This document shows positions 1 through 64,000 of a stretch of DNA of 64,000 bases, piece by piece. The notes beneath the pieces are model-generated. The model was given only the letters and a program-made list of their open reading frames with translations, ran no database searches and was not told the origin of the DNA. Made by a program: the position numbers and the translations under genes. Source of the stretch: Kineosporiaceae bacterium SCSIO 59966 (GTDB taxonomy: Bacteria; Actinomycetota; Actinomycetes; Actinomycetales; SCSIO-59966); assembly GCA_020881835.1 (NCBI GenBank), contig CP052876.1, positions 2,480,001-2,544,000 of the forward strand, in the 5' to 3' direction. Positions within the stretch are counted from its first letter, which is position 1, and the number at the start of each line of letters is the position of its first letter.

Positions 1-125
1 ATGCCGACGGCGATCACGAGCAGCCGCCACGTCCAGTCCGAGACCAGCCGGACGCCGTAGGGGACGTGCACCTCCCGGTCGACCGGCCGCGGGCCGGGGC
101 GGGTCAGCCGGCTGCGCTGGATCAT
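1..125 (-). CDS. AI-2E family transporter, N-terminal fragment (runs off the window)
   Basis: Only the first 41 codons are in the window. The visible protein starts MIQRSRLTRPG and continues with VPYGVRLVSDWTWRLLVIAVG. This basic stretch leading into a first membrane segment is typical of AI-2E/UPF0118 family exporters of actinobacteria. The ATG at 125-123 overlaps the TGA of the upstream mutL-like gene (ATGA), so the two are probably translated together. The family is a set of polytopic inner-membrane transporters whose true substrate is usually unknown. The family call rests on this short N-terminus alone. Confidence 0.6.
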   Translation of the reverse strand, partial: MIQRSRLTRPGPRPVDREVHVPYGVRLVSDWTWRLLVIAVG

Positions 126-1552
126 GGGGTCAGTGTGTCGCGGCCGGTGACGATCCGGCGGGCAAGGCGCGCGGCCGCCTGCGGGTGGTCACCGGCGAGC
201 AGGCCGACGGCGAACAGCAGGTACCGCCCGTCGACGACGACCGCCGGAGACTCCGGCACCCGCCAGCCGCCGGCGTGGTCGGTCGTCGCGGGCCGCAGCA
301 CCTGACGGCGCGCCGCCACCCCGCCGTGGCGCAGGACGCCGCCCGAGCCGACGACGGCCCGGACTCGTCGCAGGTCCCGCCCGGCACTCCCCGGACCGGC
401 CGCCCGGGCGTGCCGGCGCAGCGCGACGGTGACCGCCAGCTCGGCGAGCCGGGCGTCCTCGGCGGCCTCCTGTGCAGTGGCGGGGACCATCGCGACGTCC
501 TCGGCGCGGCGCTGCGCGGCGTCGTGCAGGCGGGCCGCCTCGCCCGCCCCGACGAGCCGCTCCGCGACGGCGGCCTCCACGACGCCCGGTGCCCCCCACC
601 GCATGCCGAGGTCGCCCTCGACGGTGCGGGCCCGCCACAGGGGGGCGACCACCTCCTTGCGCAGGGCCGCGTCCTCTCCCTCGGGGGTGAGCACGGAGTA
701 CACGTCGGTGGTGGCGCCGCCGACGTCGACGACGAGCACGTCGCCGAGGCCGGGCACACCCAGGTCCGGCGCGCCGTCGGCGAGCACCTCGACCCCCGCC
801 AGGACGACGTCCGGCGTGGGGCCGCGGACCAGCCGGGCGAACGTGGGCCCACGGGACAGGCCCTTGCCGCCGATGACGTGCTGGAGGAACGCGTCGCGGA
901 TCGCGGCCCGGGCGCCGGCCGGCTCGAGCACCCCGATCCGGGGCAGCACGTTGGCGGCAGGCACGACACGACGTCCGGTGGCGCGCAGCAGCTCCTGCGC
1001 ACGGGGGGCGGCGTCGGCGTTGCCGGCGAGGACGACCGGGACGCCGATCCTGGCCCGGGCGAGCCGCTCGGCGTTGTGCAGCAGGACCTCGGCGTTGCCG
1101 CCGTCGGTGCCGCCGACGAGCAGCACGAGGTCCGGGGCGGCGGCGCGCAGGGCCCGCACGTCGGCCGGCGCGAGCCGCCCCGCGTGCACGTGCACGACGC
1201 GCGCCCCGGCGGACAGCCCGACACGGTGCCCGGCCTCGGCGGTGACGGCCCGCTCGTAGCCGACGACGGCGAGGCGCAGCCCCCCGCCGGCCGAGGAGCA
1301 GGCCAGCACGTGCTCGGCGGCCAGCGGCGTCCCGGCCCGGCCGGCGAGGTCCTCGACCACCCGGCGCAGACCGTCGAGGACGTCGCCGGGCGCCGTCGTC
1401 GGCACCGACGCGGTGGCGAGCACGGCACCGGTCCGGGTGTCGACGGCGACCCCCTTGGTGAACGTGGAGCCGACGTCCACGCAGGCGACGGCGGGCACGC
1501 CGGGGCGCGGGGCGCCCTGCCGGCGTGCGGCCGAGTCCGGGGTCGGGTCCAC
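122..1552 (-). CDS. MutL-type glutamate mutase accessory protein (GlmL, ASKHA ATPase fold)
   Basis: The 476-aa protein has the ASKHA nucleotide-binding signature near its start (DVGSTFTKG, Asp26) and a second phosphate-binding block in mid-protein (VDVGGATTDVYSV). Between them is the family segment CSSAGGGLRLAVVGYE. This is the MutL/GlmL family found with B12-dependent glutamate mutase, not the DNA mismatch-repair MutL. No mutase subunit (mutS or mutE) lies nearby, so the partner is elsewhere or the role has changed. The GTG start at 1552 sits 7 nt after TACCGT (1565-1560, reverse strand), which suggests a leaderless mRNA. The stop overlaps the AI-2E transporter start. A copy of codons about 18-36 lies at 4793-4846, beyond the copper operon. 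Confidence 0.85.
   Translation of the reverse strand: MDPTPDSAARRQGAPRPGVPAVACVDVGSTFTKGVAVDTRTGAVLATASVPTTAPGDVLDGLRRVVEDLAGRAGTPLAAEHVLACSSAGGGLRLAVVGYERAVTAEAGHRVGLSAGARVVHVHAGRLAPADVRALRAAAPDLVLLVGGTDGGNAEVLLHNAERLARARIGVPVVLAGNADAAPRAQELLRATGRRVVPAANVLPRIGVLEPAGARAAIRDAFLQHVIGGKGLSRGPTFARLVRGPTPDVVLAGVEVLADGAPDLGVPGLGDVLVVDVGGATTDVYSVLTPEGEDAALRKEVVAPLWRARTVEGDLGMRWGAPGVVEAAVAERLVGAGEAARLHDAAQRRAEDVAMVPATAQEAAEDARLAELAVTVALRRHARAAGPGSAGRDLRRVRAVVGSGGVLRHGGVAARRQVLRPATTDHAGGWRVPESPAVVVDGRYLLFAVGLLAGDHPQAAARLARRIVTGRDTLTP
1444..1499 (-). repeat. Left copy of mutL-derived flanking direct repeat
   Basis: This stretch inside the mutL-like gene (codons about 18-36, around DVGSTFTKGVA) is repeated at 4793-4846 in the same orientation. 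The two copies share a 28-base identical core ending at the CCAAGGGGGTCGCCG side. The rest differs by a few substitutions and one 2-base gap. The pair brackets the copper/DyP operon. Confidence 0.8.
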
Positions 1553-1576
1553 CGGGCCAACGGTAGGCAGGTGCTC

Positions 1577-2836
1577 TCAGCCGCCCAGCAGCCGCTCGGC
1601 GAGGTACTCCCCCTGCCGCGCCCCCGGCGGGACGAGGAACACCGCCGACCCGATCGGCGTCGTCCACTCGTTGAGCAGGTCGAGCTCGTCGAGCCGGCGC
1701 TGGATCGGGACGTACTGGCGGACGACGTCGGCCTGGTAGGTGACGAAGACCAGACCGCTGTTGCTCAGCTCCCCCGGCGCCGGCGGGTCGTCGTAGCTGT
1801 ACGGCCGGCGCAGGAACCGCTCGTCGGGGTTCTCCGAGCGGGCCCGGCGCAGGTGCGCGAACGTCTCGATGACGGGGAAGCCGAGGGCGGTGCGCGCCTC
1901 GAGGTCCGGCTCGTCGTGCTCGCGGGTGCCGGTCAGCGGGGCGCCGGTGTCCAGACGTCGGCCGATCACCTGCTCGCGGGCCGGCCGGTCGAGCTGGTCC
2001 CACGTGTCCAGGTGCATCGCGATCCGCCGGACGACGACGGACGTGCCGCCGCGCAGCCATGCCGGGGCGTCGTCACCGTGCCAGATCAGCCGGTCGTCGG
2101 GCCCTCCGGGGACGAGGTTGCGGGTGCCGTCGAGCTGACCCATGAGGTTGCGGTGGGTGGTGCCCGCCGGCTGGGTGCCGGCAGCGCGCCGGAAGCCCTT
2201 CTGCAGCCAGCGGACCTGGCCGAACGTCCGGGCCTGGCGCAGCAGCTCCCGGACGGCGTGCGCGACCGTCGTCGGGTCGTCGGCGGCGACCTGCAGCAGC
2301 AGGTCCCCGCCGGTCCACCGCTCCTGCAGCCGGTCGACGCCGAAGGCCGGCAGGGGCGCGAGCCAGGACGGGCGACGGTGCTGCAGGCCCGCGGCGGTGA
2401 ACACCTCGGGACCCAGGCCGACGGTGACGGTGAGCGAGGCGGGGACGGCGGCGAGCTCCGGCTCGGTGTCGGTGAGACCGGGGCGGCCTGCCGTGAGCCG
2501 GGCTGCGTCGTCGGTCCAGATCCGCAGCAGGCGGACGAGCGCCTCCCGGTCCACGCCGTCGAGCAGGTCGAGGGCGACGAACGTCGCGAACGCCTGCGGC
2601 GGCGTGGCGACCCCGGCCTGTCGCTCGCCGTGGAACGGCACGACGGCCCGCCCGACGGCGTCCGGCGCCGGGGGGACCGGGTCCCGGCCAGGTGGGCCGG
2701 CGACCACCTCACGGGCACCGAGGGCCACGACGGCTCCGCCGACCGCGGCGGCGCCGGAGCGCAACAGGCTGCGCCGGCTCGGACCGGCGCCTGGGCCGGT
2801 GTCCTGCGGGTGCCTCGGGCGTGGCTCGGCCGGCAT
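1577..2836 (-). CDS. Tat-exported DyP-type heme peroxidase
   Basis: This 419-aa dye-decolourising peroxidase uses H2O2 to oxidise substrates with a heme cofactor. A twin-arginine signal (SRRSLLRSG, residues 20-28) followed by an alanine-rich hydrophobic segment predicts Tat export of the folded, heme-loaded enzyme. The DyP motif with distal Asp is visible as GQLDGTRN. The proximal His lies in FAHLRRA, followed by the heme-pocket Arg in RRPYSYDD. TREHDEPD is also conserved. The ATG at 2836 shares one base with the TGA of the PCu(A)C gene (TGATG), so translation is coupled. The grouping with CopC and PCu(A)C resembles the Streptomyces lividans dtpA/ecuC copper-morphogenesis locus more than an EfeUOB iron system, since no efeU or efeO is present. 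Confidence 0.9.
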   Translation of the reverse strand: MPAEPRPRHPQDTGPGAGPSRRSLLRSGAAAVGGAVVALGAREVVAGPPGRDPVPPAPDAVGRAVVPFHGERQAGVATPPQAFATFVALDLLDGVDREALVRLLRIWTDDAARLTAGRPGLTDTEPELAAVPASLTVTVGLGPEVFTAAGLQHRRPSWLAPLPAFGVDRLQERWTGGDLLLQVAADDPTTVAHAVRELLRQARTFGQVRWLQKGFRRAAGTQPAGTTHRNLMGQLDGTRNLVPGGPDDRLIWHGDDAPAWLRGGTSVVVRRIAMHLDTWDQLDRPAREQVIGRRLDTGAPLTGTREHDEPDLEARTALGFPVIETFAHLRRARSENPDERFLRRPYSYDDPPAPGELSNSGLVFVTYQADVVRQYVPIQRRLDELDLLNEWTTPIGSAVFLVPPGARQGEYLAERLLGG

Positions 2837-3399
2837 CAGGAGTCACCTCCCTGGTAGGACTCCTCCGCGCCGCTGAAGGTGCGTGCGGTGACGGTGACGT
2901 CGACGCTGCTGCCGTCGGCAGCCTCCAAGGTGACGACGACGTCGTCCCCGGGCAGCAGCGGCGCGGTGAGGTCCATGAGCATGAGGTGGTCCCCGCCGGG
3001 GGCGAGCACGTACTGACCGCCGGCAGGGACGACGACGCCGTCCTCCTTCTCGGCCATCACCATCTGGCCGCCGTCGGCCGACACCATCTCGTGCAGCTCG
3101 GCGCGACCGGCGACGTCGCTGTCGGCCGCCACGACGTGGACGTCGGCGTCCGAGGCGTTGACGAGCGTGCCGAAGACGCCGGTCATGCCCTCGTCGGCTG
3201 CCTTCACCCACCCGTCGGTGAGGGTCAGCGCCGAGGCGGTCCCCGCAGCAGCGGTGGACGCCGTCGAGGCAGCCGGGGCCGGGTACGGCGGGGCGCCGTC
3301 GGCGGAGCCGCAGGCGGTCAGCAGGAGCAGGGCACCGGCGGCGAGAGCCCGGCCGGGGGCGCGGGCAGTGCCGGTGGTCGAGGTGCGGGTGGGTCGCAT
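2836..3399 (-). CDS. PCu(A)C-family copper chaperone lipoprotein
   Basis: The 187-aa protein starts with a lipoprotein signal, lipobox LTAC with Cys30, so it should be anchored outside the membrane. The DUF461/PCu(A)C domain carries the Cu(I) ligand pattern of this family: HEM, then MVM about ten residues later, then HLMLM. The family delivers extracytoplasmic Cu(I), for example to cytochrome oxidase or to copper and heme enzymes. Both ends overlap neighbours by a TGATG (copC upstream, DyP peroxidase downstream), giving a tight three-gene unit. Of the possible starts, the ATG at 3399 gives the proper signal peptide and matches this coupling. Confidence 0.9.
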   Translation of the reverse strand: MRPTRTSTTGTARAPGRALAAGALLLLTACGSADGAPPYPAPAASTASTAAAGTASALTLTDGWVKAADEGMTGVFGTLVNASDADVHVVAADSDVAGRAELHEMVSADGGQMVMAEKEDGVVVPAGGQYVLAPGGDHLMLMDLTAPLLPGDDVVVTLEAADGSSVDVTVTARTFSGAEESYQGGDS

Positions 3400-3998
3400 C
3401 AGGGGTTCTCCCGGGTGGTGGACCGCCGGCGTCGGCGGTGCAGGGCGAGCAGGGCGGTGGCGGTCGCGGCGAGCAGGACCACGCCCGCGGCGACGAGCGC
3501 GGCGGGGGCGGCGGGGGCGGGGGCTGCGGCGCTCGGCTCGGTCGGGCCGGCCGACGGGGGCGCAGCGTCCTGCGCCTCGGCCGGCGCGGCCGCCTCGCCG
3601 GCAGTGACGGTGCCGACGGTGAAGGTGATGAGACCGGAGACCGGGTGGCCGTCGGCGGAGACGACCCGCCAAGCGACGGTGTACTCACCGTCCGGCAGGT
3701 CGTCGGGCAGGTCGGCCTCGGCGACGCGGCCGTCGAGGGCCGGCTCGGCCTCGAGCAGGACGGTGTCGCCGCGGCGCAGCAGGACCGCCGGCGCTGTCGG
3801 CAGCACCTGGTCGCTGAACGTCAGCCGGACGACGTCGGGCGGGCGGTTCAGCGCTGCCCCGTCGGCCGGCTCGGCGTCGACGAGGTAGTCGTGGGCGTGC
3901 CCGGGTACGGCCGCAGGCACCGTGAGCAGCGCCGTCCCGAGGACGACGAGCAGCACGGTGGCCAGGACAGCACCGACGGGCCGCAGGCGGGTGGGCAT
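3399..3998 (-). CDS. copC: CopC-domain copper-binding protein with C-terminal membrane anchor
   Basis: The 199-aa protein has a cleavable signal peptide ending near AVPGHA. The mature part starts HAHDYLVDAEPADGA, which supplies the N-terminal copper-ligand histidine of CopC. The C-terminal family motif SADGHPVSG is present. After an Ala/Pro-rich linker comes one membrane segment and a basic tail (HRRRRR), so the copper domain is tethered on the outer face. The usual CopD partner is not fused. The 224-aa membrane protein immediately upstream may fill that place. The stop overlaps the PCu(A)C start (TGATG). Confidence 0.9.
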   Translation of the reverse strand: MPTRLRPVGAVLATVLLVVLGTALLTVPAAVPGHAHDYLVDAEPADGAALNRPPDVVRLTFSDQVLPTAPAVLLRRGDTVLLEAEPALDGRVAEADLPDDLPDGEYTVAWRVVSADGHPVSGLITFTVGTVTAGEAAAPAEAQDAAPPSAGPTEPSAAAPAPAAPAALVAAGVVLLAATATALLALHRRRRRSTTRENP

Positions 3999-4029
3999 AC
4001 GGCTCTCTGGGGGTCGGTGGCGGGAGGGG

Positions 4030-4704
4030 TCAGCTGAAGGTCGGGCGGACCGTCAGCCGCACCGGCGGCCCTCGACGCGACGCCGCGTCCAGCAGCACCG
4101 GCCGCGGGGCCACCCGCAGGGCGGCCTCGGGCCGCGGCAGCCGTGGGGAGACCGGCAGGTGAGCCGCGCGGACCACCCGGACGGCGGGCAGCAGCCAGCC
4201 CCACAGCGACCACAGGGCCCGCTCTCCGTGCAGCAGGAGCACAGCGGTCAGGGCGGTCGCGGCGACGTGGGCGGCGAGCATCGCCGTCCCACCGGTGAGC
4301 AGGGCGTCCCCGGCGTGGGCGTGGCCGCCGGCGGTGGCGCACAGCCCGGCCGCCGCGGAGGCGGCGTCGGCGACCCCCTGGCCGGCATGGACGGCGTGGC
4401 CGGCGGGGCCGGACGCCGCGGCGTGGACGGCGTCCGCGCACGCCGGTCCCGGGGACAGTGCCAGGAGCGCGTGCAGCCCGACCTGCCCCAGGCCCAGCAC
4501 GGCGACGATCCGGGTGCCGGACAGCCGCCGCCCGGCGAGCACGGCCGCCACGAGCAGTACCGCGACGCCACCGGCTCCGAGCAGCAGCGGCGACGGGGAG
4601 GCTCCACCGGCCAGGACGTGGCCGCCGGCGGCAAGGACGACGACGACGAGGGCGACGACGAGTGCGCGCACGAGGCGCAGGGCACCGGCCGCCGGCGAGG
4701 TCAC
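4030..4704 (-). CDS. His-rich polytopic membrane protein of the copper operon
   Basis: The 224-aa protein has about five hydrophobic segments. Between segments 3 and 4 lies a loop rich in histidine, alanine and glycine (CADAVHAAA, HAVHAGQG, GGHAHAGD), plausible metal ligands. It ends in a basic cytoplasmic tail. I do not recognise a named family. Its place just ahead of copC (31-bp gap) suggests a role in copper transport or in handing copper to CopC. The GTG start at 4704 lies 6 nt after TACCCT (4716-4711), so the operon mRNA probably starts leaderless here. Confidence 0.7.
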   Translation of the reverse strand: MTSPAAGALRLVRALVVALVVVVLAAGGHVLAGGASPSPLLLGAGGVAVLLVAAVLAGRRLSGTRIVAVLGLGQVGLHALLALSPGPACADAVHAAASGPAGHAVHAGQGVADAASAAAGLCATAGGHAHAGDALLTGGTAMLAAHVAATALTAVLLLHGERALWSLWGWLLPAVRVVRAAHLPVSPRLPRPEAALRVAPRPVLLDAASRRGPPVRLTVRPTFS

Positions 4705-4792
4705 CCGGCCAGGGTAGGACGCCCTCCGCCGGGGAAGGCCGCAACCCCGCTCGCGGTTGCACTCCCCACGGGCTCGGCGGCCAGGCGGGTCC

Positions 4793-4846
4793 CGGCGACC
4801 CCCTTGGTGAACGTGGAGCCCACGTCCTCAGGCGACGGCCGGCACG
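4793..4846 (-). repeat. Right copy of mutL-derived flanking direct repeat
   Basis: This sequence between metB and the copper operon can be read on the reverse strand as EDVGSTFTKGVAG. It is a remnant of the mutL 5' coding region at 1444-1499, in the same orientation, but with no open frame of its own. It starts right at the end of metB. Confidence 0.8.
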
Positions 4847-6022
4847 TCAGTCCGGGAGGCGCCCCGTGCCCAGCGCCCGGTCGAGGTCTGCGATGAGGTC
4901 CTCGACGTCCTCGATCCCGACCGAGAGCCGGACGAGGTCGGCGGGCACCTCGAGGGAGGAGCCGGCCACGCTGGCGTGGGTCATCCGCGCCGGGTGCTCG
5001 ATGAGGGACTCCACCCCGCCGAGCGACTCCCCGAGGGTGAACACCTCGGTCCGCTCGCAGACCCGCAGTGCGGCCGCCTCGTCCCGCACCCGGAACGACA
5101 CCATGCCGCCGTAGCGGCGCATCTGGCGGCTGGCGGTGGCGTGCCCGGGGTGGGAAGGCAGCCCTGGGTAGAGGACGTCGGTGACCGCGGGGTGGTCCTG
5201 CAGCCAGGCGGCGACGCGCTCGGCGTTGTCGCAGTGCCGCTCCATCCGCAGGGCGAGGGTGCGCAGCCCCCGCAGCGTCAGCCACGCGTCGAAGGGACCG
5301 GCGACACCGCCCATCGCGTTCTGGTGGAACGCGATCCGCTCGGCCAGCTCGGCGTCCCGGACGACGACGGCGCCCCCGACGACGTCGGAGTGGCCGCCGA
5401 CGTACTTCGTCGTCGAGTGCACGACGACGTCCGCGCCGAGCAGCAACGGGGCCTGCAGGTACGGGGTGGCGAACGTGTTGTCGACGACGAGCAGCGCATC
5501 AGCGGCGTGCGCGGCGACGGCCAGGGCCTCGACGTCGGCGACGCCGAGCAGCGGGTTCGTCGGGGTCTCCGCCCACACCAGCCGGGTCCGGCCTGGACGG
5601 ACCGCCGCCACCACGGCGGCGGGATCGGCGATGTCGACCGCGGTGTGCTCGACCCCCCAGCGCCGCAGCACCCGGGCGAACAGCCGGTAGGTGCCACCGT
5701 AGGCGTCGTCGGGGACGACGACGTGGGTCCCGGGCTCGAGGACCGTGCGCAGCACCGCGTCCTCGGCGGCCAGGCCCGAGGCGAACGCGAGTCCCCGTGC
5801 CCCGCGCTCCAGCGCGCACAGTGCCTGCTCCAGCGCCGCCCGGGTCGGGTTGCCGGACCGGGAGTACTCGTAGCCGCCACGCAGGCCGCCGACTCCGTCC
5901 TGCTTGTACGTGGAGACCTGGTAGATCGGCGGCACGACGGCGCCGGTGGTGGGATCGGGAGCCTGGCCGGCGTGGACGGCGCGGGTGGAGAAGCCGGTCT
6001 CGGTCCAGTCGGGGTTCGTCAC
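4847..6022 (-). CDS. metB: Cystathionine gamma-synthase (trans-sulfuration PLP enzyme)
   Basis: This 391-aa member of the Cys/Met-metabolism PLP family joins O-acyl-homoserine and cysteine into cystathionine. Visible landmarks are GFSTRAVHAGQ at the N-terminus, the phosphate/PLP-binding EYSRSGNPTR, the PLP Asp in VDNTFATP, and the Schiff-base Lys in HSTTKYVGGHSD. A gamma-lyase or O-acetylhomoserine sulfhydrylase cannot be fully excluded, but the length and motifs fit actinobacterial CGS. The GTG at 6022 is preferred over longer frames because it lies 7 nt after TACCCT (6035-6030) and starts at the conserved region. A cystathionine beta-synthase is encoded 4 kb away, so both trans-sulfuration steps are represented. 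Confidence 0.9.
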   Translation of the reverse strand: MTNPDWTETGFSTRAVHAGQAPDPTTGAVVPPIYQVSTYKQDGVGGLRGGYEYSRSGNPTRAALEQALCALERGARGLAFASGLAAEDAVLRTVLEPGTHVVVPDDAYGGTYRLFARVLRRWGVEHTAVDIADPAAVVAAVRPGRTRLVWAETPTNPLLGVADVEALAVAAHAADALLVVDNTFATPYLQAPLLLGADVVVHSTTKYVGGHSDVVGGAVVVRDAELAERIAFHQNAMGGVAGPFDAWLTLRGLRTLALRMERHCDNAERVAAWLQDHPAVTDVLYPGLPSHPGHATASRQMRRYGGMVSFRVRDEAAALRVCERTEVFTLGESLGGVESLIEHPARMTHASVAGSSLEVPADLVRLSVGIEDVEDLIADLDRALGTGRLPD

Positions 6023-6162
6023 CGGGTCGAGGGTAGACGGGTCGCAGCACAGCCGGCGTCCGGCCGGGAACGCGGCGTACCCGCTCACGGTTGACCCTCT
6101 CAGGGACTGCCGCGGTGTCACACCGGGACGTTCGCCGCCGACTGCGAAGGAGACTGTGCACG

Positions 6163-6828
6163 ATGAACCTGTTCGGCAGCCGTACGAGGTCCGAGATCGT
6201 CCGCCCCGAGGACGCCCTGCGGGGCCGGCCGGCGCGGCCGTTCACCGTGCCGGACCGGCACGCCGTGCTCGGCACCCCGCTGGAGGGGCCGTGGCCCGAG
6301 GGCACCGAGGTGATCTCCCTGGCGATGGGCTGCTTCTGGGGTGCCGAGCGGGTGCTCTGGCAGCTGCCCGGCGTGGTCACGACCGCGGTCGGGTACCAGG
6401 GCGGGTACACCGAGAACCCCACCTACGAGGAGGTGTGCACCGGCCGGACCGGGCACGCCGAGACGGTGCTCGTCGCGTACGACCCGGCGGCGGTGTCCAC
6501 CGAGACCGTGCTGCGGACCTTCTGGGAGTCACACGACCCGACCCAGGGGTACCGGCAGGGCAACGACGTGGGGACCCAGTACCGCTCAGCGGTGTACTGG
6601 ACGACCGCGGAGCAGGCGCAGGTGGTCCGGGCCACCCGGGACGCCTACGCCGGCCGGCTGGCCGCGGCCGGCTACGGCGACGTGACCACCGAGCTGCGGC
6701 CCGCCGCCGACGCCGGGCCGTTCTGGTACGCCGAGGAGTACCACCAGCAGTACCTGCACAAGGTGCCCAACGGGTACTGCGGCCTGGGCGGGACCGGGGT
6801 GAGCTGCCCGGTCGGGCTGGCCACCTGA
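6163..6828 (+). CDS. msrA: Peptide-methionine (S)-S-oxide reductase
   Basis: The 221-aa protein reduces Met-S-sulfoxide in oxidised proteins. The catalytic motif GCFWGAE is present. Recycling cysteines are at the C-terminus (NGYCGLGG and VSCPVG), as in E. coli MsrA. The N-terminal extension ([24 protein letters not shown]) is normal for actinobacterial MsrA. The ATG at 6163 is chosen because a GAAGGAG ribosome site lies just upstream. It is divergent from metB. Confidence 0.95.
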
Positions 6829-6850
6829 GGTCCGGTGACCTAGGTTCAGG

Positions 6851-6889
6851 ATGAACGACACGAACCCCGAGCACAGGAGAATGACGTGA
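6851..6889 (+). CDS. Putative 12-aa leader peptide coupled to the acidic repeat gene
   Basis: The short frame MNDTNPEHRRMT starts 4 nt after a TAGGTT -10-like box (6841-6846). Its TGA overlaps the GTG of the next gene (GTGA). It could be a near-leaderless leader peptide that loads ribosomes onto the acidic peptide gene. The -10 to ATG distance is a little short. The region also holds the AGGAG site for the next gene, so the frame may be chance. Confidence 0.35.
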   Translation: MNDTNPEHRRMT

Positions 6890-7194
6890 GCCAGGACCCC
6901 GCCACCCCCGACCCGCAGACCCCCGTGCGGCCGCTCGCCGACGACGACATGTCGACGGTCGGCGCCTCGACCCCGCGCGCCGAGCGGGACGCTGACGCGG
7001 TCGACGCGGACGCCGACACCGTCGACGCGGACACCATCGACGCGACGGACGGCACGGACGCCGACAGCACCGACGCCGACGCCGACAGCACCGACGCCGA
7101 CGCGGACTCCACGGACGCCGACGCGGACAGCACCGACGCCGACGCGGACTCCACGGACGCGGACGCCAGCGACACCACCGACTCCCGCGCCTGA
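6886..7194 (+). CDS. Small acidic repeat protein (DADADST repeats), unknown function
   Basis: The 102-aa protein is almost entirely Asp, Ala, Thr and Ser from residue 40 on. It carries about five 7-residue units (ADSTDAD) that correspond to 21-bp DNA units with a 42-bp higher-order alternation. There is no signal peptide or membrane segment. An AGGAG site lies 7-8 nt before the GTG, which supports translation. Such chains are disordered and highly negative, and could bind cations or basic proteins, but no family is recognised. Repeat number should vary between strains through slippage. Confidence 0.55.
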   Translation: MSQDPATPDPQTPVRPLADDDMSTVGASTPRAERDADAVDADADTVDADTIDATDGTDADSTDADADSTDADADSTDADADSTDADADSTDADASDTTDSRA

Positions 7195-7216
7195 GCCGTC
7201 GTCCTAGGGTCGCACC

Positions 7217-8482
7217 GTGACCCCACCGGACCCGAGGACCCCACTGCCCCCCGACGACGCACCGAGCCGCACCCTGGCCCGCTGCGTCGGTGACGTCGCT
7301 GCATTCGCCGCCGACGTGTGGGGCCGCCGCTCCCAGGTGCACCCGTCCGGGGTGCCCGCCGACGACCTGCTCTCGCTCGACGACGTCGACGCCCTCGTGA
7401 CGTCCTCGGCGCTGCGGGTGCCGACGTTCCGGCTGGTCAAGGACGGCCGGCCGCTGCCGGTGGCGTCGTACACGACCGACGGCACGATCGGCGGCCGGCG
7501 CTACGACGGCGTCGCGGCACCCGCGAAGGTGCTGGCCGCGATGGACGACGGGGCGACCCTGGTGCTGCAGGGGGCTCAGCGGTACCACCCGCCGCTGGCG
7601 CGCCTCGCCCGCGACCTCGAGGTGGCCCTGGGTCACCGCTGCCAGGTCAACGCCTACGTGACCCCGCCGGCCGCCCGCGGGCTCGAGGTGCACGCCGACC
7701 CGCACGACGTCCTCGTGCTGCAGGCGTTCGGGACCAAGACGTGGGAGGTGCACCCCACCCCCTGGCAGTCCCGTCACGAGCCGGACGCCGGCGTCGTCGA
7801 GCAGCTGCTCGTCCCCGGGGACGTGCAGTACCTGCCGGCCGGGACGCCGCACGCAGCCCGCTCCCAGGACGTGCTGAGCGGCCACGTCACCGTCGGGATC
7901 CTCACCACCTCCTGGGCGGACGTCGTCCAGGACGTGGTGCGGGCGGTGCTCGACGACGCCACGCTCGATGACGGCACGCTGACCGACGGCACCGGTCTCA
8001 CCGGGCCGCTGCCGGTGGGCTGGCACGAGGACCCGGACGCAGCCGCGGACGCCCTCGCCGACCGCCTGCACCGCGTCGCCGACGCCCTGCGCGACCGTCC
8101 TGCGGGACCGGTGCTGCGGCAGCGGGCCGAGACGTTCCTGCGGCGCCGCCCTGCCCTGCTGGCCGGCGCGCTGGTGGACCGCACCCGACTCCCTGGCCTC
8201 GACGACGCGACGGTCCTGGAGCGCCGCCCCGGCGCGGTGCTGCGGGTGGTCTCGGGCCCGGACGCCGACCGGATCCGGCTGCTCCTGGGGGACCGGGCGC
8301 TGGACGTCCCGGCCCGCCTGGCCCTGGCCGTCGAGACCGTCGCCCGGCGCGACCGGCTGACCCCGGCCGACCTGGCCGGCGTCCTGGACGCCGAGAGCCG
8401 GCTCGTGCTGTGCCGGCGACTGGTGCGCGAGGGGCTGCTGCGTGTCGCCGACCCGACGGTGGGCCCCGGGGCGGGTCGGTGA
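7217..8482 (+). CDS. JmjC/cupin-4 domain protein, probable 2-oxoglutarate/Fe(II) oxygenase
   Basis: The 421-aa protein has a cupin-4 (JmjC-like) domain at about residues 115-240. It shows the metal triad: HAD (His159, Asp161) and a distal His in LPAGTPHAA. It resembles the ribosomal-protein hydroxylase (RoxA/YcfD) group, which hydroxylates an amino-acid side chain, followed by a winged-helix-like C-terminal part. The substrate is not predictable here. The GTG lies 6 nt after TAGGGT (7205-7210), a leaderless arrangement. The stop overlaps the next gene by GTGA, so the two proteins are made together. Confidence 0.85.
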   Translation: MTPPDPRTPLPPDDAPSRTLARCVGDVAAFAADVWGRRSQVHPSGVPADDLLSLDDVDALVTSSALRVPTFRLVKDGRPLPVASYTTDGTIGGRRYDGVAAPAKVLAAMDDGATLVLQGAQRYHPPLARLARDLEVALGHRCQVNAYVTPPAARGLEVHADPHDVLVLQAFGTKTWEVHPTPWQSRHEPDAGVVEQLLVPGDVQYLPAGTPHAARSQDVLSGHVTVGILTTSWADVVQDVVRAVLDDATLDDGTLTDGTGLTGPLPVGWHEDPDAAADALADRLHRVADALRDRPAGPVLRQRAETFLRRRPALLAGALVDRTRLPGLDDATVLERRPGAVLRVVSGPDADRIRLLLGDRALDVPARLALAVETVARRDRLTPADLAGVLDAESRLVLCRRLVREGLLRVADPTVGPGAGR

Positions 8483-10029
8483 CGGGGCGCGCGTACTGCG
8501 CCGCGACGAGCCGGGAGATCCACGAGCCCCTCGCCGGGACGGCGAGCACGGTCCGCGCGTTCCTGCTCCTGGAGCACGGTGGCCCGTGGGGACGCAGCGT
8601 GCTGCAGCACGCCACGTTCCCCGACGGGGTCCGCGAGGGGATGCGGGACCTGTGTGCCCGGCACGGCGTCCGCGGCATGCTCATGCGTCGTCCCGGCAGC
8701 GGCCCAGGCGTACCGGAGCGGCCCCGGGTGGTGCTGTCCGTCACCAGCCCGGACGGCGGCGTCGCGGCCGAGCGGCGCCTCGACGACGTGACGGACGTCG
8801 CCGCTCTACCGCTGGCCTCGCTGCTCGCCGAGCTGCGCGCCGGCCGGGTGCCGGCCGGGTGGACCGGGGTCGAGAACTTCCTCGGCACGTGCACCCACGG
8901 CCGCCACGACGCCTGCTGCGCCGAGTACGGCCGCCCGGTCGCGCGCGCCCTGCACGACCTGGTCGGGGACTCGGCGTGGGAGGTGTCCCACGTCGGCGGC
9001 GACCGGTTCGCCGGCAACGTGCTAGCCCTGCCCGAGGGCCTGTACTACGGCCACGTCACCCCAGCCGACGCTGCCGACCTCGTCGCCGCCCGTCGCAGCG
9101 GACGGCTGCTCACCCGGCTGCTGCGCGGTCGCTCGTCGTTGCCGTTCGCCGCACAGGCGGCCGAGATCGCCGTGCGCCGCCACCTCGGCCTCGAGCAGGC
9201 GGACGCCGTCCGCGTGCTGGAGGTGGAGCAGTCCGAGCACGCCGTGCGCTCCGGGCACTCGGTGCCCACGGTGCAACGGACGACGACGACCTGGTCGGTG
9301 AACACCGGAGCGGCCCCGGCCACCTGGCGGGTCGTCGTCGAGACCGCCCACCCGGGGCCGTCACGGCCGCTGACCTGCACCGGTGAGGCGTCCCGGCCCC
9401 CCGTGCACACGGTCGTCGAGCTGGCCGCCACAGACGCACCCGGGCGCGGGATGCAGGGGTGGGACGCCGCCTACGCCGCTCGAGCGGCGGCCGGCCGGCA
9501 GGTGGGGGACCTCGACCCGCTGCTCGTCGGCCTGCTCGCCGACCTGCCACCCGGGCGGGCGCTCGACGTGGCCGCGGGCACGGGGCCGGCGGCGCGCTGG
9601 CTGGCGGCCCACGGCTGGCAGGTCACCGCCGTGGACTTCTCCGCCGAGGCGGTTGCGCTCGCCCGCCGGGCGGACGCGCAGGCAGGGGTGGACGTCGACT
9701 GGGTGGTGGCCGACGCCCGCGTCTGGCAGCCGCCGGCGGGCTCACCGGGCTTCGACCTGGTCCTCGTCGTCCGGGCCGCCCTGCCGGACGTCGTGGCCCG
9801 GGCCGGTGACTGGCTCGCCCCCGGCGGCCGGCTGGTCGTCGTCGGGCACTCCAGGGCGAACCTGGCCATAGCCGACGCCCCTGGCCCCCGGGACCCTCGG
9901 CTCCTGCACGACCCGGACTCGCTGCGCCGGCTCGCCGGGGACCTCGAGGTCGAACGCTGCGAGGAGGTGGACCGCCGCCCCGAGGGCGGCCGCGGTGTTG
10001 ACGTCGTCCTGGTCGCACGCCGGCACTGA
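8479..10029 (+). CDS. Sucrase/ferredoxin-like (thioredoxin-fold 2Fe-2S) protein fused to a SAM methyltransferase
   Basis: The 516-aa protein has two parts. The N-terminal about 320 residues are a Suc_Fer-like domain: RAYCAATSREIHEPLAGTAS with Cys7, CTHGRHDACC with Cys138/146/147, and GGDRFAGN. The cysteines are those expected to hold a 2Fe-2S cluster. The C-terminal part is a class I methyltransferase with the SAM-binding motif LDVAAGTGPAARWLA, an acidic ribose-binding end (VTAVDFS) and a DLVLVVRAAL segment. The Suc_Fer family is normally a stand-alone protein of about 300 residues, so the fusion is unusual. There is no stop or frame break between domains. The GTG start overlaps the cupin gene stop. 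Confidence 0.85.
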   Translation: MTGRAYCAATSREIHEPLAGTASTVRAFLLLEHGGPWGRSVLQHATFPDGVREGMRDLCARHGVRGMLMRRPGSGPGVPERPRVVLSVTSPDGGVAAERRLDDVTDVAALPLASLLAELRAGRVPAGWTGVENFLGTCTHGRHDACCAEYGRPVARALHDLVGDSAWEVSHVGGDRFAGNVLALPEGLYYGHVTPADAADLVAARRSGRLLTRLLRGRSSLPFAAQAAEIAVRRHLGLEQADAVRVLEVEQSEHAVRSGHSVPTVQRTTTTWSVNTGAAPATWRVVVETAHPGPSRPLTCTGEASRPPVHTVVELAATDAPGRGMQGWDAAYAARAAAGRQVGDLDPLLVGLLADLPPGRALDVAAGTGPAARWLAAHGWQVTAVDFSAEAVALARRADAQAGVDVDWVVADARVWQPPAGSPGFDLVLVVRAALPDVVARAGDWLAPGGRLVVVGHSRANLAIADAPGPRDPRLLHDPDSLRRLAGDLEVERCEEVDRRPEGGRGVDVVLVARRH

Positions 10030-10044
10030 GCTCAGCGCACCTGT

Positions 10045-11418
10045 TCAGCCGGCGACGAAGGCGAGCAGGTCGTGGCGGGTCAGCACGCCGGCGGGTCGGC
10101 CGTCGACGTGGACGAGGACGGCGTCGTGCTCCTCCAGGACTCGACGAGCGGCGTCGACCGACTCGCCCCCGCCGACCTGCGGCAGCGGAGGGCCCATGTG
10201 GTCGCGCACCGGGTCGGACATCGCCGCCCGTCCGGAGAACACCGCCTCCAGCAGGTCGCGCTCGCTCACCGCGCCGAGCACCTCGCCCGCGGTCACCGGG
10301 GGCTCGGCCCCCACGACCGGCATCTGGCTGATGCCGTACTCGCGCAGGACGTGCACCGCGTCACGGACGGTCTCCGTCGGGTGAGTGTGCACCAGCTCGG
10401 GCAGCCTACCGTCCTTGCGCTCCAGCACGTCCGCGACGGTGGCGTGCTCCCCCGCGGGAACGAACCCGTAGGAGGCCATCCACCGGTCGTCGAAGACCTT
10501 GGTGAGGTAGCCGCGGCCGCCGTCCGGCAGCAGGACGACGACGACCTGGTCGGTGGCCTCCGGGCCGAGCCGTCGGGCGACCCGCAGGGCGGCGACGACC
10601 GCCATCCCGCACGAGCCACCGACGAGCAGTCCCTCCTCGCGGGCCAGCCGGCGGGTCATCGCGAAGGACTCGGCGTCGCTGACGGCGAGCACCTCGTCGG
10701 GCACGGACGGGTCGTAGGCGCGCGGCCAGAAGTCCTCCCCCACCCCCTCGACGAGGTACGGCCGTCCGGTGCCGCCGGAGTACACCGACCCCTCAGGGTC
10801 GGCCCCTACCACGCGGACCCGGCCGCCGCTGATCTCCTTGAGGTAGCGACCCGTGCCCGTGATCGTGCCCCCCGTGCCGATGCCGGCGACGAAGTGAGTG
10901 ACCCGACCGCCGGTGTCCGCCCAGATCTCCGGGCCGGTAGTGGCGTAGTGGGACGCCGGTCCCTCCGGGTTGGAGTACTGGTCCGGCTTCCAGCCGCCCT
11001 CGATCTCACGGACCAGGCGGTCGGAGACCGAGTAGTACGAGTCCGGGTGGTCCGGAGGGACCGCGGTCGGACAGACGACGACCCGCGCGCCGTAGGCGCG
11101 CAGCACGTTCCGCTTGTCCTCGCTGACCTTGTCCGGGCAGACGAAGACGCAGTCGTACCCCCGCTGCTGAGCCACCAGGGCCAGCCCGACCCCGGTGTTG
11201 CCCGAGGTCGGCTCCACGATCGTCCCGCCGGGGCGCAGTGCCCCGGACCGCTCAGCGGCCTCCACCATCGGCAGTGCGATCCGGTCCTTCACGGAGCCAC
11301 CGGGGTTGAGGTACTCGACCTTGGCGAGAACCGTGGGAGCGACACCCTCGGTCACCCGGTTCAGCCGGACCAGAGGCGTGTGCCCGACGAGATCCATGAC
11401 ATGGTTGGCGTACTTCAC
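10045..11418 (-). CDS. cbs: Cystathionine beta-synthase with C-terminal CBS pair
   Basis: The protein is about 457 aa. The PLP-dependent synthase domain (fold type II) shows LVGHTPLVRLNRV, the Schiff-base Lys in NPGGSVKDR, the phosphate-binding GTGGTITGTGRYLK, and EPTSGNTGVGL. Two CBS motifs follow from about residue 335. The enzyme condenses serine with homocysteine to cystathionine. The GTG at 11418 is preferred because GCGAGG lies 9 nt upstream. An ATG at 11427 has that site only one base away. It converges on the Suc_Fer-methyltransferase gene, with 15 bp between the stops. Confidence 0.92.
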   Translation of the reverse strand: MKYANHVMDLVGHTPLVRLNRVTEGVAPTVLAKVEYLNPGGSVKDRIALPMVEAAERSGALRPGGTIVEPTSGNTGVGLALVAQQRGYDCVFVCPDKVSEDKRNVLRAYGARVVVCPTAVPPDHPDSYYSVSDRLVREIEGGWKPDQYSNPEGPASHYATTGPEIWADTGGRVTHFVAGIGTGGTITGTGRYLKEISGGRVRVVGADPEGSVYSGGTGRPYLVEGVGEDFWPRAYDPSVPDEVLAVSDAESFAMTRRLAREEGLLVGGSCGMAVVAALRVARRLGPEATDQVVVVLLPDGGRGYLTKVFDDRWMASYGFVPAGEHATVADVLERKDGRLPELVHTHPTETVRDAVHVLREYGISQMPVVGAEPPVTAGEVLGAVSERDLLEAVFSGRAAMSDPVRDHMGPPLPQVGGGESVDAARRVLEEHDAVLVHVDGRPAGVLTRHDLLAFVAG

Positions 11419-11543
11419 AGATCGCATCCTCGCAGAACGGACGTCCTAGCAGGCCAGCCGGGAACATCCCGGGGTCCGGGGGCGTCGATGACAGTGGACT
11501 CTACGGCGGGAGGCACAACCACGCGCCGCAGGAGGGGAGACGG

Positions 11544-12542
11544 GTGACACGGGCGCAACGAGCACGCCGGGTGGCCACCGCCGCCGCCCTGGGCGGAGGC
11601 GGCCTGACGTTCGTCGGTGCCCTCGGGCTGGCCGTGATCGCAGCCGAGGCACGACTGGCCCGCCGCTGGATCGGCACGCCGTTCGGGTTGTCCGCGCCGA
11701 ACGCCGAGGGCGTCTACGGGTTCGGCGCCGGTGAGCCGATCGATCTCGCGGTCCTCGGTGACTCCAGCGCCGACGGTCTGGGCGTCGAGCGGCCCGAGCA
11801 GACCCCGGGCGCGCTCATCGCCGGAGGGCTGGCCGCCGTCTCCGGCCGTCGGGTCCGGCTGACGAACGAGGCCGTTGTCGGGGCGGAGTCGACCGACCTC
11901 GACGACCAGGTCAGTGAGCTGCTGTCCCGGGTGCCCGCCCCGGACGTGGCGGTCATCCTCGTCGGCGGCAACGACGTCACCCACCGGGTCCAGGTGCCGG
12001 TGGCCGTCTCGGCGCTCGCGAACGCCGTCCGCCGGCTGCGGGCGACGGGGTGCGAGGTCGTCGTCGGCACCTGCCCCGACCTCGGCACGATAGAGCCGAT
12101 CCCGCAGCCGCTGCGCGCGCTGGCGCGGCGGTGGAGCCGCGAGCTCGCCGCGGCGCAGACGGTCGCCGTCGTCGAGGCGGGCGGCCGGACCGTCTCCCTC
12201 GGCGACATCCTCGGCCCGGAGTTCTCCACCTCGCCGCGGGAGCTGTTCAGCGCCGACCGGTTCCATCCCTCCGCCGCCGGGTACGCGCGCGCGGCTGCCG
12301 CCCTGCTGCCGAGCGTCTGCGCCGCCGCGGGGTACTGGCCGGACGGCGGTGCCGAGCGGGCACCGGACCTGCGCCGCGGCGAGGGCATCGCACCCGTCGC
12401 CGACGCGGCCGCCGCGGCGGTGGAGCAGCCGGGTACCGAGGTCTCGGGCGCCGAGGTGGGCGGCAGCGACCGCGGCCCGCTCGGCCGCTGGGCGACCCTG
12501 CTGCGGCGCCGACGCCTGCCCGCTGCCGCTACCCACAGGTAG
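11544..12542 (+). CDS. SGNH/GDSL-family hydrolase, membrane-anchored or secreted
   Basis: The 332-aa protein begins with a basic region and a long hydrophobic segment (residues about 12-36), which may be a signal anchor. The SGNH blocks follow in order: GDSSADG with the nucleophile Ser, GGND, and the catalytic Asp/His in DRFHPSAAGY. The family covers esterases and lipases and also acetyl-removing enzymes. The substrate is unknown. The last 80 residues are Ala/Gly/Glu-rich with a basic end. GGAGGGG precedes the GTG start at 11544. Confidence 0.85.
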   Translation: MTRAQRARRVATAAALGGGGLTFVGALGLAVIAAEARLARRWIGTPFGLSAPNAEGVYGFGAGEPIDLAVLGDSSADGLGVERPEQTPGALIAGGLAAVSGRRVRLTNEAVVGAESTDLDDQVSELLSRVPAPDVAVILVGGNDVTHRVQVPVAVSALANAVRRLRATGCEVVVGTCPDLGTIEPIPQPLRALARRWSRELAAAQTVAVVEAGGRTVSLGDILGPEFSTSPRELFSADRFHPSAAGYARAAAALLPSVCAAAGYWPDGGAERAPDLRRGEGIAPVADAAAAAVEQPGTEVSGAEVGGSDRGPLGRWATLLRRRRLPAAATHR

Positions 12543-12590
12543 CATCTCCGGGAAGACCCGCACGCGCCCTGGGCGCACGAGGAGGACACC

Positions 12591-13814
12591 ATGGCCGAGG
12601 CCGTCATCGTCAGCACCGCCCGCAGCCCGATCGGCCGAGCGTTCAAGGGCTCGCTCAAGGACATCCGCCCCGACGACCTGGCTGCCACCATCGTCTCCGC
12701 CGCCCTGGAGAAGGTGCCGGGCCTGGACCCCAAGGACGTCGACGACCTGTACCTGGGCTGCGCCGAGCCGTGGGCCGAGCACGGCAACAACCTCGCCCGC
12801 GTGGTTGCCGTGCTCGCCGGGTACGACCACCTGCCCGGGGTCACGGTGAACCGGTTCTGCGCCTCCAGCGTGCAGACCACCCGGATGGCCTTCCACGCGA
12901 TCAAGGCCGGCGAGGGGGAGGTGTTCGTCTCCGGCGGCGTCGAGATGGTGTCGCGCTACCAGAACTTCGCCGGAGCAGGCCAGACCCCGCAGGACTGGGT
13001 GAATCCGCGCTTCGCCGAGGCCCAGGCGCGGACGGCCCGGATGGCCGAGTCGAACGAGACCTGGCACGACCCCCGGGAGGACGGCGCCCTGCCCGACATC
13101 TACATCGCGATGGGGCAGACCGCCGAGAACGTCGCCACCCTGCGCGGGGTCAGTCGCCAGCGGCAGGACGAGTGGGCGGTGGAGAGCCAGAACCGGGCCG
13201 AGAAGGCCATCGCGGACGGGTTCTACGCCCGCGAGATCACCCCGGTGACGACGCCGGACGGCACCGTCGTCGACGCGGACGACTCCCCCCGCGCCGGAGT
13301 CACGCTCGACGGGGTACAGGCGCTCAAGCCGGTGTTCCGGGAGAACGGGACGGTGACGGCCGGCAACTGCACCCCCCTCAACGACGGGGCCGCCGCCCTG
13401 GTGGTCATGAGCGACACCAAGGCCCGCGACCTCGGCCTCACCCCGCTCGCCCGGGTGGTGTCCACCGGGGTCTCGGCACTCTCCCCCGAGATCATGGGCC
13501 TGGGCCCGGTGGACGCGTCGCGCCAGGCGCTGGCCCGGGCCGGGATGAGCATCGACGACATCGACCTCGTGGAGATCAACGAGGCGTTCGCGGCGCAGGT
13601 GCTGCCGAGCGCCGACGACCTGGGCATCGACCTCGACCGGCTGAACGTGCACGGCGGGGCCATCGCCCTGGGCCACCCCTTCGGGATGACCGGGGCCCGG
13701 ATCACCGCGACGCTGCTCAACGGGCTGCAGAGCCGTGACAAGCAGCTCGGCCTGGAGACGATGTGCGTCGGCGGCGGCCAGGGGATGGCCATCATCTACG
13801 AGCGGCTCAGCTGA
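12591..13814 (+). CDS. Acetyl-CoA C-acyltransferase (thiolase)
   Basis: The 407-aa thiolase has the acyl-accepting Cys in NRFCASSVQT, the conserved His region in NVHGGAIALGHPFGMTG, and the second active-site Cys in CVGGGQGMA. It catalyses either thiolytic cleavage in beta-oxidation (FadA type) or condensation of two acetyl-CoA. No fadB-like partner sits next to it, so the direction cannot be settled. A clear GAGGAGG site precedes the ATG, and a TAGCAT -10-like box lies at 12540-12545. A 41-bp palindrome 48 bp past the stop could end its transcript. Confidence 0.92.
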   Translation: MAEAVIVSTARSPIGRAFKGSLKDIRPDDLAATIVSAALEKVPGLDPKDVDDLYLGCAEPWAEHGNNLARVVAVLAGYDHLPGVTVNRFCASSVQTTRMAFHAIKAGEGEVFVSGGVEMVSRYQNFAGAGQTPQDWVNPRFAEAQARTARMAESNETWHDPREDGALPDIYIAMGQTAENVATLRGVSRQRQDEWAVESQNRAEKAIADGFYAREITPVTTPDGTVVDADDSPRAGVTLDGVQALKPVFRENGTVTAGNCTPLNDGAAALVVMSDTKARDLGLTPLARVVSTGVSALSPEIMGLGPVDASRQALARAGMSIDDIDLVEINEAFAAQVLPSADDLGIDLDRLNVHGGAIALGHPFGMTGARITATLLNGLQSRDKQLGLETMCVGGGQGMAIIYERLS

Positions 13815-13842
13815 GCCCGCCGCCGGCGACGTAGTGGCCGGG

Positions 13843-14187
13843 TCACAAACCCCTGCGTAGTGCGACGAGGCGGTCGTGGAGCTGCTCCACGACCGCCTCG
13901 TCGTCGCCTGCGGCGGCCAGGAGGTCACCGACCAGGACGACGAGCTGGTCACCGAGGGCGTGCTCGCCGAGGACGGGGACCACCCGCCGGGGACGACCCT
14001 CCCGGACGGCGGCGGTGTCGGCGGCCCACTGCAGGACCGGGCGGACCCGGTCGGCCGAGCTCACGCCGTCCGGTCCCCGGCGCCGGCAACGCGACGGGCC
14101 GAGCGCGGCCAGGCGGGTGGTGACCCGCCACAGCTCACGCTCGGCCCGCTCGACGGCTTCGCTGCCGATGACCGACGCTCCGGTCAG
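13843..14187 (-). CDS. Unknown small protein, apparent CTG start coupled to the Bax1-I gene
   Basis: The frame from 14187 to 13843 encodes 114 aa (ERAERELWRVTTRLAALG near the start, then ADRVRPVLQWAADTAA and LGDQLVVLVGDLLAA). Its helical, coding-like composition begins upstream of the first standard start, the GTG at 14064 (73 aa). The only start covering the whole region is CTG at 14187, which forms a CTGA overlap with the stop of the upstream Bax1-I gene. The same pattern occurs at rsmA in this window. No named family is recognised. The 3' end contains the perfect palindrome 13863-13903. If CTG is not used, the gene is 13843-14064. Confidence 0.55.
   Translation of the reverse strand: MTGASVIGSEAVERAERELWRVTTRLAALGPSRCRRRGPDGVSSADRVRPVLQWAADTAAVREGRPRRVVPVLGEHALGDQLVVLVGDLLAAAGDDEAVVEQLHDRLVALRRGL
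13863..13903. terminator. Perfect 41-bp palindrome, likely bidirectional terminator inside a coding end
   Basis: Two perfect 20-base arms (CGACGAGGCGGTCGTGGAGC and its complement) flank a single central T. The palindrome lies 48 bp past the thiolase stop and within the last codons of the convergent unknown gene. No T-run follows. As RNA it would be a very stable hairpin. Confidence 0.65.
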
Positions 14188-15014
14188 TCGCTACCGCGCA
14201 GGATGGCCAGGATCCGCAGGAACTCGATGTACAGCCAGACCAGGGTCACGGTCAGGCCGAAGGCGGCGGTCCACGCGTACCGGGCCGGGATGCCGGAGCG
14301 GACCCCGCGGTCGATGAAGTCGAAGTCGAGCGTCAGGGACAGAGCCGCGAGCACGGCGCCGACGGCACCGACCAGCAGGCCCCACGGGCCGAACCCGCGC
14401 ATGTTGAGGTCGGTGAACAGCACCAGGACGAGGTTGACCAGGACGAACACGGCGTAGCCGCCGACCGCGAACAGCATGATCCGCTGGAACTTCGGCGTGA
14501 CCCGGATCCGGCCGCTCTTGTAGAGGGCGAGCATGACGCCGAACGTGCCGAGCGTGGCCAGCACCGCCTGGAAGACGATGCCGTTCCACTGGGTCTCGAA
14601 GGCCCGGCTGATCCCGCCGAGGAAAAGGCCCTCGAGGGCCGCGTAGCCCAGGATGAGCGCCGGCGACGGCTCCTTCTTGAACGCGTTGACCAGGCCGAGG
14701 ACGAGGCCGCCGACGAGCCCGACCATCAGCAGGCCCGGGGCCACGAAGTACCCCACCGCGGCGCCGACGAGCAGCACCGCGAACACGCTGGCCGTGCGGA
14801 TGACGACGTCGTCGTAGGTCATCCGCCCGGTCTCGAGCGGACCCGCCGGCGGCTGGGCGTACATCTCCTCGAGCCGCTGGGCCGAGGCGGCGTCGGTCGT
14901 CGCGGTGCCGGCGGCTCCCGCCTGCGCCTGCTGTGCGGGCCGGCTGTCGAACGTGGCGTACCCGTCACGGGTGAACTCCGGCATCCGGTTGAACACCGGG
15001 TTGTTGCTCTGCAT
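14184..15014 (-). CDS. Bax inhibitor-1/YccA family membrane protein
   Basis: The 276-aa protein has a soluble N-terminal part of about 75 residues (MQSNNPVFNRMPEF, then Ala/Gln-rich). Seven hydrophobic segments follow with the Bax1-I pattern (EGLFLGGISRAFE, DFDFIDRG, a terminal EFLRILAIL). Bacterial members are inner-membrane proteins, and some act as pH-sensitive Ca2+ leak channels. Function here is inferred from family only. The ATG at 15014 is chosen because GGAGG lies 7 nt upstream and the long 5' extension is non-conserved. The stop overlaps the downstream unknown gene. Confidence 0.9.
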   Translation of the reverse strand: MQSNNPVFNRMPEFTRDGYATFDSRPAQQAQAGAAGTATTDAASAQRLEEMYAQPPAGPLETGRMTYDDVVIRTASVFAVLLVGAAVGYFVAPGLLMVGLVGGLVLGLVNAFKKEPSPALILGYAALEGLFLGGISRAFETQWNGIVFQAVLATLGTFGVMLALYKSGRIRVTPKFQRIMLFAVGGYAVFVLVNLVLVLFTDLNMRGFGPWGLLVGAVGAVLAALSLTLDFDFIDRGVRSGIPARYAWTAAFGLTVTLVWLYIEFLRILAILRGSD

Positions 15015-15160
15015 CTGTGTCCTCCGTCGAGGGCTCGGGTGGGCCCCCACGCGGGAGCCCGCACCTACCGTAATGCGTGCCCGCCCCCGAAAGTTCCCCA
15101 CCGTGCGCGGCGGTCCTTCTTCCCGCGCTCCCGTTCGTGATCAGTCAAAAATCCCCTCTT

Positions 15161-15394
15161 CGTGATCATGCAGTCCCGCCACCCCGCACGACCCACTCGT
15201 GATCATGCAGTCCCGCCACCCCGCACGACCCACTCGTGATCATGCAGTCCCGCCACCCCAGTCGCCACCACCCGCTCCCAGAATGCTGGGTTGGTGGCGC
15301 GACACGCCGGCCAAACTGGGCCGAGCGCAGCATTCTGTGGTCGAGGCATTCTGTGGTCGAGGCATTCTGTGGTCGAGGCATTCTGTGGTCGAGG
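15161..15394. repeat. Dispersed structured repeat, locus 1
   Basis: Three 37-bp tandem units start at 15161, 15198 and 15235, each beginning CGTGATCATGCAGTCCCGCC. A stem-loop block follows: CAGAATGCTG at about 15283, its complement CAGCATTCTG at about 15328, with TGGCGCGACACGCCGGCC between. The 3' arm then continues as four 16-bp units (CATTCTGTGGTCGAGG at 15331, 15347, 15363, 15379). The same modules recur at 21963-22190 and 49867-50005. A degenerate module lies at 15474-15490. I see no gene between 15015 and the exchanger remnant at 15438. Confidence 0.85.
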
Positions 15395-15437
15395 CGCCTG
15401 AGCCGGCCTGGGCTGCCATCGCCACCACGGCCCGTTT

Positions 15438-15878
15438 TCATCTTTCGGGCTGGCCGCCAGCGGCCATGAGGCGTTCATGCACTCCCGCCACCCCACCCCC
15501 GGGGTCCCGCTGACGGCGTTGCAGCGACGTAGCAGAATCGCTGGATTTGACGGAGCCGAGAACGGATCCGACAACGGTGCCGACGCTGACATCGGGCCGC
15601 CCAGCGACCGCGGCGGGCACCGTTCGAGCCAGCTCCTCGACGCTGAGCGCCAGCGCGACGACGGTCATGGCGATCAGGGCCTGGGACAGCCCGAAACTGG
15701 CGATGAGGTCGACGGCGCCTTCACCGAGCAGTTCGCTGCCCACGAGGACCATCACCACAGCGACACGGCCAGGAGTCGACGGGGGCACCTGCTCGAAGCG
15801 CATCGGCGCGACCAGCCCGGCGAGGCCGAACGCACGTGCGATGTGCCACGGATGACCGCGCACCACGGGCGGTGCCAC
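15438..15878 (-). pseudogene. Broken Na+/Ca2+ exchanger (CaCA family) fragment
   Basis: The reverse-strand frame contains VGSELLGEGAVDLIASFGLS, then IAMTVVALALSVEELARTVP and VSVGTVVGSVLGS. This matches one alpha-repeat of CaCA cation exchangers (GAELL...LTVVA.GTS.PEL...GNVVGSN). The conserved Gly-Thr-Ser and Asn residues are altered, the second repeat and other membrane segments are missing, and the 3' end runs into repeat-like sequence. It is a decayed remnant next to a tRNA gene, consistent with past rearrangement there. Confidence 0.6.
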
Positions 15879-15886
15879 CCGGTGCG

Positions 15887-15959
15887 TACCCCCGGCGGGA
15901 GTCGAACCCGCACTGAAGCGCTTTTAAGGCGCCTGCCTCTGCCGTTGGGCTACGGGGGC
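15887..15959 (-). tRNA. Class I tRNA with anticodon UAA (tRNA-Leu-like, atypical)
   Basis: This is a 73-nt cloverleaf. The acceptor stem is GCCCCCG/CGGGGGT (last pair G-U), discriminator A. The anticodon stem GGCGC/GCGCT encloses loop CTTAAAA, so the anticodon is UAA. The variable loop is only 5 nt (TCAGT). The T arm is GCGGG-TTCGACT-CCCGC. CCA is not encoded. UAA reads the leucine codon UUA, but bacterial tRNA-Leu normally has a long variable arm (class II, 85 nt or more). The class I form makes its charging uncertain. Confidence 0.8.
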
Positions 15960-15974
15960 GAGGTGCCGCCGAGG

Positions 15975-16817
15975 CTAGCGAGCCGGTCCGGCGAGCTCGC
16001 GGGCGCGCAGCAGCACCGCGTCCAGCATCGGCTCGGTGAGCCGCCCGGTGAAGGTGTTCTGCTGGCTGACGTGGTAGCTGCCGAGCAGCGGGACGTCGCC
16101 GTCCGGGCCGCCGAGAACGGCCTCGGCGCCGTGGCCGAACCGGGGACGGGGCCGGGGCACCGCCCAGCCGAGCCGGCGGACGACCGTGAGAGTCGCCTCC
16201 CAGCCGAACGCGCCGAGGGCGACGAGCACCCGAGGCCCGACCAGCCGCAGCTCGTGCTCCAGCCACGGGGAGCAGGTGTCGCGCTCGGTGGGCAGCGGCT
16301 TGTTCGCAGGTGGGGCGCAGCGCACCGCGGCGGCGATCCGGGCACCGGTGAGCCGCAGCCCGTCGGCGGCGTGGACGCTGGTGGGCTGGTTGGCAAAGCC
16401 GGTGCGGTGCAGGGCGGCGACGATCCAGTCCCCCGACCGGTCGCCGGTGAACACCCGGCCGGTGCGGTTGCCGCCGTGGGCGGCCGGAGCCAGGCCGACG
16501 ACGAGCACCGGGCCCCGCGGGTCGCCGAACCCGGTGACCGGCCGGCCCCAGTAGGGCTCGGTGGCGAACGCGCGACGCTTGGTCGCGGCGACGTCCTCCC
16601 GCCAGGCGACGAGCCGGGGGCAGGCCCGGCACACCGACATCCGGGCTCCCAGGACGTCGAGGTCGCGGCTGTCCGCGGCCAGCCGGGCGACGTCGTCCGG
16701 GTCCTGCGCTGCAGGAGTGCCCGGACTGGCGGGGTCCCCGGGCCAGCCGGTCCCGGGCGGCACCGGAGACGGGAACGGCCGGCCCGTCGCGGGGTGCGGC
16801 AGCGGCTCGGTCGGCAC
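15975..16817 (-). CDS. Uracil-DNA glycosylase, family 5 (Fe-S UdgB type)
   Basis: The 280-aa enzyme removes uracil or deaminated bases from DNA. It has the 4Fe-4S cysteine pattern of families 4/5 ([11 protein letters not shown], later [10 protein letters not shown] and DTCSPWL), motif [21 protein letters not shown], and motif [14 protein letters not shown]. The alanine-rich GLAPAAHG motif and its length mark family 5. The GTG at 16817 lies 7 nt after TACCCT (16830-16825), suggesting a leaderless mRNA. The tRNA lies 15 bp downstream and ppx converges in the same direction. Confidence 0.9.
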
Positions 16818-16834
16818 CCGCCGCAGGGTAGGGC

Positions 16835-17779
16835 TCAGGAGCCGGCGCGCGCCGCGCTGAGCGCGATGCCGTCGAGGATGTCGTGCTCGCTGGTGACGAC
16901 CTCGGTGATCCCGGCCACGTCGGCGACCCGACGCACCACCAGACCCCAGACGAGCGCCCCGGCCCCGATGACGTCGACGCGCCCCGGGTGCATGTACGGC
17001 AGCGCTGCCCGCTTGTCCCGCGGCATGGCGAGCAGGTCGTCGCAGGCCGCCAGGACCTCAGCGACCGGCAGCACGCTCCGGTGGATCCGCTCGGGCCGGT
17101 ACGCGTCCAGCCGCAGGGCGTGCGCGGTCACCGTGGTCACGGTGCCGGCGAGCCCGACGAGGGTCCGCGCCCGGGCCAGTGGCACCCGCTCGGCGGCGAG
17201 GTCGAGGGCGGCCTCGACGTCCCGGGTGGCGGCGGCGACCTGCTCGGGCGTCGGCGGGTCCCCCTGCAGGTGCCGCTCGAACATTCGTACGCACCCGACG
17301 TCCACCGACCGGGCCGCCTCCACGGCGTCCGTGCCGAGCACGAGCTCGGTGGACCCGCCGCCGATGTCGACGACGAGGAACGGCGCCTCGTGCACCGCAG
17401 CCAGGCCGGCCGTCGCGCCGGTGAACGACAGCTGCGCCTCCTCGTCACCCTGGACGACCTCCGGCTCGACACCGAGCACCTCGCGCACCCCGGCGACGAA
17501 CTCGGCCGCGTTCTGCGCGTCCCGGCTGGCGGAGGTGGCGACGAACCGGACTCGTTCGGCGCCGAGCCGGTGGATGACGTCGGCGTACCGGGCGGTGGCC
17601 TCCAGCGTCCTGGCCATCGCTGGAGGGGCGATCCGGCCGGTGCGGTCGACCCCTTCACCGAGCCGGACCACCTCCATCCGCCGGTCCAGGTCGACCAGCC
17701 GGCCGGTCGTGGGGTCCACGTCGGCGACGAGCAGTCGGATGGAGTTCGTGCCGCAGTCCACGGCTGCCACGCGGGTCAC
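16835..17779 (-). CDS. ppx: Exopolyphosphatase/guanosine pentaphosphatase family protein
   Basis: The 314-aa Ppx/GppA-family ASKHA enzyme shows [17 protein letters not shown] at the N-terminus, [12 protein letters not shown], the phosphate loop [12 protein letters not shown], and [14 protein letters not shown] at the C-terminus. It hydrolyses polyphosphate or pppGpp. It has the short actinobacterial length without the C-terminal HD-like domain. The eno-ftsB-DUF501-ppx order is typical of actinobacteria, but here the flavin oxidoreductase gene lies between DUF501 and ppx on the other strand. GTG 17779 is the start that keeps the complete phosphate-1 loop. Confidence 0.92.
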
Positions 17780-17824
17780 CCGCTCATCGTGCCGCACGGC
17801 CCGCGCGTCGTTACGGTCCAGGGC

Positions 17825-19297
17825 ATGGTGGCCTCCACCGACGTCGTCGTCGTCGGCTCCGGCCCGAACGGCCTCGCGGCGGCCGTGGTGCTCGCCGCCG
17901 CCGGGCTCGAGGTCGAGGTGTACGAGGCGGCCGACACCGCCGGCGGCGGTGCGCGCACCGCCGAGACGACTCTGCCCGGTCACCGCCACGACGTGTGCTC
18001 CTCGGTGCACCCGCTCGGCGTCGCCTCGCCCTTCTTCCGGGCGTTCGACCTCGCCGCCCGCGGGGTGGAGACCCTCCAGCCCGACGTCGCCTACGCCCAT
18101 CCCCTGGACGACGGCCGGGCCGGCCTGGCGTACCGGGACCTCGAGCGCACGGCGCAGGCCCTCGGCCCGGACGCCGACGCGTGGCGGAGCCTGCTGGGCC
18201 CGCTGGTCCGGCGGTGGCCGGCCCTGGCCGACCTCGTGCTCAGCGACTACCGCACCGTGCCGCCGGACCCGGTGCTCGCGCTGCGGTTCGGGGGACGCGT
18301 GGTCGAGCAGGGGTCCCGGGCGTGGAGCCTGCGGTTCGCCGACGACGTCGCCCCGGCGATGCTCACCGGCGTCAGCACGCACGCGATCGCGCCGGCCCGC
18401 GCTCTCGGACCGGCCGGGGCCGGCCTGCTGCTGGCCACGCTGGCGCACGGAGGTGGCTGGCCGCTCGTCCGCGGCGGCTCCCAGGTGATCGTCGACGCCA
18501 TGGTCAGCGCCCTGGAGCGCCTGGGCGGCCGGGTCGTCACCGGGCACCGGGTGCGGGCCCTGGGCGAGCTGCCACGGGCCAGGGCGGTCGTGCTCAACCT
18601 CGGCCCGGCCGGCGTCCTCGACGTCGCCGGCGACCGGCTGACGGGTGCGTACCGGTGGTGGCTGCAGCACTACCGGTACGGGTCGGCGGCGTGCCGGGTC
18701 GACTTCGCCCTCAGCGGCCCGGTGCCGTGGCGGGCTCCGGGGGTGCAGACCGCCGGCACGGTGCACCTCGGCGGCACGCGCGCGGAGATGCTCGCCACCG
18801 AGCAGGAGGTGGCCGCCGGCCGGCACCCGCTGCGCCCGTACGTCCTCGCCGTCCAGGCCGGGGTCGTGGACCCCGGCCGCACCCCCGCGGGGCAGCACCA
18901 GCTGTCCACCTACGCCCACGTGCCGAACGGCTCGACGGTCGACATGGGGGACGCCGTGCAGGCTCAGGTGGAGCGGTTCGCGCCCGGGTTCTCCGAGCTG
19001 GTCCTGCACCGCTCGGTGCGGACGGCCGCGGAGCAGGAGGCCTACAACGCCAACTACGTCGGCGGCGACATCTCCACCGGGGCGATGACGCTGTGGCAGG
19101 TGCTGGCCCGGCCGGCGCCTCGGTGGGACCCGTTCCGCACGCCACTGCCGGGCGTCTACCTGGCCTCGGCCGCCACCCCGCCGGGGCCGGGCGTGCACGG
19201 GATGGCCGGAGTGCACGCCGCGCGGCGGGTGCTGCGCCAGCGGTTCGGCGTCCGGACCGACCCGCTCGACCTGGTCAGGTCGATGCGGCCGGGCTGA
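17825..19297 (+). CDS. Phytoene-desaturase-like FAD-dependent oxidoreductase
   Basis: The 490-aa protein starts with a Rossmann dinucleotide motif (VVVVGSGPNGLAAAVVLA) and the acidic end of strand 2 (VEVYEAADTAGGGARTAE). A C-terminal FAD motif is also present (GVYLASAATPPGPGVHGMAG). The family includes carotenoid desaturases and NAD(P)/FAD amine-oxidase-like enzymes. Without carotenoid genes nearby the substrate is unknown. The ATG lies 7 nt after TACGGT (17812-17817), a leaderless promoter. The last 23 bp overlap the convergent DUF501 gene. Confidence 0.85.
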   Translation: MVASTDVVVVGSGPNGLAAAVVLAAAGLEVEVYEAADTAGGGARTAETTLPGHRHDVCSSVHPLGVASPFFRAFDLAARGVETLQPDVAYAHPLDDGRAGLAYRDLERTAQALGPDADAWRSLLGPLVRRWPALADLVLSDYRTVPPDPVLALRFGGRVVEQGSRAWSLRFADDVAPAMLTGVSTHAIAPARALGPAGAGLLLATLAHGGGWPLVRGGSQVIVDAMVSALERLGGRVVTGHRVRALGELPRARAVVLNLGPAGVLDVAGDRLTGAYRWWLQHYRYGSAACRVDFALSGPVPWRAPGVQTAGTVHLGGTRAEMLATEQEVAAGRHPLRPYVLAVQAGVVDPGRTPAGQHQLSTYAHVPNGSTVDMGDAVQAQVERFAPGFSELVLHRSVRTAAEQEAYNANYVGGDISTGAMTLWQVLARPAPRWDPFRTPLPGVYLASAATPPGPGVHGMAGVHAARRVLRQRFGVRTDPLDLVRSMRPG

Positions 19298-19901
19298 CGC
19301 AGGGCCCTGCTCGCCACCAGTGGCCCAGTCCCCGCTCCTCCAGGGCGGCCAGCGCCTCGTCACCGAGCGGGTTGGTCCCCGGCCCGGCGGCGAGGGCGTG
19401 GGCGACGAGCACGTGCAGGCACTTCACCCGCGTCGGCATGCCCCCCGCGGACACGCCTCCGATCTCCGGGACGTCACCGAGCGCGGCCCGGCGGCGCAGG
19501 TAGTCCTCGTGGGCGGCGCGGTAGCGCGCGGCCAGGTCGGCGTCCTGGCGCAGCCGCTGGGTCATCTCCCGCATCAGCCCGCTGGCCTCGAGGGTGCTCA
19601 CCGCGGCGACGGCGCGCGGGCAGGTCAGGTAGTACGTGGTCGGGAACGGGGTGCCGTCGTCCAGACGCGGCGCCGTCTCGACGACGTCCGGCAGGCCGCA
19701 CGGGCACCGGTGCGCCACCGCGACGACGCCCCGGGCAGGTCGGCCGAGCTGGCGACCGACGGCGTCGACGTCGCGCGGGTCGACCCCGCGGTCGGCGCGG
19801 TCGGCGCGGTCGGCGCGGTCGGCGCGGTCGGCGCGGTCGGCGCGGTCGGCGCGGTCGGCGCCGTCTGCGCCACCGGGGGCGTCTGCACCGTCGCCGCTCA
19901 C
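19275..19901 (-). CDS. DUF501 protein with N-terminal Ala-Asp-Arg repeat tract
   Basis: The 208-aa protein carries the DUF501 domain (about residues 60-200), with HRCPCGLPDVVET, FPTTYYLTCPR and MPTRVKCLHVLVAHALA. Its cysteines and histidines may bind metal. Function is unknown, but the family is nearly always found between ftsB and ppx in actinobacteria. The N-terminal 45 residues contain about eight ADR triplets encoded by a 9-bp repeat. The GTG at 19901 overlaps the ftsB stop (GTGA). Confidence 0.88.
   Translation of the reverse strand: MSGDGADAPGGADGADRADRADRADRADRADRADRADRGVDPRDVDAVGRQLGRPARGVVAVAHRCPCGLPDVVETAPRLDDGTPFPTTYYLTCPRAVAAVSTLEASGLMREMTQRLRQDADLAARYRAAHEDYLRRRAALGDVPEIGGVSAGGMPTRVKCLHVLVAHALAAGPGTNPLGDEALAALEERGLGHWWRAGPCVSPAAST
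19788..19859. repeat. 9-bp tandem repeat (8 units) in the DUF501 gene
   Basis: Eight near-perfect copies of GCGGTCGGC encode Ala-Asp-Arg triplets on the reverse strand. The copies are almost identical, so length change by slippage is likely, and the frame is kept because the unit is three codons. Confidence 0.9.
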
Positions 19902-20509
19902 GGCTGGGGGGCCGGGACGCTGCGGGTCGGCCCGGACGACGCACCGCCGTCCGGCGCCGGGACCGGCTCCGGCGCCTGCTCGCCGGCGAGCTGGACGGAC
20001 TCCCACAGGGTGCCGAACCAGGGCCGGTCCTCCCCCAGCGCCTCGACCGCCTGCTCGGCGGCGGCTGCCGCCTGGGGTGCGGGCTCCTCGGCCTGGGGCG
20101 GGTCGAGCACGACGTAACCGGTCTCCCCCGGCATCACCATGAACAGCCGCTCCCGGGCCTGGGCCTGGACGAACGCCGGGTCCTCCCACCGGGCCAGCTC
20201 ACCCTGCAGCCGCTCGACGTCCGCCTCCTGCTCGGTCACCCGGGTCTGCAGGGCCGAGATCGTGGCCTGCTGCTCGGCCAGCATCCGCAGGTACGGCGCA
20301 AGCACCACAGCAGCGGCCAGCAGCAGCACCGCGAGCACGGCTGCCCGGCGGGTCAGGCCGCGGGGCACCTCGACCACCGGTGGGGCCGGCGTCGTCCGGG
20401 GCCGCGGTGCTGCAGCAGGACGGCGGGACGCGCCCGGGGCCGACGACGTGGCGGCACCGGGGCGAGCACGGTCCCGGCCGCGGGGAGCCGTGGGCCGTCT
20501 GCTCGCCAT
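19898..20509 (-). CDS. ftsB: FtsB/DivIC septum formation protein
   Basis: The 203-aa bitopic protein has a basic, proline-rich cytoplasmic N-terminus, one membrane segment (about residues 56-74: AVLAVLLLAAAVVLAPYL), and an extracellular coiled coil (QQATISALQTRVTEQEADVERLQGEL broken by normal heptads). The DivIC-type segment WEDPAFVQAQARERLFMVMPGETGYVV follows. It belongs to the divisome and links FtsL/FtsQ at the septum. The C-terminal 70 residues are Ala/Pro/Glu-rich. It lies between eno and DUF501, the standard order. Confidence 0.92.
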   Translation of the reverse strand: MASRRPTAPRGRDRARPGAATSSAPGASRRPAAAPRPRTTPAPPVVEVPRGLTRRAAVLAVLLLAAAVVLAPYLRMLAEQQATISALQTRVTEQEADVERLQGELARWEDPAFVQAQARERLFMVMPGETGYVVLDPPQAEEPAPQAAAAAEQAVEALGEDRPWFGTLWESVQLAGEQAPEPVPAPDGGASSGPTRSVPAPQP

Positions 20510-20539
20510 CGTCCGTCCCGTCGTCGCGCCCTGTACCGA

Positions 20540-21868
<1,329 letters not shown>

Positions 21869-21962
21869 CTAGTCGGGGCCGGCGGCGCCGCCCCGGTGCC
21901 ACTCCGGGACCACCCCACATCCCTCCCGCCCCCCGCCGCGATCCGTCCGAAACCCCCTCCTC

Positions 21963-22190
21963 GTGATCATGCAATCCCGCCACCCCAGCGGGGGGCCAGC
22001 CAGTCGCAAAGTGCTGGGTTGGCGCCGCGACACGCCGGTGTAGCCGTCGCGGATCCAGCATTCTGCGGAGAGACGGCGGGGTGGCGGGATTGCATGATCA
22101 CCGAGGGGTTGTGGGGGCGGAGCTGGCGGGATTGCATGATCACCGAGGGGTTGTGGGGGCGGAGCTGGCGGGATTGCATGATCACCGAGG
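21963..22190. repeat. Dispersed structured repeat, locus 2 (24-bp terminal inverted repeats)
   Basis: A 24-bp module starting GTGATCATGCAATCCCGCC (21963-21986) recurs as its perfect complement at 22078-22101, and the core of that inverted module recurs twice more about 42 bp apart (to 22185). Between the arms lies the shared stem-loop block: GTGCTGGGTTGGCGCCGCGA and CAGCATTCTG. It is the same family as loci 1 and 3, here with a transposon-like inverted-repeat layout. It fills most of the eno-DUF2905 gap, which holds no gene. Confidence 0.85.
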
Positions 22191-22209
22191 GGGATGAGGG
22201 GTGGCGGGG

Positions 22210-22422
22210 TCACCGGCGGAAGAGGGACATCAGGATGCTCACCACGACGGATACCAGCAGCATCGAGACCCACGGGACGTAGACGCGGACGTTGTCGCGC
22301 TCGATCCGGACATCCCCCGGGAGCCGGCCGAACCAGGACAGCCCGCCACTCCACGCCAGGACACCGACGAGGACGGCGACAAGTCCGACGACGATGAGGA
22401 TCGGGCCGACGTCACGACCCAT
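22210..22422 (-). CDS. DUF2905 small membrane protein
   Basis: The 70-aa protein has two membrane segments (ILIVVGLVAVLVGVLAW and SMLLVSVVVSILMSLF) joined by LSWFGRLPGDVRIERDNVRV, the DUF2905 signature. Function is unknown. A strong GGGAGGGAG ribosome site precedes the ATG at 22422. It has a basic C-terminus (FRR). Confidence 0.9.
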   Translation of the reverse strand: MGRDVGPILIVVGLVAVLVGVLAWSGGLSWFGRLPGDVRIERDNVRVYVPWVSMLLVSVVVSILMSLFRR

Positions 22423-22632
22423 CGACGCTCCCTCCCGAGTGCGGCGCAGCAGCGGCCCTTCACCGGCACTGCGTGGCACCGACATCTTCCTACCCGAGAC
22501 GACGACGGGGCCGGGGGAACCTCGCCGCCGTGACGTCGGCCGGACGACGCCGGGCCCTCCGGCCGGTTTGCGCGCGTGAGGCAGAACACGTCACTCCACT
22601 GCCGTCCGGGTGGACGACGACCGGAGACCTGC

Positions 22633-22638
22633 TAAGGT
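22633..22638 (+). promoter_or_regulatory. -10 box (TAAGGT) of the cspA leader transcript
   Basis: TAAGGT matches the actinobacterial TANNNT -10. Transcription would begin near 22645, about 140 nt upstream of cspA and 27 nt before the leader hairpin. No strong -35 is visible. Confidence 0.5.
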
Positions 22639-22671
22639 TGCTCCCGTAGTTGCAGTGCATCAGGTCTTGAC

Positions 22672-22700
22672 GCCCGCGACCACCGGTCTCGGGCTTTTTT
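22672..22700 (+). terminator. Intrinsic terminator in the cspA 5' leader
   Basis: The stem GCCCG-C-GACC / GGTC-T-CGGGC has one C/T mismatch and loop ACC. Six T follow directly. This is a textbook Rho-independent terminator lying 85 bp before the cspA start. It may attenuate cspA or end a leader RNA of about 55 nt. Confidence 0.8.
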
Positions 22701-22785
22701 CTTCCTCGTGGGGAACAAGCTGGATCACCGTGACACACCGGACGGGCCAACCGGGTCCGCCCACCCCACTCGAAGGAGGAACACC

Positions 22786-22989
22786 ATGGCTACTGGAACC
22801 GTGAAGTGGTTCAACGCCGACAAGGGCTACGGCTTCATCACCCCGGACGACGGCGGTGCGGACCTGTTCGCGCACTTCTCCGCCATCCAGGGCAACGGCT
22901 ACCGCTCGCTCGACGAGGGCCAGAAGGTTCAGTACGAGGCCGTGCAGGGTCAGAAGGGCCCGCAGGCCGACAACATCCAGGCTCTCTGA
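22786..22989 (+). CDS. cspA: Cold-shock protein
   Basis: The 67-aa single cold-shock domain has RNP1 (KGYGFITP) and RNP2 (DLFAHFSAI) with the usual aromatic residues. It binds single-stranded RNA and DNA and acts as an RNA chaperone. GAAGGAGGA lies 8 nt before the ATG. The long leader carries an intrinsic terminator (22672-22700). A 10-bp stem hairpin follows the gene at 23021-23045. Confidence 0.97.
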
Positions 22990-23020
22990 GAGCCTGACCC
23001 GAGTCACCGACTCACCAGGG

Positions 23021-23045
23021 CGCCCCGGTCATCGCGACCGGGGCG
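23021..23045. terminator. Hairpin after cspA, between cspA and mazG
   Basis: Perfect 10-bp arms (CGCCCCGGTC / GACCGGGGCG) flank loop ATCGC. It lies 32 bp past the cspA stop and 16 bp before the convergent mazG stop. It could end both transcripts. No T-run is present. Confidence 0.7.
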
Positions 23046-23060
23046 TCCTGCTGTCCGGCG

Positions 23061-23998
23061 TCAGCCGGCGCGCTCGGCGGCGCGCACCTCGGCCTCGTAG
23101 CGGCGCAGCGCCTCGCGCAGTGCGCCCTCGGGCTCGACGCCGTGCTGCCGCGCGGCCACGACCACGGCGAGCAGGTGCTCGCCGACGCCTTCGCCACCGA
23201 GCGCGGCCGGCTGCGGCGCCGGCAGGCCGGCGCGGGTGGCGCGGTCCACGAGCTTGTCGGCCCGGGCCAGGGCGGGCAGCGCCGGCGGCACGCCGTCGAG
23301 GGCGGAGTCCCGCTGCTTCTCCTGCGCCTTGAGCTCCTCCCAGCGGGCGTCGACGTGCTCGGCGGTCGGCGCGCTGGCGCCGGCGAACACGTGCGGGTGC
23401 CGGCGGACCAGCTTGGCCACGATGCCGGCCGCGACGTCGTCGACGGTGAACGGGGCCTCGGCGTGCTCGGCGCCGACTCGAGCGTGGAACACCACCTGGA
23501 GCAGCAGGTCCCCGAGCTCCTCGACGAGGTGGTCGCGGTCACCGGTCTCCACCGCCTCCACCACCTCGTAGGCCTCCTCCACGAGGTAGCGCAGCAGCGA
23601 CTCGTGGGTCTGCTGCGCGTCCCACGGGCACCCGCCGGGCGAGCGGAGCCGGTCCATCACGGCGACGAGGTCGAGGAGCCGGGCACCCGGCAGGTCGTAG
23701 GCGCCCAGGACGACCTCGAGCTCCACGCCGGCGGCGACCGCTGCCCGGGCGAGCGCGCCGGCGAGCGCGTCGTCACCGGCCGGGTCGAACCACGTCCCCG
23801 GCACGTCCGCCAGGGAGGTCTCCCGGACGACGTCGACGCCGGCGTCCGCGAGCGCCTGCCACCACCCGGGGTCGGGCTCAGTGCCCCCCGCAGGGACGTG
23901 CACCCGGACGGTCCCGGCGGAGCGCAGCGCGTCCCACCCGGCGGCGGTGAGCAGGCCGGCCGGCGTGCGCGGGGTGGCCTGGACGAGGACGGCGCGGC

Positions 23999-24002
<4 letters not shown>
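23061..24002 (-). CDS. mazG: MazG nucleoside triphosphate pyrophosphohydrolase
   Basis: The 313-aa protein has the MazG catalytic helices from about residue 115: [21 protein letters not shown], then the metal-binding [11 protein letters not shown] and [13 protein letters not shown] (EExxE...ExxD). A second, shorter MazG-like part follows. The N-terminal 110 residues are variable. It removes pyrophosphate from non-canonical or damaged NTPs. The GTG overlaps the mfd stop by 4 bp (GTGA). Confidence 0.92.
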
Positions 24003-27601
<3,599 letters not shown>

Positions 27602-27975
27602 TCGGGCACTCCTGATCGCAGGCGGGTGCGCGCCGGCGGGCAGCGCACAGGCCCCGCACCGGGGTCCGGCCGGGGTCCGGGACCAGGGTACGTCGGGCCC
27701 TCGGACGCCGTGGTGCAGCGTCCCACGGCCCTCACTCTCTGCCACATACACCATCACGCACCGTGGACGCAACCGGACACTCTGCGCACTCGGGTACGGT
27801 CCCGCGGCGTCGCTCCACCCGCGAGCGATATGTCCCGTCCGTCCCCCAACGGAAGCGAAGCCAGATGTCCCGCACCTGGAACGGCAGCTGACCCACCGCG
27901 CCTGACCGGTGACGCACCGGCGCCCCCGGCTCAACTCGCCCCGTCGACGAACCGATGACCAGAAGGAGCACTCCG
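27602..27975. other. Intergenic region with a remnant of the SLH gene's 3' end
   Basis: There is no gene in this 374-bp gap between the divergent mfd and SLH genes. At 27873-27892 the 20 bases CACCTGGAACGGCAGCTGAC are identical to the last codons, stop and next base of the SLH gene (about 29617-29636). They can be read in the same frame as TWNGS-stop after ATGTCCCG. This suggests a former upstream copy that was deleted, or a recombination boundary. No riboswitch was recognised. Confidence 0.6.
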
Positions 27976-29634
27976 ATGTCCCGTCCCCCGACGTCCCGTC
28001 ACCCGTCCCCCGCAGCCTCCCCCCTGGACCGCCCCACCACCATGAGAGCTCTCGTCACCACCGCCGTGTCGGTGGGTCTCGGCCTGTCCGCCGTCGCGGC
28101 CCCCGCCGCGGCGGCACCGAGTCCCGAGCCGCGCCCGATCTCCACTGCCTGCCCGGCGGACCTGACCTCCGGCGCCGGCTTCACCGACGTCAGCGGCGCT
28201 GTCGCCGAGGCCGTGACCTGCGTGTGGCACTGGCAGGTCGCCAACGGGGAGACGACGTACCGGTACTCCCCGGCGGAGACGGTGACCCGCGGTCAGATGG
28301 CGGCCTTCATCGCCCGGTACGTCACCGAGTCCGGCGGGACGCTGCCGGACCGGCCCGCCGACGCCTTTCCCGACGACGGGATGTCGGCGTTCCACACCGA
28401 CATCAACCGGCTCGCCGCCGCCGGGATCGTGCGCGGCGAAGCCAGCGGCCACTACCGGCCTGACCACCCGGTGACCCGGGCGCAGATGGCGAGCTACCTC
28501 CTGCGGGCCGCCGAGTACCGCGCCGGCCAGGACGGCGGCGTCCGGCTCAGCGCGCACGCGGACTACTTCCCCGACGACGCCGGTTCACCGCACGAGCCGG
28601 CAGTCAACGCGGTCGCCTCGGCCGGCGTGGCGGCCGGCTACACCGACGGCAGCTACCGTCCGGACGCCGCCGTCCGGCGCGACCACATGGCCGTCTTCCT
28701 GGCCCGGCTGCTCGCCCTGACCGTCGAGGAGGGCCTCGCCGACCTGCCCGACGGCCGGCCCACGCCGCCGCCCGCGCCGGACCCTGCGCCGGAGCAGGTG
28801 GCGCCGATGGGGTCCTCCCCGTTCGCGCAGGCGGACTGGCTGACCGAGCCCGTCCCGGCGTCCCCGCGCCTGGACCCCCGCTCGGCGGCGATCGCCGGCC
28901 ACCTCGCCGACGGCAAGCACGTCGCCAACGTCCACCAGTACGGCGTGCCCATCCACCGCCCCGCCCCCGGCACCCCCCGCCGCAGCGTCCGGCTCACCGA
29001 GGACTGGGGCCCCAACGTCTTCACCACCAACCCCACCCCGCTGACCGCCGAGCACACCACCTCTGCCGGCAGCGACGCCGCCATGGTCGTCCTGGACCCC
29101 CAGACCGGCACCAGCCACGAGTTCTGGCGGTACTCCTGGAACGGCGGCAACCCCACCGCCTCCTGGGGCACGGTCATGGACCTCGACGGCGACGGCACCG
29201 GCCCCAACGCCCCCACCGGCGCCGGCATCTCCCGCCTCGCCGGCGTCGTCACCACCGAGGAGTTCACCGCCGGCCGCATCGACCACGCCCTGGTCTTCTC
29301 CACCGACAACGCCTGCGCCGGCGACTACCGCTACCCCGCCGCCAAGACCGACGGCGCCAAGACCACCACCGACTGCATCCCCGAAGGCGCCCGCATCCAG
29401 CTCGACCCCGACGTCGACATCTCCACCCTGCCCGCCAAGGACCGCGCCGTCGCCGCCGCCCTGCAGACCTACGGCGCCTACGCCATCGACAACGGCGGGA
29501 CCACCGTGGCCTTCATCTTCCAGACCCCCACCGACGGCACCGACCCCTACACCGCCGCTGGCTGGACCGACTACCACAACATCACCCTGCCCTGGGACCA
29601 CCTACGCGTCCTCGCCACCTGGAACGGCAGCTGA
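27976..29634 (+). CDS. Secreted SLH-domain protein with an unrecognised C-terminal domain
   Basis: The 552-aa protein has a signal peptide ([18 protein letters not shown], cut near APAAAA) after a long polar N-terminus. Three S-layer-homology repeats follow ([57 protein letters not shown]), which should bind cell-wall polymers. After a Pro-rich linker comes a domain of about 275 residues shared with the lipoprotein at 31793-32830 ([46 protein letters not shown]). I do not recognise this domain. AAGGAG lies 7 nt before the ATG at 27976. Codons in the last 650 bp end almost only in C, more uniformly than in the SLH part. Confidence 0.8.
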
Positions 29635-29643
29635 CGGGCGGCC

Positions 29644-30762
29644 TCACAGCACGGCGTCGTAGGTGGCGCGCAGCCGGCGGGCCCATCCTTCGGCGGTGAA
29701 CTCGGCGTCGAACCGCCGTCGGGCCGCCTCGCCCCCGCGCGCCCTCGCCGCCTCGTCGGTGGCGAGGGCGCGCACGGCGTCCGCGAGCCGGCGCGGGTCG
29801 CCAGGGGGGACCAGCACCCCGCACGTACCGTCGACGATCTCTGGCACCCCGCCGACGTCGGAGGCCACGACGGGCAGCCCTGCCGCGAGCGCCTCGATGA
29901 GGGCGGTCGGGAGGGCGTCGAACAGCGTCGGGTGCACGACGAGGTCGGCGCCGGCCAGCACCTGGCGCACGTCCGGCCGGAAGCCGGCGAAGACGACGTC
30001 GAGCGCCAGCTGCCGGGCCCGCTGCTCCAGCGCCGGCCGCAGCGGTCCGTCCCCGAGCAGCACGAACCGGACGCCGCCGTCCCCACCGAGCAGCCGGGCG
30101 GCCTCGAGCAGCTCGGCGTGCCCCTTGCCCGGACGCATCACCCCGACCATCACCGCGACGACGTCGGTGTCGCCCAGTCCCAGCGCGGCCCGCGTCGCGC
30201 GGCGCCGCTGCGGCGTCGCCGCCTCCCCGGGGGCGACGCCGTTGCGGACCGTGACCACCCGGTCGTCCTCGACGTCGAACGTGGCGCGGTACCAGCTCCG
30301 GACGGCGTCGGACACGGCGACCACCCGGTCGGCCCGGTACCGGCGCGCCTGGTGGCCGAGCCAGCGCCGGGCCCGCCCGCCCGGGCCCACGCCGTCCTCG
30401 ATGAGGTGCAGGGAGGACACCAGCGGCAGGTCGTAGCGGGTCGCGGCCAACGCCCCGACGAGGTCGGCGTGCTTGAGGTGGCTGTGCACGACGTCCGCGC
30501 CGCTCGCCCCGACCGCCGCGACCGCGCGTGGCAGCAGCGTCGGGTCCCAGCGGGTCCTGCCGCCCAGGACGGCCACCCTGGCCCCGGCGTCCCGGAGTCG
30601 CTGGGCGTAGGGCCGGCCGTCCCCGGTGAGGCACAGCACGGAGGTGCGCAGTCCCGCGGACGGCCCGGCGGCGGCGAGCTCGAGCAGGGACTGCTCGGCG
30701 CCACCCGGTCCCAGCGCGTGGATGACGTGGCAGACGTGCACCTCGCCCGGGGGCCGGTTCAT
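29644..30762 (-). CDS. Glycosyltransferase family 4 (GT-B)
   Basis: The 372-aa GT-B enzyme has the N-terminal acceptor-side glycine loop HALGPGGAEQS, then VVHSHLKHAD, and the C-terminal nucleotide-sugar site (VMRPGKGHAELLEAA, HPTLFDALPTALIEALAAGLPVV with the EX7E pattern). It transfers a sugar to a lipid-linked or growing glycan at the inner membrane. Donor and acceptor are unknown. The ATG overlaps the deacetylase stop (ATGA). It ends 9 bp from the convergent SLH gene. Confidence 0.9.
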   Translation of the reverse strand: MNRPPGEVHVCHVIHALGPGGAEQSLLELAAAGPSAGLRTSVLCLTGDGRPYAQRLRDAGARVAVLGGRTRWDPTLLPRAVAAVGASGADVVHSHLKHADLVGALAATRYDLPLVSSLHLIEDGVGPGGRARRWLGHQARRYRADRVVAVSDAVRSWYRATFDVEDDRVVTVRNGVAPGEAATPQRRRATRAALGLGDTDVVAVMVGVMRPGKGHAELLEAARLLGGDGGVRFVLLGDGPLRPALEQRARQLALDVVFAGFRPDVRQVLAGADLVVHPTLFDALPTALIEALAAGLPVVASDVGGVPEIVDGTCGVLVPPGDPRRLADAVRALATDEAARARGGEAARRRFDAEFTAEGWARRLRATYDAVL

Positions 30763-31682
30763 CGCCCGGGACGCGGCGCGCGGCCGCTGTGCAGGAGGGC
30801 CTTGAGCAGGTCCGGGACGCCCCGCTCGGGGAAGACCACGGTCCGCCGGACCTCGTACCGCGGGACCTCGGGGCCGTTGACGCCGTCCACGGTGGTCACC
30901 GCGTGGGTGTGGCCGGCGGCCTGGACGGCGGCGAGCGAGGTGTCGTCGTAGTCGACGTCCCGGCCGTTGGGGTAGGCGAGCAGGGAGGCCTCCACCTGCA
31001 GCCGGTCCTGCAGCAGGGCGCGGGCGCTGCGCAGGTCCTCGACCTGGTGTCCGGCCGGCTCCCGGCTGAGGATGTCGTGCCGGCTGGTGTGCGACCCGAC
31101 CGAGAAGCCCTGCCGCACCAGCGACCGGGCCTGGTCCCAGGTCATGAGGAGCCGCCGCGTCGGGTCCGGGCCGACCGGCCGCAACCGCTCGACCACCTCC
31201 TCGACGGCGTGGGCCCGGGCGACGCCGGTGCGGGCCTTGAGCCGCTCGGCGAGGACCGCGGCGACGCGGCGGGCCGTCCCCTGGTCGGGCAGCCGGTAGG
31301 TCGTCCCCTCCCACGACAGCGTCGTCGCCGAGCGGCGGGCGACGGCCCAGCCGAGCCGCTCCCACCACACGTCGGTGGTTCCGGAGAGGAACTCCGGGAC
31401 GAGGAAGAACGTCGCCGGCAGGCCCGCGGCGCGCAGCATCGGGGCGACGACGTCGTGGTTGTCCCGGTAGCCGTCGTCGAAGGTCAGCGCGACGGCGCGC
31501 GGCGGGAGCTCACGACCGGCCTCCAGCGCGGTGAGCGCCTGCCCGAGGTCGACGACGTTCGCGCACCGGGCGAGGGTGCGCAGCTGGCTGGCCAGGCCGC
31601 GTTCACCGCGCCGCGGCGAGGCCGGGAACCCGAACGTCGGGTGCACGTTGTGCCACCCCAGGACGAGCAGCTGCTGCGCCAC
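30759..31682 (-). CDS. Polysaccharide deacetylase (NodB-like, CE4)
   Basis: The 307-aa protein has NodB motif 1 as LTFDDGYRDNH (Asp-Asp pair) and motif 2 as VGSHTSRHDILS (metal histidines). LAYPNGRDVDYDD corresponds to the later conserved block. It removes N- or O-acetyl groups from a glycan, or acts on a biosynthetic intermediate. No signal peptide is visible, which is common for members in polysaccharide operons. GTG 31682 is chosen because GAGGGGG lies 5 nt upstream. The promoter is shared divergently with the lipoprotein gene. Confidence 0.88.
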   Translation of the reverse strand: MAQQLLVLGWHNVHPTFGFPASPRRGERGLASQLRTLARCANVVDLGQALTALEAGRELPPRAVALTFDDGYRDNHDVVAPMLRAAGLPATFFLVPEFLSGTTDVWWERLGWAVARRSATTLSWEGTTYRLPDQGTARRVAAVLAERLKARTGVARAHAVEEVVERLRPVGPDPTRRLLMTWDQARSLVRQGFSVGSHTSRHDILSREPAGHQVEDLRSARALLQDRLQVEASLLAYPNGRDVDYDDTSLAAVQAAGHTHAVTTVDGVNGPEVPRYEVRRTVVFPERGVPDLLKALLHSGRAPRPGR

Positions 31683-31736
31683 ACACGCCCCCTCGTCGAT
31701 CCCGCACTTCGCCCGCGGGACACCGCCGGCGTCGCT

Positions 31737-31743
31737 TACGTTA
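31737..31743. promoter_or_regulatory. Overlapping divergent -10 boxes
   Basis: TACGTT (forward, 31737-31742) and TAACGT (reverse, 31743-31738) overlap. They would give leaders of about 43-45 nt for the lipoprotein gene on one side and the deacetylase-glycosyltransferase pair on the other. Confidence 0.5.
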
Positions 31744-31792
31744 GGCGGGTCGGAGCACCGGCGGAGGCGGAACGACGGATGTCGGGAGACAG

Positions 31793-32830
31793 GTGAGCCA
31801 GGACCGGTCGAGGACGAGCCGCGAGGTGGTGGCCGCCGTCCGCAGGCTGCTCGTGACCACCACCGCCCTGGTCCTGGCGGCGGCCTGCACACCGACCGGC
31901 ACGTCCGTCGCGGAACAGACAGCCGAGTCGGTCCGCGCCGGTGAGCCGGGGACGACAGGCAGCGCGGCGCCGGCGGCGTCGCCGACGCGGCGCCAGGCGT
32001 TCCTGGAGCCCGTCCCCGCCGACCCGGTTCTCGACCAGCGCTCGGACCGGATCGCCGCCCACCTCGGCGCCGGTCCGTGGTCGGCCAACGTCACCCAGTA
32101 CGGCGTCCCGGTGTACGACGCCGAGGGCGCTCCGCTGCGGGACGTCGAGTGCCTGCGCGACTGGGGGCACTGCCGGCTGGAGGCGGCCCCGGTCCCCGTG
32201 CCGGACGACGCGGCCCCCAGCACCGGCACGGACGCGGCGATGGCCGTCGTCGACCGCCGGACGGGCACGAGCTACGAGTTCTGGCAGGTCCGTCGGGACG
32301 GACCGTCCACGTGGGTGACGTCGTGGGGCGACGTCGTCGACCTGTCCCCCGACGTCCCGTCGGTCAGCTCGGCGACCGGCGCCGGACTCGGCCTCGTCGA
32401 CGGCCTGGTCACCCCGCAGGAGATCGCCTCCGGGACGATCCGCCACGCCCTGGTGTTCTCCACCGACAACGCCTGCGCCGGGGACTTTCGGGCCCCGGCG
32501 ACGAAGACGGACGGCACCAGCGACCGAGACGACTGCATCCCGCAGGGCGCGCGCGTCCAGCTGGACCCGGCGGTCGACCTCAGCGCGATCGACGGGCTGT
32601 CACCGGCCGAGCTCGCGGTCGGTCGTGCCCTGCAGCAGTACGGCGCGTACGCGCGGGACAACGGCGGCACGCCGGTCGCCCTCATCTTCCAGACCCCGGC
32701 CGCGGACGACGACCGGCTCGCGCGGGCGGGCCTGGCCGCGGACTACGACCGGCTCGCCCGGCTGCCGTGGGACCGGCTGCGCGTGCTGGCGTCGTGGGAC
32801 GGCGGCCCTCCGGCGTCCGCGGGCCGGTGA
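31793..32830 (+). CDS. Lipoprotein with the same unrecognised domain as the SLH protein
   Basis: The 345-aa protein has a lipoprotein signal (VRRLLVTTTALVLAAAC, Cys about 30). The rest, from LDQRSDRIAAHLG to the C-terminus, aligns with the C-terminal domain of the SLH protein: [92 protein letters not shown]. Paired cysteines (CAGD, DDCIP) are conserved in both and may form a disulfide. It contains no SLH repeats. Its function is unknown. GGGAGA precedes the GTG. Its 3' end overlaps the next convergent gene by 88 bp. Confidence 0.8.
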   Translation: MSQDRSRTSREVVAAVRRLLVTTTALVLAAACTPTGTSVAEQTAESVRAGEPGTTGSAAPAASPTRRQAFLEPVPADPVLDQRSDRIAAHLGAGPWSANVTQYGVPVYDAEGAPLRDVECLRDWGHCRLEAAPVPVPDDAAPSTGTDAAMAVVDRRTGTSYEFWQVRRDGPSTWVTSWGDVVDLSPDVPSVSSATGAGLGLVDGLVTPQEIASGTIRHALVFSTDNACAGDFRAPATKTDGTSDRDDCIPQGARVQLDPAVDLSAIDGLSPAELAVGRALQQYGAYARDNGGTPVALIFQTPAADDDRLARAGLAADYDRLARLPWDRLRVLASWDGGPPASAGR

Positions 32831-33939
32831 CCTGCGGCCTCCTGGTACAGCTGCAGCAGGCCGGCCAGCCACGTCCCGGTCCCGAACCGCTCCTGCACCC
32901 GCCGGCGCGCGGCGGCCCCCATCGCCGCGGCCCGCGCAGGGTCCGTCAGCAGGTCGCTGACGGCCGCGGCGAGCGCGACCGGGTCGCCGGGCGGGACGAG
33001 GACGCCGGTCACCCCGTCGAGCACCACCTCTGGCACGCCGCCCACCGCGCTGGCCACCACCGCCCGGCCGGCGGCGCCGGCCTCGGCCAGGACCGTCGGC
33101 AGGGCCTCGGTGAACGTGGGCAGGACGACGAGGTCACTGCCGGCGAGCAGCGCGGGGACGTCGTCGCGGGCACCGGCGAACGTCACCGCGTCGCGCAGGC
33201 CGAGCTCGCCGGCCTGCCGGCGCAGCGCGGGCCCGGCGTCCCCGTCCCCGACGACGAGCAGGTGCGCGTCCGGGGCCCGGCGGCGCACCGCCGGCCACGC
33301 CTCGAGCAGGACCCGGTGCCCCTTGGGTGGTCGCAGCGCCGCGACGACGGTCACCACCCGGGCCCGGGCCGGCACACCCAGGCCCGCCGGCAGCGGCCGC
33401 GGTGCCGGGTCGGCGAACACGCCCAGGTCGACACCGTTGGGCAGCACCGTCCAGTTGGCCCGGGGCCGGTACCGCTGGGCGAAGGACCGGCGGCACGCCT
33501 CGGACACGAACACGGTGGCTCGCGTCGTCCCGGCGCAGGCGACGGCGAGCCGCTCCTTGACCGCCTCGGAGCCGGTGAGTCCTCCGGCGAGCTGGTGAAA
33601 GGTGCACACGACGGGACGACCGGCGAGCCGCCCGGCTACCGGCGCGAGCACGGACGCGTGCTCGAGGTGGGCGTGCACGACGTCGCAGCCGGACCGACGC
33701 ACCTCGACGGCGAGCCGGTACGCGGCGGCGGGGTCGGCGAGCCTGCGTGCCCCGAGGAACCGTGGCGGCAGACCGGCCCGCGACAGCGCACCGGCCAGGG
33801 ACGCCTGAGGCCCGTCCGGCGGCCCCAGGGACACCACGTCGACGTCCAGCCCGGCCTGGCGGGCCGGCCCGGCCAGGTGCACGAGCAGGTTCTCGGCACC
33901 GCCGACCCGCAGCGAGTCGATGACGACGAGCACCCTCAC
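32743..33939 (-). CDS. Glycosyltransferase family 4 (GT-B)
   Basis: The 398-aa GT-B enzyme starts RVLVVIDSLRVGGAENLLVHL, then VVHAHLEHASVLAPVAG. In the donor domain it has ALRPPKGHRVLLEAW and LPTFTEALPTVLAEAGAAGRAVV (EX7E-type). The GTG overlaps the stop of the upstream glycosyltransferase (GTGA). The last 28 residues (rich in His, Ser, Arg) are encoded opposite the end of the lipoprotein gene and look like a non-conserved extension. The sugar is unknown. Confidence 0.88.
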   Translation of the reverse strand: MRVLVVIDSLRVGGAENLLVHLAGPARQAGLDVDVVSLGPPDGPQASLAGALSRAGLPPRFLGARRLADPAAAYRLAVEVRRSGCDVVHAHLEHASVLAPVAGRLAGRPVVCTFHQLAGGLTGSEAVKERLAVACAGTTRATVFVSEACRRSFAQRYRPRANWTVLPNGVDLGVFADPAPRPLPAGLGVPARARVVTVVAALRPPKGHRVLLEAWPAVRRRAPDAHLLVVGDGDAGPALRRQAGELGLRDAVTFAGARDDVPALLAGSDLVVLPTFTEALPTVLAEAGAAGRAVVASAVGGVPEVVLDGVTGVLVPPGDPVALAAAVSDLLTDPARAAAMGAAARRRVQERFGTGTWLAGLLQLYQEAAGHRPADAGGPPSHDASTRSRSHGSRASRS

Positions 33940-35138
33940 CGAGCCACGTCCACGGCGCCGGGCCGCTGCCGGGCCAGGTAGGCGGCGGCGACCCGGCCGG
34001 CGACGTCGTCCCAGGCCGACCCGTCCCCGGTGGCGGCGTACCCGGCGTCCCCGAGGTCGGTCGCCGTGGCCGGGTCCTCGAGCAGCCGCAGCATCCCGGC
34101 GGCCAGGGCGGCCGAGTCTCCCGGCGGGCAGACCACGCCGGAGCGTCCGTGGCCGACGGCGGCGGCCAGGTCCCCGACGTCCGTGGTCACCACCGGACGC
34201 CGCAGGGTGTGCGCCAGGTGCACCACCCCGCTGGCGTTCGCGACGAGGTAGGGAGTGACCAGGGCCCGGGCGCCGGCCACGAGCGCGGGCACGTCCGCGA
34301 CGGGCACGTACCCGGCCCGCAGCTCGACACCGGGAACCGTGGCGCACCGGCGACGCAGCGCGTCGAGGTCGACGTCGACGCACGGCCCGGCGACGACGAC
34401 CCGCGTGCCCGGACGCCGGGCGACGACGAGGTCGACGGCGTCCAGCAGCAGGTCCAGCCCCTTGTACCTGGCCAGGGCGCCGAAGAACAGCAGGTACTCC
34501 CCGGTCGCCGCCGGGCCGGGGTCCTCCCCGGCGTAGATGCCCTCGTCGCCGTGCGGCACGACGACGGGCTGCCCGGCGTCGGGGAAGGCGGCGACGAACC
34601 CCTCCCGCGAGCGCTCGCCGAGGACGAGGACGACGTCGGTGCCCGCGTAGGCGCGCCGCAGCGACCGCAGCAGCAGCCCCCCGGACTTGTACAGCCCGCC
34701 GTCACCGTCCTCGGTGAACGGGACCGGGGTGTGCGCCACGTCGCCGAGCAGGCCCGGTCGGCCGCCGGCGCGCACCGCCCGCCCCACGGCCAGCGCCGCC
34801 CACGCGTCGACGGGAAAGCGCCACTCGGAGAGCTGGACGACGTCCGGCCGGGTCCGCCGGACGTGCCGGACGACGCGCCGCCACGCCTCGACGTGCCGCA
34901 CAGCGCGCCAGACCCGGCGCACCCGGCGCAGCGGCGCCGGGAGCGCGGCACCCGCGCTCGGGTGCCAGGTCGGGAGCACGGGCAGCATCCGGACGCCGGG
35001 ATGACGAGCGGCCAGCTCCGGCCCGCGACCGGTGAGGAGCTCGACCTCGTGGCCGAGGCGTGCCAAGGCGTCGGCCAGCTGCAGCGTCCACTGGAACAGG
35101 CCGCCGGCCGGACTGTGCTCGACGAGCAGGAACCTCAC
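33936..35138 (-). CDS. Glycosyltransferase family 4 (GT-B)
   Basis: The 400-aa GT-B enzyme begins VRFLLVEHSPAGGLFQWTLQLA. Its central segments include VVQLSEWRFPVDAWAAL and VVVPHGDEGIYAGE. The donor side includes LLFFGALARYKGLDLLLDAVD and TPYLVANASGVVHLAHTLRRPVV. The GTG at 35138 is chosen because it lies 7 nt after TAGCCT (35151-35146), giving a leaderless mRNA for this gene and the overlapping GT4 gene that follows. Upstream and divergent is the GT2 gene. Confidence 0.88.
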   Translation of the reverse strand: MRFLLVEHSPAGGLFQWTLQLADALARLGHEVELLTGRGPELAARHPGVRMLPVLPTWHPSAGAALPAPLRRVRRVWRAVRHVEAWRRVVRHVRRTRPDVVQLSEWRFPVDAWAALAVGRAVRAGGRPGLLGDVAHTPVPFTEDGDGGLYKSGGLLLRSLRRAYAGTDVVLVLGERSREGFVAAFPDAGQPVVVPHGDEGIYAGEDPGPAATGEYLLFFGALARYKGLDLLLDAVDLVVARRPGTRVVVAGPCVDVDLDALRRRCATVPGVELRAGYVPVADVPALVAGARALVTPYLVANASGVVHLAHTLRRPVVTTDVGDLAAAVGHGRSGVVCPPGDSAALAAGMLRLLEDPATATDLGDAGYAATGDGSAWDDVAGRVAAAYLARQRPGAVDVAR

Positions 35139-35260
35139 CGTGCCGAGGCTAGGCACCTCCGGCGTGGGAGGCGGCCGTTTCGACTGAACCCGTGACCCGC
35201 GGTGACGACTTCCGCCGAATCGGCTGCGCGGCGCCCCGACCGGCTGCGAGCGTGGTCGTC

Positions 35261-36493
35261 ATGGACCTGGCGGACCGCGCCGCGGCGCTCACCTGGGCCG
35301 CTGCGGCAGCGGCGGCCTGGACGCACCTCGGCTACCCCCTGCTGATGCGCCGCGCCGCGGCGGGCGCCACCGGCCCGGCGGTCGCCGGCGGTCGACCCGA
35401 CGACACGCTGCCGGCCGTCACGGTGCTCGTGGCCGCACTCGACGAGGAGCAGGTCATCGGCGAGAAGGTGCGCGACTGCCTGGCGCAGGACTACCCGCCC
35501 GCGCTGCTCGAGGTGCTCGTCGTCGCGGACGGGTCCACCGACCGCACCGCTGAGCTGGCCCGGGCCGCGGGTGCCCGGGTGCTCACCGCCCCGGTGCCGG
35601 CCGGCAAGAGCGCCGCGGTCAACCGGGGGGTGCTCGCAGCCACCGGGGAGCTCGTCTGCCTCACCGACGCGAACTGCTCCCTGGCCCCCGGTGCCCTGCG
35701 CGCGCTGGCCGTCGCGGCAGCGGACCCGCGGGTGGCGGTGGTGAGCGGCGCCAAGGTCGTCGTCGGTGCCGGGTCCCACGGCTCCGGGGAAGGCCTGTAC
35801 TGGCGGCTGGAGTCGGTGGTCAAGGCCGGCGAGTCCCGGTTCGGATGCGTCATGGGCGCCCCCGGCGAGGTGTGCGCGGTGCGGCGCTCGACGTTCCGGC
35901 CAATTCCCCCCGGGGTCCTCAACGACGACTACCACCTGGTCTGCGACGCCCTGCTGCACGGTCACCGGGTGGCCTACGCCCCCGCGGCCCGGGCGGTCGA
36001 GACGGTCTCGGCCAGCGCGGCCGACGAGATGGAGCGGCGCACCCGGATCGCCGCCGGCACCTGGCAGACCTCGCTGCGGCACCTGGGCCTGGCCGACCCC
36101 CGGCGCGGGATGACGGCGCTCGCGTTCGGGTCCCACCGGCTGCTGCGCAACCACGTCGTCCCGCTCCTGCTGCCCGGGCTGCTGGCGACGTCCGCGGCGG
36201 CGGCGTCCCGGCACCGCACCGCCCGCTGGTTGCTGGCCGCGCAGGTGCTCGGGTACGGGGCCGGGGCGGCCGGCTGGGTCACCGGTCGGCCCGCCCTCGG
36301 CGCTCCGACGCAGTTCCTGCTGACGAACGCGGCCGCCGTCCGCGGCGCGGTCCGGCTGGCTGCTCGGCGGCAGCCGACGGTGTGGCGCCGGGCCGCGCGC
36401 GGTCCCTGGGTACCGGCGGCTCCTGCGCCGGCAACCTCAGGGAAGCCACTGCAGGAGCCCCCGGAGGAGCGCACGAGAGAGCTGGTGGCCTAG
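35261..36493 (+). CDS. Membrane glycosyltransferase family 2
   Basis: The 410-aa GT2 enzyme has a short N-terminal hydrophobic segment, then the GT-A domain with VTVLVAALDEEQVIGEKV, VVADGSTDRTAELA, and the metal-binding acidic motif LTDANCSLAPGALRAL. Processive-type residues are seen as LNDDYHLVCDALL. Two or three C-terminal membrane segments follow (HVVPLLLPGLLATSA, WLLAAQVLGYG). Such enzymes build glycan chains at the cytoplasmic face. ATG 35261 has only a weak ribosome site. Its TAG shares a base with the GTG of the next gene. Confidence 0.88.
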   Translation: MDLADRAAALTWAAAAAAAWTHLGYPLLMRRAAAGATGPAVAGGRPDDTLPAVTVLVAALDEEQVIGEKVRDCLAQDYPPALLEVLVVADGSTDRTAELARAAGARVLTAPVPAGKSAAVNRGVLAATGELVCLTDANCSLAPGALRALAVAAADPRVAVVSGAKVVVGAGSHGSGEGLYWRLESVVKAGESRFGCVMGAPGEVCAVRRSTFRPIPPGVLNDDYHLVCDALLHGHRVAYAPAARAVETVSASAADEMERRTRIAAGTWQTSLRHLGLADPRRGMTALAFGSHRLLRNHVVPLLLPGLLATSAAAASRHRTARWLLAAQVLGYGAGAAGWVTGRPALGAPTQFLLTNAAAVRGAVRLAARRQPTVWRRAARGPWVPAAPAPATSGKPLQEPPEERTRELVA

Positions 36494-37173
36494 TGCACGC
36501 ACTGCGGACCTCCGTCGTCGTCGGGAGCCTCGCCACGGTGACCGGGCTCGCGCTCGGCGTCCCGGTGGCCCTGGGCCAGCCGGCGTCCTGGACGGCGCAC
36601 GCGACCGTCCTGATCCTGCCGGTGACCCCGGGGGCGAACCCGGACGCGCTCGCCGGCTACTACGACACGCTGAGCCGTGGCAACGTCCCGGCCACCTACG
36701 TGGCCCTGCTGGACGCCGGCGACCCGGCACCGTTCCTGGACACGGAGCTGGACCTGGCCGGCGGTGAGCTGGAGGGGCGCTCGCTGGCGTTCCAGGTGGT
36801 CACCGACACCAGCGTCATCGACGTGGCGGCCACCGCGGCCAGCCCCGAGGACGCCGAGGAGACCGCCGACGCCGCCGCCCGGTGGGCGCAGGAGTCCATC
36901 GCGGAGATGGGTTCGCCGTACCAGGGGCGGGTCGTCGGGACGGCGGAGGGCACGGCGAGCCTGTCGTCGATCGCGACCGGCTCGATGGTGACCGTCATGG
37001 CCCTGGTCGCCCTGGCGGCCGGGGTCGTCGCCCAGCAGGTCGCCTACCGGCTGCTGCGTCGACGGGTGGCCCCGGACGTGGTCGGACACCTCGTCGGGCC
37101 CGTCCCGCAGACCCCGGCCTCCCGCCGCACCGACCGGGTCGCCGTCACCGGCGGCCCGGACGACGGTGGCTGA
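36493..37173 (+). CDS. Wzz-like polysaccharide chain-length/co-polymerase protein
   Basis: The 226-aa protein has two terminal membrane segments (SVVVGSLATVTGLALGVPVAL and MVTVMALVALAAGVVAQQVAY) around an outer domain of about 130 residues. That is the two-TM layout of Wzz/YveK-type co-polymerases. It lacks a tyrosine-kinase domain and the usual proline-rich second TM is only partly matched. Next to the Wzy gene it probably sets chain length or supports export. The GTG start overlaps the GT2 stop by one base (TAGTG), and the stop overlaps the next start by 8 bp. Confidence 0.7.
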   Translation: MHALRTSVVVGSLATVTGLALGVPVALGQPASWTAHATVLILPVTPGANPDALAGYYDTLSRGNVPATYVALLDAGDPAPFLDTELDLAGGELEGRSLAFQVVTDTSVIDVAATAASPEDAEETADAAARWAQESIAEMGSPYQGRVVGTAEGTASLSSIATGSMVTVMALVALAAGVVAQQVAYRLLRRRVAPDVVGHLVGPVPQTPASRRTDRVAVTGGPDDGG

Positions 37174-39166
37174 CCTCCTCACCAGCCCCGTGCTGGCCGT
37201 GCTGGTTCTGCTCCTGCTGACCGCGGCTGCGACGGTCGCCGTGCTGCGCCCGCGCGTCCTGCTCGCCGGCTACGCGGTGGCGGTCGTGACAAACGCCAGC
37301 ACGGTCGTCGGCCCGCTCGGTCCGCTGAGCATCCAGGTCCTGCTCATCGGGCTGCTGCTGGCGGCCGTCCTCGTCGGCTGGTTGCGCGGCCGACTGCGAC
37401 CCCGCTGGTCGGTGGTCTACCTGCTGCTCGTCGTCTACGCCGCGGTCCGGCTGCTGTCCCTGGTCTCGGCGCTCGACACCGCGGTGTCGACGGCGGCGCT
37501 GGTCGAGGAGCTCAAGCACGTCGTGCCGTTCCTGGCCGCCGCCGTGCTGATGTCCTCCACCGGGCGCGCGTCAGCCACGATCCGCACGACCGCGATGGCC
37601 GCGGTCGGGGCCGCGGCGCTGCTGGCCGGTCTCAGCCTGCTGCGGGAGACGCTGCTGCCGGGGGCGGACTTCGGCGGATTCGTCAACGTCCCGGTCGGCG
37701 CGGACGTCGGCTCGGCCACCGAGCGGCACTCCGGCCCGGAGTCGGACCCCAACTTCTGGTCCCGGCACCTCGTCCTGCTGCTGCCGGTGGCGCTGGCGCT
37801 GGCCACCGACCGGCGCCTCGGCGCGTGGCGGCACGCCTGGTGGGTGGCCGCGCTGCTGATGGCGGGCGGGCAGTACCTGACCCAGTCCCGCGGCGGCCTG
37901 CTGGCCACGATGCTGGCTGCCGCGGTGTGGCTGGTCCTGTCCGGGGCGTCGTCCCGGCGACTCATGGTCGGGGCGCTGACCGCCGTCGTGCTCGTCGTCG
38001 CCTTCCCCGGCACGAGCACCCGGCTGGCGACCCTGACCATGGTCGAGCCGGGTACGCCGAGTCGCACCGACCAGTCGCTGGTGGACCGGGCGACCGTGCA
38101 GCAGATCGCGCTGCGGATGGCGGCGGACCACCCGGCGACCGGCGTCGGGGTTGGCGGGTTCGTGGCAGCGCAGCCGGAGTACCGCCGACTGACAGAGACG
38201 CCGCTGTCCCAGCCGCTGGCCCCGCACAACATCTACCTCGAGATGCTGGCCGAGAGCGGGGTGGCCGGGCTCGCCGGCTGGCTCGTCCTCATCGGCGGGA
38301 CCCTGGTCGTCTCGGCCGACACCGCCCGGCGGCGCCGGCGCCTCGGGTTGCCGGCGCCCCGGGCGCCGGACCACCTCGCCCGGGGCGTCACCGCGGGGCT
38401 GTTCGGGTGGGCGGTGTCCTCGCTGTTCCTGCACCTGGCCGGGTTCTCCGTGCTGCTGCTCGTCGTGGCGATGGTCGTCGCCGCCGACGTGCGGACGCGG
38501 GAGCTCGACGCCTCCGGCTTCCGCGTGGTCCGCGGCCCGGGGCTGGCCGTCCTCACCCGGCGAGTCGCGCGGGCCTCGGGCGTCGGCGTGCTCGCGGCCG
38601 CGGTCGCCGCCACCGTGCTCGTCGTGGCCAGCGGCGAACGGTGGGCCGCGACGACGACCGGGGTCATCGTCGGCGGTCCCGCGGGTGAGACCGCGTACAC
38701 CCGGGACGTGCTGTCCCGCCCGCAGGTGATCGCGACGTTCAACGCGCTGGCGTCCCGCCCCGGGCTGCTGCACCAGGCGGCCGAACGGACCGGGATCGAC
38801 CCGGCCCTGGCGGCTCAGGCCACGGTGTCCGCGCGCCACCGCTTCGGCAGCGACGTCATCGAGCTGACGACGACGCACCAGGACCCGGTGACCGCGAGCC
38901 GGCTCGCCTCGGCGGCGGGTCGCCAGCTGCTGCAGGACGTGGCGTTCAGCCAGGACCTCTACCGGTACGCGATACGCACCAGCGAGCCGGAGCTGCAGCG
39001 CACGACGACCCGTCCGGTGGGCCTCGCCGTGGCCTGCGCCGCCAGCGTGCTGGCCGCCGGCCTCGGTGGGCGCCGGCTGCTCACCCTGACGAGGCCGCTC
39101 GCTCGGCGATCGCCTCGGCGCACCTGCGCGTCCCCACCGGCGTCCCCGGCGCCAGGTCGTACGTGA
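37166..39166 (+). CDS. Wzy/O-antigen-ligase-type polymerase fused to a Wzz-like domain
   Basis: The 666-aa protein has about 10-12 membrane segments in the first 460 residues. Wzy/ligase landmarks are ESDPNFWSRHLVLLLP, LTQSRGGLLATML and APHNIYLEMLAESGVAGLAGW. After residue 480 a new membrane segment is followed by an outer domain (TTTGVIVGG to SEPELQRTTTRP) and a last membrane segment (VGLAVACAASVLAAGLGG), a Wzz-like arrangement. The polymerase and chain-length factor thus appear as one chain. The last 28 residues lie opposite the convergent dehydrogenase gene and look non-conserved. Confidence 0.8.
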   Translation: MADLLTSPVLAVLVLLLLTAAATVAVLRPRVLLAGYAVAVVTNASTVVGPLGPLSIQVLLIGLLLAAVLVGWLRGRLRPRWSVVYLLLVVYAAVRLLSLVSALDTAVSTAALVEELKHVVPFLAAAVLMSSTGRASATIRTTAMAAVGAAALLAGLSLLRETLLPGADFGGFVNVPVGADVGSATERHSGPESDPNFWSRHLVLLLPVALALATDRRLGAWRHAWWVAALLMAGGQYLTQSRGGLLATMLAAAVWLVLSGASSRRLMVGALTAVVLVVAFPGTSTRLATLTMVEPGTPSRTDQSLVDRATVQQIALRMAADHPATGVGVGGFVAAQPEYRRLTETPLSQPLAPHNIYLEMLAESGVAGLAGWLVLIGGTLVVSADTARRRRRLGLPAPRAPDHLARGVTAGLFGWAVSSLFLHLAGFSVLLLVVAMVVAADVRTRELDASGFRVVRGPGLAVLTRRVARASGVGVLAAAVAATVLVVASGERWAATTTGVIVGGPAGETAYTRDVLSRPQVIATFNALASRPGLLHQAAERTGIDPALAAQATVSARHRFGSDVIELTTTHQDPVTASRLASAAGRQLLQDVAFSQDLYRYAIRTSEPELQRTTTRPVGLAVACAASVLAAGLGGRRLLTLTRPLARRSPRRTCASPPASPAPGRT

Positions 39167-40166
39167 GGTCGCGGCCCTCGGCGAGCACGGCGTCGACCGC
39201 GGACTCGACCCGGGCCGCGCGCTCGCCGTCCCCCAGGTGACGCAGCATGAGGGCGGCCGAACGGATCAGACCCACCGGGTTCGCCCGGTCCTGGCCCGCG
39301 TGGCGGGGTGCCGAGCCGTGCGCGGCCTCGAACACCGCGGCGTCCGGGCCGTAGGCGGCTCCGGGGGCCAGGCCCACCCCCCCGGCGACGGCGGCCGCCA
39401 GGTCGCTGAGCACGTCCCCGTACAGCATCCCGGTGAGCAGGACGTCGAAGGCGGCCGGTCGGCGGACCAGCTGGGCGCACGCGTTGTCGACGAGGGCGTC
39501 GTCGAGCTCGACCCCGCCAGTGGTCCCGGCGCCGGGCCGTTCCGCGGCGACCTGCCGGCACACCCGCAGGAACAGCCCGTCGGTCTCCCGCATCACCGTC
39601 GCCTTGTGGACGACCGTGACCCGGCGCCGCCCGTGCGCCTGCGCCCACCGCAGAGCGAACTCAGCGGTGCGACGGACGGCGGCCGGGCTGAACGCCTTGA
39701 GCGACACTCCGGACGCCGAGACGTCGTCGGCGCCGGCGGCGCGCAGCGCCTCGACCGCGGCGGGTGAGCCGGGCGCCAGCTCCCAGCCGGCGTAGAGGTC
39801 CTCACCGGTCTGCCGGACGACGACGACGTCGAGCGGTGGGGCGCTTCCGCCGGCGACCGGCACCGCCCGTACCGGGCGGAGCTGGACGAACAGCCCGAGC
39901 TCGCGGCGCAGACCCGTGTTCGGTGAGCGGAAGCCGCCGTCACGGGGAGTCGACACCGGCCCCTTCAGCACGCAGCCCGTCCGCCGAGCCGACTCCACGG
40001 TGCCGGCCGGGACGGCGGAGGTCTCGCCACGGTCCAGAGCACTGCTGCCGAGATGCCTTGTGTCCCAGTCGATGTCGGCGCCGACGGCGTCCAGGACGAG
40101 AAGGGCGGCAGCGGTCACCTCGGGGCCGATCCCGTCGCCGGGGACGAGGGTGACGAGGTGGCCCAT
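39081..40166 (-). CDS. Isocitrate/isopropylmalate/tartrate-type dehydrogenase
   Basis: The 361-aa beta-decarboxylating dehydrogenase has VPGDGIGPEVTAAALLVLD, the substrate arginine regions (SPNTGLRRELGLFVQLRPVR), VVVRQTGEDLYAGWE, HKATVMRETDGLF (usually HKAN), the Asp cluster MLYGDVLSDLAAAVAGG, and AVFEAAHGSAPRHAG. It oxidises a 2-hydroxy acid with NAD(P) and usually decarboxylates it. It is not next to leu or citrate genes but inside the glycan island, so a special substrate is likely. The ATG lies 6 nt after TAGGAT (40178-40173), a leaderless start. Confidence 0.85.
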   Translation of the reverse strand: MGHLVTLVPGDGIGPEVTAAALLVLDAVGADIDWDTRHLGSSALDRGETSAVPAGTVESARRTGCVLKGPVSTPRDGGFRSPNTGLRRELGLFVQLRPVRAVPVAGGSAPPLDVVVVRQTGEDLYAGWELAPGSPAAVEALRAAGADDVSASGVSLKAFSPAAVRRTAEFALRWAQAHGRRRVTVVHKATVMRETDGLFLRVCRQVAAERPGAGTTGGVELDDALVDNACAQLVRRPAAFDVLLTGMLYGDVLSDLAAAVAGGVGLAPGAAYGPDAAVFEAAHGSAPRHAGQDRANPVGLIRSAALMLRHLGDGERAARVESAVDAVLAEGRDLTYDLAPGTPVGTRRCAEAIAERAASSG

Positions 40167-40246
40167 GCCCGAATCCTACGTTTGCCCCGCGCGCCGCACC
40201 GGCCGTTGTTACGTTGCTGGAGACGGCACGACGGCAGGAGGCTCCG

Positions 40247-40978
40247 GTGGCCCAGACAGCAGCGCGCAGGCCCCGTTCGGCGGAGATGAACCCAGGTCCG
40301 GGGTTTCGGTTGCGCCGGTCCGACGACCGCCCCGGGGAGGTGTTCGTCGACGCGTTCCGCGCCTACCCCACCCCCGACGTGTCGGACATGATGAACCGCC
40401 TGTACACGATGTGCGTGGCGATCCAGCCGATGACCGACCCCCGACTGTCCGTGGTGGGACCGGCGTGCACGGTCAAGGTCTTCCCCGGCGACAACCTCAT
40501 GGTGCACAAGGCGCTCGACGTCGCCCGCCCGGGCGACGTCCTCGTCGTCGACGCCAGCGGGTCGACCATGACCGCCGTCCTGGGCGACCTGGTGTGCACG
40601 AAGGCCCGCCACCGTGGGATCGCGGGCGTCGTGGTCGACGGGCTGATCCGGGACCTGCCCGGCATCGCCGCGCTCGGCGACTTCCCGGTCTTCGCTCGCG
40701 GGGTGACCCCGATCGGGCCGCTGCACCGCGGCCCCGGGGAGATCAACTACCCGGTGAGCTGCGGCGGGATCGTCGTGCACCCGGGCGACCTCGTCGTCGC
40801 GGACGCCAACGGCGTGGTCGTCGTCCCGCTGGAGAACGTCAAGGAGGTGCACGACCGGCTCGAGGGCCGGCGCCGGGACGACGCGGCGTACGCGGCCTCG
40901 GTGGCCCGGGGCGCGTTCTCGAACGGCTGGGTCGACGACGTGCTGGACGCCGGTGGGCTCACCGTCGATGCGCTCTGA
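40247..40978 (+). CDS. RraA-like family protein (HMG/4-hydroxy-2-oxoacid aldolase fold)
   Basis: The 243-aa protein has the RraA/HMG aldolase pattern: FPGDNLMVHKALDVARPGD, the Mg-site motif GVVVDGLIRDLPGI with the Arg-Asp pair, SCGGIVVHPGDLVVAD and GVVVVPLENVKEV. Family members split 4-hydroxy-2-oxo acids or act as RNase E regulators in enterobacteria. Next to a 2-hydroxy-acid dehydrogenase and ATP-grasp ligases an aldolase or decarboxylase role is more likely. AGGAGG lies 6 nt before the GTG at 40247. TACGTT boxes lie at 40177 and 40210. Confidence 0.85.
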   Translation: MAQTAARRPRSAEMNPGPGFRLRRSDDRPGEVFVDAFRAYPTPDVSDMMNRLYTMCVAIQPMTDPRLSVVGPACTVKVFPGDNLMVHKALDVARPGDVLVVDASGSTMTAVLGDLVCTKARHRGIAGVVVDGLIRDLPGIAALGDFPVFARGVTPIGPLHRGPGEINYPVSCGGIVVHPGDLVVADANGVVVVPLENVKEVHDRLEGRRRDDAAYAASVARGAFSNGWVDDVLDAGGLTVDAL

Positions 40979-42230
40979 CCGGCGTCCGATGGCCGGCGGA
41001 CCGGCACGGCCGGCGCTGGCCGGGGGCCCGGACGCCGTCGTCCTGGGCGGCAGCTCGAACTCCCTCGCCGTGGCCCGGTCCCTGTCCCGGCAAGGGGTCC
41101 GGGTGCACGGCCTGTCCGACGGGGCGGGCGGCTCGCTGCTGCGGTACTCCCGGCACGTCGCCGGGTTCGTCGAGGCGACGTCGGCGTCCCGGGCACCCCA
41201 GGTCTGGGACGACTGGCTGGACCGTGCCCCGGACGGCGCGGTGCTGCTGCCGTGCAGCGACATCGCGCTGGAGTACCTGGTCACCCGCAGGCCCGCGCTG
41301 ACTGCCCGCGGGCTGCGGCCGCCGGAGTCCGACGACGACGTCACCCTGGCGATGCTCGACAAGCAGCAGACCTACCAGCTGGCCCGGGCGGTCGGGGTCC
41401 GAGCCCCGCACACCGCCACCCTGGAGGCCGGGGAGGACCTCGACCGGGTGGCCGCGAACTTCACCTTCCCCTGCGCGGTCAAGCCGCGTCACTCCCACCG
41501 GTTCGCCCAGGTGTTCGGTGTCAAGGCCGTCGTCGTCCGGGACGTCGACGAGCTGCGGCGCACGCTCACCGCGATCGACGAGGCCGGTCTGTCGGTGCTG
41601 CTCACCGAGATCGTGCCGGGCCGGGACGACGCCTACTGCAGCTACTACACCTACCTCACCCCGGACGGCGAGGCGCTGCTGCACTTCACCAAGCGCAAGC
41701 CGCGGCAGAACCCGCCCGGGTTCGGGCTCGGCACGCTGCACGAGAGCGACTGGGTGCCCGAGGCGGCCCGCGAGGGGCTTCGCTTCTTCCGCGGCGTCGG
41801 GCTCGCCTGGATCGGCAACGTGGAGTTCAAGGTGGACGCCCGGGACGGCGGCCTGACCCTCATCGAGTGCAACCCGCGGTTCACCGCCGCGGACAGGCTC
41901 GTGCAGAACGCCGGCGTGGACCTTGCGGGTGTCGCCTACCGCCGGGCGGTCGGCCTCGACGTCCCGCCGGTGGCCGACTTCGCCACCGGCGTCCGGCAGT
42001 GGCACCCGTGGGAGGACGCCCAGGCGTTCTGGGCGTACCGGTCGGCCGGACAGCTGTCCACCGGCGACTGGGTTCGGTCCCTGGCCCGGCGCCAGCACCT
42101 CCCGGTGTTCGACCGCGACGACCCCGCACCGACGCTCGTGCACGACGCGCGCTTCCTCCTCGGCAAGGGCCGGGGCGCCGCCCGCCGAGCGCGGCGCGCG
42201 GTCACCGCTGCGGCCCGGCCCCGGGCCTGA
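40968..42230 (+). CDS. ATP-grasp carboxylate-amine ligase
   Basis: The 420-aa ATP-grasp protein begins with a preATP-grasp domain (VVLGGSSNSLAVARSLSRQG). ATP-binding segments are MLDKQQTYQLARAVGVRAP, CAVKPRHSHRF, VLLTEIVPGRDDAYCSYY, and the Mg ligands in GNVEFKVDARDG...LIECNPRFT. It resembles carbamoyl-phosphate-synthase-like ligases that join a carboxylate to an amine. It overlaps the RraA-like stop by 11 bp. In a glycan island such enzymes can attach amino acids to uronic acids or make the substituent. The substrate is unknown. Confidence 0.85.
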   Translation: MRSDRRPMAGGPARPALAGGPDAVVLGGSSNSLAVARSLSRQGVRVHGLSDGAGGSLLRYSRHVAGFVEATSASRAPQVWDDWLDRAPDGAVLLPCSDIALEYLVTRRPALTARGLRPPESDDDVTLAMLDKQQTYQLARAVGVRAPHTATLEAGEDLDRVAANFTFPCAVKPRHSHRFAQVFGVKAVVVRDVDELRRTLTAIDEAGLSVLLTEIVPGRDDAYCSYYTYLTPDGEALLHFTKRKPRQNPPGFGLGTLHESDWVPEAAREGLRFFRGVGLAWIGNVEFKVDARDGGLTLIECNPRFTAADRLVQNAGVDLAGVAYRRAVGLDVPPVADFATGVRQWHPWEDAQAFWAYRSAGQLSTGDWVRSLARRQHLPVFDRDDPAPTLVHDARFLLGKGRGAARRARRAVTAAARPRA

Positions 42231-43440
42231 GCTCGCCGGGGGACGCGCCGGGCACGGCGTCGTCGACGGGACGGCGCGGGGTCGCCAACGGCTGGCACGG
42301 GCTCTCCCGCATCAGCGTCTCCACGACGGCCCGGGCGACCGGCACCCGCGTGGCCACCTCGCGGACCTGGTAGTGGTAGAGCAGCCCTGGCGTCGAGTTC
42401 ACCTCGATCACCGCGCCGCCGGCGGAGCACAGCGACCGGGACGGGTCCGGGGTGATGAGCTCGACGGCGGCCCACCGCAGGCCCAGGGCGTCGACCGACC
42501 GCAGGACGTCGGCCTCCAGCGGCCCGCCCACCGTCACCGTCTCGTGGTCGTGGCCGGCGGTCGCACTGGCCGCCCCCTTGACCGTCACCCGGCACCCGGC
42601 AGCCGGCACCGAGGTGAGCCGCAGCCCGGCGTGCCGTACCGCGAGCTGGGTGTCGAGGTCCGGCGCGATCCCCCACTGCCCGTCCGCCCCGTGCGCGAGG
42701 ACCCGGCGCCAGTTCTCCGCCACGACGAGCGCCGCGACGCTCGAGACCCCGTCCCCGACGACGACGGGCCGGTACCGCCGGACCGCGCCGACCACGCGGC
42801 CGTCGAGGACCAGCACCCGAAGCTCCGCGCCGTCGAGCTGCTCCTCGACGAGGACGTCGCGTGACCACCGGCCCGCGGCCACCAGCGCGCGGACGAGCTC
42901 GCCGGGGGTGCGCACGTCGCACACGACGCCCAGCCCGCCGCCGGTGTCCCGGGCCGGCTTGACGACGCAGCGCCCGGTCGCGGCGAGCAGGTCGAAGGCC
43001 GGCCCGGTGGCGTGCGGGCCGACGCGCACCGCCCGCGGGGTCGGGACCCCGCTGTCCCGCAGCAGCCGGCGGGTCGCCCACTTGTCCCCCGCCGTGGCCA
43101 GCGCCTCCTGACCGTCCAGCGGCACGAGGTTCGAACCGAGCTCGACGCAGTGGCCGTCGCGGTCCAGCCGCAGGGTCCCGCCCGGGCCCAGCTCCACCCG
43201 GGCGCCGGCGGCCTGGGCGGCGTCCCGCCACACGGCGGCGTAGGCGCCGGTACGGGCGGTGTCGAGCAGCGGGGTGGTGAGCCGCGCGGACCGGCGCATG
43301 CCCAGCAGCACCCCGACGGTGCGCGGGTCGAGCACGGTGGCGGGCCACAGCAGCCGGTGCCGGGGACCGTCCACCGGGTCGCCGGCCAGGGCGAGCCGGA
43401 CGAGCCACCGGTGCACCCACCGGCTCGTCGCTGCCCTCAC
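42202..43440 (-). CDS. ATP-grasp ligase, cyanophycin-synthetase/GshF-like
   Basis: The 412-aa protein has the ATP-grasp landmarks ALATAGDKWATRRLLRDSGVPTP, CVVKPARDTGGGLGVVCDV, VLVEEQLDGAELRVLVL and AVIEVNSTPGLLYHY. It is closest in style to the ATP-grasp part of cyanophycin synthetase or GshF, which form amide bonds between amino acids. No Mur-ligase domain is present. It is the second ATP-grasp protein of the island and is convergent with the first (29-bp overlap). The GTG overlaps the Wzx stop (GTGA), tying it to the export operon. Confidence 0.82.
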   Translation of the reverse strand: MRAATSRWVHRWLVRLALAGDPVDGPRHRLLWPATVLDPRTVGVLLGMRRSARLTTPLLDTARTGAYAAVWRDAAQAAGARVELGPGGTLRLDRDGHCVELGSNLVPLDGQEALATAGDKWATRRLLRDSGVPTPRAVRVGPHATGPAFDLLAATGRCVVKPARDTGGGLGVVCDVRTPGELVRALVAAGRWSRDVLVEEQLDGAELRVLVLDGRVVGAVRRYRPVVVGDGVSSVAALVVAENWRRVLAHGADGQWGIAPDLDTQLAVRHAGLRLTSVPAAGCRVTVKGAASATAGHDHETVTVGGPLEADVLRSVDALGLRWAAVELITPDPSRSLCSAGGAVIEVNSTPGLLYHYQVREVATRVPVARAVVETLMRESPCQPLATPRRPVDDAVPGASPGELRPGAGPQR

Positions 43441-44927
43441 CGGACCGCCTGCCGGGACGTCGCCGACCGGACCACCCCGACGATGTCGTCCAGCGCGGCC
43501 GGTGCGAGCAGGCGCAGCAGCAGCACCGCCGTGCCCGCGCCGGCGACCACGGTGGCCGCGAGCCGGCCCGGCCCGGGTGCCATCAGGCTGGTGACCGGTA
43601 CCGCCCCGAGCAGGGCACCGGTCGCCGTGACGGCTCCGGGGACCAGCGCGCCCAGCAGCGCCCGGCCGGAGAGCCGGACGAGCCGGTGCACGAGGACGAG
43701 CCGGACCACCGCGTTGACCACGCTCACGACGAGCTGGGCGCCCGCGATCGCCACCAGGCCGTGGGGGGCCGCGGCGAGCAGGGCCAGGACGCGCAGCAGC
43801 ACCACCGGCACGAGCACCCGGGCCAGCACACCGGGCCGGCCGATGGCGGGGAACACGTCGCCGGAGGCGTAGGCGATCGCAGACACGCCCATCGCGAGGG
43901 CGATCAGCGCCATCGGCCCGGCCGCGCCGGCCCAGGTGTCGCCGAGCAGCACGCCGGTGAGGTCCTCGGCGACGACGACCAGGCCGGCCGCCGCGGCGAA
44001 CGCCGGCACGGTGATGAGCCGCAGGGCGCGCAGGACGACGGAGCCGAACTCCTCGGCGTGCACCGCACGCACCCGGGAGAACAGCGAGAACGCCACGCTG
44101 GAGACGATCCAGTAGATGTTCGCGAGGAAGAGCTCGGGGACGCGGACGGCGAGCAGGTACAGCCCGAGGTCCTCGGGACCCAGGCGGTTGCCGACGACCA
44201 CGTAGTCGGCGTTCTCGCCGACCGCGGTCAGCAGCCGGATGGCCAGGACGGCGCCGCCGAACCGAAGCAGGGTGGCCGCCACGGACCGGTCGATCCTGAG
44301 CCGCGGCACGAACCGGATGGCCCACCACGTCGCCACCGTGCCGACGAGCTCCCCGGCGAGCAGACCACCCACCAGCGACCACGCCCCCGCCCCGCCCACC
44401 GCGAGCCCGATCGACACGACGGCCCGCACCCCGGCCCGGGAGATCTCGACGACCGCCCGGCGCTTGAACCGCAGGTCCCGGCGCAGCACGGCGTCGGGCA
44501 CCTGTCCGGCGCCGCGCAGCAGCAGGTAGCCGAACAGCACCTGCAGGAGCAGCACGTCGTCCGGGACGCCGAACAGCGCGGCGACGAGCGGGGCCGAGGT
44601 GACCGCGGTGACGGTGAGCACGGCCGCGACCAGAAGGTTGAGGGTGAACGCCGTCCGGATCCGCTCGCTGACCCCGGTCTCCTGCTCGTAGACGACGGCC
44701 GCACCGACCCCGAGGTCGAGACCGGTCTCGACCAGGGCGATGAGGGTCAGTCCGGCGGCCACCACCCCGAACTGCTCGGGCACGAGCAGCCGGGCCATCG
44801 CCAGCGTGGTGACGAAGACGACGAGCTTGCTGCCGGCCAGGGACACCACCGCCCAGCCGACGGTGCGAGCGGCCCGCCCGGCGCTGAGCGACGTCTGCCC
44901 GGCCGGCGGCGCGGCGGTGTCAGCCAC
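43437..44927 (-). CDS. Wzx-type polysaccharide flippase (MOP superfamily)
   Basis: The 496-aa protein has about 12-14 membrane segments. Family features at the start are VSLAGSKLVVFVTTLAMARLL and PEQFGVVAAGLTLIALVETG, then a typical PDAVLRRDLRFKRRA loop. It should flip undecaprenyl-linked repeat units across the membrane for Wzy. The GTG at 44927 overlaps the stop of the initiating transferase by 8 bp, and its stop overlaps the ATP-grasp start. Confidence 0.9.
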   Translation of the reverse strand: MADTAAPPAGQTSLSAGRAARTVGWAVVSLAGSKLVVFVTTLAMARLLVPEQFGVVAAGLTLIALVETGLDLGVGAAVVYEQETGVSERIRTAFTLNLLVAAVLTVTAVTSAPLVAALFGVPDDVLLLQVLFGYLLLRGAGQVPDAVLRRDLRFKRRAVVEISRAGVRAVVSIGLAVGGAGAWSLVGGLLAGELVGTVATWWAIRFVPRLRIDRSVAATLLRFGGAVLAIRLLTAVGENADYVVVGNRLGPEDLGLYLLAVRVPELFLANIYWIVSSVAFSLFSRVRAVHAEEFGSVVLRALRLITVPAFAAAAGLVVVAEDLTGVLLGDTWAGAAGPMALIALAMGVSAIAYASGDVFPAIGRPGVLARVLVPVVLLRVLALLAAAPHGLVAIAGAQLVVSVVNAVVRLVLVHRLVRLSGRALLGALVPGAVTATGALLGAVPVTSLMAPGPGRLAATVVAGAGTAVLLLRLLAPAALDDIVGVVRSATSRQAVR

Positions 44928-46452
44928 CGGCACCGCGGACCACCTGGCCGGCGGTGCGCAGCAGGAGCTTGCAGTCGTTCCAGAGCGACCAGTTCTCCAC
45001 GTAGTAGTTGTCGAACCGGGCCCGGTCCATGATCGAGGTGTCACCGCGCAGACCGGCCACCTGCGCCGCCCCGGTCAGGCCCGCCGGCACCCGGTGGCGG
45101 GCCATGTAGAGCGGGAAGCGGCGGGCGAACTCCTCGACGAAGTACGGCCGTTCGGGCCGTGGCCCGACCAGGCTCATGTCACCGCGCAGCACGTTCCACA
45201 GCTGGGGCAGCTCGTCGAGGCTGGTGCGCCGGATGAACCGGCCGACGGGCGTCAGCCGGTCGTCGTGGCTGATGTTCCAGCGCTGGGCCGACTCGGTCTG
45301 GCCGGCCGGACGCAGGGAGCAGAACTTCAGCAGCACGAAGCAGCGGCCGTCCAGCCCTACCCGCTCCTGGCGGAACAGCACGGGGGACCCGATCCCGACC
45401 CGGACGGCGAGCGCGACGGCGGCGAGCAGCGGCGCCAGGACGACGAGCGCTGCCGCCGAGGCGGCGACGTCGAGGACCCGCTTGAGGCGCCACATCTGGG
45501 TGCGGAACGGCGCCCGCCGGATGCGCACCAGCGGAGTGCCCCAGACTGTCTCCATGTCGCGGGTGGTGGGGCTCAGCTCGTAGAGCCGGGGGACGAGGAG
45601 GATCTCGCAGGCGAGCCGGTCGCAGGCGCGCAGCAGGTCCACCAGCTGGGCCTCGCGGATGGACGCGTAGGCGACCACGACCTCGTCGATCCGCTGGTCG
45701 ATGATGACGTCGACGAGGTCACTGCTGCGTCCCAGGTGCGGGACCGGACGTCGCTCGGCCGGCAGCAGCGGGTCGTCGTCGAGGAACCCGACCGGCAGCA
45801 GGCCGGTCTCGGGGTGCTCGAGGAACGTGGTGGCGAGCTGCCCGGCGAGCTCGCCGCCGCCGAGCACGAGGGTGCGGTGGGTGACCCGGCCGCGACGCCG
45901 CGCCGCCCGCAGGAACGCGTAGACGACGGCTCGCCCGAGGGTGGCGAGGGCCGCCATCGCCCCCGCGGCGAGCAGCGTGGCCCGGCCGGCCCACCCGTCG
46001 AGGAAGGCGCCGAGGCCGGTGACCACCGCGCCGGCGATGAGGGCCCGGCCGACGAGACCGGCGACGTCGTCGAGGACGGACGGGGTGAGCCGGTTGCGGT
46101 AGAGCCCACCGACGGCGAACAGGGCGATCGTCAGGGCGCCCATCGTCAGCACCCGACGGGAGACCTCCTCGACGACGACCGCCGCCCCGGCGACCGCCAG
46201 CACGTCCACGGCGACGAGCAGCGCGGGCCACCACGGGGTGAAGTGCCCCTGCCAGGGCGGGCGAGGGGCCAGCGGTCGGCGGGTGAACCAGCCGGGACGG
46301 CTCCCGGTGGCCGGTGCCGACGTCGGCGCCGGGGACCGGCGAGGCGCGGGCACCTGCGTCGTCCGGGGGGTGGCGACGTCCGGGACGCCCGCCTGCTCGA
46401 CGTCCGCCTGCTGTACCGGGAGGTCATGCCCCGGCCCCGTGGTGCTCTCCAT
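44920..46452 (-). CDS. Initiating sugar-phosphate transferase (WcaJ/WbaP type)
   Basis: The 510-aa polyprenyl-phosphate hexose-1-phosphate transferase has a Pro-rich cytoplasmic N-terminus and four membrane segments. A CoA-binding-like domain follows (LVLGGGELAGQLA, IDQRIDEVVVAYAS). The C-terminal bacterial sugar transferase domain has KRVLDVAASAAALVV, SPVLFRQERVGLDG, TSLDELPQLWNVLRGDMSLVGPRPERP and GLTGAAQV. It puts the first sugar phosphate on undecaprenyl phosphate and so starts the repeat unit. GAGGAGG lies 8 nt before ATG 46452. Two palindromes (46536-46583) lie upstream. Confidence 0.93.
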   Translation of the reverse strand: MESTTGPGHDLPVQQADVEQAGVPDVATPRTTQVPAPRRSPAPTSAPATGSRPGWFTRRPLAPRPPWQGHFTPWWPALLVAVDVLAVAGAAVVVEEVSRRVLTMGALTIALFAVGGLYRNRLTPSVLDDVAGLVGRALIAGAVVTGLGAFLDGWAGRATLLAAGAMAALATLGRAVVYAFLRAARRRGRVTHRTLVLGGGELAGQLATTFLEHPETGLLPVGFLDDDPLLPAERRPVPHLGRSSDLVDVIIDQRIDEVVVAYASIREAQLVDLLRACDRLACEILLVPRLYELSPTTRDMETVWGTPLVRIRRAPFRTQMWRLKRVLDVAASAAALVVLAPLLAAVALAVRVGIGSPVLFRQERVGLDGRCFVLLKFCSLRPAGQTESAQRWNISHDDRLTPVGRFIRRTSLDELPQLWNVLRGDMSLVGPRPERPYFVEEFARRFPLYMARHRVPAGLTGAAQVAGLRGDTSIMDRARFDNYYVENWSLWNDCKLLLRTAGQVVRGAGG

Positions 46453-46535
46453 CAACCCGGCCTCCTCGTCGTGTCCTGATGACACGGGAGGAGCCGGGGG
46501 CAGGCCCAGGTGCTTTACCTCCGCTTGACCCTTAT

Positions 46536-46583
46536 CCGCGACGATGTCGCGGGAGCGTCACGAGGACGTGACGCGGCGTCACG
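46536..46583. promoter_or_regulatory. Two tandem 7-3-7 palindromes upstream of the WcaJ operon
   Basis: CCGCGACGATGTCGCGG (46536-46552) and CGTGACGCGGCGTCACG (46567-46583) are each perfect 7-bp inverted repeats around 3 bp. They lie between the pth stop and the start of the polysaccharide export operon. They could be operators or transcript-end hairpins. Confidence 0.5.
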
Positions 46584-46584
46584 C

Positions 46585-47181
46585 TCACTGGGAGGTGTGC
46601 ACGGTGAGCTGGGCACGTTCGAGCCCTTCGGTCACCACGAGCTCCACGGCGTCCGCGGCGTCGGCGAGCAGGAACGGCAGGTCCGCACGCTCCGCCGGGG
46701 AGAAGTCCCGCAGGACGTAGTCCGCCGGGTCCATCCGCCCGGGTGGGCGACCGATCCCGCACCGAAGGCGCACGTAGTCCCGGGTGCCGAGGGCCTTGCT
46801 GATGTCTCGCAGCCCGTTGTGGCCGCCCTCACCGCCCCCTCGCTTGAGCCGCAGCGTCCCGAACGGCAGGTCGAGCTCGTCGTGCACGACGAGGACGTCG
46901 GTGGGCTCGACGGAGAAGAACCGGACCAGGGCCGCGACCGGGCCGCCGGAGACGTTCATGTACGTGGCCGGCTTGGCGAGGACCACCCGGGGGCCGGGGG
47001 CCCCGCCCGGCAGCGTGCCCAGTCGGGCCTCGGCGACGGCGGCCCGGCTGCGGTGGGCGCGGAAGACTGCCCCGGTGCGGCCGGCCAGCTCGTCGAGGAC
47101 CATGTGGCCGACGTTGTGCCGGTTGCCCGCGTAGCCGGCACCGGGGTTGCCGAGCCCGACGACGATCCACAGGTCGGTCAC
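46585..47181 (-). CDS. pth: Peptidyl-tRNA hydrolase
   Basis: The 198-aa enzyme frees tRNA from dropped-off peptidyl-tRNA. It shows [20 protein letters not shown] with the catalytic His, [13 protein letters not shown], and [32 protein letters not shown] lies 7 nt before the GTG. It follows rplY, the usual order, but the next gene in that order (mfd) is 19 kb away beyond the polysaccharide island. Confidence 0.95.
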
Positions 47182-47221
47182 GGGGGCGCTCCTGGTGTGC
47201 GGGCGAGGGGACGGCGAGGTG

Positions 47222-47252
47222 CGTCGGGGCCGCCGTGACGGCGGCCCCGACG
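47222..47252. terminator. 14-bp perfect stem hairpin between rplY and pth
   Basis: The arms CGTCGGGGCCGCCG / CGGCGGCCCCGACG flank loop TGA. The hairpin starts 5 bp past the rplY stop and lies before the pth start. No T-run is seen, so it may be a Rho-assisted end, an RNA-stabilising hairpin or a partial attenuator. Confidence 0.7.
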
Positions 47253-47257
47253 ACGGG

Positions 47258-47923
47258 TCACTCCTGCTCGGTGTCCCCGGCCGGCGAACCCTCGGCGGGC
47301 GCCGCGGCGGCCTGCTCAGAGGTCTCGTGCGCGATACCGACCTCCGCCTCGGCCTCGGCCAGCTCGGCCTCCAGCGCGGCCGAGGTCATCGCCTGGGACA
47401 CGTTGACGACGAGCGCCTCGGGGTCCGTGACCAGCGTCGTGCCGGGGGGCAGCTCGATGTCACCGGCGTGGATCTGGGTGCCGGCCCGGAGGCCCTCGAC
47501 GGAGACCTCGACGCTCTCCGGGATGTGGGTGGCCTCGGCCTCGACGAGCAGCGTCTGGTGCTCCACGGTGACGAACGTCTCCGGCGCGGCCTCGCCGGTC
47601 ACGTGGACGGCGATCTCGACCTCGACCTTCTCCCCGCGGCGCACGACGACGAGGTCGACGTGCTCGATGAACCGCTTCACCGGGTCCCGCTGGACGTCCT
47701 TGACCAGGGCCAGCGTCGAGCGCCCTCCCTCGATCTGCAGGTCGAGCAGGGCGTTGGAGTGCTTGAGCGCCAGCATCGTCTCGTGGCCCGGCAGGGTGAT
47801 GTGCGTGGGCTGCTCACCGTGGCCGTAGACGACGGCGGGGATCTTGTCCGCGCGGCGGATGCGGCGGGCGGCACCCTTGCCGAACTGGGTGCGGACCTCG
47901 GCGGTGATCTTGTTCTCGGACAC
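47258..47923 (-). CDS. rplY: 50S ribosomal protein L25/general stress protein Ctc
   Basis: The 221-aa protein has the 5S-rRNA-binding L25 domain ([31 protein letters not shown]), then the TL5/Ctc beta domain ([29 protein letters not shown]). The tail is acidic and Ala/Glu-rich. GTG 47923 is used, with GGAG 7 nt upstream. The leader is about 150 nt if the promoter at 48083-48112 is right. It is separated from prs by an IS110 element, although the two are neighbours in many relatives. Confidence 0.95.
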
Positions 47924-48036
47924 GGCGCATCGCTCCTGGGCTGGGATGGTGTCTGGGCTGGGACGGTGTCGTTCGGGCGGTGGCCTCGACGCGGGGCGCG
48001 GCACGGTCGCAGGACCACCGCGTCGATCACGGACGG

Positions 48037-48112
48037 ACGGCTGGCCAGCCGTGCGGCGTCCCTCGCCGAGGCAACCGGGCGAGTCTAGCCAGCGCCCCTC
48101 CGCTGGCCCAAC
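48037..48112 (-). promoter_or_regulatory. Probable rplY promoter and 16-bp leader palindrome
   Basis: On the reverse strand TTGGGC and TAGACT (48088-48083) are spaced by 18 bp. In the leader ACGGCTGGCCAGCCGT (48037-48052) is a perfect palindrome, a possible operator or RNA hairpin. Two 17-bp direct repeats (GGGCTGGGAYGGTGTC type) lie nearer the gene at about 47938-47970. Confidence 0.5.
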
Positions 48113-48256
48113 TCGCCCAACTCGCCCCACCCTCCCCCGCGACCAGCCGAGCCCCTCTTCGTAGTAATGGCGTTCTGGGAGGGGGTTCGCATAGAACGTC
48201 CTCCTGTGTACACGTCTCGGGCTTGGTGTCCCAACGCGATGAACAGGAGGACGTCC

Positions 48257-49603
48257 ATGGGTAATGGTACGGGTTTGACTCGGGGTGATCGGCGGCGTAA
48301 CGAGCGGCGGGCCCGGCTGCGTGCGGCGGTGCCGGCGTCGGCTGCGGTGGTGGGGGTTGATCTGGGGGAGGACACCCAGATGGTGGTGGTCACTGACCGG
48401 GACTGCCGGGTGCTGGCCCGGCGGGTGTTCAAGGGCAAGGCGTGGGAGCTGGGGCCGGTCCTGGACTGGGCGGTGCAGCAGGCTGCGCGGGCCGGGTTCA
48501 CGGCGGTGACGTTGGCGTGTGAGCCGACCGGGTCACGGTGGATGGCGGTGCAGGACGCCGCCTTCGAGCGGGACCTGCTGGTGGTGTGTGTGCAGCCGCT
48601 GGCCGCGGCCCGGGCCCGGGAGGAGGAGGACTACACCCGGGACAAGTCCGACTACAAGGATGCGGTGCTGATCGCCCGGTTGGCCGGTGAGCTGCGCTGC
48701 TACGTCCCCGAACGTGTGGAGGAGCAGTGGGCGGTGCTGCGGCACCTCGGTCGCCGTCGTGGTGAGCTGATCACCCGGTCGACCCGGGCGGTGCTGCAGC
48801 TGCGTGACCTGCTCGCGGTGGGCTGGCCCACGGTCCTGACGGCGGCGAGCAAGCCGTTCGAGTCGATGACCTGGCAGGCGTCGGTGGCGGTGGTGCTGGA
48901 CCGCTGCAACGGTGACCCGGCCCGGCTGCGGCGGATGGGCCTGGCCCGGTTCACCGACGCGGTGCGCCGTGAGCTGCCTCGTTGGGGTGGGCGCAAGATC
49001 CGCCGCCGGATCGTCGAGGGCGTGTTCGCCGCCCTCAACGACACCACCGGCGCGGTGGCCCGCCAGCGCGCCGGGGCGCTCAAACGCGCCGCCTGGGCGG
49101 TGGATGACCTGCGCGCCGCCCGCGCCCAGCAGCAGACCGTCGAGCAGGAGATGCTCACCGCCGTGGACGCCCTGGGCCTGAGTGACCCGCTGGCCTCGAT
49201 CCCCGGGCTGTCCCTGCCGGCTGCCGCGCAGATCCTCGCCGAGGCCGGTGACCCGACCCGCTTCGACAGCGCACGGTCCCTGGTCAAGCACGCCGGGCTG
49301 AACCCGGTGGAGAACACCTCGGCCACCTTCCGCGGCCGCACCCGCACCTCCAAACGCGGCCGCCCCGGGCTGCGGCTGGCCGCCTGGCGTGCCACCTGGA
49401 CGGTGATCCGGCACAACCCGGTCCTGGCCGCCCGCCACGCCCACCTGACCAGCCGCCAGCACAACCGGCTCACCCGCGCACAGGCCCACGTGGCCTGCGC
49501 CACGACCCTGCTGCGCTGGATCTACGCCGTCACCACCACCGGGCAGCGCTGGGACCCCCGGATCGCCGCCGGCCCCACCACCGAGGCCCCCATGGCCGCC
49601 TGA
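48257..49603 (+). CDS. IS110-family DEDD transposase
   Basis: The 448-aa protein has an N-terminal RuvC-like DEDD domain (VVGVDLGEDTQMVVV with the first Asp, LACEPTGSRW, DKSDYKDAVLIARL) and the C-terminal Transposase_20 domain (LASIPGLSLPAAAQILAEAGD, FDSARSLVKHAGLNP, KRGRPGLRLAAWRAT). The catalytic Ser region of IS110 recombinases is in the C-terminal part. IS110 enzymes act with an RNA guide encoded in the element's non-coding end. AGGAGG lies 6 nt before ATG 48257. The gene is full length, so the element may be active. Confidence 0.93.
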   Translation: MGNGTGLTRGDRRRNERRARLRAAVPASAAVVGVDLGEDTQMVVVTDRDCRVLARRVFKGKAWELGPVLDWAVQQAARAGFTAVTLACEPTGSRWMAVQDAAFERDLLVVCVQPLAAARAREEEDYTRDKSDYKDAVLIARLAGELRCYVPERVEEQWAVLRHLGRRRGELITRSTRAVLQLRDLLAVGWPTVLTAASKPFESMTWQASVAVVLDRCNGDPARLRRMGLARFTDAVRRELPRWGGRKIRRRIVEGVFAALNDTTGAVARQRAGALKRAAWAVDDLRAARAQQQTVEQEMLTAVDALGLSDPLASIPGLSLPAAAQILAEAGDPTRFDSARSLVKHAGLNPVENTSATFRGRTRTSKRGRPGLRLAAWRATWTVIRHNPVLAARHAHLTSRQHNRLTRAQAHVACATTLLRWIYAVTTTGQRWDPRIAAGPTTEAPMAA

Positions 49604-49866
49604 CCAGCACACCCGCCGACCCCGGCGGGGCGAGCTCGCACCTTCGTAGAGGGGAAACCCTTCCACCTCGATGATCACCATGAGCAGCCCCGCCAGGCCG
49701 CCAGGGAACCTCACAAGCTCGCTTGAACGCTGTTGGGACCCCAAGCCCACTTGCCAGCTACGTAGAGACGAGGAACCCGACCCCGGCCACCCCCCCGGCG
49801 GGGACCCCACACACCACCAACAAGATCAACACGACCCAAGACCTTGACGTGAAACCTCTTACGCTG
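49604..49866 (+). ncRNA. Non-coding end of the IS110 element, possible guide (bridge/seek) RNA
   Basis: The 260-bp stretch past the transposase stop has no credible gene. It contains several short complementary blocks (CCCCGGCGGGG, GGGGAAACCC). IS110/IS1111 elements encode their guide RNA in a non-coding end, and this is the longer one here. I cannot define RNA ends or loops by eye. Confidence 0.3.
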
Positions 49867-50005
49867 GTGATCATGCAGTCCCGCCACCCACCGGCCACCG
49901 TCCGGCTCGCAGAGTGCTGGGTTGGTGGCGCGACACGCCGGCCAGGCCGGGCCGAGGGCAGCATTCTGTGGTCGAAGTGCGGCTTCTGTGGTCGAAGTGC
50001 GGCCA
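49867..50005. repeat. Dispersed structured repeat, locus 3
   Basis: The locus has module A (GTGATCATGCAGTCCCGCC at 49867), the stem-loop block with AGAGTGCTGGGTTGGTGGCG (49911) and GCGCGACACGCCGGCC. CAGCATTCTGTGGTCGAAG (about 49959) and a second partial copy of that tail follow. The order is the same as locus 1, with one A unit and two tail units. It ends 18 bp before the prs stop. Confidence 0.85.
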
Positions 50006-50022
50006 CCGTGAGGAGGTTCGGG

Positions 50023-51000
50023 TCAGGCGTTGCCCTCGAACAGGCTGGTGACCGAGCCGTCGTCGAACACCTCGCGGATGGCGCGGGCGATCAGCGGCGC
50101 GATCGACAGCGTGGTGAGCTGCGGGAAGCGCCGTTCCTCGGCGACCGGCAGCGTGTTCGTCACGATGACCTCGCTGACGGCGCTGTTCTTGAGCCGGTCG
50201 ACCGCCGGGCCGGACAGCACCGCGTGGGTCGCTGCGACGACGATGTCCGCCGCGCCGTTGTCCTTGAGCGCCTCCGCCGCCTGCACGATGGTCCCGGCCG
50301 TGTCGATCATGTCGTCGACGAGCACGCAGGTGCGGCCCTCCACGTCCCCGACCAGCTCGTGCACCTTGACCTGGTTGGCCACGTTCGGGTCCCGCCGCTT
50401 GTGGATGATCGCCAGCGGTGCCCCGAGCCGGTCCGACCACAGGTCCGCCACCCGGACCCGGCCGGCGTCCGGGGAGACGATGGTGAGCCTGTTGCGGTCC
50501 ACCCGGCTGCCGACGTAGTCGGCAAGCAGCGGCAGCGCCCACAGGTGGTCGACCGGCCCGTCGAAGTAGCCCTGGATCTGGGCGGCGTGCAGGTCGACGC
50601 TCATCAGCCGGTCGGCGCCCGCGGTGCGGAACATGTCGGCGATCAACCGGGCCGAGATCGGCTCCCGGCCGCGGTGCTTCTTGTCCTGCCGGGCGTAGCC
50701 GTAGAACGGGGCGACGACGGTGATCCGCTTGGCGGACGCGCGCTTCAGCGCGTCGACCATGAGCAGCTGCTCCATGATCCACTGGTTGATCGGGGCGCAG
50801 TGGCTCTGGATGACGAACGCGTCGGAGCCGCGAACGCTCTCCTGGAAGCGGACGTAGATCTCACCGTTGGCGAAGTCGTAGGCCGTCGTCGGCACGACCT
50901 CGACGCCGAGCGCGGCGGCGACCTCCTCGGTGAGCTCCGGGTGCGCCCGGCCCCCGATGAGCACGAGGCGCTTCTCCCCCGTCGTCGTGATACCCGTCAT
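50023..51000 (-). CDS. prs: Ribose-phosphate pyrophosphokinase
   Basis: The 325-aa enzyme makes PRPP from ribose-5-phosphate and ATP. Landmarks are [66 protein letters not shown], and the PRPP-binding loop [13 protein letters not shown]. The ATG overlaps the glmU stop (ATGA), a widely conserved pair. Confidence 0.97.
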
Positions 51001-52466
51001 CCGGCCGCTCCCTCGTCGTCGGTGCTGCTGGTCGGCTCCGTGCCGCGGGCCCGGCGGGCCGCCTCGGCGGCCGGGGTGCCGGCGCGGCGGCGCTCCACCC
51101 AGCCCTCGATCGTGCGCTGCCGGCCGCGGGCCACCGCCATCGCCCCGGCGGGGACGTCCTCGGTGATGACGGAGCCGGCGGCGGTGTACGCCCCGTCCCC
51201 GATGGTGACCGGCGCGACGAGCATCGTGTCGCTGCCGATCCGGACGTGGTCACCGACGACGGTGCGGTGCTTGGCGACTCCGTCGTAGTTGACGAACACG
51301 GTGGCGCAGCCGATGTTCGACCCCTCGCCGATCTCCGCGTCCCCCACGTAGCTGAGGTGCGGGACCTTGGAGCCGGTGCCGATGACGGCGTTCTTCGTCT
51401 CGACGAAGGCACCGATCTTGCCGTCGGCACCCAGTCGGGTGCCGGGCCGCAGGTAGGAGAACGGGCCGACGGCGGCGCCCGGCCCGATCTCGGCGTCGCT
51501 GCCGTGGCTGCGCACGACGCTCGCCCCGGCACCGACCCGGACGCCGCTCAGCGTGGTGTCCGGCCCGACGCTCGCCCCGGTCTGCACCACCGTCCCGGCG
51601 TGCAGCTGGGTGCCGGGCAGCAGGACGACGTCCGGGGCCAGCTCGACGTCGACGTCCACCCACGTCGTCGCCGGGTCGACGACGGTGACCCCGGCCCGCA
51701 TGTGCCGCTCGAGCAGCCGCCGGTTCAGCTCGGCACCCAGCCGGGCCAGCTGGACCCGGTCGTTGACCCCCTCGGTCTGCCACGCGTCGTCGACCCGGTG
51801 GGCGGCGACCCGCCGTCCGTCACCGCGGGCGATGCCCAGGACGTCGGTGAGGTACACCTCGCCCTGGGCGTTGTCCCGCCGGACGCGGCGCAGGGCGTCG
51901 GCCAGCACGGCGGCGTCGAAGGCGTAGATGCCCGAGTTGATCTCGCGCACGGCGAGCTGGTCGGAGGTCGCGTCCTTGTGCTCGACGATCGCGGCGACCG
52001 CGCCGTCCGCGTCGCGCACCACCCGGCCGTAACCAGTCGGGTCCTCCACCTCGGCAGTCACCACGGTCACCGCGTTGCCGGCGTCCTCGTGCGCGGCCAC
52101 CAGGGCCGCGAGGGTGCTGGTCTCCAGCAGCGGGACGTCCCCGTAGGTGACGACGACGGTGCCGCTGAGGTCCCAGGGCAGGACGTCGAGACCGCAGCGG
52201 ACGGCGCGGCCGGTCCCAGGGACGTCGTCCTGGTCGGCGACGAGCGCGCCCGGGTCGATCTCCATGACGTGGGCGGCCACCTGGTCCCGCTCGTGGCGGA
52301 CGACGACGACGAGGTGCTCGGGATCGAGCCCGCGGGCGGCAGCCACCGCGTGGCCGAGCAGGGTCCGACCGGCGATCCGGTGCAGGACCTTCGGCGTCGA
52401 CGACTTCATCCGGGTGCCCTCACCGGCGGCGAGGACGACGACGGCGGCCGGGCGGGACGCGCTCAC
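50997..52466 (-). CDS. glmU: Bifunctional UDP-GlcNAc pyrophosphorylase/GlcN-1-P acetyltransferase
   Basis: The 489-aa enzyme makes UDP-GlcNAc for peptidoglycan, and possibly for the polysaccharide. The N-terminal uridyltransferase has [20 protein letters not shown] and [10 protein letters not shown]. The C-terminal left-handed beta helix carries the acetyltransferase site ([39 protein letters not shown]). GAGGAG lies about 9 nt before the GTG. Confidence 0.97.
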
Positions 52467-52559
52467 GCGGCAGGGCTCCTCGGCGTTCGGCGGTGACGTC
52501 GACTGGTCATGCTACCGGCGGGCCGGTAACCCGCACGCCACCGGGACGTCACCGGCTGG

Positions 52560-52631
52560 CTCCCCCGCAAGGACTCGAACCCTGACCACCAGGACCAAAA
52601 CCTGGTGTGCTGCCAGTTACACCACGGGGGA
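52560..52631 (-). tRNA. tRNA-Gln (anticodon UUG)
   Basis: This is a 72-nt class I tRNA. The acceptor is TCCCCCG/CGGGGGA with discriminator G. The anticodon stem CCAGG/CCTGG encloses loop TTTTGGT, giving anticodon UUG. The T arm is CAGGG-TTCGAGT-CCTTG. CCA follows in the DNA (52559-52557). It sits just upstream of glmU on the same strand. Confidence 0.93.
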
Positions 52632-52792
52632 CCGCCGGCGTGAGGGTACCGCCGGCGGTCAGGGGCGGGACGACGTCCGGTCGGCGTCCGGACTCGGCAA
52701 AGACTCCGCCGCAGGACTGGACAGGACCACCGCGCCCGTGGTTACGGTTACGTAGGCGCAACCAAGCCGACCTGTCGACCGAGAGAGCCGGG

Positions 52793-53761
52793 ATGACTGC
52801 CCCTCCGCTGCACGACCCCGATGCCGACGCCACCCTGCAGTCGCGAATGCTGCTGGAGCTCGAGCCCGTCGTCGCCGAGAACCTCGAGCGCCACCTGCAG
52901 GTGGCCCGCGACTGGAACCCGCACGACTACGTGCCCTGGAGCGAGGGCCGCGACTTCGCGTTCCTCGGCGGCGAGGACTGGGTGCCGCAGGACTCACGGC
53001 TCGACCCGGTCGCCCGCACGGCGATGATCGTGAACCTGCTCACCGAGGACAACCTGCCCTCCTACCACCGGGAGATCTCCGAGCGGTTCACCCGGGACGC
53101 CGCGTGGGGAGAGTGGGTGGGCCGCTGGACGGCCGAGGAGGGCCGGCACGGGGTGGCCCTGCGGGACTACCTCGTGGTCACCCGCGGCGTCGACCCGGTG
53201 CAGCTCGAGCAGCTGCGGATGCAGCACATGAGCGCCGGCTACGACTCCGGCGAGCGCTCGATGCTGCGGACCCTCGCCTACGTCTCGTTCCAGGAGCTGG
53301 CGACCCGGGTGAGCCACCGCAACACCGGTCGGGCCACGGGCTGCCCGGTGGCCGAGCAGCTGCTGGCCCGGATCGCCGTCGACGAGAACCTCCACATGGT
53401 CTTCTACCGGAACCTCATGGCGGCGGCGTTCGACCGCGAGCCGGACGCCACGATGGAGGCGGTGCGGGACGAGGTCGCCGCGTTCGAGATGCCCGGTGCC
53501 GGGATGCCGAACTTCCGCCGCAACGCGATGACGATCGCGCTCGCCGGGATCTACGACCTGCGGCTGCACCACGACGAGGTGGTCCAACCGGTGCTGCGGT
53601 TCTGGAAGGTGTTCGACCGTGACGACCTCGGCCCGCGAGGGGAGGCGGCACGGGAGGACCTCGCTCGCCTCGTCGCCGACCTCGACGCCAGGGCCGCGAC
53701 CTTCGTCGCCCGCCGGGAGGAGGCCGCGGCCCGACGGGCCGGGCGCACCGGCACGGCATGA
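52793..53761 (+). CDS. Acyl-ACP desaturase (ferritin-like di-iron, DesA family)
   Basis: The 322-aa protein has the di-iron ligand motifs of the plant-type/mycobacterial acyl-ACP desaturases: EDNLPSYHREI, TAEEGRHGVALRDY and AVDENLHMVFYRN. It introduces a double bond into ACP-bound fatty acids for membrane lipids. TACGGT (52743-52748) is a likely -10, and GAGAGAG precedes the ATG. The TetR gene 7 bp downstream may control it. Confidence 0.93.
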   Translation: MTAPPLHDPDADATLQSRMLLELEPVVAENLERHLQVARDWNPHDYVPWSEGRDFAFLGGEDWVPQDSRLDPVARTAMIVNLLTEDNLPSYHREISERFTRDAAWGEWVGRWTAEEGRHGVALRDYLVVTRGVDPVQLEQLRMQHMSAGYDSGERSMLRTLAYVSFQELATRVSHRNTGRATGCPVAEQLLARIAVDENLHMVFYRNLMAAAFDREPDATMEAVRDEVAAFEMPGAGMPNFRRNAMTIALAGIYDLRLHHDEVVQPVLRFWKVFDRDDLGPRGEAAREDLARLVADLDARAATFVARREEAAARRAGRTGTA

Positions 53762-53768
53762 TGGGCGG

Positions 53769-54413
53769 GTGAGCCGCGACGACACGCCGACCCCCCGCCC
53801 GCCCCGGGCCCGGATGACCGGCAAGCAGCGCCGCGAGCAGCTGCTGGACATCGGCCGCAGGCTGTTCGCCGAGAAGGGCTACGAGGGGACCAGCGTCGAG
53901 GAGATCGCGGCCCGGGCACAGGTGTCCAAGCCGGTCGTGTACGAGCACTTCGGCGGCAAGGAGGGCCTGTACGCGGTGGTCGTGGACCGGGAGATCGAGA
54001 CCCTGCTCGAGGGGATCACCGGGGCGCTGGTCAGCGAGGGGCACCCGCGCGAGCTGCTCGAGCGGGCAGCGCTGGCACTGCTCGACTACATCGAGGGCTC
54101 CACGGACGGCTTCCGCATCCTCGTCCGGGACTCTCCGGTGGCCCAGTCCACCGGAACCTTCGCCAGCCTCATCAGTGACGTCGCGAGCCAGGTCGAGCAC
54201 ATCCTCGTCGCCGAGTACAGACGGCGCGGCCTCGACGCCCGGACGGCGCCGATGTACGCCCAGATGCTCGTCGGCATGGTCGCCCTCACCGGGCAGTGGT
54301 GGCTCGACAACCGCAAGCCGAAGAAGGCGGACGTCGCCGCGCACCTGGTGAACCTAGCGTGGAACGGCCTGTCCGGGCTGGAGCCCAAGCCGGCGCTGTC
54401 GAGCCGCTCCTGA
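53769..54413 (+). CDS. TetR-family transcriptional regulator
   Basis: The 214-aa protein has an N-terminal TetR helix-turn-helix (LLDIGRRLFAEKGYEGTSVEEIAARAQVSKPVVYEHFGGKEGLY over about residues 25-70). A ligand-binding domain follows (YIEGSTDGFRILVRDSP, YAQMLVGMVALTGQWWLDN). Its position directly behind the desaturase suggests control of fatty-acid unsaturation, as with other actinobacterial DesT/FasR-like regulators. The effector is unknown. GTG 53769 lies 7 bp past the desaturase stop. Confidence 0.92.
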   Translation: MSRDDTPTPRPPRARMTGKQRREQLLDIGRRLFAEKGYEGTSVEEIAARAQVSKPVVYEHFGGKEGLYAVVVDREIETLLEGITGALVSEGHPRELLERAALALLDYIEGSTDGFRILVRDSPVAQSTGTFASLISDVASQVEHILVAEYRRRGLDARTAPMYAQMLVGMVALTGQWWLDNRKPKKADVAAHLVNLAWNGLSGLEPKPALSSRS

Positions 54414-54436
54414 CAGCGACCTCCGGGGACTCGCTT

Positions 54437-54769
54437 GCCCACGTCATGCCCGCACGACGTGGGCCGGGGGCCTCCGTCTGCCCACGTCATGCCCGCACGA
54501 CGTGGGCCGGGGGCCTCCGTCTGCCCACGTCATGCCCGCACAACGTGGGCTGGGGCCTCCATCTGGCCACGTCATGCCCGCACAACGTGGGCTGGGGCCT
54601 CCATCTGGCCACGTCATGCCCGCACGACGTGGGCTGGGGCCTCCGTCTGGCCACGTCATGCCCGCAGGACGTGGGCTGGGGCCTCCGTCTGCCCGCGTCA
54701 TGCCCGCACGACGTGGGCTGGGGCCTCCGTCTGGCCACGTCATGCCCGCAGGACGTGGGCTGGGGATCA
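54437..54769. repeat. Array of eight tandem 42-43 bp hairpin units
   Basis: Units start at 54437, 54480, 54523, 54565, 54607, 54649, 54691 and 54733. Each has GCCCACGTC, then ATGCCCGCAC, then GACGTGGGC: a 9-bp inverted repeat (8 bp or one mismatch in some units) with a 10-bp loop. A spacer of about 15 bp follows (SGGGGCCTCCGTCTG type). Differences between units are few. Frames across it in both strands are artefacts of the repeat. It fills the gap between the TetR and MarR genes. No other gene is seen there. Confidence 0.92.
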
Positions 54770-54803
54770 GGGTGTCTTGACGTCGAGAGGCTACGCTGGC
54801 CGG

Positions 54804-55295
54804 GTGCCGCAGGACGAGGTCGACCGCATCGTCGCGGCCTGGCGGCGCGAGCGCCCCGACCTCGACGTCACCCCCCTCGGCGTCCTGTCCCGGGTCACCC
54901 GCCTCGCCCGCCACCTCGACCGGGCCCGCCGGGCCGCGTTCGCCCAGCACGACCTGGAGACCTGGGACTTCGACGTCCTGTCGGCGCTGCGACGCACCGG
55001 CCCCCCCTACCAGCTCTCCCCCGGACAGCTCGTGACCCAGACCCTCGTGACGAGCGGCACGATGACGCACCGGATCGACCGGCTCGCCGCCCGGGGCCTC
55101 GTCGAGCGCCACCGCGCAGCAGGTGACCGCCGCGGCGTCCTCGTCCAGCTGACGGACGCCGGGCTGGACCGGGTGGACGCCGCCCTCGCGGACCTGCTGG
55201 CGCGCGAGCACGAGCTGCTCGGCGACCTGTCCGCAGCAGAGCAGGAGACCCTGTCAGGGCTGCTGCGCCGGCTCGTCGCGCCGTTCGACTCCTGA
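54804..55295 (+). CDS. MarR-family transcriptional regulator
   Basis: The 163-aa protein has the winged-helix MarR core: TWDFDVLSALRRTGPPYQLSPG, then TLVTSGTMTHRIDRLAARGLVERHR, and the wing AGDRRGVLVQLTDAG. MarR dimers usually repress nearby genes and respond to small ligands. The GTG lies 6 nt after TACGCT (54792-54797), a leaderless start right behind the hairpin array. The 3' end overlaps the convergent diguanylate cyclase by 42 bp. Confidence 0.93.
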   Translation: MPQDEVDRIVAAWRRERPDLDVTPLGVLSRVTRLARHLDRARRAAFAQHDLETWDFDVLSALRRTGPPYQLSPGQLVTQTLVTSGTMTHRIDRLAARGLVERHRAAGDRRGVLVQLTDAGLDRVDAALADLLAREHELLGDLSAAEQETLSGLLRRLVAPFDS

Positions 55296-56429
55296 ACCGC
55301 CGTCTGCGGGGGTCACCCCGAGTTCGGTCCCGGCCAGCGACACCCCGGTGACCGGGGCGCGGGCCGCCGGAAGCCGCGTGCTGCGAACGGTGTCCCGACC
55401 GGACGACTTCGCCGCGTAGAGCAGCTCGTCGGCCTCGGCAACGAGGTCGGCCGCCGCAGTCCCCGACCGGTACTGGGCGACGCCGAAGCTTGCGGTGACG
55501 GGGACCCCCGACGACACCGTCCCCTCGGCCACCGCGGCGCGCATCCGCTCGGCCACGGCGACCGCGGCCTCGCGGTCGGTGTCCGGCAGGACGACGAGGA
55601 ACTCCTCCCCGCCCCAGCGCCCGACGGCGTCCAGGGGCCGGGTGTGAGCGGCGACGGACCGGGCGACGTCGCGCAGGACCCCGTCGCCGGCGGCGTGCCC
55701 GTGGGTGTCGTTGACCTCCTTGAACCGGTCCAGGTCGAACAGGAGGACCGACATCGGACGACCGGCCCGGTCGGCCGAGGCCACGTTGCGCTCGAGGACC
55801 TCCTCGAGGTAGCGCCGGTTCGGCAGGCCGGTCAGCGAGTCGTGGTGGGCGAGCAGGCGCAGCCGCTCGGCCTCGAGCTGGATCCGGGCGGCCTCGTCCT
55901 TGTGCAGTGCCAGGGCGTGGACGAAGACCATCGTCACCATGAGGTACACCTCGTAGCGCACCAGCTCGATCACCGCCGACCAGTCGCCGGTCGCCGTCGC
56001 GGCCGGCACGAGCGCCGACAGGGACAGCACGGAGGACACCAGCGGCAGCATCACCGTTCGGCGCAGCGCCGCGGCGGTGTCGTGGACGACGTAGCCCAGC
56101 AGGGCGAGCAGCGGCAGGGTGATGAACGTCCACGGCGTGACCTGCTGCCAGCCGGCCACCGGGTCCCCCCCGTGCAGCTCGAAGCCGAGCCGCAGCAGCC
56201 ACAGCAGGGAGACCGCGGCGAAGGTGGTCCGCTCCACCGCCCGGGTCAGGTCCGGGCGGTAGCGCAGCACCCACCCGGCTCCGAGCAGGTAGACCGCGAG
56301 AACCGGGTACGTGACCCCTACCACGTGGTCGTCGGCTCGCTGGGTGAGCCAGATGCCGATGATGGTCGGCACCCCGACGGCGATCCCGATGAGGTAGGCC
56401 CGACTGCGCCGGACCAGGCGCGTCGGCAT
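55254..56429 (-). CDS. Membrane-bound diguanylate cyclase (GGDEF)
   Basis: The 391-aa protein has about five to six membrane segments in the first 175 residues. A short linker helix and a GGDEF domain follow (DSLTGLPNRRYLEEVL, LLFDLDRFKEVNDTHGHAAGD, GRWGGEEFLVVLP). The active-site GGEEF is intact, and the inhibitory I-site RPLD lies five residues upstream, so c-di-GMP synthesis with product feedback is expected. c-di-GMP often controls polysaccharide production, but a link to the island here is only inference. Confidence 0.93.
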   Translation of the reverse strand: MPTRLVRRSRAYLIGIAVGVPTIIGIWLTQRADDHVVGVTYPVLAVYLLGAGWVLRYRPDLTRAVERTTFAAVSLLWLLRLGFELHGGDPVAGWQQVTPWTFITLPLLALLGYVVHDTAAALRRTVMLPLVSSVLSLSALVPAATATGDWSAVIELVRYEVYLMVTMVFVHALALHKDEAARIQLEAERLRLLAHHDSLTGLPNRRYLEEVLERNVASADRAGRPMSVLLFDLDRFKEVNDTHGHAAGDGVLRDVARSVAAHTRPLDAVGRWGGEEFLVVLPDTDREAAVAVAERMRAAVAEGTVSSGVPVTASFGVAQYRSGTAAADLVAEADELLYAAKSSGRDTVRSTRLPAARAPVTGVSLAGTELGVTPADGGSGVERRDEPAQQP

Positions 56430-56504
56430 GGCACCACCCCCTGGTCCCGCCCCGCTCCTCGGACCCGCCGATGGTAGACCGGCACACCACCGGAGGGAAC
56501 CGGG

Positions 56505-58346
56505 TCACCCCGCGACGTCGGCCGCGGCCAGCCACTCCTCCTCGAGCCGGTCGCGCTCGGCGGCAAGCTCCCGCAGCCGGGCGTCGAGGGCCGTGACGGC
56601 CTCGTGGTCGGTCGCGGACGCCGCGAGCTCGGCGTGCAGCCGGGCCTCCCGCTCGGCGAGGCGGGACAGCTGCCGCTCGATCCGGGCCATCTCCTTGCGC
56701 GCAGCCCGGACCTCGGCCGCCGACGGTGCGGCGGCGGTACCAGTCCCACCAGTGTCCCCGCGGCCGGACGCCGCAGCCCCGCCGCCGCCGGCCAGGGCGG
56801 ACGTCGCCGTCCCCGCGCGCAGGCGGCCACGGCGCAGGGCGAGGTACTCCTCGACCCCTCCGGGCAGGTCACGCAGGGTGCCGTCACCGAGCATCGCCAG
56901 CTCCCGGTCGGCGACCCGCTCGAGCAGGTAGCGGTCGTGGCTGACGACGACCAGGGTCCCAGCGAACCCGTCGAGGACGTCCTCGACCGCGGCCAGCGTG
57001 TCGGTGTCGAGGTCGTTCGTCGGCTCGTCGAGCAGCAGCACGTTCGGCGAGTCCATGAGCAGCCGTGCCAGCTGGAGCCGCCGGCGCTCACCGCCGGAGA
57101 GCTCCCCGACCGGTGTCCAGGCCCGCTCCCGGGTGAAGCCCAGCCGCTCGACCAGCTGCGCAGCCGTCACCTCCCGGCCGTCCACCTCGACCACCCGGCG
57201 CTCCCGCTCCACCGCCTCGAGGACCCGCAGGCCGGCGACCTCGTCGAGCTCGTGCAGGTCCTGGCTGAGGAGCGCCATCCGCACCGTCCGTCCCCGGCGG
57301 ACCCGACCGGCGTCCGGGGTCAGCTCGCCGGTGACCAGCCGCAGCAGGGTCGTCTTGCCCGACCCGTTGGCGCCCACGACCCCGACCCGGTCGCCTGGCC
57401 CGAGCCGCCACGTCACGTCGTCCAGCAGCACCCGGCCGCCGACCGAGTAGGTGACCCCCTCGAGGTCGACGACGTCCTTGCCGAGCCGGGCGCTCGCCGT
57501 GCGCTGCAGGACCAGCGGGTCCCGCGGCGGCGGCTCGTCGGCGACGAGCGCGGCGGCCGCGTCGAGGCGGAAGCGGGGCTTGGACGTCCGGGCCGGGGCG
57601 CCTCGGCGCAGCCAGGCGAGCTCCTTGCGCAAGAGGTTCGCCCGCCGCTGGGCCGCGGCCGCCGCGGTCCGGGCCCGCTCCGCGCGGGCCAGCACGTAGG
57701 CGGCGTACCCGCCGTCGTAGAGGTCGACGGTGCCGTCGTGCACCTCCCAGGTGCGCTCGACGACCGCGTCGAGGAACCAGCGGTCGTGGGTGACGACGAC
57801 GAGGGCTCCACGGCCGGCCGGCCACCGTTCACGCAGGTGCGCGGCCAGCCAGGCGACCCCGTCGACGTCCAGGTGGTTGGTCGGCTCGTCGAGCAGCAGG
57901 ACGTCGTGGTCGCCGGCGAGCAGGTGGGCCAGGGCGACCCGTCGCCGCTGGCCCCCGGACAGCAGCCGCACCGGTGCCTCGACCCCGCCCGGGACGTCGG
58001 CCTCGACGTCCCCCAGCAGCCCGTCGAGCACGTCCCGGACCCGCGGGTCGGACGCCCACACGTGCTCGGGCCCGGACCCGACCACGGCCTGGCGGACGCT
58101 GAGGTCACCGTCGACGGCGTCCTGCTGGGTGAGCCGGCCGACGCGCAGGCCCCCGGTGTGGGTGACCCGACCGGCGTCCGGGACAAGGTCACGGGCGAGC
58201 AGCCGCAGCAGGGTGGACTTGCCGTCCCCGTTGCGGCCGACGACCCCGACCCGGTCCCCGTCGTCGAGCCCGACCGAGACGCCGTCGAGCAGGGCGCGTG
58301 CCCCGGCGTGGACGGTGACGTCCTCGACGTTGAGCAGGTGTGCCAC
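56505..58346 (-). CDS. ABC-F family ATPase
   Basis: The 613-aa protein has two ABC domains and no membrane segments. Walker A: GRNGDGKSTLLRL and GANGSGKTTLLRL. Signatures: LLSGGQRRRVALAHL and ELSGGERRRLQLARL. Walker B: LLLDEPTNHLD and LLLDEPTNDLD. The linker (LLRKELAWLRRGAPARTSKPRFR) resembles the P-site tRNA-interaction motif, and a C-terminal coiled coil follows a Gly/Ala-rich spacer. ABC-F proteins act on the ribosome. This Uup-like form lies after ispE as in many actinobacteria. GTG 58346 is 8 nt from the ispE stop. Confidence 0.92.
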   Translation of the reverse strand: MAHLLNVEDVTVHAGARALLDGVSVGLDDGDRVGVVGRNGDGKSTLLRLLARDLVPDAGRVTHTGGLRVGRLTQQDAVDGDLSVRQAVVGSGPEHVWASDPRVRDVLDGLLGDVEADVPGGVEAPVRLLSGGQRRRVALAHLLAGDHDVLLLDEPTNHLDVDGVAWLAAHLRERWPAGRGALVVVTHDRWFLDAVVERTWEVHDGTVDLYDGGYAAYVLARAERARTAAAAAQRRANLLRKELAWLRRGAPARTSKPRFRLDAAAALVADEPPPRDPLVLQRTASARLGKDVVDLEGVTYSVGGRVLLDDVTWRLGPGDRVGVVGANGSGKTTLLRLVTGELTPDAGRVRRGRTVRMALLSQDLHELDEVAGLRVLEAVERERRVVEVDGREVTAAQLVERLGFTRERAWTPVGELSGGERRRLQLARLLMDSPNVLLLDEPTNDLDTDTLAAVEDVLDGFAGTLVVVSHDRYLLERVADRELAMLGDGTLRDLPGGVEEYLALRRGRLRAGTATSALAGGGGAAASGRGDTGGTGTAAAPSAAEVRAARKEMARIERQLSRLAEREARLHAELAASATDHEAVTALDARLRELAAERDRLEEEWLAAADVAG

Positions 58347-58353
58347 GACGACC

Positions 58354-59280
58354 TCAGTGCAGGACGACGGGTTCGACCACCCGGGCGCCGGGCACCGGCC
58401 CACGCACCCGGCCCACGCTGCGGACGGCCCCGGACGCAGTGAGCGCGACCGACAGGTCCAGGGCGTGCTCGGCGTCGCGGACGAGGAACGCGACGGTCGG
58501 TCCCGACCCGGACACGACACCGCCCAGCGCGCCGTAGTCGCTGCCCACCTCGAGAACCCGCTCCAGGTCCGGCAGCAGGTTGACGGCGGCCGGCTGCAGG
58601 TCGTTGCTGAGGGAGGCGCCCAGGGCCTGGGCGTCGCCGGAGCGCAGAGCCTGCATCATCGCGGCCGGGACGCGCGGCTCCGGCAGCGCCCGGCCGGCGC
58701 GCAGCCGGTCGCACTCGGCGTACACCTCGGCGGTGGACAGCCGCGCCGGGGACAGCGCCAGGACCCAGTGGTACTCGCCTCGGGCCAGCGCGGGGGTCAA
58801 CCGGTCCCCGCGGTCGGTGCCCAGTGCCGTCCCGCCGACGAGGCAGAACGGCACGTCGGCGCCGAGCTCGCCGCCCAGCTCGCCCAGCGCGTCCCGGGAC
58901 AGACCTGTCTGCCACAGCGCGTCGCAGGCGACGAGAGTGGCCGCGGCGTCGGCGGAGCCACCGGCGAGCCCGGCCGCCACCGGCACCTTCTTGGTGACGG
59001 TGAGCCGGACGGCGGGGTCCACCCCGGTGCGCTCGGCGAGCAGGGCCGCGGCCCGTAGCGCGAGGTTGTCGGGCCCGGTCGGGACGCCGTCGGCGTACTC
59101 GCCGCGGACGACGACCTCGAGCCCGTCGGCCGGCTCGGCGAGGACGTCCTCGTACAGGGACACGGCGTGGAACACGGTGGCGAGGTCGTGGTACCCGTCC
59201 GGGCGGACGGCCCCGACCGCGAGCGCGAGGTTCACCTTGGCGGGTGCCCGGGCGGCGACCTGCGGCGACGACCTCGACAT
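58354..59280 (-). CDS. ispE: 4-diphosphocytidyl-2-C-methyl-D-erythritol kinase
   Basis: The 308-aa GHMP kinase of the MEP isoprenoid pathway has APAKVNLALAVGAVRPDGYHDL, the GHMP ATP loop VPVAAGLAGGSADAAATL, and VVSGSGPTVAFLV. The ATG is 6 nt after TAGGGT (59292-59287), whose first three bases are the rsmA stop codon. ispE may thus have its own leaderless promoter inside the operon. Confidence 0.95.
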   Translation of the reverse strand: MSRSSPQVAARAPAKVNLALAVGAVRPDGYHDLATVFHAVSLYEDVLAEPADGLEVVVRGEYADGVPTGPDNLALRAAALLAERTGVDPAVRLTVTKKVPVAAGLAGGSADAAATLVACDALWQTGLSRDALGELGGELGADVPFCLVGGTALGTDRGDRLTPALARGEYHWVLALSPARLSTAEVYAECDRLRAGRALPEPRVPAAMMQALRSGDAQALGASLSNDLQPAAVNLLPDLERVLEVGSDYGALGGVVSGSGPTVAFLVRDAEHALDLSVALTASGAVRSVGRVRGPVPGARVVEPVVLH

Positions 59281-59289
59281 GCCCCGACC

Positions 59290-60165
59290 CTAGGGGACCA
59301 GTAGGAGCCGGGCGTCCGCGACCGCTGCGAACTCGGCGACCCCGAGCCGCTCGCCGCGGTCGGCCGGGTCCACGCCGGCGGCCCGCAGCACCCGCTCGGC
59401 CGCAGCGGCCGAGCCGGCCCAGCCGGCCAGCGCGGCGCGCAACGTCTTGCGGCGCTGGGCGAACGCGGCGTCGACGACGGCGAACACCGCCTCGCGTCCG
59501 GCGCGGCTGGCAGGTGGCTCACGGCGGGTGAGCCGCACCAGCGCGGAGTCCACGTTGGGCACCGGCCAGAACACGCTGCGCGGGACCGCCCCGGCGAGTC
59601 GGACGTCGGCGTACCAGGCGGCCTTGACCGTCGGCACGCCGTAGGTGCGGCTCCCGGGGGCCGCGGCGAGCCGGTGGGCGACCTCGGCCTGGACCATGAC
59701 GAGCGCCCCGGTGAGGGTGCCGAACCGTTCGAGCATCGTCAGCAGCACCGGGACAGCGACGTTGTACGGCAGGTTGGCCACCAGGTGGGTGGGGGCCGGG
59801 CCGGGCAGGTCCCGGACGTCGAGGGCGTCGGCGGCGACCACCTCGAGCCGGTCGGCGAGGTCGGGTCGGCGCTCGGCGACGGTCCGCGGCAGTGCCCCAG
59901 CCAGGACGGGGTCGACCTCGACGGCGACGACCCGCCGAGCGGCCGCCAGCAGGCCGAGGGTGAGCGACCCGAGGCCGGGACCGACCTCGACGACGACGTC
60001 GTGCGGCCCGACGTCCGCGGTCCGTACGATCCGCCGGACGGTGTTGGCGTCCACGACGAAGTTCTGCCCGAGCGTCTTGGTCGGCCGGACGCCGAGACGG
60101 CCTGCCAGGGCCCGCACGTCGGCGGGCCCGAGCAGGCCGTCGGGTACCGGGGGGTGGGCGCTCAG
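59290..60165 (-). CDS. rsmA: 16S rRNA adenine dimethyltransferase, apparent CTG start
   Basis: The 291-aa KsgA enzyme dimethylates two adenines in helix 45 of 16S rRNA. Landmarks are [23 protein letters not shown], the SAM motif [15 protein letters not shown], and the catalytic [12 protein letters not shown]. The conserved start region ([16 protein letters not shown]) extends upstream of the first GTG (60117). The only start that includes it is CTG 60165, which overlaps the rpfB stop as CTGA. The GTG start would give 275 aa and cut a conserved segment. Confidence 0.9.
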
Positions 60166-61313
60166 CGCAGCCCCAGCTTGGCGGAGCAGGACGGCCACGC
60201 GCCCCAGCCCTGCTGCGCCCGGAGCCGCTCGCCCATCTGGATCTGGGTGGCACGGGAGGCCTCGTGCGGGTACCCGGTGCCGCCCACCGCGCGCCACGAC
60301 GACAGCGAGAACTGCAGGCCGCCGTAGTAGCCGTTGCCGGAGTTGATGGACCAGTTGCCGCCGGACTCGCACTGCGCCAGCCGGTCCCAGACCGAGCCGG
60401 AGGCGACGGCGGGCGCGGACGACGTCGAGGCCGAGGTCCTCGCGGTGCTGGTCGCCCGCTCCTTGGTGCCGACGAGGACGACCTGCGGGGTCGGCTCGGT
60501 CGTCACCTCCTCCGAGACGAGCTTCTTGCCGATCTCGGTGCCGTTGGCAAAGACCTTTTCGTAGGTGAGGGTGCGGACGCCGGCGACGCCCTTCTGGGTG
60601 ACCTTCTTCTGGCCGCTGTAGAGATCGTCGGTGCGCCGCTCCTCGCTCGGGAAGGCGATCGCCTTCTCCTCCACGAGGGCGTCGGTGGTGATCCGGGTGA
60701 CGGCGACCGTCAGGCCGTCGGTGACGGGCGTGTCGGCCGGCAGCGAGAGCAGGTCCCGCTCCCCGACGGTGACACCGATCTCCTCCAGCAGCGCGCCGAC
60801 GTCCGGCGCGTGGGTCTGCGCGGCGATCATCTCGCCGTCCACGGCGACCTGGACGCTGCGCGGGGTGGTGAGCTCGACCTCCAGGCCGTCACGGCCAAGA
60901 CCGGTGGAGCGGGAGGCGGAGAGCACGGCCCGGTCGGCGCGCACGTCCAGGTCTTCGAGGGCCTCGCCGAGGGTCAGGGCGTGCGTCCAGTAGGTCTCGG
61001 TGTCGCCGTCCACGGTGAGGGTGAGCTCGCGGGCGAGCCGGACGACGACGCGCTCGCCGTCCTCGACCTCCTCCCGGGGACCGGGGACGACGATGTCGCG
61101 CTCGGTCACCTCGAGGTCGGCGGCCTCCAGGACGTCGGCCACGGTGTCACCGTAGGCGCGGACCTCCTGGGTCTCGCCGTCGACGGTCAGCTGCACGGTG
61201 GTGTCGGCGGTGGCGAAGGACGCGGTGCCGGCCACGAGAGCGGCGACGACGCCAGCCTGGCCCGCGACCCGGGCGCGACGGCGCGTCAGGCGAGCGGTGG
61301 GGAGCTTGGGCAC
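60162..61313 (-). CDS. rpfB: Resuscitation-promoting factor, RpfB type
   Basis: The 383-aa secreted peptidoglycan hydrolase starts with a basic N-terminus and hydrophobic signal ([19 protein letters not shown]). Three DUF348 ubiquitin-like modules ([53 protein letters not shown]) and a G5 domain ([30 protein letters not shown]) follow. The C-terminal Rpf lysozyme-like domain ([27 protein letters not shown]) holds the catalytic Glu in CESGG. It cleaves glycan strands and supports exit from dormancy. The GTG start is preceded by a leader of about 48 nt. Confidence 0.95.
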
Positions 61314-61367
61314 GATGAGGTGTTCCAGTCATTCAGAGTTCCGGGGGGATCCCCGGCGGGCCGCCCG

Positions 61368-61397
61368 ACCGTAACCGGATCGAGACCTGCGAGTCGA
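61368..61397 (-). promoter_or_regulatory. rpfB promoter (-35 TTCGAC, -10 TACGGT)
   Basis: On the reverse strand TTCGAC (61397-61392) and TACGGT (61373-61368) are separated by 18 bp. Transcription would start near 61361, giving a leader of about 48 nt. That is too short for a c-di-AMP riboswitch of the kind found before some rpf genes. Confidence 0.65.
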
Positions 61398-61486
61398 ACC
61401 CGAACGGTTGACTTGACGGGGTTTTTGCCTCCCATGGGGTTTCTCCGTGACCGCGGTCGCCGCCCGGATGACCTACGACGTGACCG

Positions 61487-62380
61487 TCACCACGTTCCGT
61501 AGACCTCCGTGGTCGCGCGGTCCAGCCGCAGGCACATCTCGGTCACCGACAGTCCCAGCACGTCGGCCATCACCCGGGCGGTGTGGGGCACGAGGTGGCT
61601 GGCGTTCGGTCGGCCCCGGTGCGGCACCGGGGTGAGGTACGGCGCGTCCGTCTCGACCAGCACCCTCTCGGGGCCGGCGGCCGCGAGCGCCTCGCGCAGG
61701 CCTGCGGCGTTGCGGAACGTGACGGTCCCGGCGAACGAGAGGTACCAGCCGTTGCGGACGCACGTGCGGGCCAGGTCCGCGTCGCCGGAGAAGCAGTGCA
61801 GGACGGTGCGTGGTGGCGCTCCGGCGTCGGCGAGCACCCGGAGCACGTCGGCGTGCGCGTCGCGGTCGTGGATCTGCAGCACCCGGTCCGTGCGCCGGGC
61901 CATCTCGATGTGCGCCCGGAACGACTCCTCCTGGGCGGCTAGCGCGGCGTCGTCGTCGGGGTCGGTGCGGTAGTGGTCGAGCCCGGTCTCCCCGACCACC
62001 CGCACGCGCGGCTGACCGGCCAGCCGCTCGATCTCGGCGAGCGCCTCGTCGAGCAGGCCCTCGCGGGCCAGCCGCGGCGCCTCGTTGGGGTGCACGGCGA
62101 CGCCACCGATCAGCCGGGGGTGGCGGCGGACGGCCTCGACGGTCCAGCGGGCGGCCGGCAGGTCGCAGCCGATCTGCACGGTCCGGTCCACGCCCACCGC
62201 CTCGGCCGCGTCGAGCAGGGCGGTGACCTCCTCGTCGGTGGGGAACCGCCGGCCCGGCCCGTCGTCGTCCCGCAGGGCGCCGGGGATGTCGAGGTGCGTG
62301 TGGTTGTCGGCGACTGGCGAGGGCAGCGGCTCCGGCAGCGGGGGGTACCCGGGTGGTGCGGTGGTCACGGCCCGGTTCAC
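61487..62380 (-). CDS. tatD: TatD-family metal-dependent hydrolase/DNase
   Basis: The 297-aa TIM-barrel protein has metal-ligand motifs [43 protein letters not shown] and [12 protein letters not shown]. The family includes 3'-5' DNases that help repair oxidised DNA. The GTG overlaps the metG stop (GTGA), a standard metG-tatD pair. The gap to rpfB is 173 bp. Confidence 0.93.
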
Positions 62381-64000
62381 CCGGAGGCCCTCTCCTGCAG
62401 GCGCTGCAGCTCCTCGGCGACGACGGACTCGTCCAGCTTGCGGAAGATCGGGGACGGCGGGCCGACCGGCGTCCCGGGCACGACCGGGGTGCTGCCCCAC
62501 GGGGGCTGGTCCCGGTAGTCGCCGGTGATCACCGGGTAGCCGGGGCCGCCGTCGAGGTCGTCGACCTCGTCGATGCGGGGCATCGGCTGGAACACGCCGG
62601 TCCCGCCGAGGGCCTCGTGGACCTGCTGGCTGCTGTGCGGCAGGAACGGGGCGAGCAGCCGGTTGCAGTCGCTGACCGCCTGGGCGGCGACGTGCAGCAC
62701 GGTGCGCATCCGCTCGGGGTCGCTGGTCCGCAGCTTCCACGGTGCCTGGTCGGACAGGTACCGGTTGGCCTCGCCTGCGGCGCGCATCGCCTCGGTGACG
62801 GCCTGCTTCTGCCGGTGGCTGCCGATGAGCTCGCCGACCGGCGCGAAGGCTCCCCGGACGGCGCGCAGCACCTGGTGGTCGGCGTCGGTGAGGGTGCCGG
62901 GCTCGGGGATGCTGCCGACGTTCGTGTGAATGAGGTTGGCGGTCCGGTTGACGAGGTTGCCCCAGGTGCTGACGAGCTCGTCGTTGGTCCGGCGCCGGAA
63001 CTCCGCCCAGGTGAAGTCGGTGTCCTGGTTCTCCGGGCCGGCGACCGCGATGAAGTACCGCAGCGCGTCGGGCTGGTAGCGGGCGAGCATGTCCCGCACG
63101 TAGATGACGACGCCGCGGCTGGAGGAGAACTTGCCGCCCTCCATGGTGAGGAACTCGCTGGAGACGACCTCGGTGGGCAGCTGCAGCTCGCCGTACTCCC
63201 CCGGCGTGCCGCCCCGCGCGCCCCGGCCGTTGTAGCCGAGCAGCTGGGCCGGCCAGATCTGGCTGTGGAAGGTGATGTTGTCCTTGCCCATGAAGTAGTA
63301 GGACCGGGCCGTCGGGTCGTTCCACCACCGGCGCCACGCGTCGGGGTCGCCGCCGCGGCGGGCCCACTCGATGGACGCCGACAGGTAGCCGATCACCGCG
63401 TCGAACCACACGTAGAGCCGCTTGGCCGGGTTGTCCTGCCAGCCGGGCAGCGGCACCGGGATGCCCCAGTCGATGTCCCGGGTCATCGCCCGCGGCCGGA
63501 CGTCCTCGAGCAGGTTCATGGAGAACCGGATGACGTTGGGCCGCCACGTGCCGGTGGCAGCCCGGTCCTGCAGCCACGCGCCGAGGGCGTCGGCCAGCGC
63601 GGGCAGGTCGAGGAAGAAGTGCTGGGTCTCGACGAACTCGGGCCGCTCACCGTTGATCCGGCTGCGCGGGTTGCGCAGGTCGACCGGGTCGAGCTGGTTG
63701 CCGCAGTTGTCGCACTGGTCGCCGCGGGCGCCGTCATAGCCGCAGATCGGGCAGGTGCCTTCGATGAACCGGTCCGGCAGGGTGCGCCCGGTGGACGGCG
63801 AGATCGCGCCCTTCGTCGTCCGCTCCACCATGTACCCGTTGCGGTGCAGGGTGCGGAAGAGCTCCTGGGCGACCGCGTAGTGGTTGCGGGTCGTCGTCCG
63901 GGTGAACAGGTCGTAGGACAGGCCGAGGGCGTGCAGGTCCTCGACGATGACCCGGTTGTAGCGGTCGGCGAGCTCCCGCGCGGTGACCCCCTGCCGGTCC
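62377..64000 (-). CDS. metG: Methionyl-tRNA synthetase, C-terminal part (runs off the window)
   Basis: About 541 residues are visible. The frame is open to the window edge, where it reads [15 protein letters not shown], so the N-terminal HIGH region is outside. Visible parts are the zinc knuckle [20 protein letters not shown] with four cysteines, the [12 protein letters not shown] block, the KMSKS-equivalent [11 protein letters not shown], and the anticodon-binding helical domain (NTNVGSIP-like region to the C-terminus). It charges tRNA-Met and initiator tRNA. Confidence 0.96.

Follow-up and report, generated by a model that had tools for sequence, protein, structure and literature searches.

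The window analysed here, a 64,000-nucleotide stretch of the Kineosporiaceae bacterium SCSIO 59966 genome (contig CP052876.1, positions 2,480,001 to 2,544,000), contains an actinobacterial glycan locus that is recognizable as Wzx/Wzy-dependent from PF02397, PF13440 and PF04932 genes found within 9.5 kb. The locus includes genes for a polysaccharide deacetylase (30759–31892, minus strand; PF01522, E = 3e-21), a GT4 glycosyltransferase (33936–35156, minus; PF13692), a GT2 glycosyltransferase (35192–36493, plus; PF13641/PF00535), a Wzy_C-domain polymerase/ligase (37166–39166, plus; PF04932, E = 8e-25), a Wzx-type MOP flippase (43437–45044, minus; PF13440, E = 2e-61; the start is uncertain, with 44927 possible) and a polyprenyl-phosphate sugar-1-phosphate transferase (PGT; 44920–46485, minus; PF02397, E = 2e-62, TIGR03025 above the cut-off). 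Between the Wzy-type gene and the Wzx/PGT genes lie the four genes of interest, namely a PF00180 isocitrate/isopropylmalate-type dehydrogenase, which represents the actinobacterial form of the cassette described below (39081–40166, minus; E = 4e-82, 276.8 bits) and is convergent with the Wzy_C gene; an RraA-like class II pyruvate aldolase of a cassette-specific subfamily (40247–40978, plus; PF03737, E = 3e-49); ATP-grasp ligase 1, similar to PurK, PylC and carbamoyl-phosphate synthase (40953–42230, plus); and ATP-grasp ligase 2, of the cyanophycin synthetase G domain/glutathione synthetase type (42202–43440, minus). All four open reading frames show actinobacterial codon bias and clear family matches. 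Together with the neighbouring Wzy_C, Wzx and PGT genes, they bear out the initial annotation, in which four enzymes of small-acid chemistry were placed in the middle of a Wzx/Wzy locus.

The GTG at 40247 is the most likely start of RraA because it is preceded by AGGAGG 5–6 nucleotides upstream and agrees with the N-terminus of the relatives. RraA and the dehydrogenase are divergent, as originally described, and are separated by about 80 bp (40167–40246), a putative shared promoter zone. The divergent transcription of the dehydrogenase in this locus was counted against the view that the cassette decorates a glycan. The overlap previously noted between RraA and ATP-grasp 1 holds if the latter starts at 40953 or at the alternative position 40968; 40989 is a further possible start. 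The two ligase genes are convergent and share positions 42202–42230, and the GTG start of ATP-grasp 2 and the stop of Wzx do have a few bases in common (GTGA).

The search for the gene set in other genomes that the initial annotation called for recovered it in 18 further genomes from three phyla. When 85,000 species were scanned with RraA, 18 top loci emerged (49–67% identity), and both cassette ATP-grasp genes were present in all 18 of these genomes, on the same contig in 16, whereas neither was found at any of 62 lower-scoring RraA loci (Fisher p = 3e-18 for this split). The carriers belong to Actinomycetota, Planctomycetota and Pseudomonadota. A reverse scan, seeded with an ATP-grasp 1 profile and covering 199 genomes of one alphaproteobacterial order, produced matches in 11 genomes, nine of them new; in seven of these nine, genes for RraA, ATP-grasp 2, ATP-grasp 1 and an Ldh2-type dehydrogenase are consecutive, and in six of the seven complete operons a flippase-like gene comes next. 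Furthermore, the three core genes co-vary, with distance-matrix correlations of r = 0.68–0.84 (p = 1e-4). Because it recurs in 18 other genomes, the gene set is more than a chance neighbourhood. The contrary reading, in which the isocitrate dehydrogenase is surplus, RraA is catabolic, the two ligases are unrelated and all four merely happen to lie side by side in a glycan locus, might draw on the mostly catabolic clusters in which non-cassette RraA and dehydrogenase homologues occur in the plasmid records examined, but it is refuted by the conserved synteny, the independent reverse sample and the co-variation, and we give it almost no credence.

The cassette is patchily distributed (1 of 112 Geodermatophilaceae), and its function therefore cannot be read from phylogeny. 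Searches with ATP-grasp 1 at the level of the order (119 genomes) and of the class (394 genomes) of the source organism detected remote family members only and no further cassette, as did a search of the order with ATP-grasp 2; the same-order homologues of the latter were rejected as orthologues, with frames of about 590 amino acids that resemble N-acetylglutaminylglutamine (NAGGN) synthetases. No linked RraA/dehydrogenase pair was detected in the same class apart from one locus, L116, in which a partial match to the dehydrogenase lies about 3 kb away from an RraA gene, and the RraA and dehydrogenase homologues recovered from plasmids were confined to metabolic settings. When ATP-grasp 1 was aligned broadly, no stretch was conserved well enough to serve in a collection scan.

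The RraA protein of the window matches PF03737 with 167.8 bits (cut-off 24.5), and the D-X20-R-D residues are invariant in all 19 cassette RraA sequences, where they align with D102, R123 and D124, the metal- and enolate-binding residues of the 4-hydroxy-4-methyl-2-oxoglutarate/4-carboxy-4-hydroxy-2-oxoadipate (HMG/CHA) aldolase (3NOJ), in which R123 is essential (PMC5065237). The cassette proteins thus retain these catalytic residues of pyruvate aldolases and are predicted to act as aldolases or decarboxylases. They share fold family and motif with the HMG/CHA aldolase but form a separate branch (support 100/100) with a motif of their own, GPLHRGPGEI, and whereas the HMG/CHA aldolase serves gallate and protocatechuate catabolism, the partners of the cassette RraA are ligases. 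Members of the RraA-like group are found in every kingdom, and a published study describes what they do beyond aromatic catabolism as unknown (PMC5065237); one subfamily now has a clear conserved gene partnership across three phyla.

The dehydrogenase of the window has relatives with 58, 51 and 43% identity beside the same genes in loci L129, L126 and L130, respectively. Across the cassettes recovered in the RraA scan, this slot is occupied by PF00180 in all six Actinomycetota genomes (source genome included), by PF03446/PF09130 (DUF1932) in all four Planctomycetota and by PF02615 in all eight non-truncated Pseudomonadota. Thus, by family assignment, the fourth gene is predicted to encode a hydroxy-acid dehydrogenase drawn from three unrelated families according to phylum, which restricts the reaction to a hydroxy/keto acid step and provides three independent handles on the substrate. 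In the four cassette PF00180 members, S81, N83, R87, R97, R118, K188, D251 and D255 are invariant; we take these to correspond to the substrate residues S, N, R, R, R, K, D and D of Escherichia coli isocitrate dehydrogenase. The window protein thus combines the PF00180 domain with conserved substrate residues, but it scores only 289 bits against the isocitrate dehydrogenase equivalog PRK09222 (cut-off 509) and is likewise below the cut-offs of other isocitrate dehydrogenase, LeuB and tartrate models. A housekeeping isocitrate dehydrogenase was ruled out, since the genome encodes a separate monomeric enzyme and a second PF00180 gene.

Structure prediction yielded models of ATP-grasp 1 (pLDDT 88.8) that resemble PurK and PylC folds (Z 23–25) and of ATP-grasp 2 (pLDDT 84.4) that resemble cyanophycin synthetase (Z 27.5). 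On these models, ATP-grasp 1 groups with PurK, PylC and carbamoyl-phosphate synthase, and ATP-grasp 2 with cyanophycin and glutathione synthetases. The nearest relatives of ATP-grasp 2 in fold and sequence are the G domain of cyanophycin synthetase CphA1, NAGGN synthetase and GshF/GshAB; unlike these, it is a single domain of about 360–410 amino acids without Mur-ligase, GNAT or GshA parts, and it adjoins RraA and dehydrogenase genes. It scores 134 bits against the cyanophycin synthetase model (cut-off 877), with its length of 411 residues matching the ATP-grasp region only, and 120 bits against the NAGGN synthetase model TIGR03103 (cut-off 569), covering profile positions 236–527 of 547. ATP-grasp 1 shares its fold (Z 21–25 over about 290–330 residues) with PurK, PylC, the Bacillus licheniformis L-amino-acid ligase and the carbamoyl-phosphate synthase half domain, but at 13–17% identity and with no purine, pyrrolysine or pyrimidine genes nearby; against the carbamoyl-phosphate-synthase-like model PRK12767 the score is 43 bits (cut-off 316). 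Distant relatives of ATP-grasp 1 have an amino-acid racemase as neighbour in Deinococcus, and MurE-like and Asp/Glu-racemase-like frames (assigned from translations, without HMM) in Acetoanaerobium; carbamoyl-phosphate-synthase-like ATP-grasp proteins are part of pseudomurein gene sets (PMC11915815). These cases would fit a cassette whose product, a short peptide or acyl-peptide, is attached to protein or cell-wall peptide and not to a glycan; we regard this as improbable, given that the cassette loci have no recurrent racemase, Mur ligase or peptidase gene beside them.

Glycan genes, by comparison, are common around the cassette: PGT, flippase, glycosyltransferase, Wza or deacetylase genes were found in the fetched flanks of 13 of the 18 RraA-scan loci, and PGT, flippase, glycosyltransferase or Wza neighbours accompany actinobacterial, planctomycete and many proteobacterial loci. 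The flippase of L129 occupies the same position as the window Wzx and is 53% identical to it. The homologues are accordingly not always apart from glycan genes, and three-phylum conservation, co-variation of the core genes and glycan neighbours strongly support the original suggestion of one pathway tied to glycan assembly. Counted against decoration of a glycan are L137 and L139, with no recognized glycan gene in several flanking kilobases, L131, where the context is equivocal, and the alphaproteobacterial flippase-like proteins, which match Wzx/SpoVB models weakly and gave no significant profile comparison with actinobacterial Wzx.

Loci such as L137 and L139 would also suit a free, diffusible amide or pseudo-peptide, for instance a hydroxy-acid metal chelator, a compatible solute or an inhibitor, that leaves the cell through a MOP-type exporter; proximity to glycan genes would then come from a common export route or from the grouping of surface functions. 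An RraA, a dehydrogenase and two ligases would be enough for a soluble product, as in the E-64 pathway (PMC12568646), and the relatives of ligase 2, NAGGN synthetase and cyanophycin synthetase, yield soluble or storage products. The E-64 pathway also resembles our proposal in making a small dicarboxylic acid first and then using an ATP-grasp and a second amide-forming enzyme, but it is fungal, obtains epoxysuccinate through an Fe/2OG oxygenase, uses an ANL-type second ligase and releases a soluble product (PMC12568646). Against a diffusible product stand the PGT/GT/Wzx/Wza context of 13 of the 18 loci in three phyla and, in the window, the placement of the genes within the Wzy–Wzx interval with ligase 2 overlapping Wzx. 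We consider it unlikely, albeit the most serious competitor.

We therefore lean, with only modest confidence, towards a cassette that makes an amide-linked small acid decorating a Wzx/Wzy-type glycan. Amide-linked hydroxy-, keto- or amino-acid chemistry is compatible with the protein families and models, with product and attachment both putative. From the observed gene set, RraA and dehydrogenase catalytic residues, predicted ligase folds and glycan-gene context, we infer a possible order of steps. The dehydrogenase would interconvert a hydroxy acid and a keto acid, in the source organism probably with NADP. RraA, as a metal-dependent pyruvate-enolate aldolase or decarboxylase, could make or trim a di- or tricarboxylic keto acid with a branched or extended skeleton, starting from precursors at the pyruvate/oxaloacetate level. 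ATP-grasp 2 would convert a carboxylate to an acyl phosphate and couple it to an amine, in the manner of glutathione and cyanophycin synthetases, and ATP-grasp 1 may form a second amide bond that fixes the group to the lipid-linked repeat unit, at an amino sugar, a uronic acid or an amino acid, after which Wzx would flip the unit.

A precedent is the Campylobacter jejuni capsule amidoligase Cj1438, an ATP-grasp-type ligase that forms an amide on the capsular polysaccharide by acting on a uronic acid; it is a TupA-like ATP-grasp fused to GT2 and joins serinol-P or ethanolamine-P to glucuronate (PMC11800379). The Cj1438 system lacks an RraA, a dehydrogenase and a second ligase, all of which are present in the window cassette. 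Such amidation of capsule uronic acids (PMC11800379), and the sugar-acid dehydrogenases among PF03446 and PF02615 members, might instead indicate that the substrate of RraA and the dehydrogenase is a nucleotide sugar or glycan intermediate, for instance an oxidized sugar that is decarboxylated or cleaved, and that the ligases amidate a uronic acid, which would make the acid a component of the sugar. The isocitrate-type carboxylate-binding residues kept by the window dehydrogenase suit a small polycarboxylate better than a nucleotide sugar, and we hold this scenario to be quite improbable.

The cassette, apparently unrecognized until now, is found again in distantly related bacteria, in most cases within loci for sugar polymers. 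No description of the four-gene set was found in the literature searched, although the survey by Iyer et al. (2009) on operons with ATP-grasp amidoligases may mention part of it; nothing was found joining RraA, ATP-grasp and polysaccharide, and matches for RraA and flippase were incidental, such as a Vibrio capsule locus bounded by rraA/menA. More specifically and more tentatively than for decoration as such, the RraA aldolase, the interchangeable hydroxy-acid dehydrogenase and the two ATP-grasp ligases might constitute a dedicated pathway, moved as a unit between three phyla, that places a new hydroxy-polycarboxylate pseudo-peptide on lipid-linked repeat units. If so, this would be a new class of glycan substituent and, to our knowledge, would involve the first RraA-fold enzyme in glycan assembly; a product that is indeed a glycan substituent would establish surface decoration of a new class, one whose gene signature can be predicted. 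The carriers include two deposited strains, Geodermatophilus sabuli DSM 46844 and Rhodovulum robiginosum DSM 12329, and with the partnership conserved in both, the question is directly testable.

The genome carrying the locus is a single contig of 3.1 Mb from an actinobacterial lineage without a same-family relative among the genomes compared. From left to right, the locus encodes a polysaccharide deacetylase, glycosyltransferases of families GT4 and GT2, a Wzy_C-domain protein, the four cassette proteins, the flippase Wzx and a polyprenyl-phosphate sugar-1-phosphate transferase (PGT), beyond which lies the housekeeping pair pth/L25. The placement of the four-gene set amid a Wzx/Wzy locus, as proposed in the initial annotation, is thus borne out, with Wzy_C on one side and Wzx and PGT on the other. 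The refined coordinates also agree with the proposed gene arrangement: the dehydrogenase gene (39081–40166, minus strand) and the RraA gene (40247–40978, plus strand, with the start refined to the GTG at 40247 preceded by AGGAGG) are divergent and 80 bp apart, and ATP-grasp 1 (from 40953 or 40968 to 42230, plus strand) overlaps RraA and converges with ATP-grasp 2 (42202–43440, minus strand), which overlaps the Wzx stop codon (GTGA). The protein encoded between the GT2 and Wzy_C genes (36490–37173) produced no Pfam or NCBIfam match and, judged by position, is possibly a chain-length (Wzz-like) protein. An IS110-family transposase (48167–49603) lies just past the pth and L25 genes, where the glycan locus ends on the right. 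At the left of the locus, a protein with S-layer homology (SLH) domains is encoded (27955–29634); such domains often bind pyruvylated wall polymers.

The RraA scan covered 85,000 species and was seeded with an alignment of the window RraA and eight catabolic RraA proteins, so that it was not biased to the cassette. The best 18 of the 80 RraA loci listed showed 49–67% identity, separated by a gap from the remainder (at most 47%). With the window proteins as queries, ATP-grasp 1 adjoins RraA in all 18 and ATP-grasp 2 is found at 16, and neither was detected in any of the other 62 listed loci. The two missing ATP-grasp 2 genes (L127 and L133) reflect contig ends: whole-genome searches located the gene on a separate contig, adjoining a PF00180 dehydrogenase, bringing both ligases to 18/18 genomes. 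Accordingly, the scan yielded at least 18 cassette loci, from Actinomycetota (Solirubrobacterales, Acidimicrobiaceae, Geodermatophilus sabuli and other Actinomycetes), Planctomycetota (Pirellulales, Phycisphaerales and others) and Pseudomonadota (Hyphomicrobiales, Anderseniella, Nitratireductor, Rhodovulum robiginosum, Thiotrichaceae and others); many records are metagenome-assembled genomes, with independent assemblies in agreement. An independent search with only the ATP-grasp 1 profile retrieved 11 of the 199 genomes of one alphaproteobacterial order (E below 1e-100). Among the nine newly found, seven carry RraA, ATP-grasp 2, ATP-grasp 1 and the PF02615 dehydrogenase (Ldh2) consecutively; another has the ligases, Ldh2 and extra ATP-grasp 1 copies, with RraA absent from the stretches fetched, and in one RraA–ATP-grasp 2 lies about 7 kb from ATP-grasp 1. 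The search for the set elsewhere, called for initially, was therefore positive in both directions. Within the family of G. sabuli, the cassette occurs in that species only (112 genomes searched); this sporadic occurrence and the distribution over three phyla suggest horizontal transfer. The gammaproteobacterial genome of cassette locus L134 probably has two cassettes, given a second ligase pair with a flippase-like gene (L234, 927–4039).

A branch with support 100/100 and length 1.0 separates the cassette RraA proteins from 21 other RraA proteins; among the cassette proteins, those of Planctomycetota cluster together, as do those of Pseudomonadota. The three core proteins RraA, ATP-grasp 1 and ATP-grasp 2 show correlated pairwise distances over 16 loci (r 0.72, 0.68 and 0.84; permutation p 1e-4); because part of this correlation stems from shared species history, it supports joint function of the core genes short of proof.

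PGT, glycosyltransferase, flippase, Wza or deacetylase genes are present in the fetched flanks of 13/18 cassette loci, so the homologs are not always apart from glycan genes; of the five loci without them, two lie on contigs of just 3.8 and 6.3 kb. At L129, the order dehydrogenase–RraA–ATP-grasp 1–ATP-grasp 2–Wzx is identical to that in the window. In Alphaproteobacteria, the dehydrogenase is followed by a flippase-like polytopic protein with weak SpoVB/Wzx matches, which did not match the actinobacterial Wzx in profile comparison. The proteobacterial loci L137 and L139 lack glycan-type neighbors, and it is chiefly for this reason that we retain, next to glycan decoration, the alternative that the cassette product is diffusible.

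The dehydrogenase of the initial annotation is the actinobacterial version of this component. A PF00180 dehydrogenase is present in 6/6 actinobacterial cassette genomes, a PF03446+DUF1932 beta-hydroxyacid-type enzyme lies directly upstream of RraA in 4/4 planctomycete loci, and a PF02615 enzyme (malate/lactate/sulfolactate/ureidoglycolate type) follows ATP-grasp 1 in 8/8 non-truncated proteobacterial loci, the latter two families being assigned by Pfam for two representatives per group and by similarity for the others. That one position is filled by three unrelated dehydrogenase families argues strongly for an NAD(P)-dependent hydroxy or keto acid step as part of the pathway. The window enzyme retains substrate residues of the isocitrate type, and these (S81, N83, R87, R97, R118, K188, D251 and D255) are invariant in four PF00180 cassette members. 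Arg-His replaces the Asp-Ile of the NAD-dependent isocitrate dehydrogenase (IDH) 6LKY at the cofactor positions of the window enzyme (Arg-His, Arg-His and Lys-Leu in its relatives), which suggests that it uses NADP. A housekeeping IDH identity is ruled out by a separate monomeric IDH and another PF00180 gene in the genome, and the window enzyme scores under all equivalog cut-offs. Three related proteobacterial loci without a visible flippase gene have, running divergently from the cassette, a gene resembling TauE/SafE-type sulfite exporters (L136, 121–672; L137, 8577–9323; L139, 8603–9346); since, in addition, PF02615 members best match sulfolactate dehydrogenase, a sulfonated acid is conceivable.

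Residues D102, R123 and D124 of the HMG/CHA aldolase 3NOJ, which serve in metal binding and in stabilization of the pyruvate enolate, align with residues invariant in 19/19 cassette RraA proteins; eight sampled catabolic neighbors keep R-D and have E or G at the D102 position. R123 has been described as essential (PMC5065237). Conservation of these catalytic residues makes pyruvate-enolate chemistry likely, either aldol addition/cleavage or oxaloacetate decarboxylation.

The ATP-grasp 1 model (pLDDT 89) matches PurK, PylC, L-amino-acid ligase and carbamoyl-phosphate-synthase-type chains (Z 21–25), and that of ATP-grasp 2 (pLDDT 84) matches the cyanophycin synthetase G domain (Z 27.5, rmsd 4.1, 314 residues) and glutathione synthetase fusions (Z 23.1). 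Given these folds and the invariance of the likely ATP/metal residues (K137, K177, E291, E305, N307 and R309 in ATP-grasp 1; K160, R221, E345 and N347 in ATP-grasp 2), both ligases are predicted to convert carboxylates into acyl phosphates for coupling; neither passes the cut-offs of characterized families. There is precedent for amide decoration of a capsule by an ATP-grasp ligase in Campylobacter jejuni (PMC11800379), and for the combination of a small diacid, an ATP-grasp enzyme and a second amide synthetase in the E-64 pathway (PMC12568646). A literature search, with one ATP-grasp operon survey outside its coverage, returned no paper joining RraA, ATP-grasp and polysaccharide. We accordingly regard the cassette as a probable case of glycan amide decoration.

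More distant ATP-grasp 1 relatives (26–31% identity) occur in PGT/Wzy_C/polysaccharide-deacetylase loci of other Actinomycetes (L073, L074, L075, L079 and L081, at positions near 9–11 kb of each), without RraA; a flavin monooxygenase-like protein (PF13738/PF13434) directly adjoins the relative in L074, L075 and L079. These loci possibly represent a second ligase-based type of glycan decoration. On Priestia megaterium plasmids, an ATP-grasp 1 relative of 27% identity accompanies GT4, PIG-L deacetylase and kinase-like genes (L053, 6028–10222); with spore-coat genes close by, these may form a glycan cluster for the spore surface.
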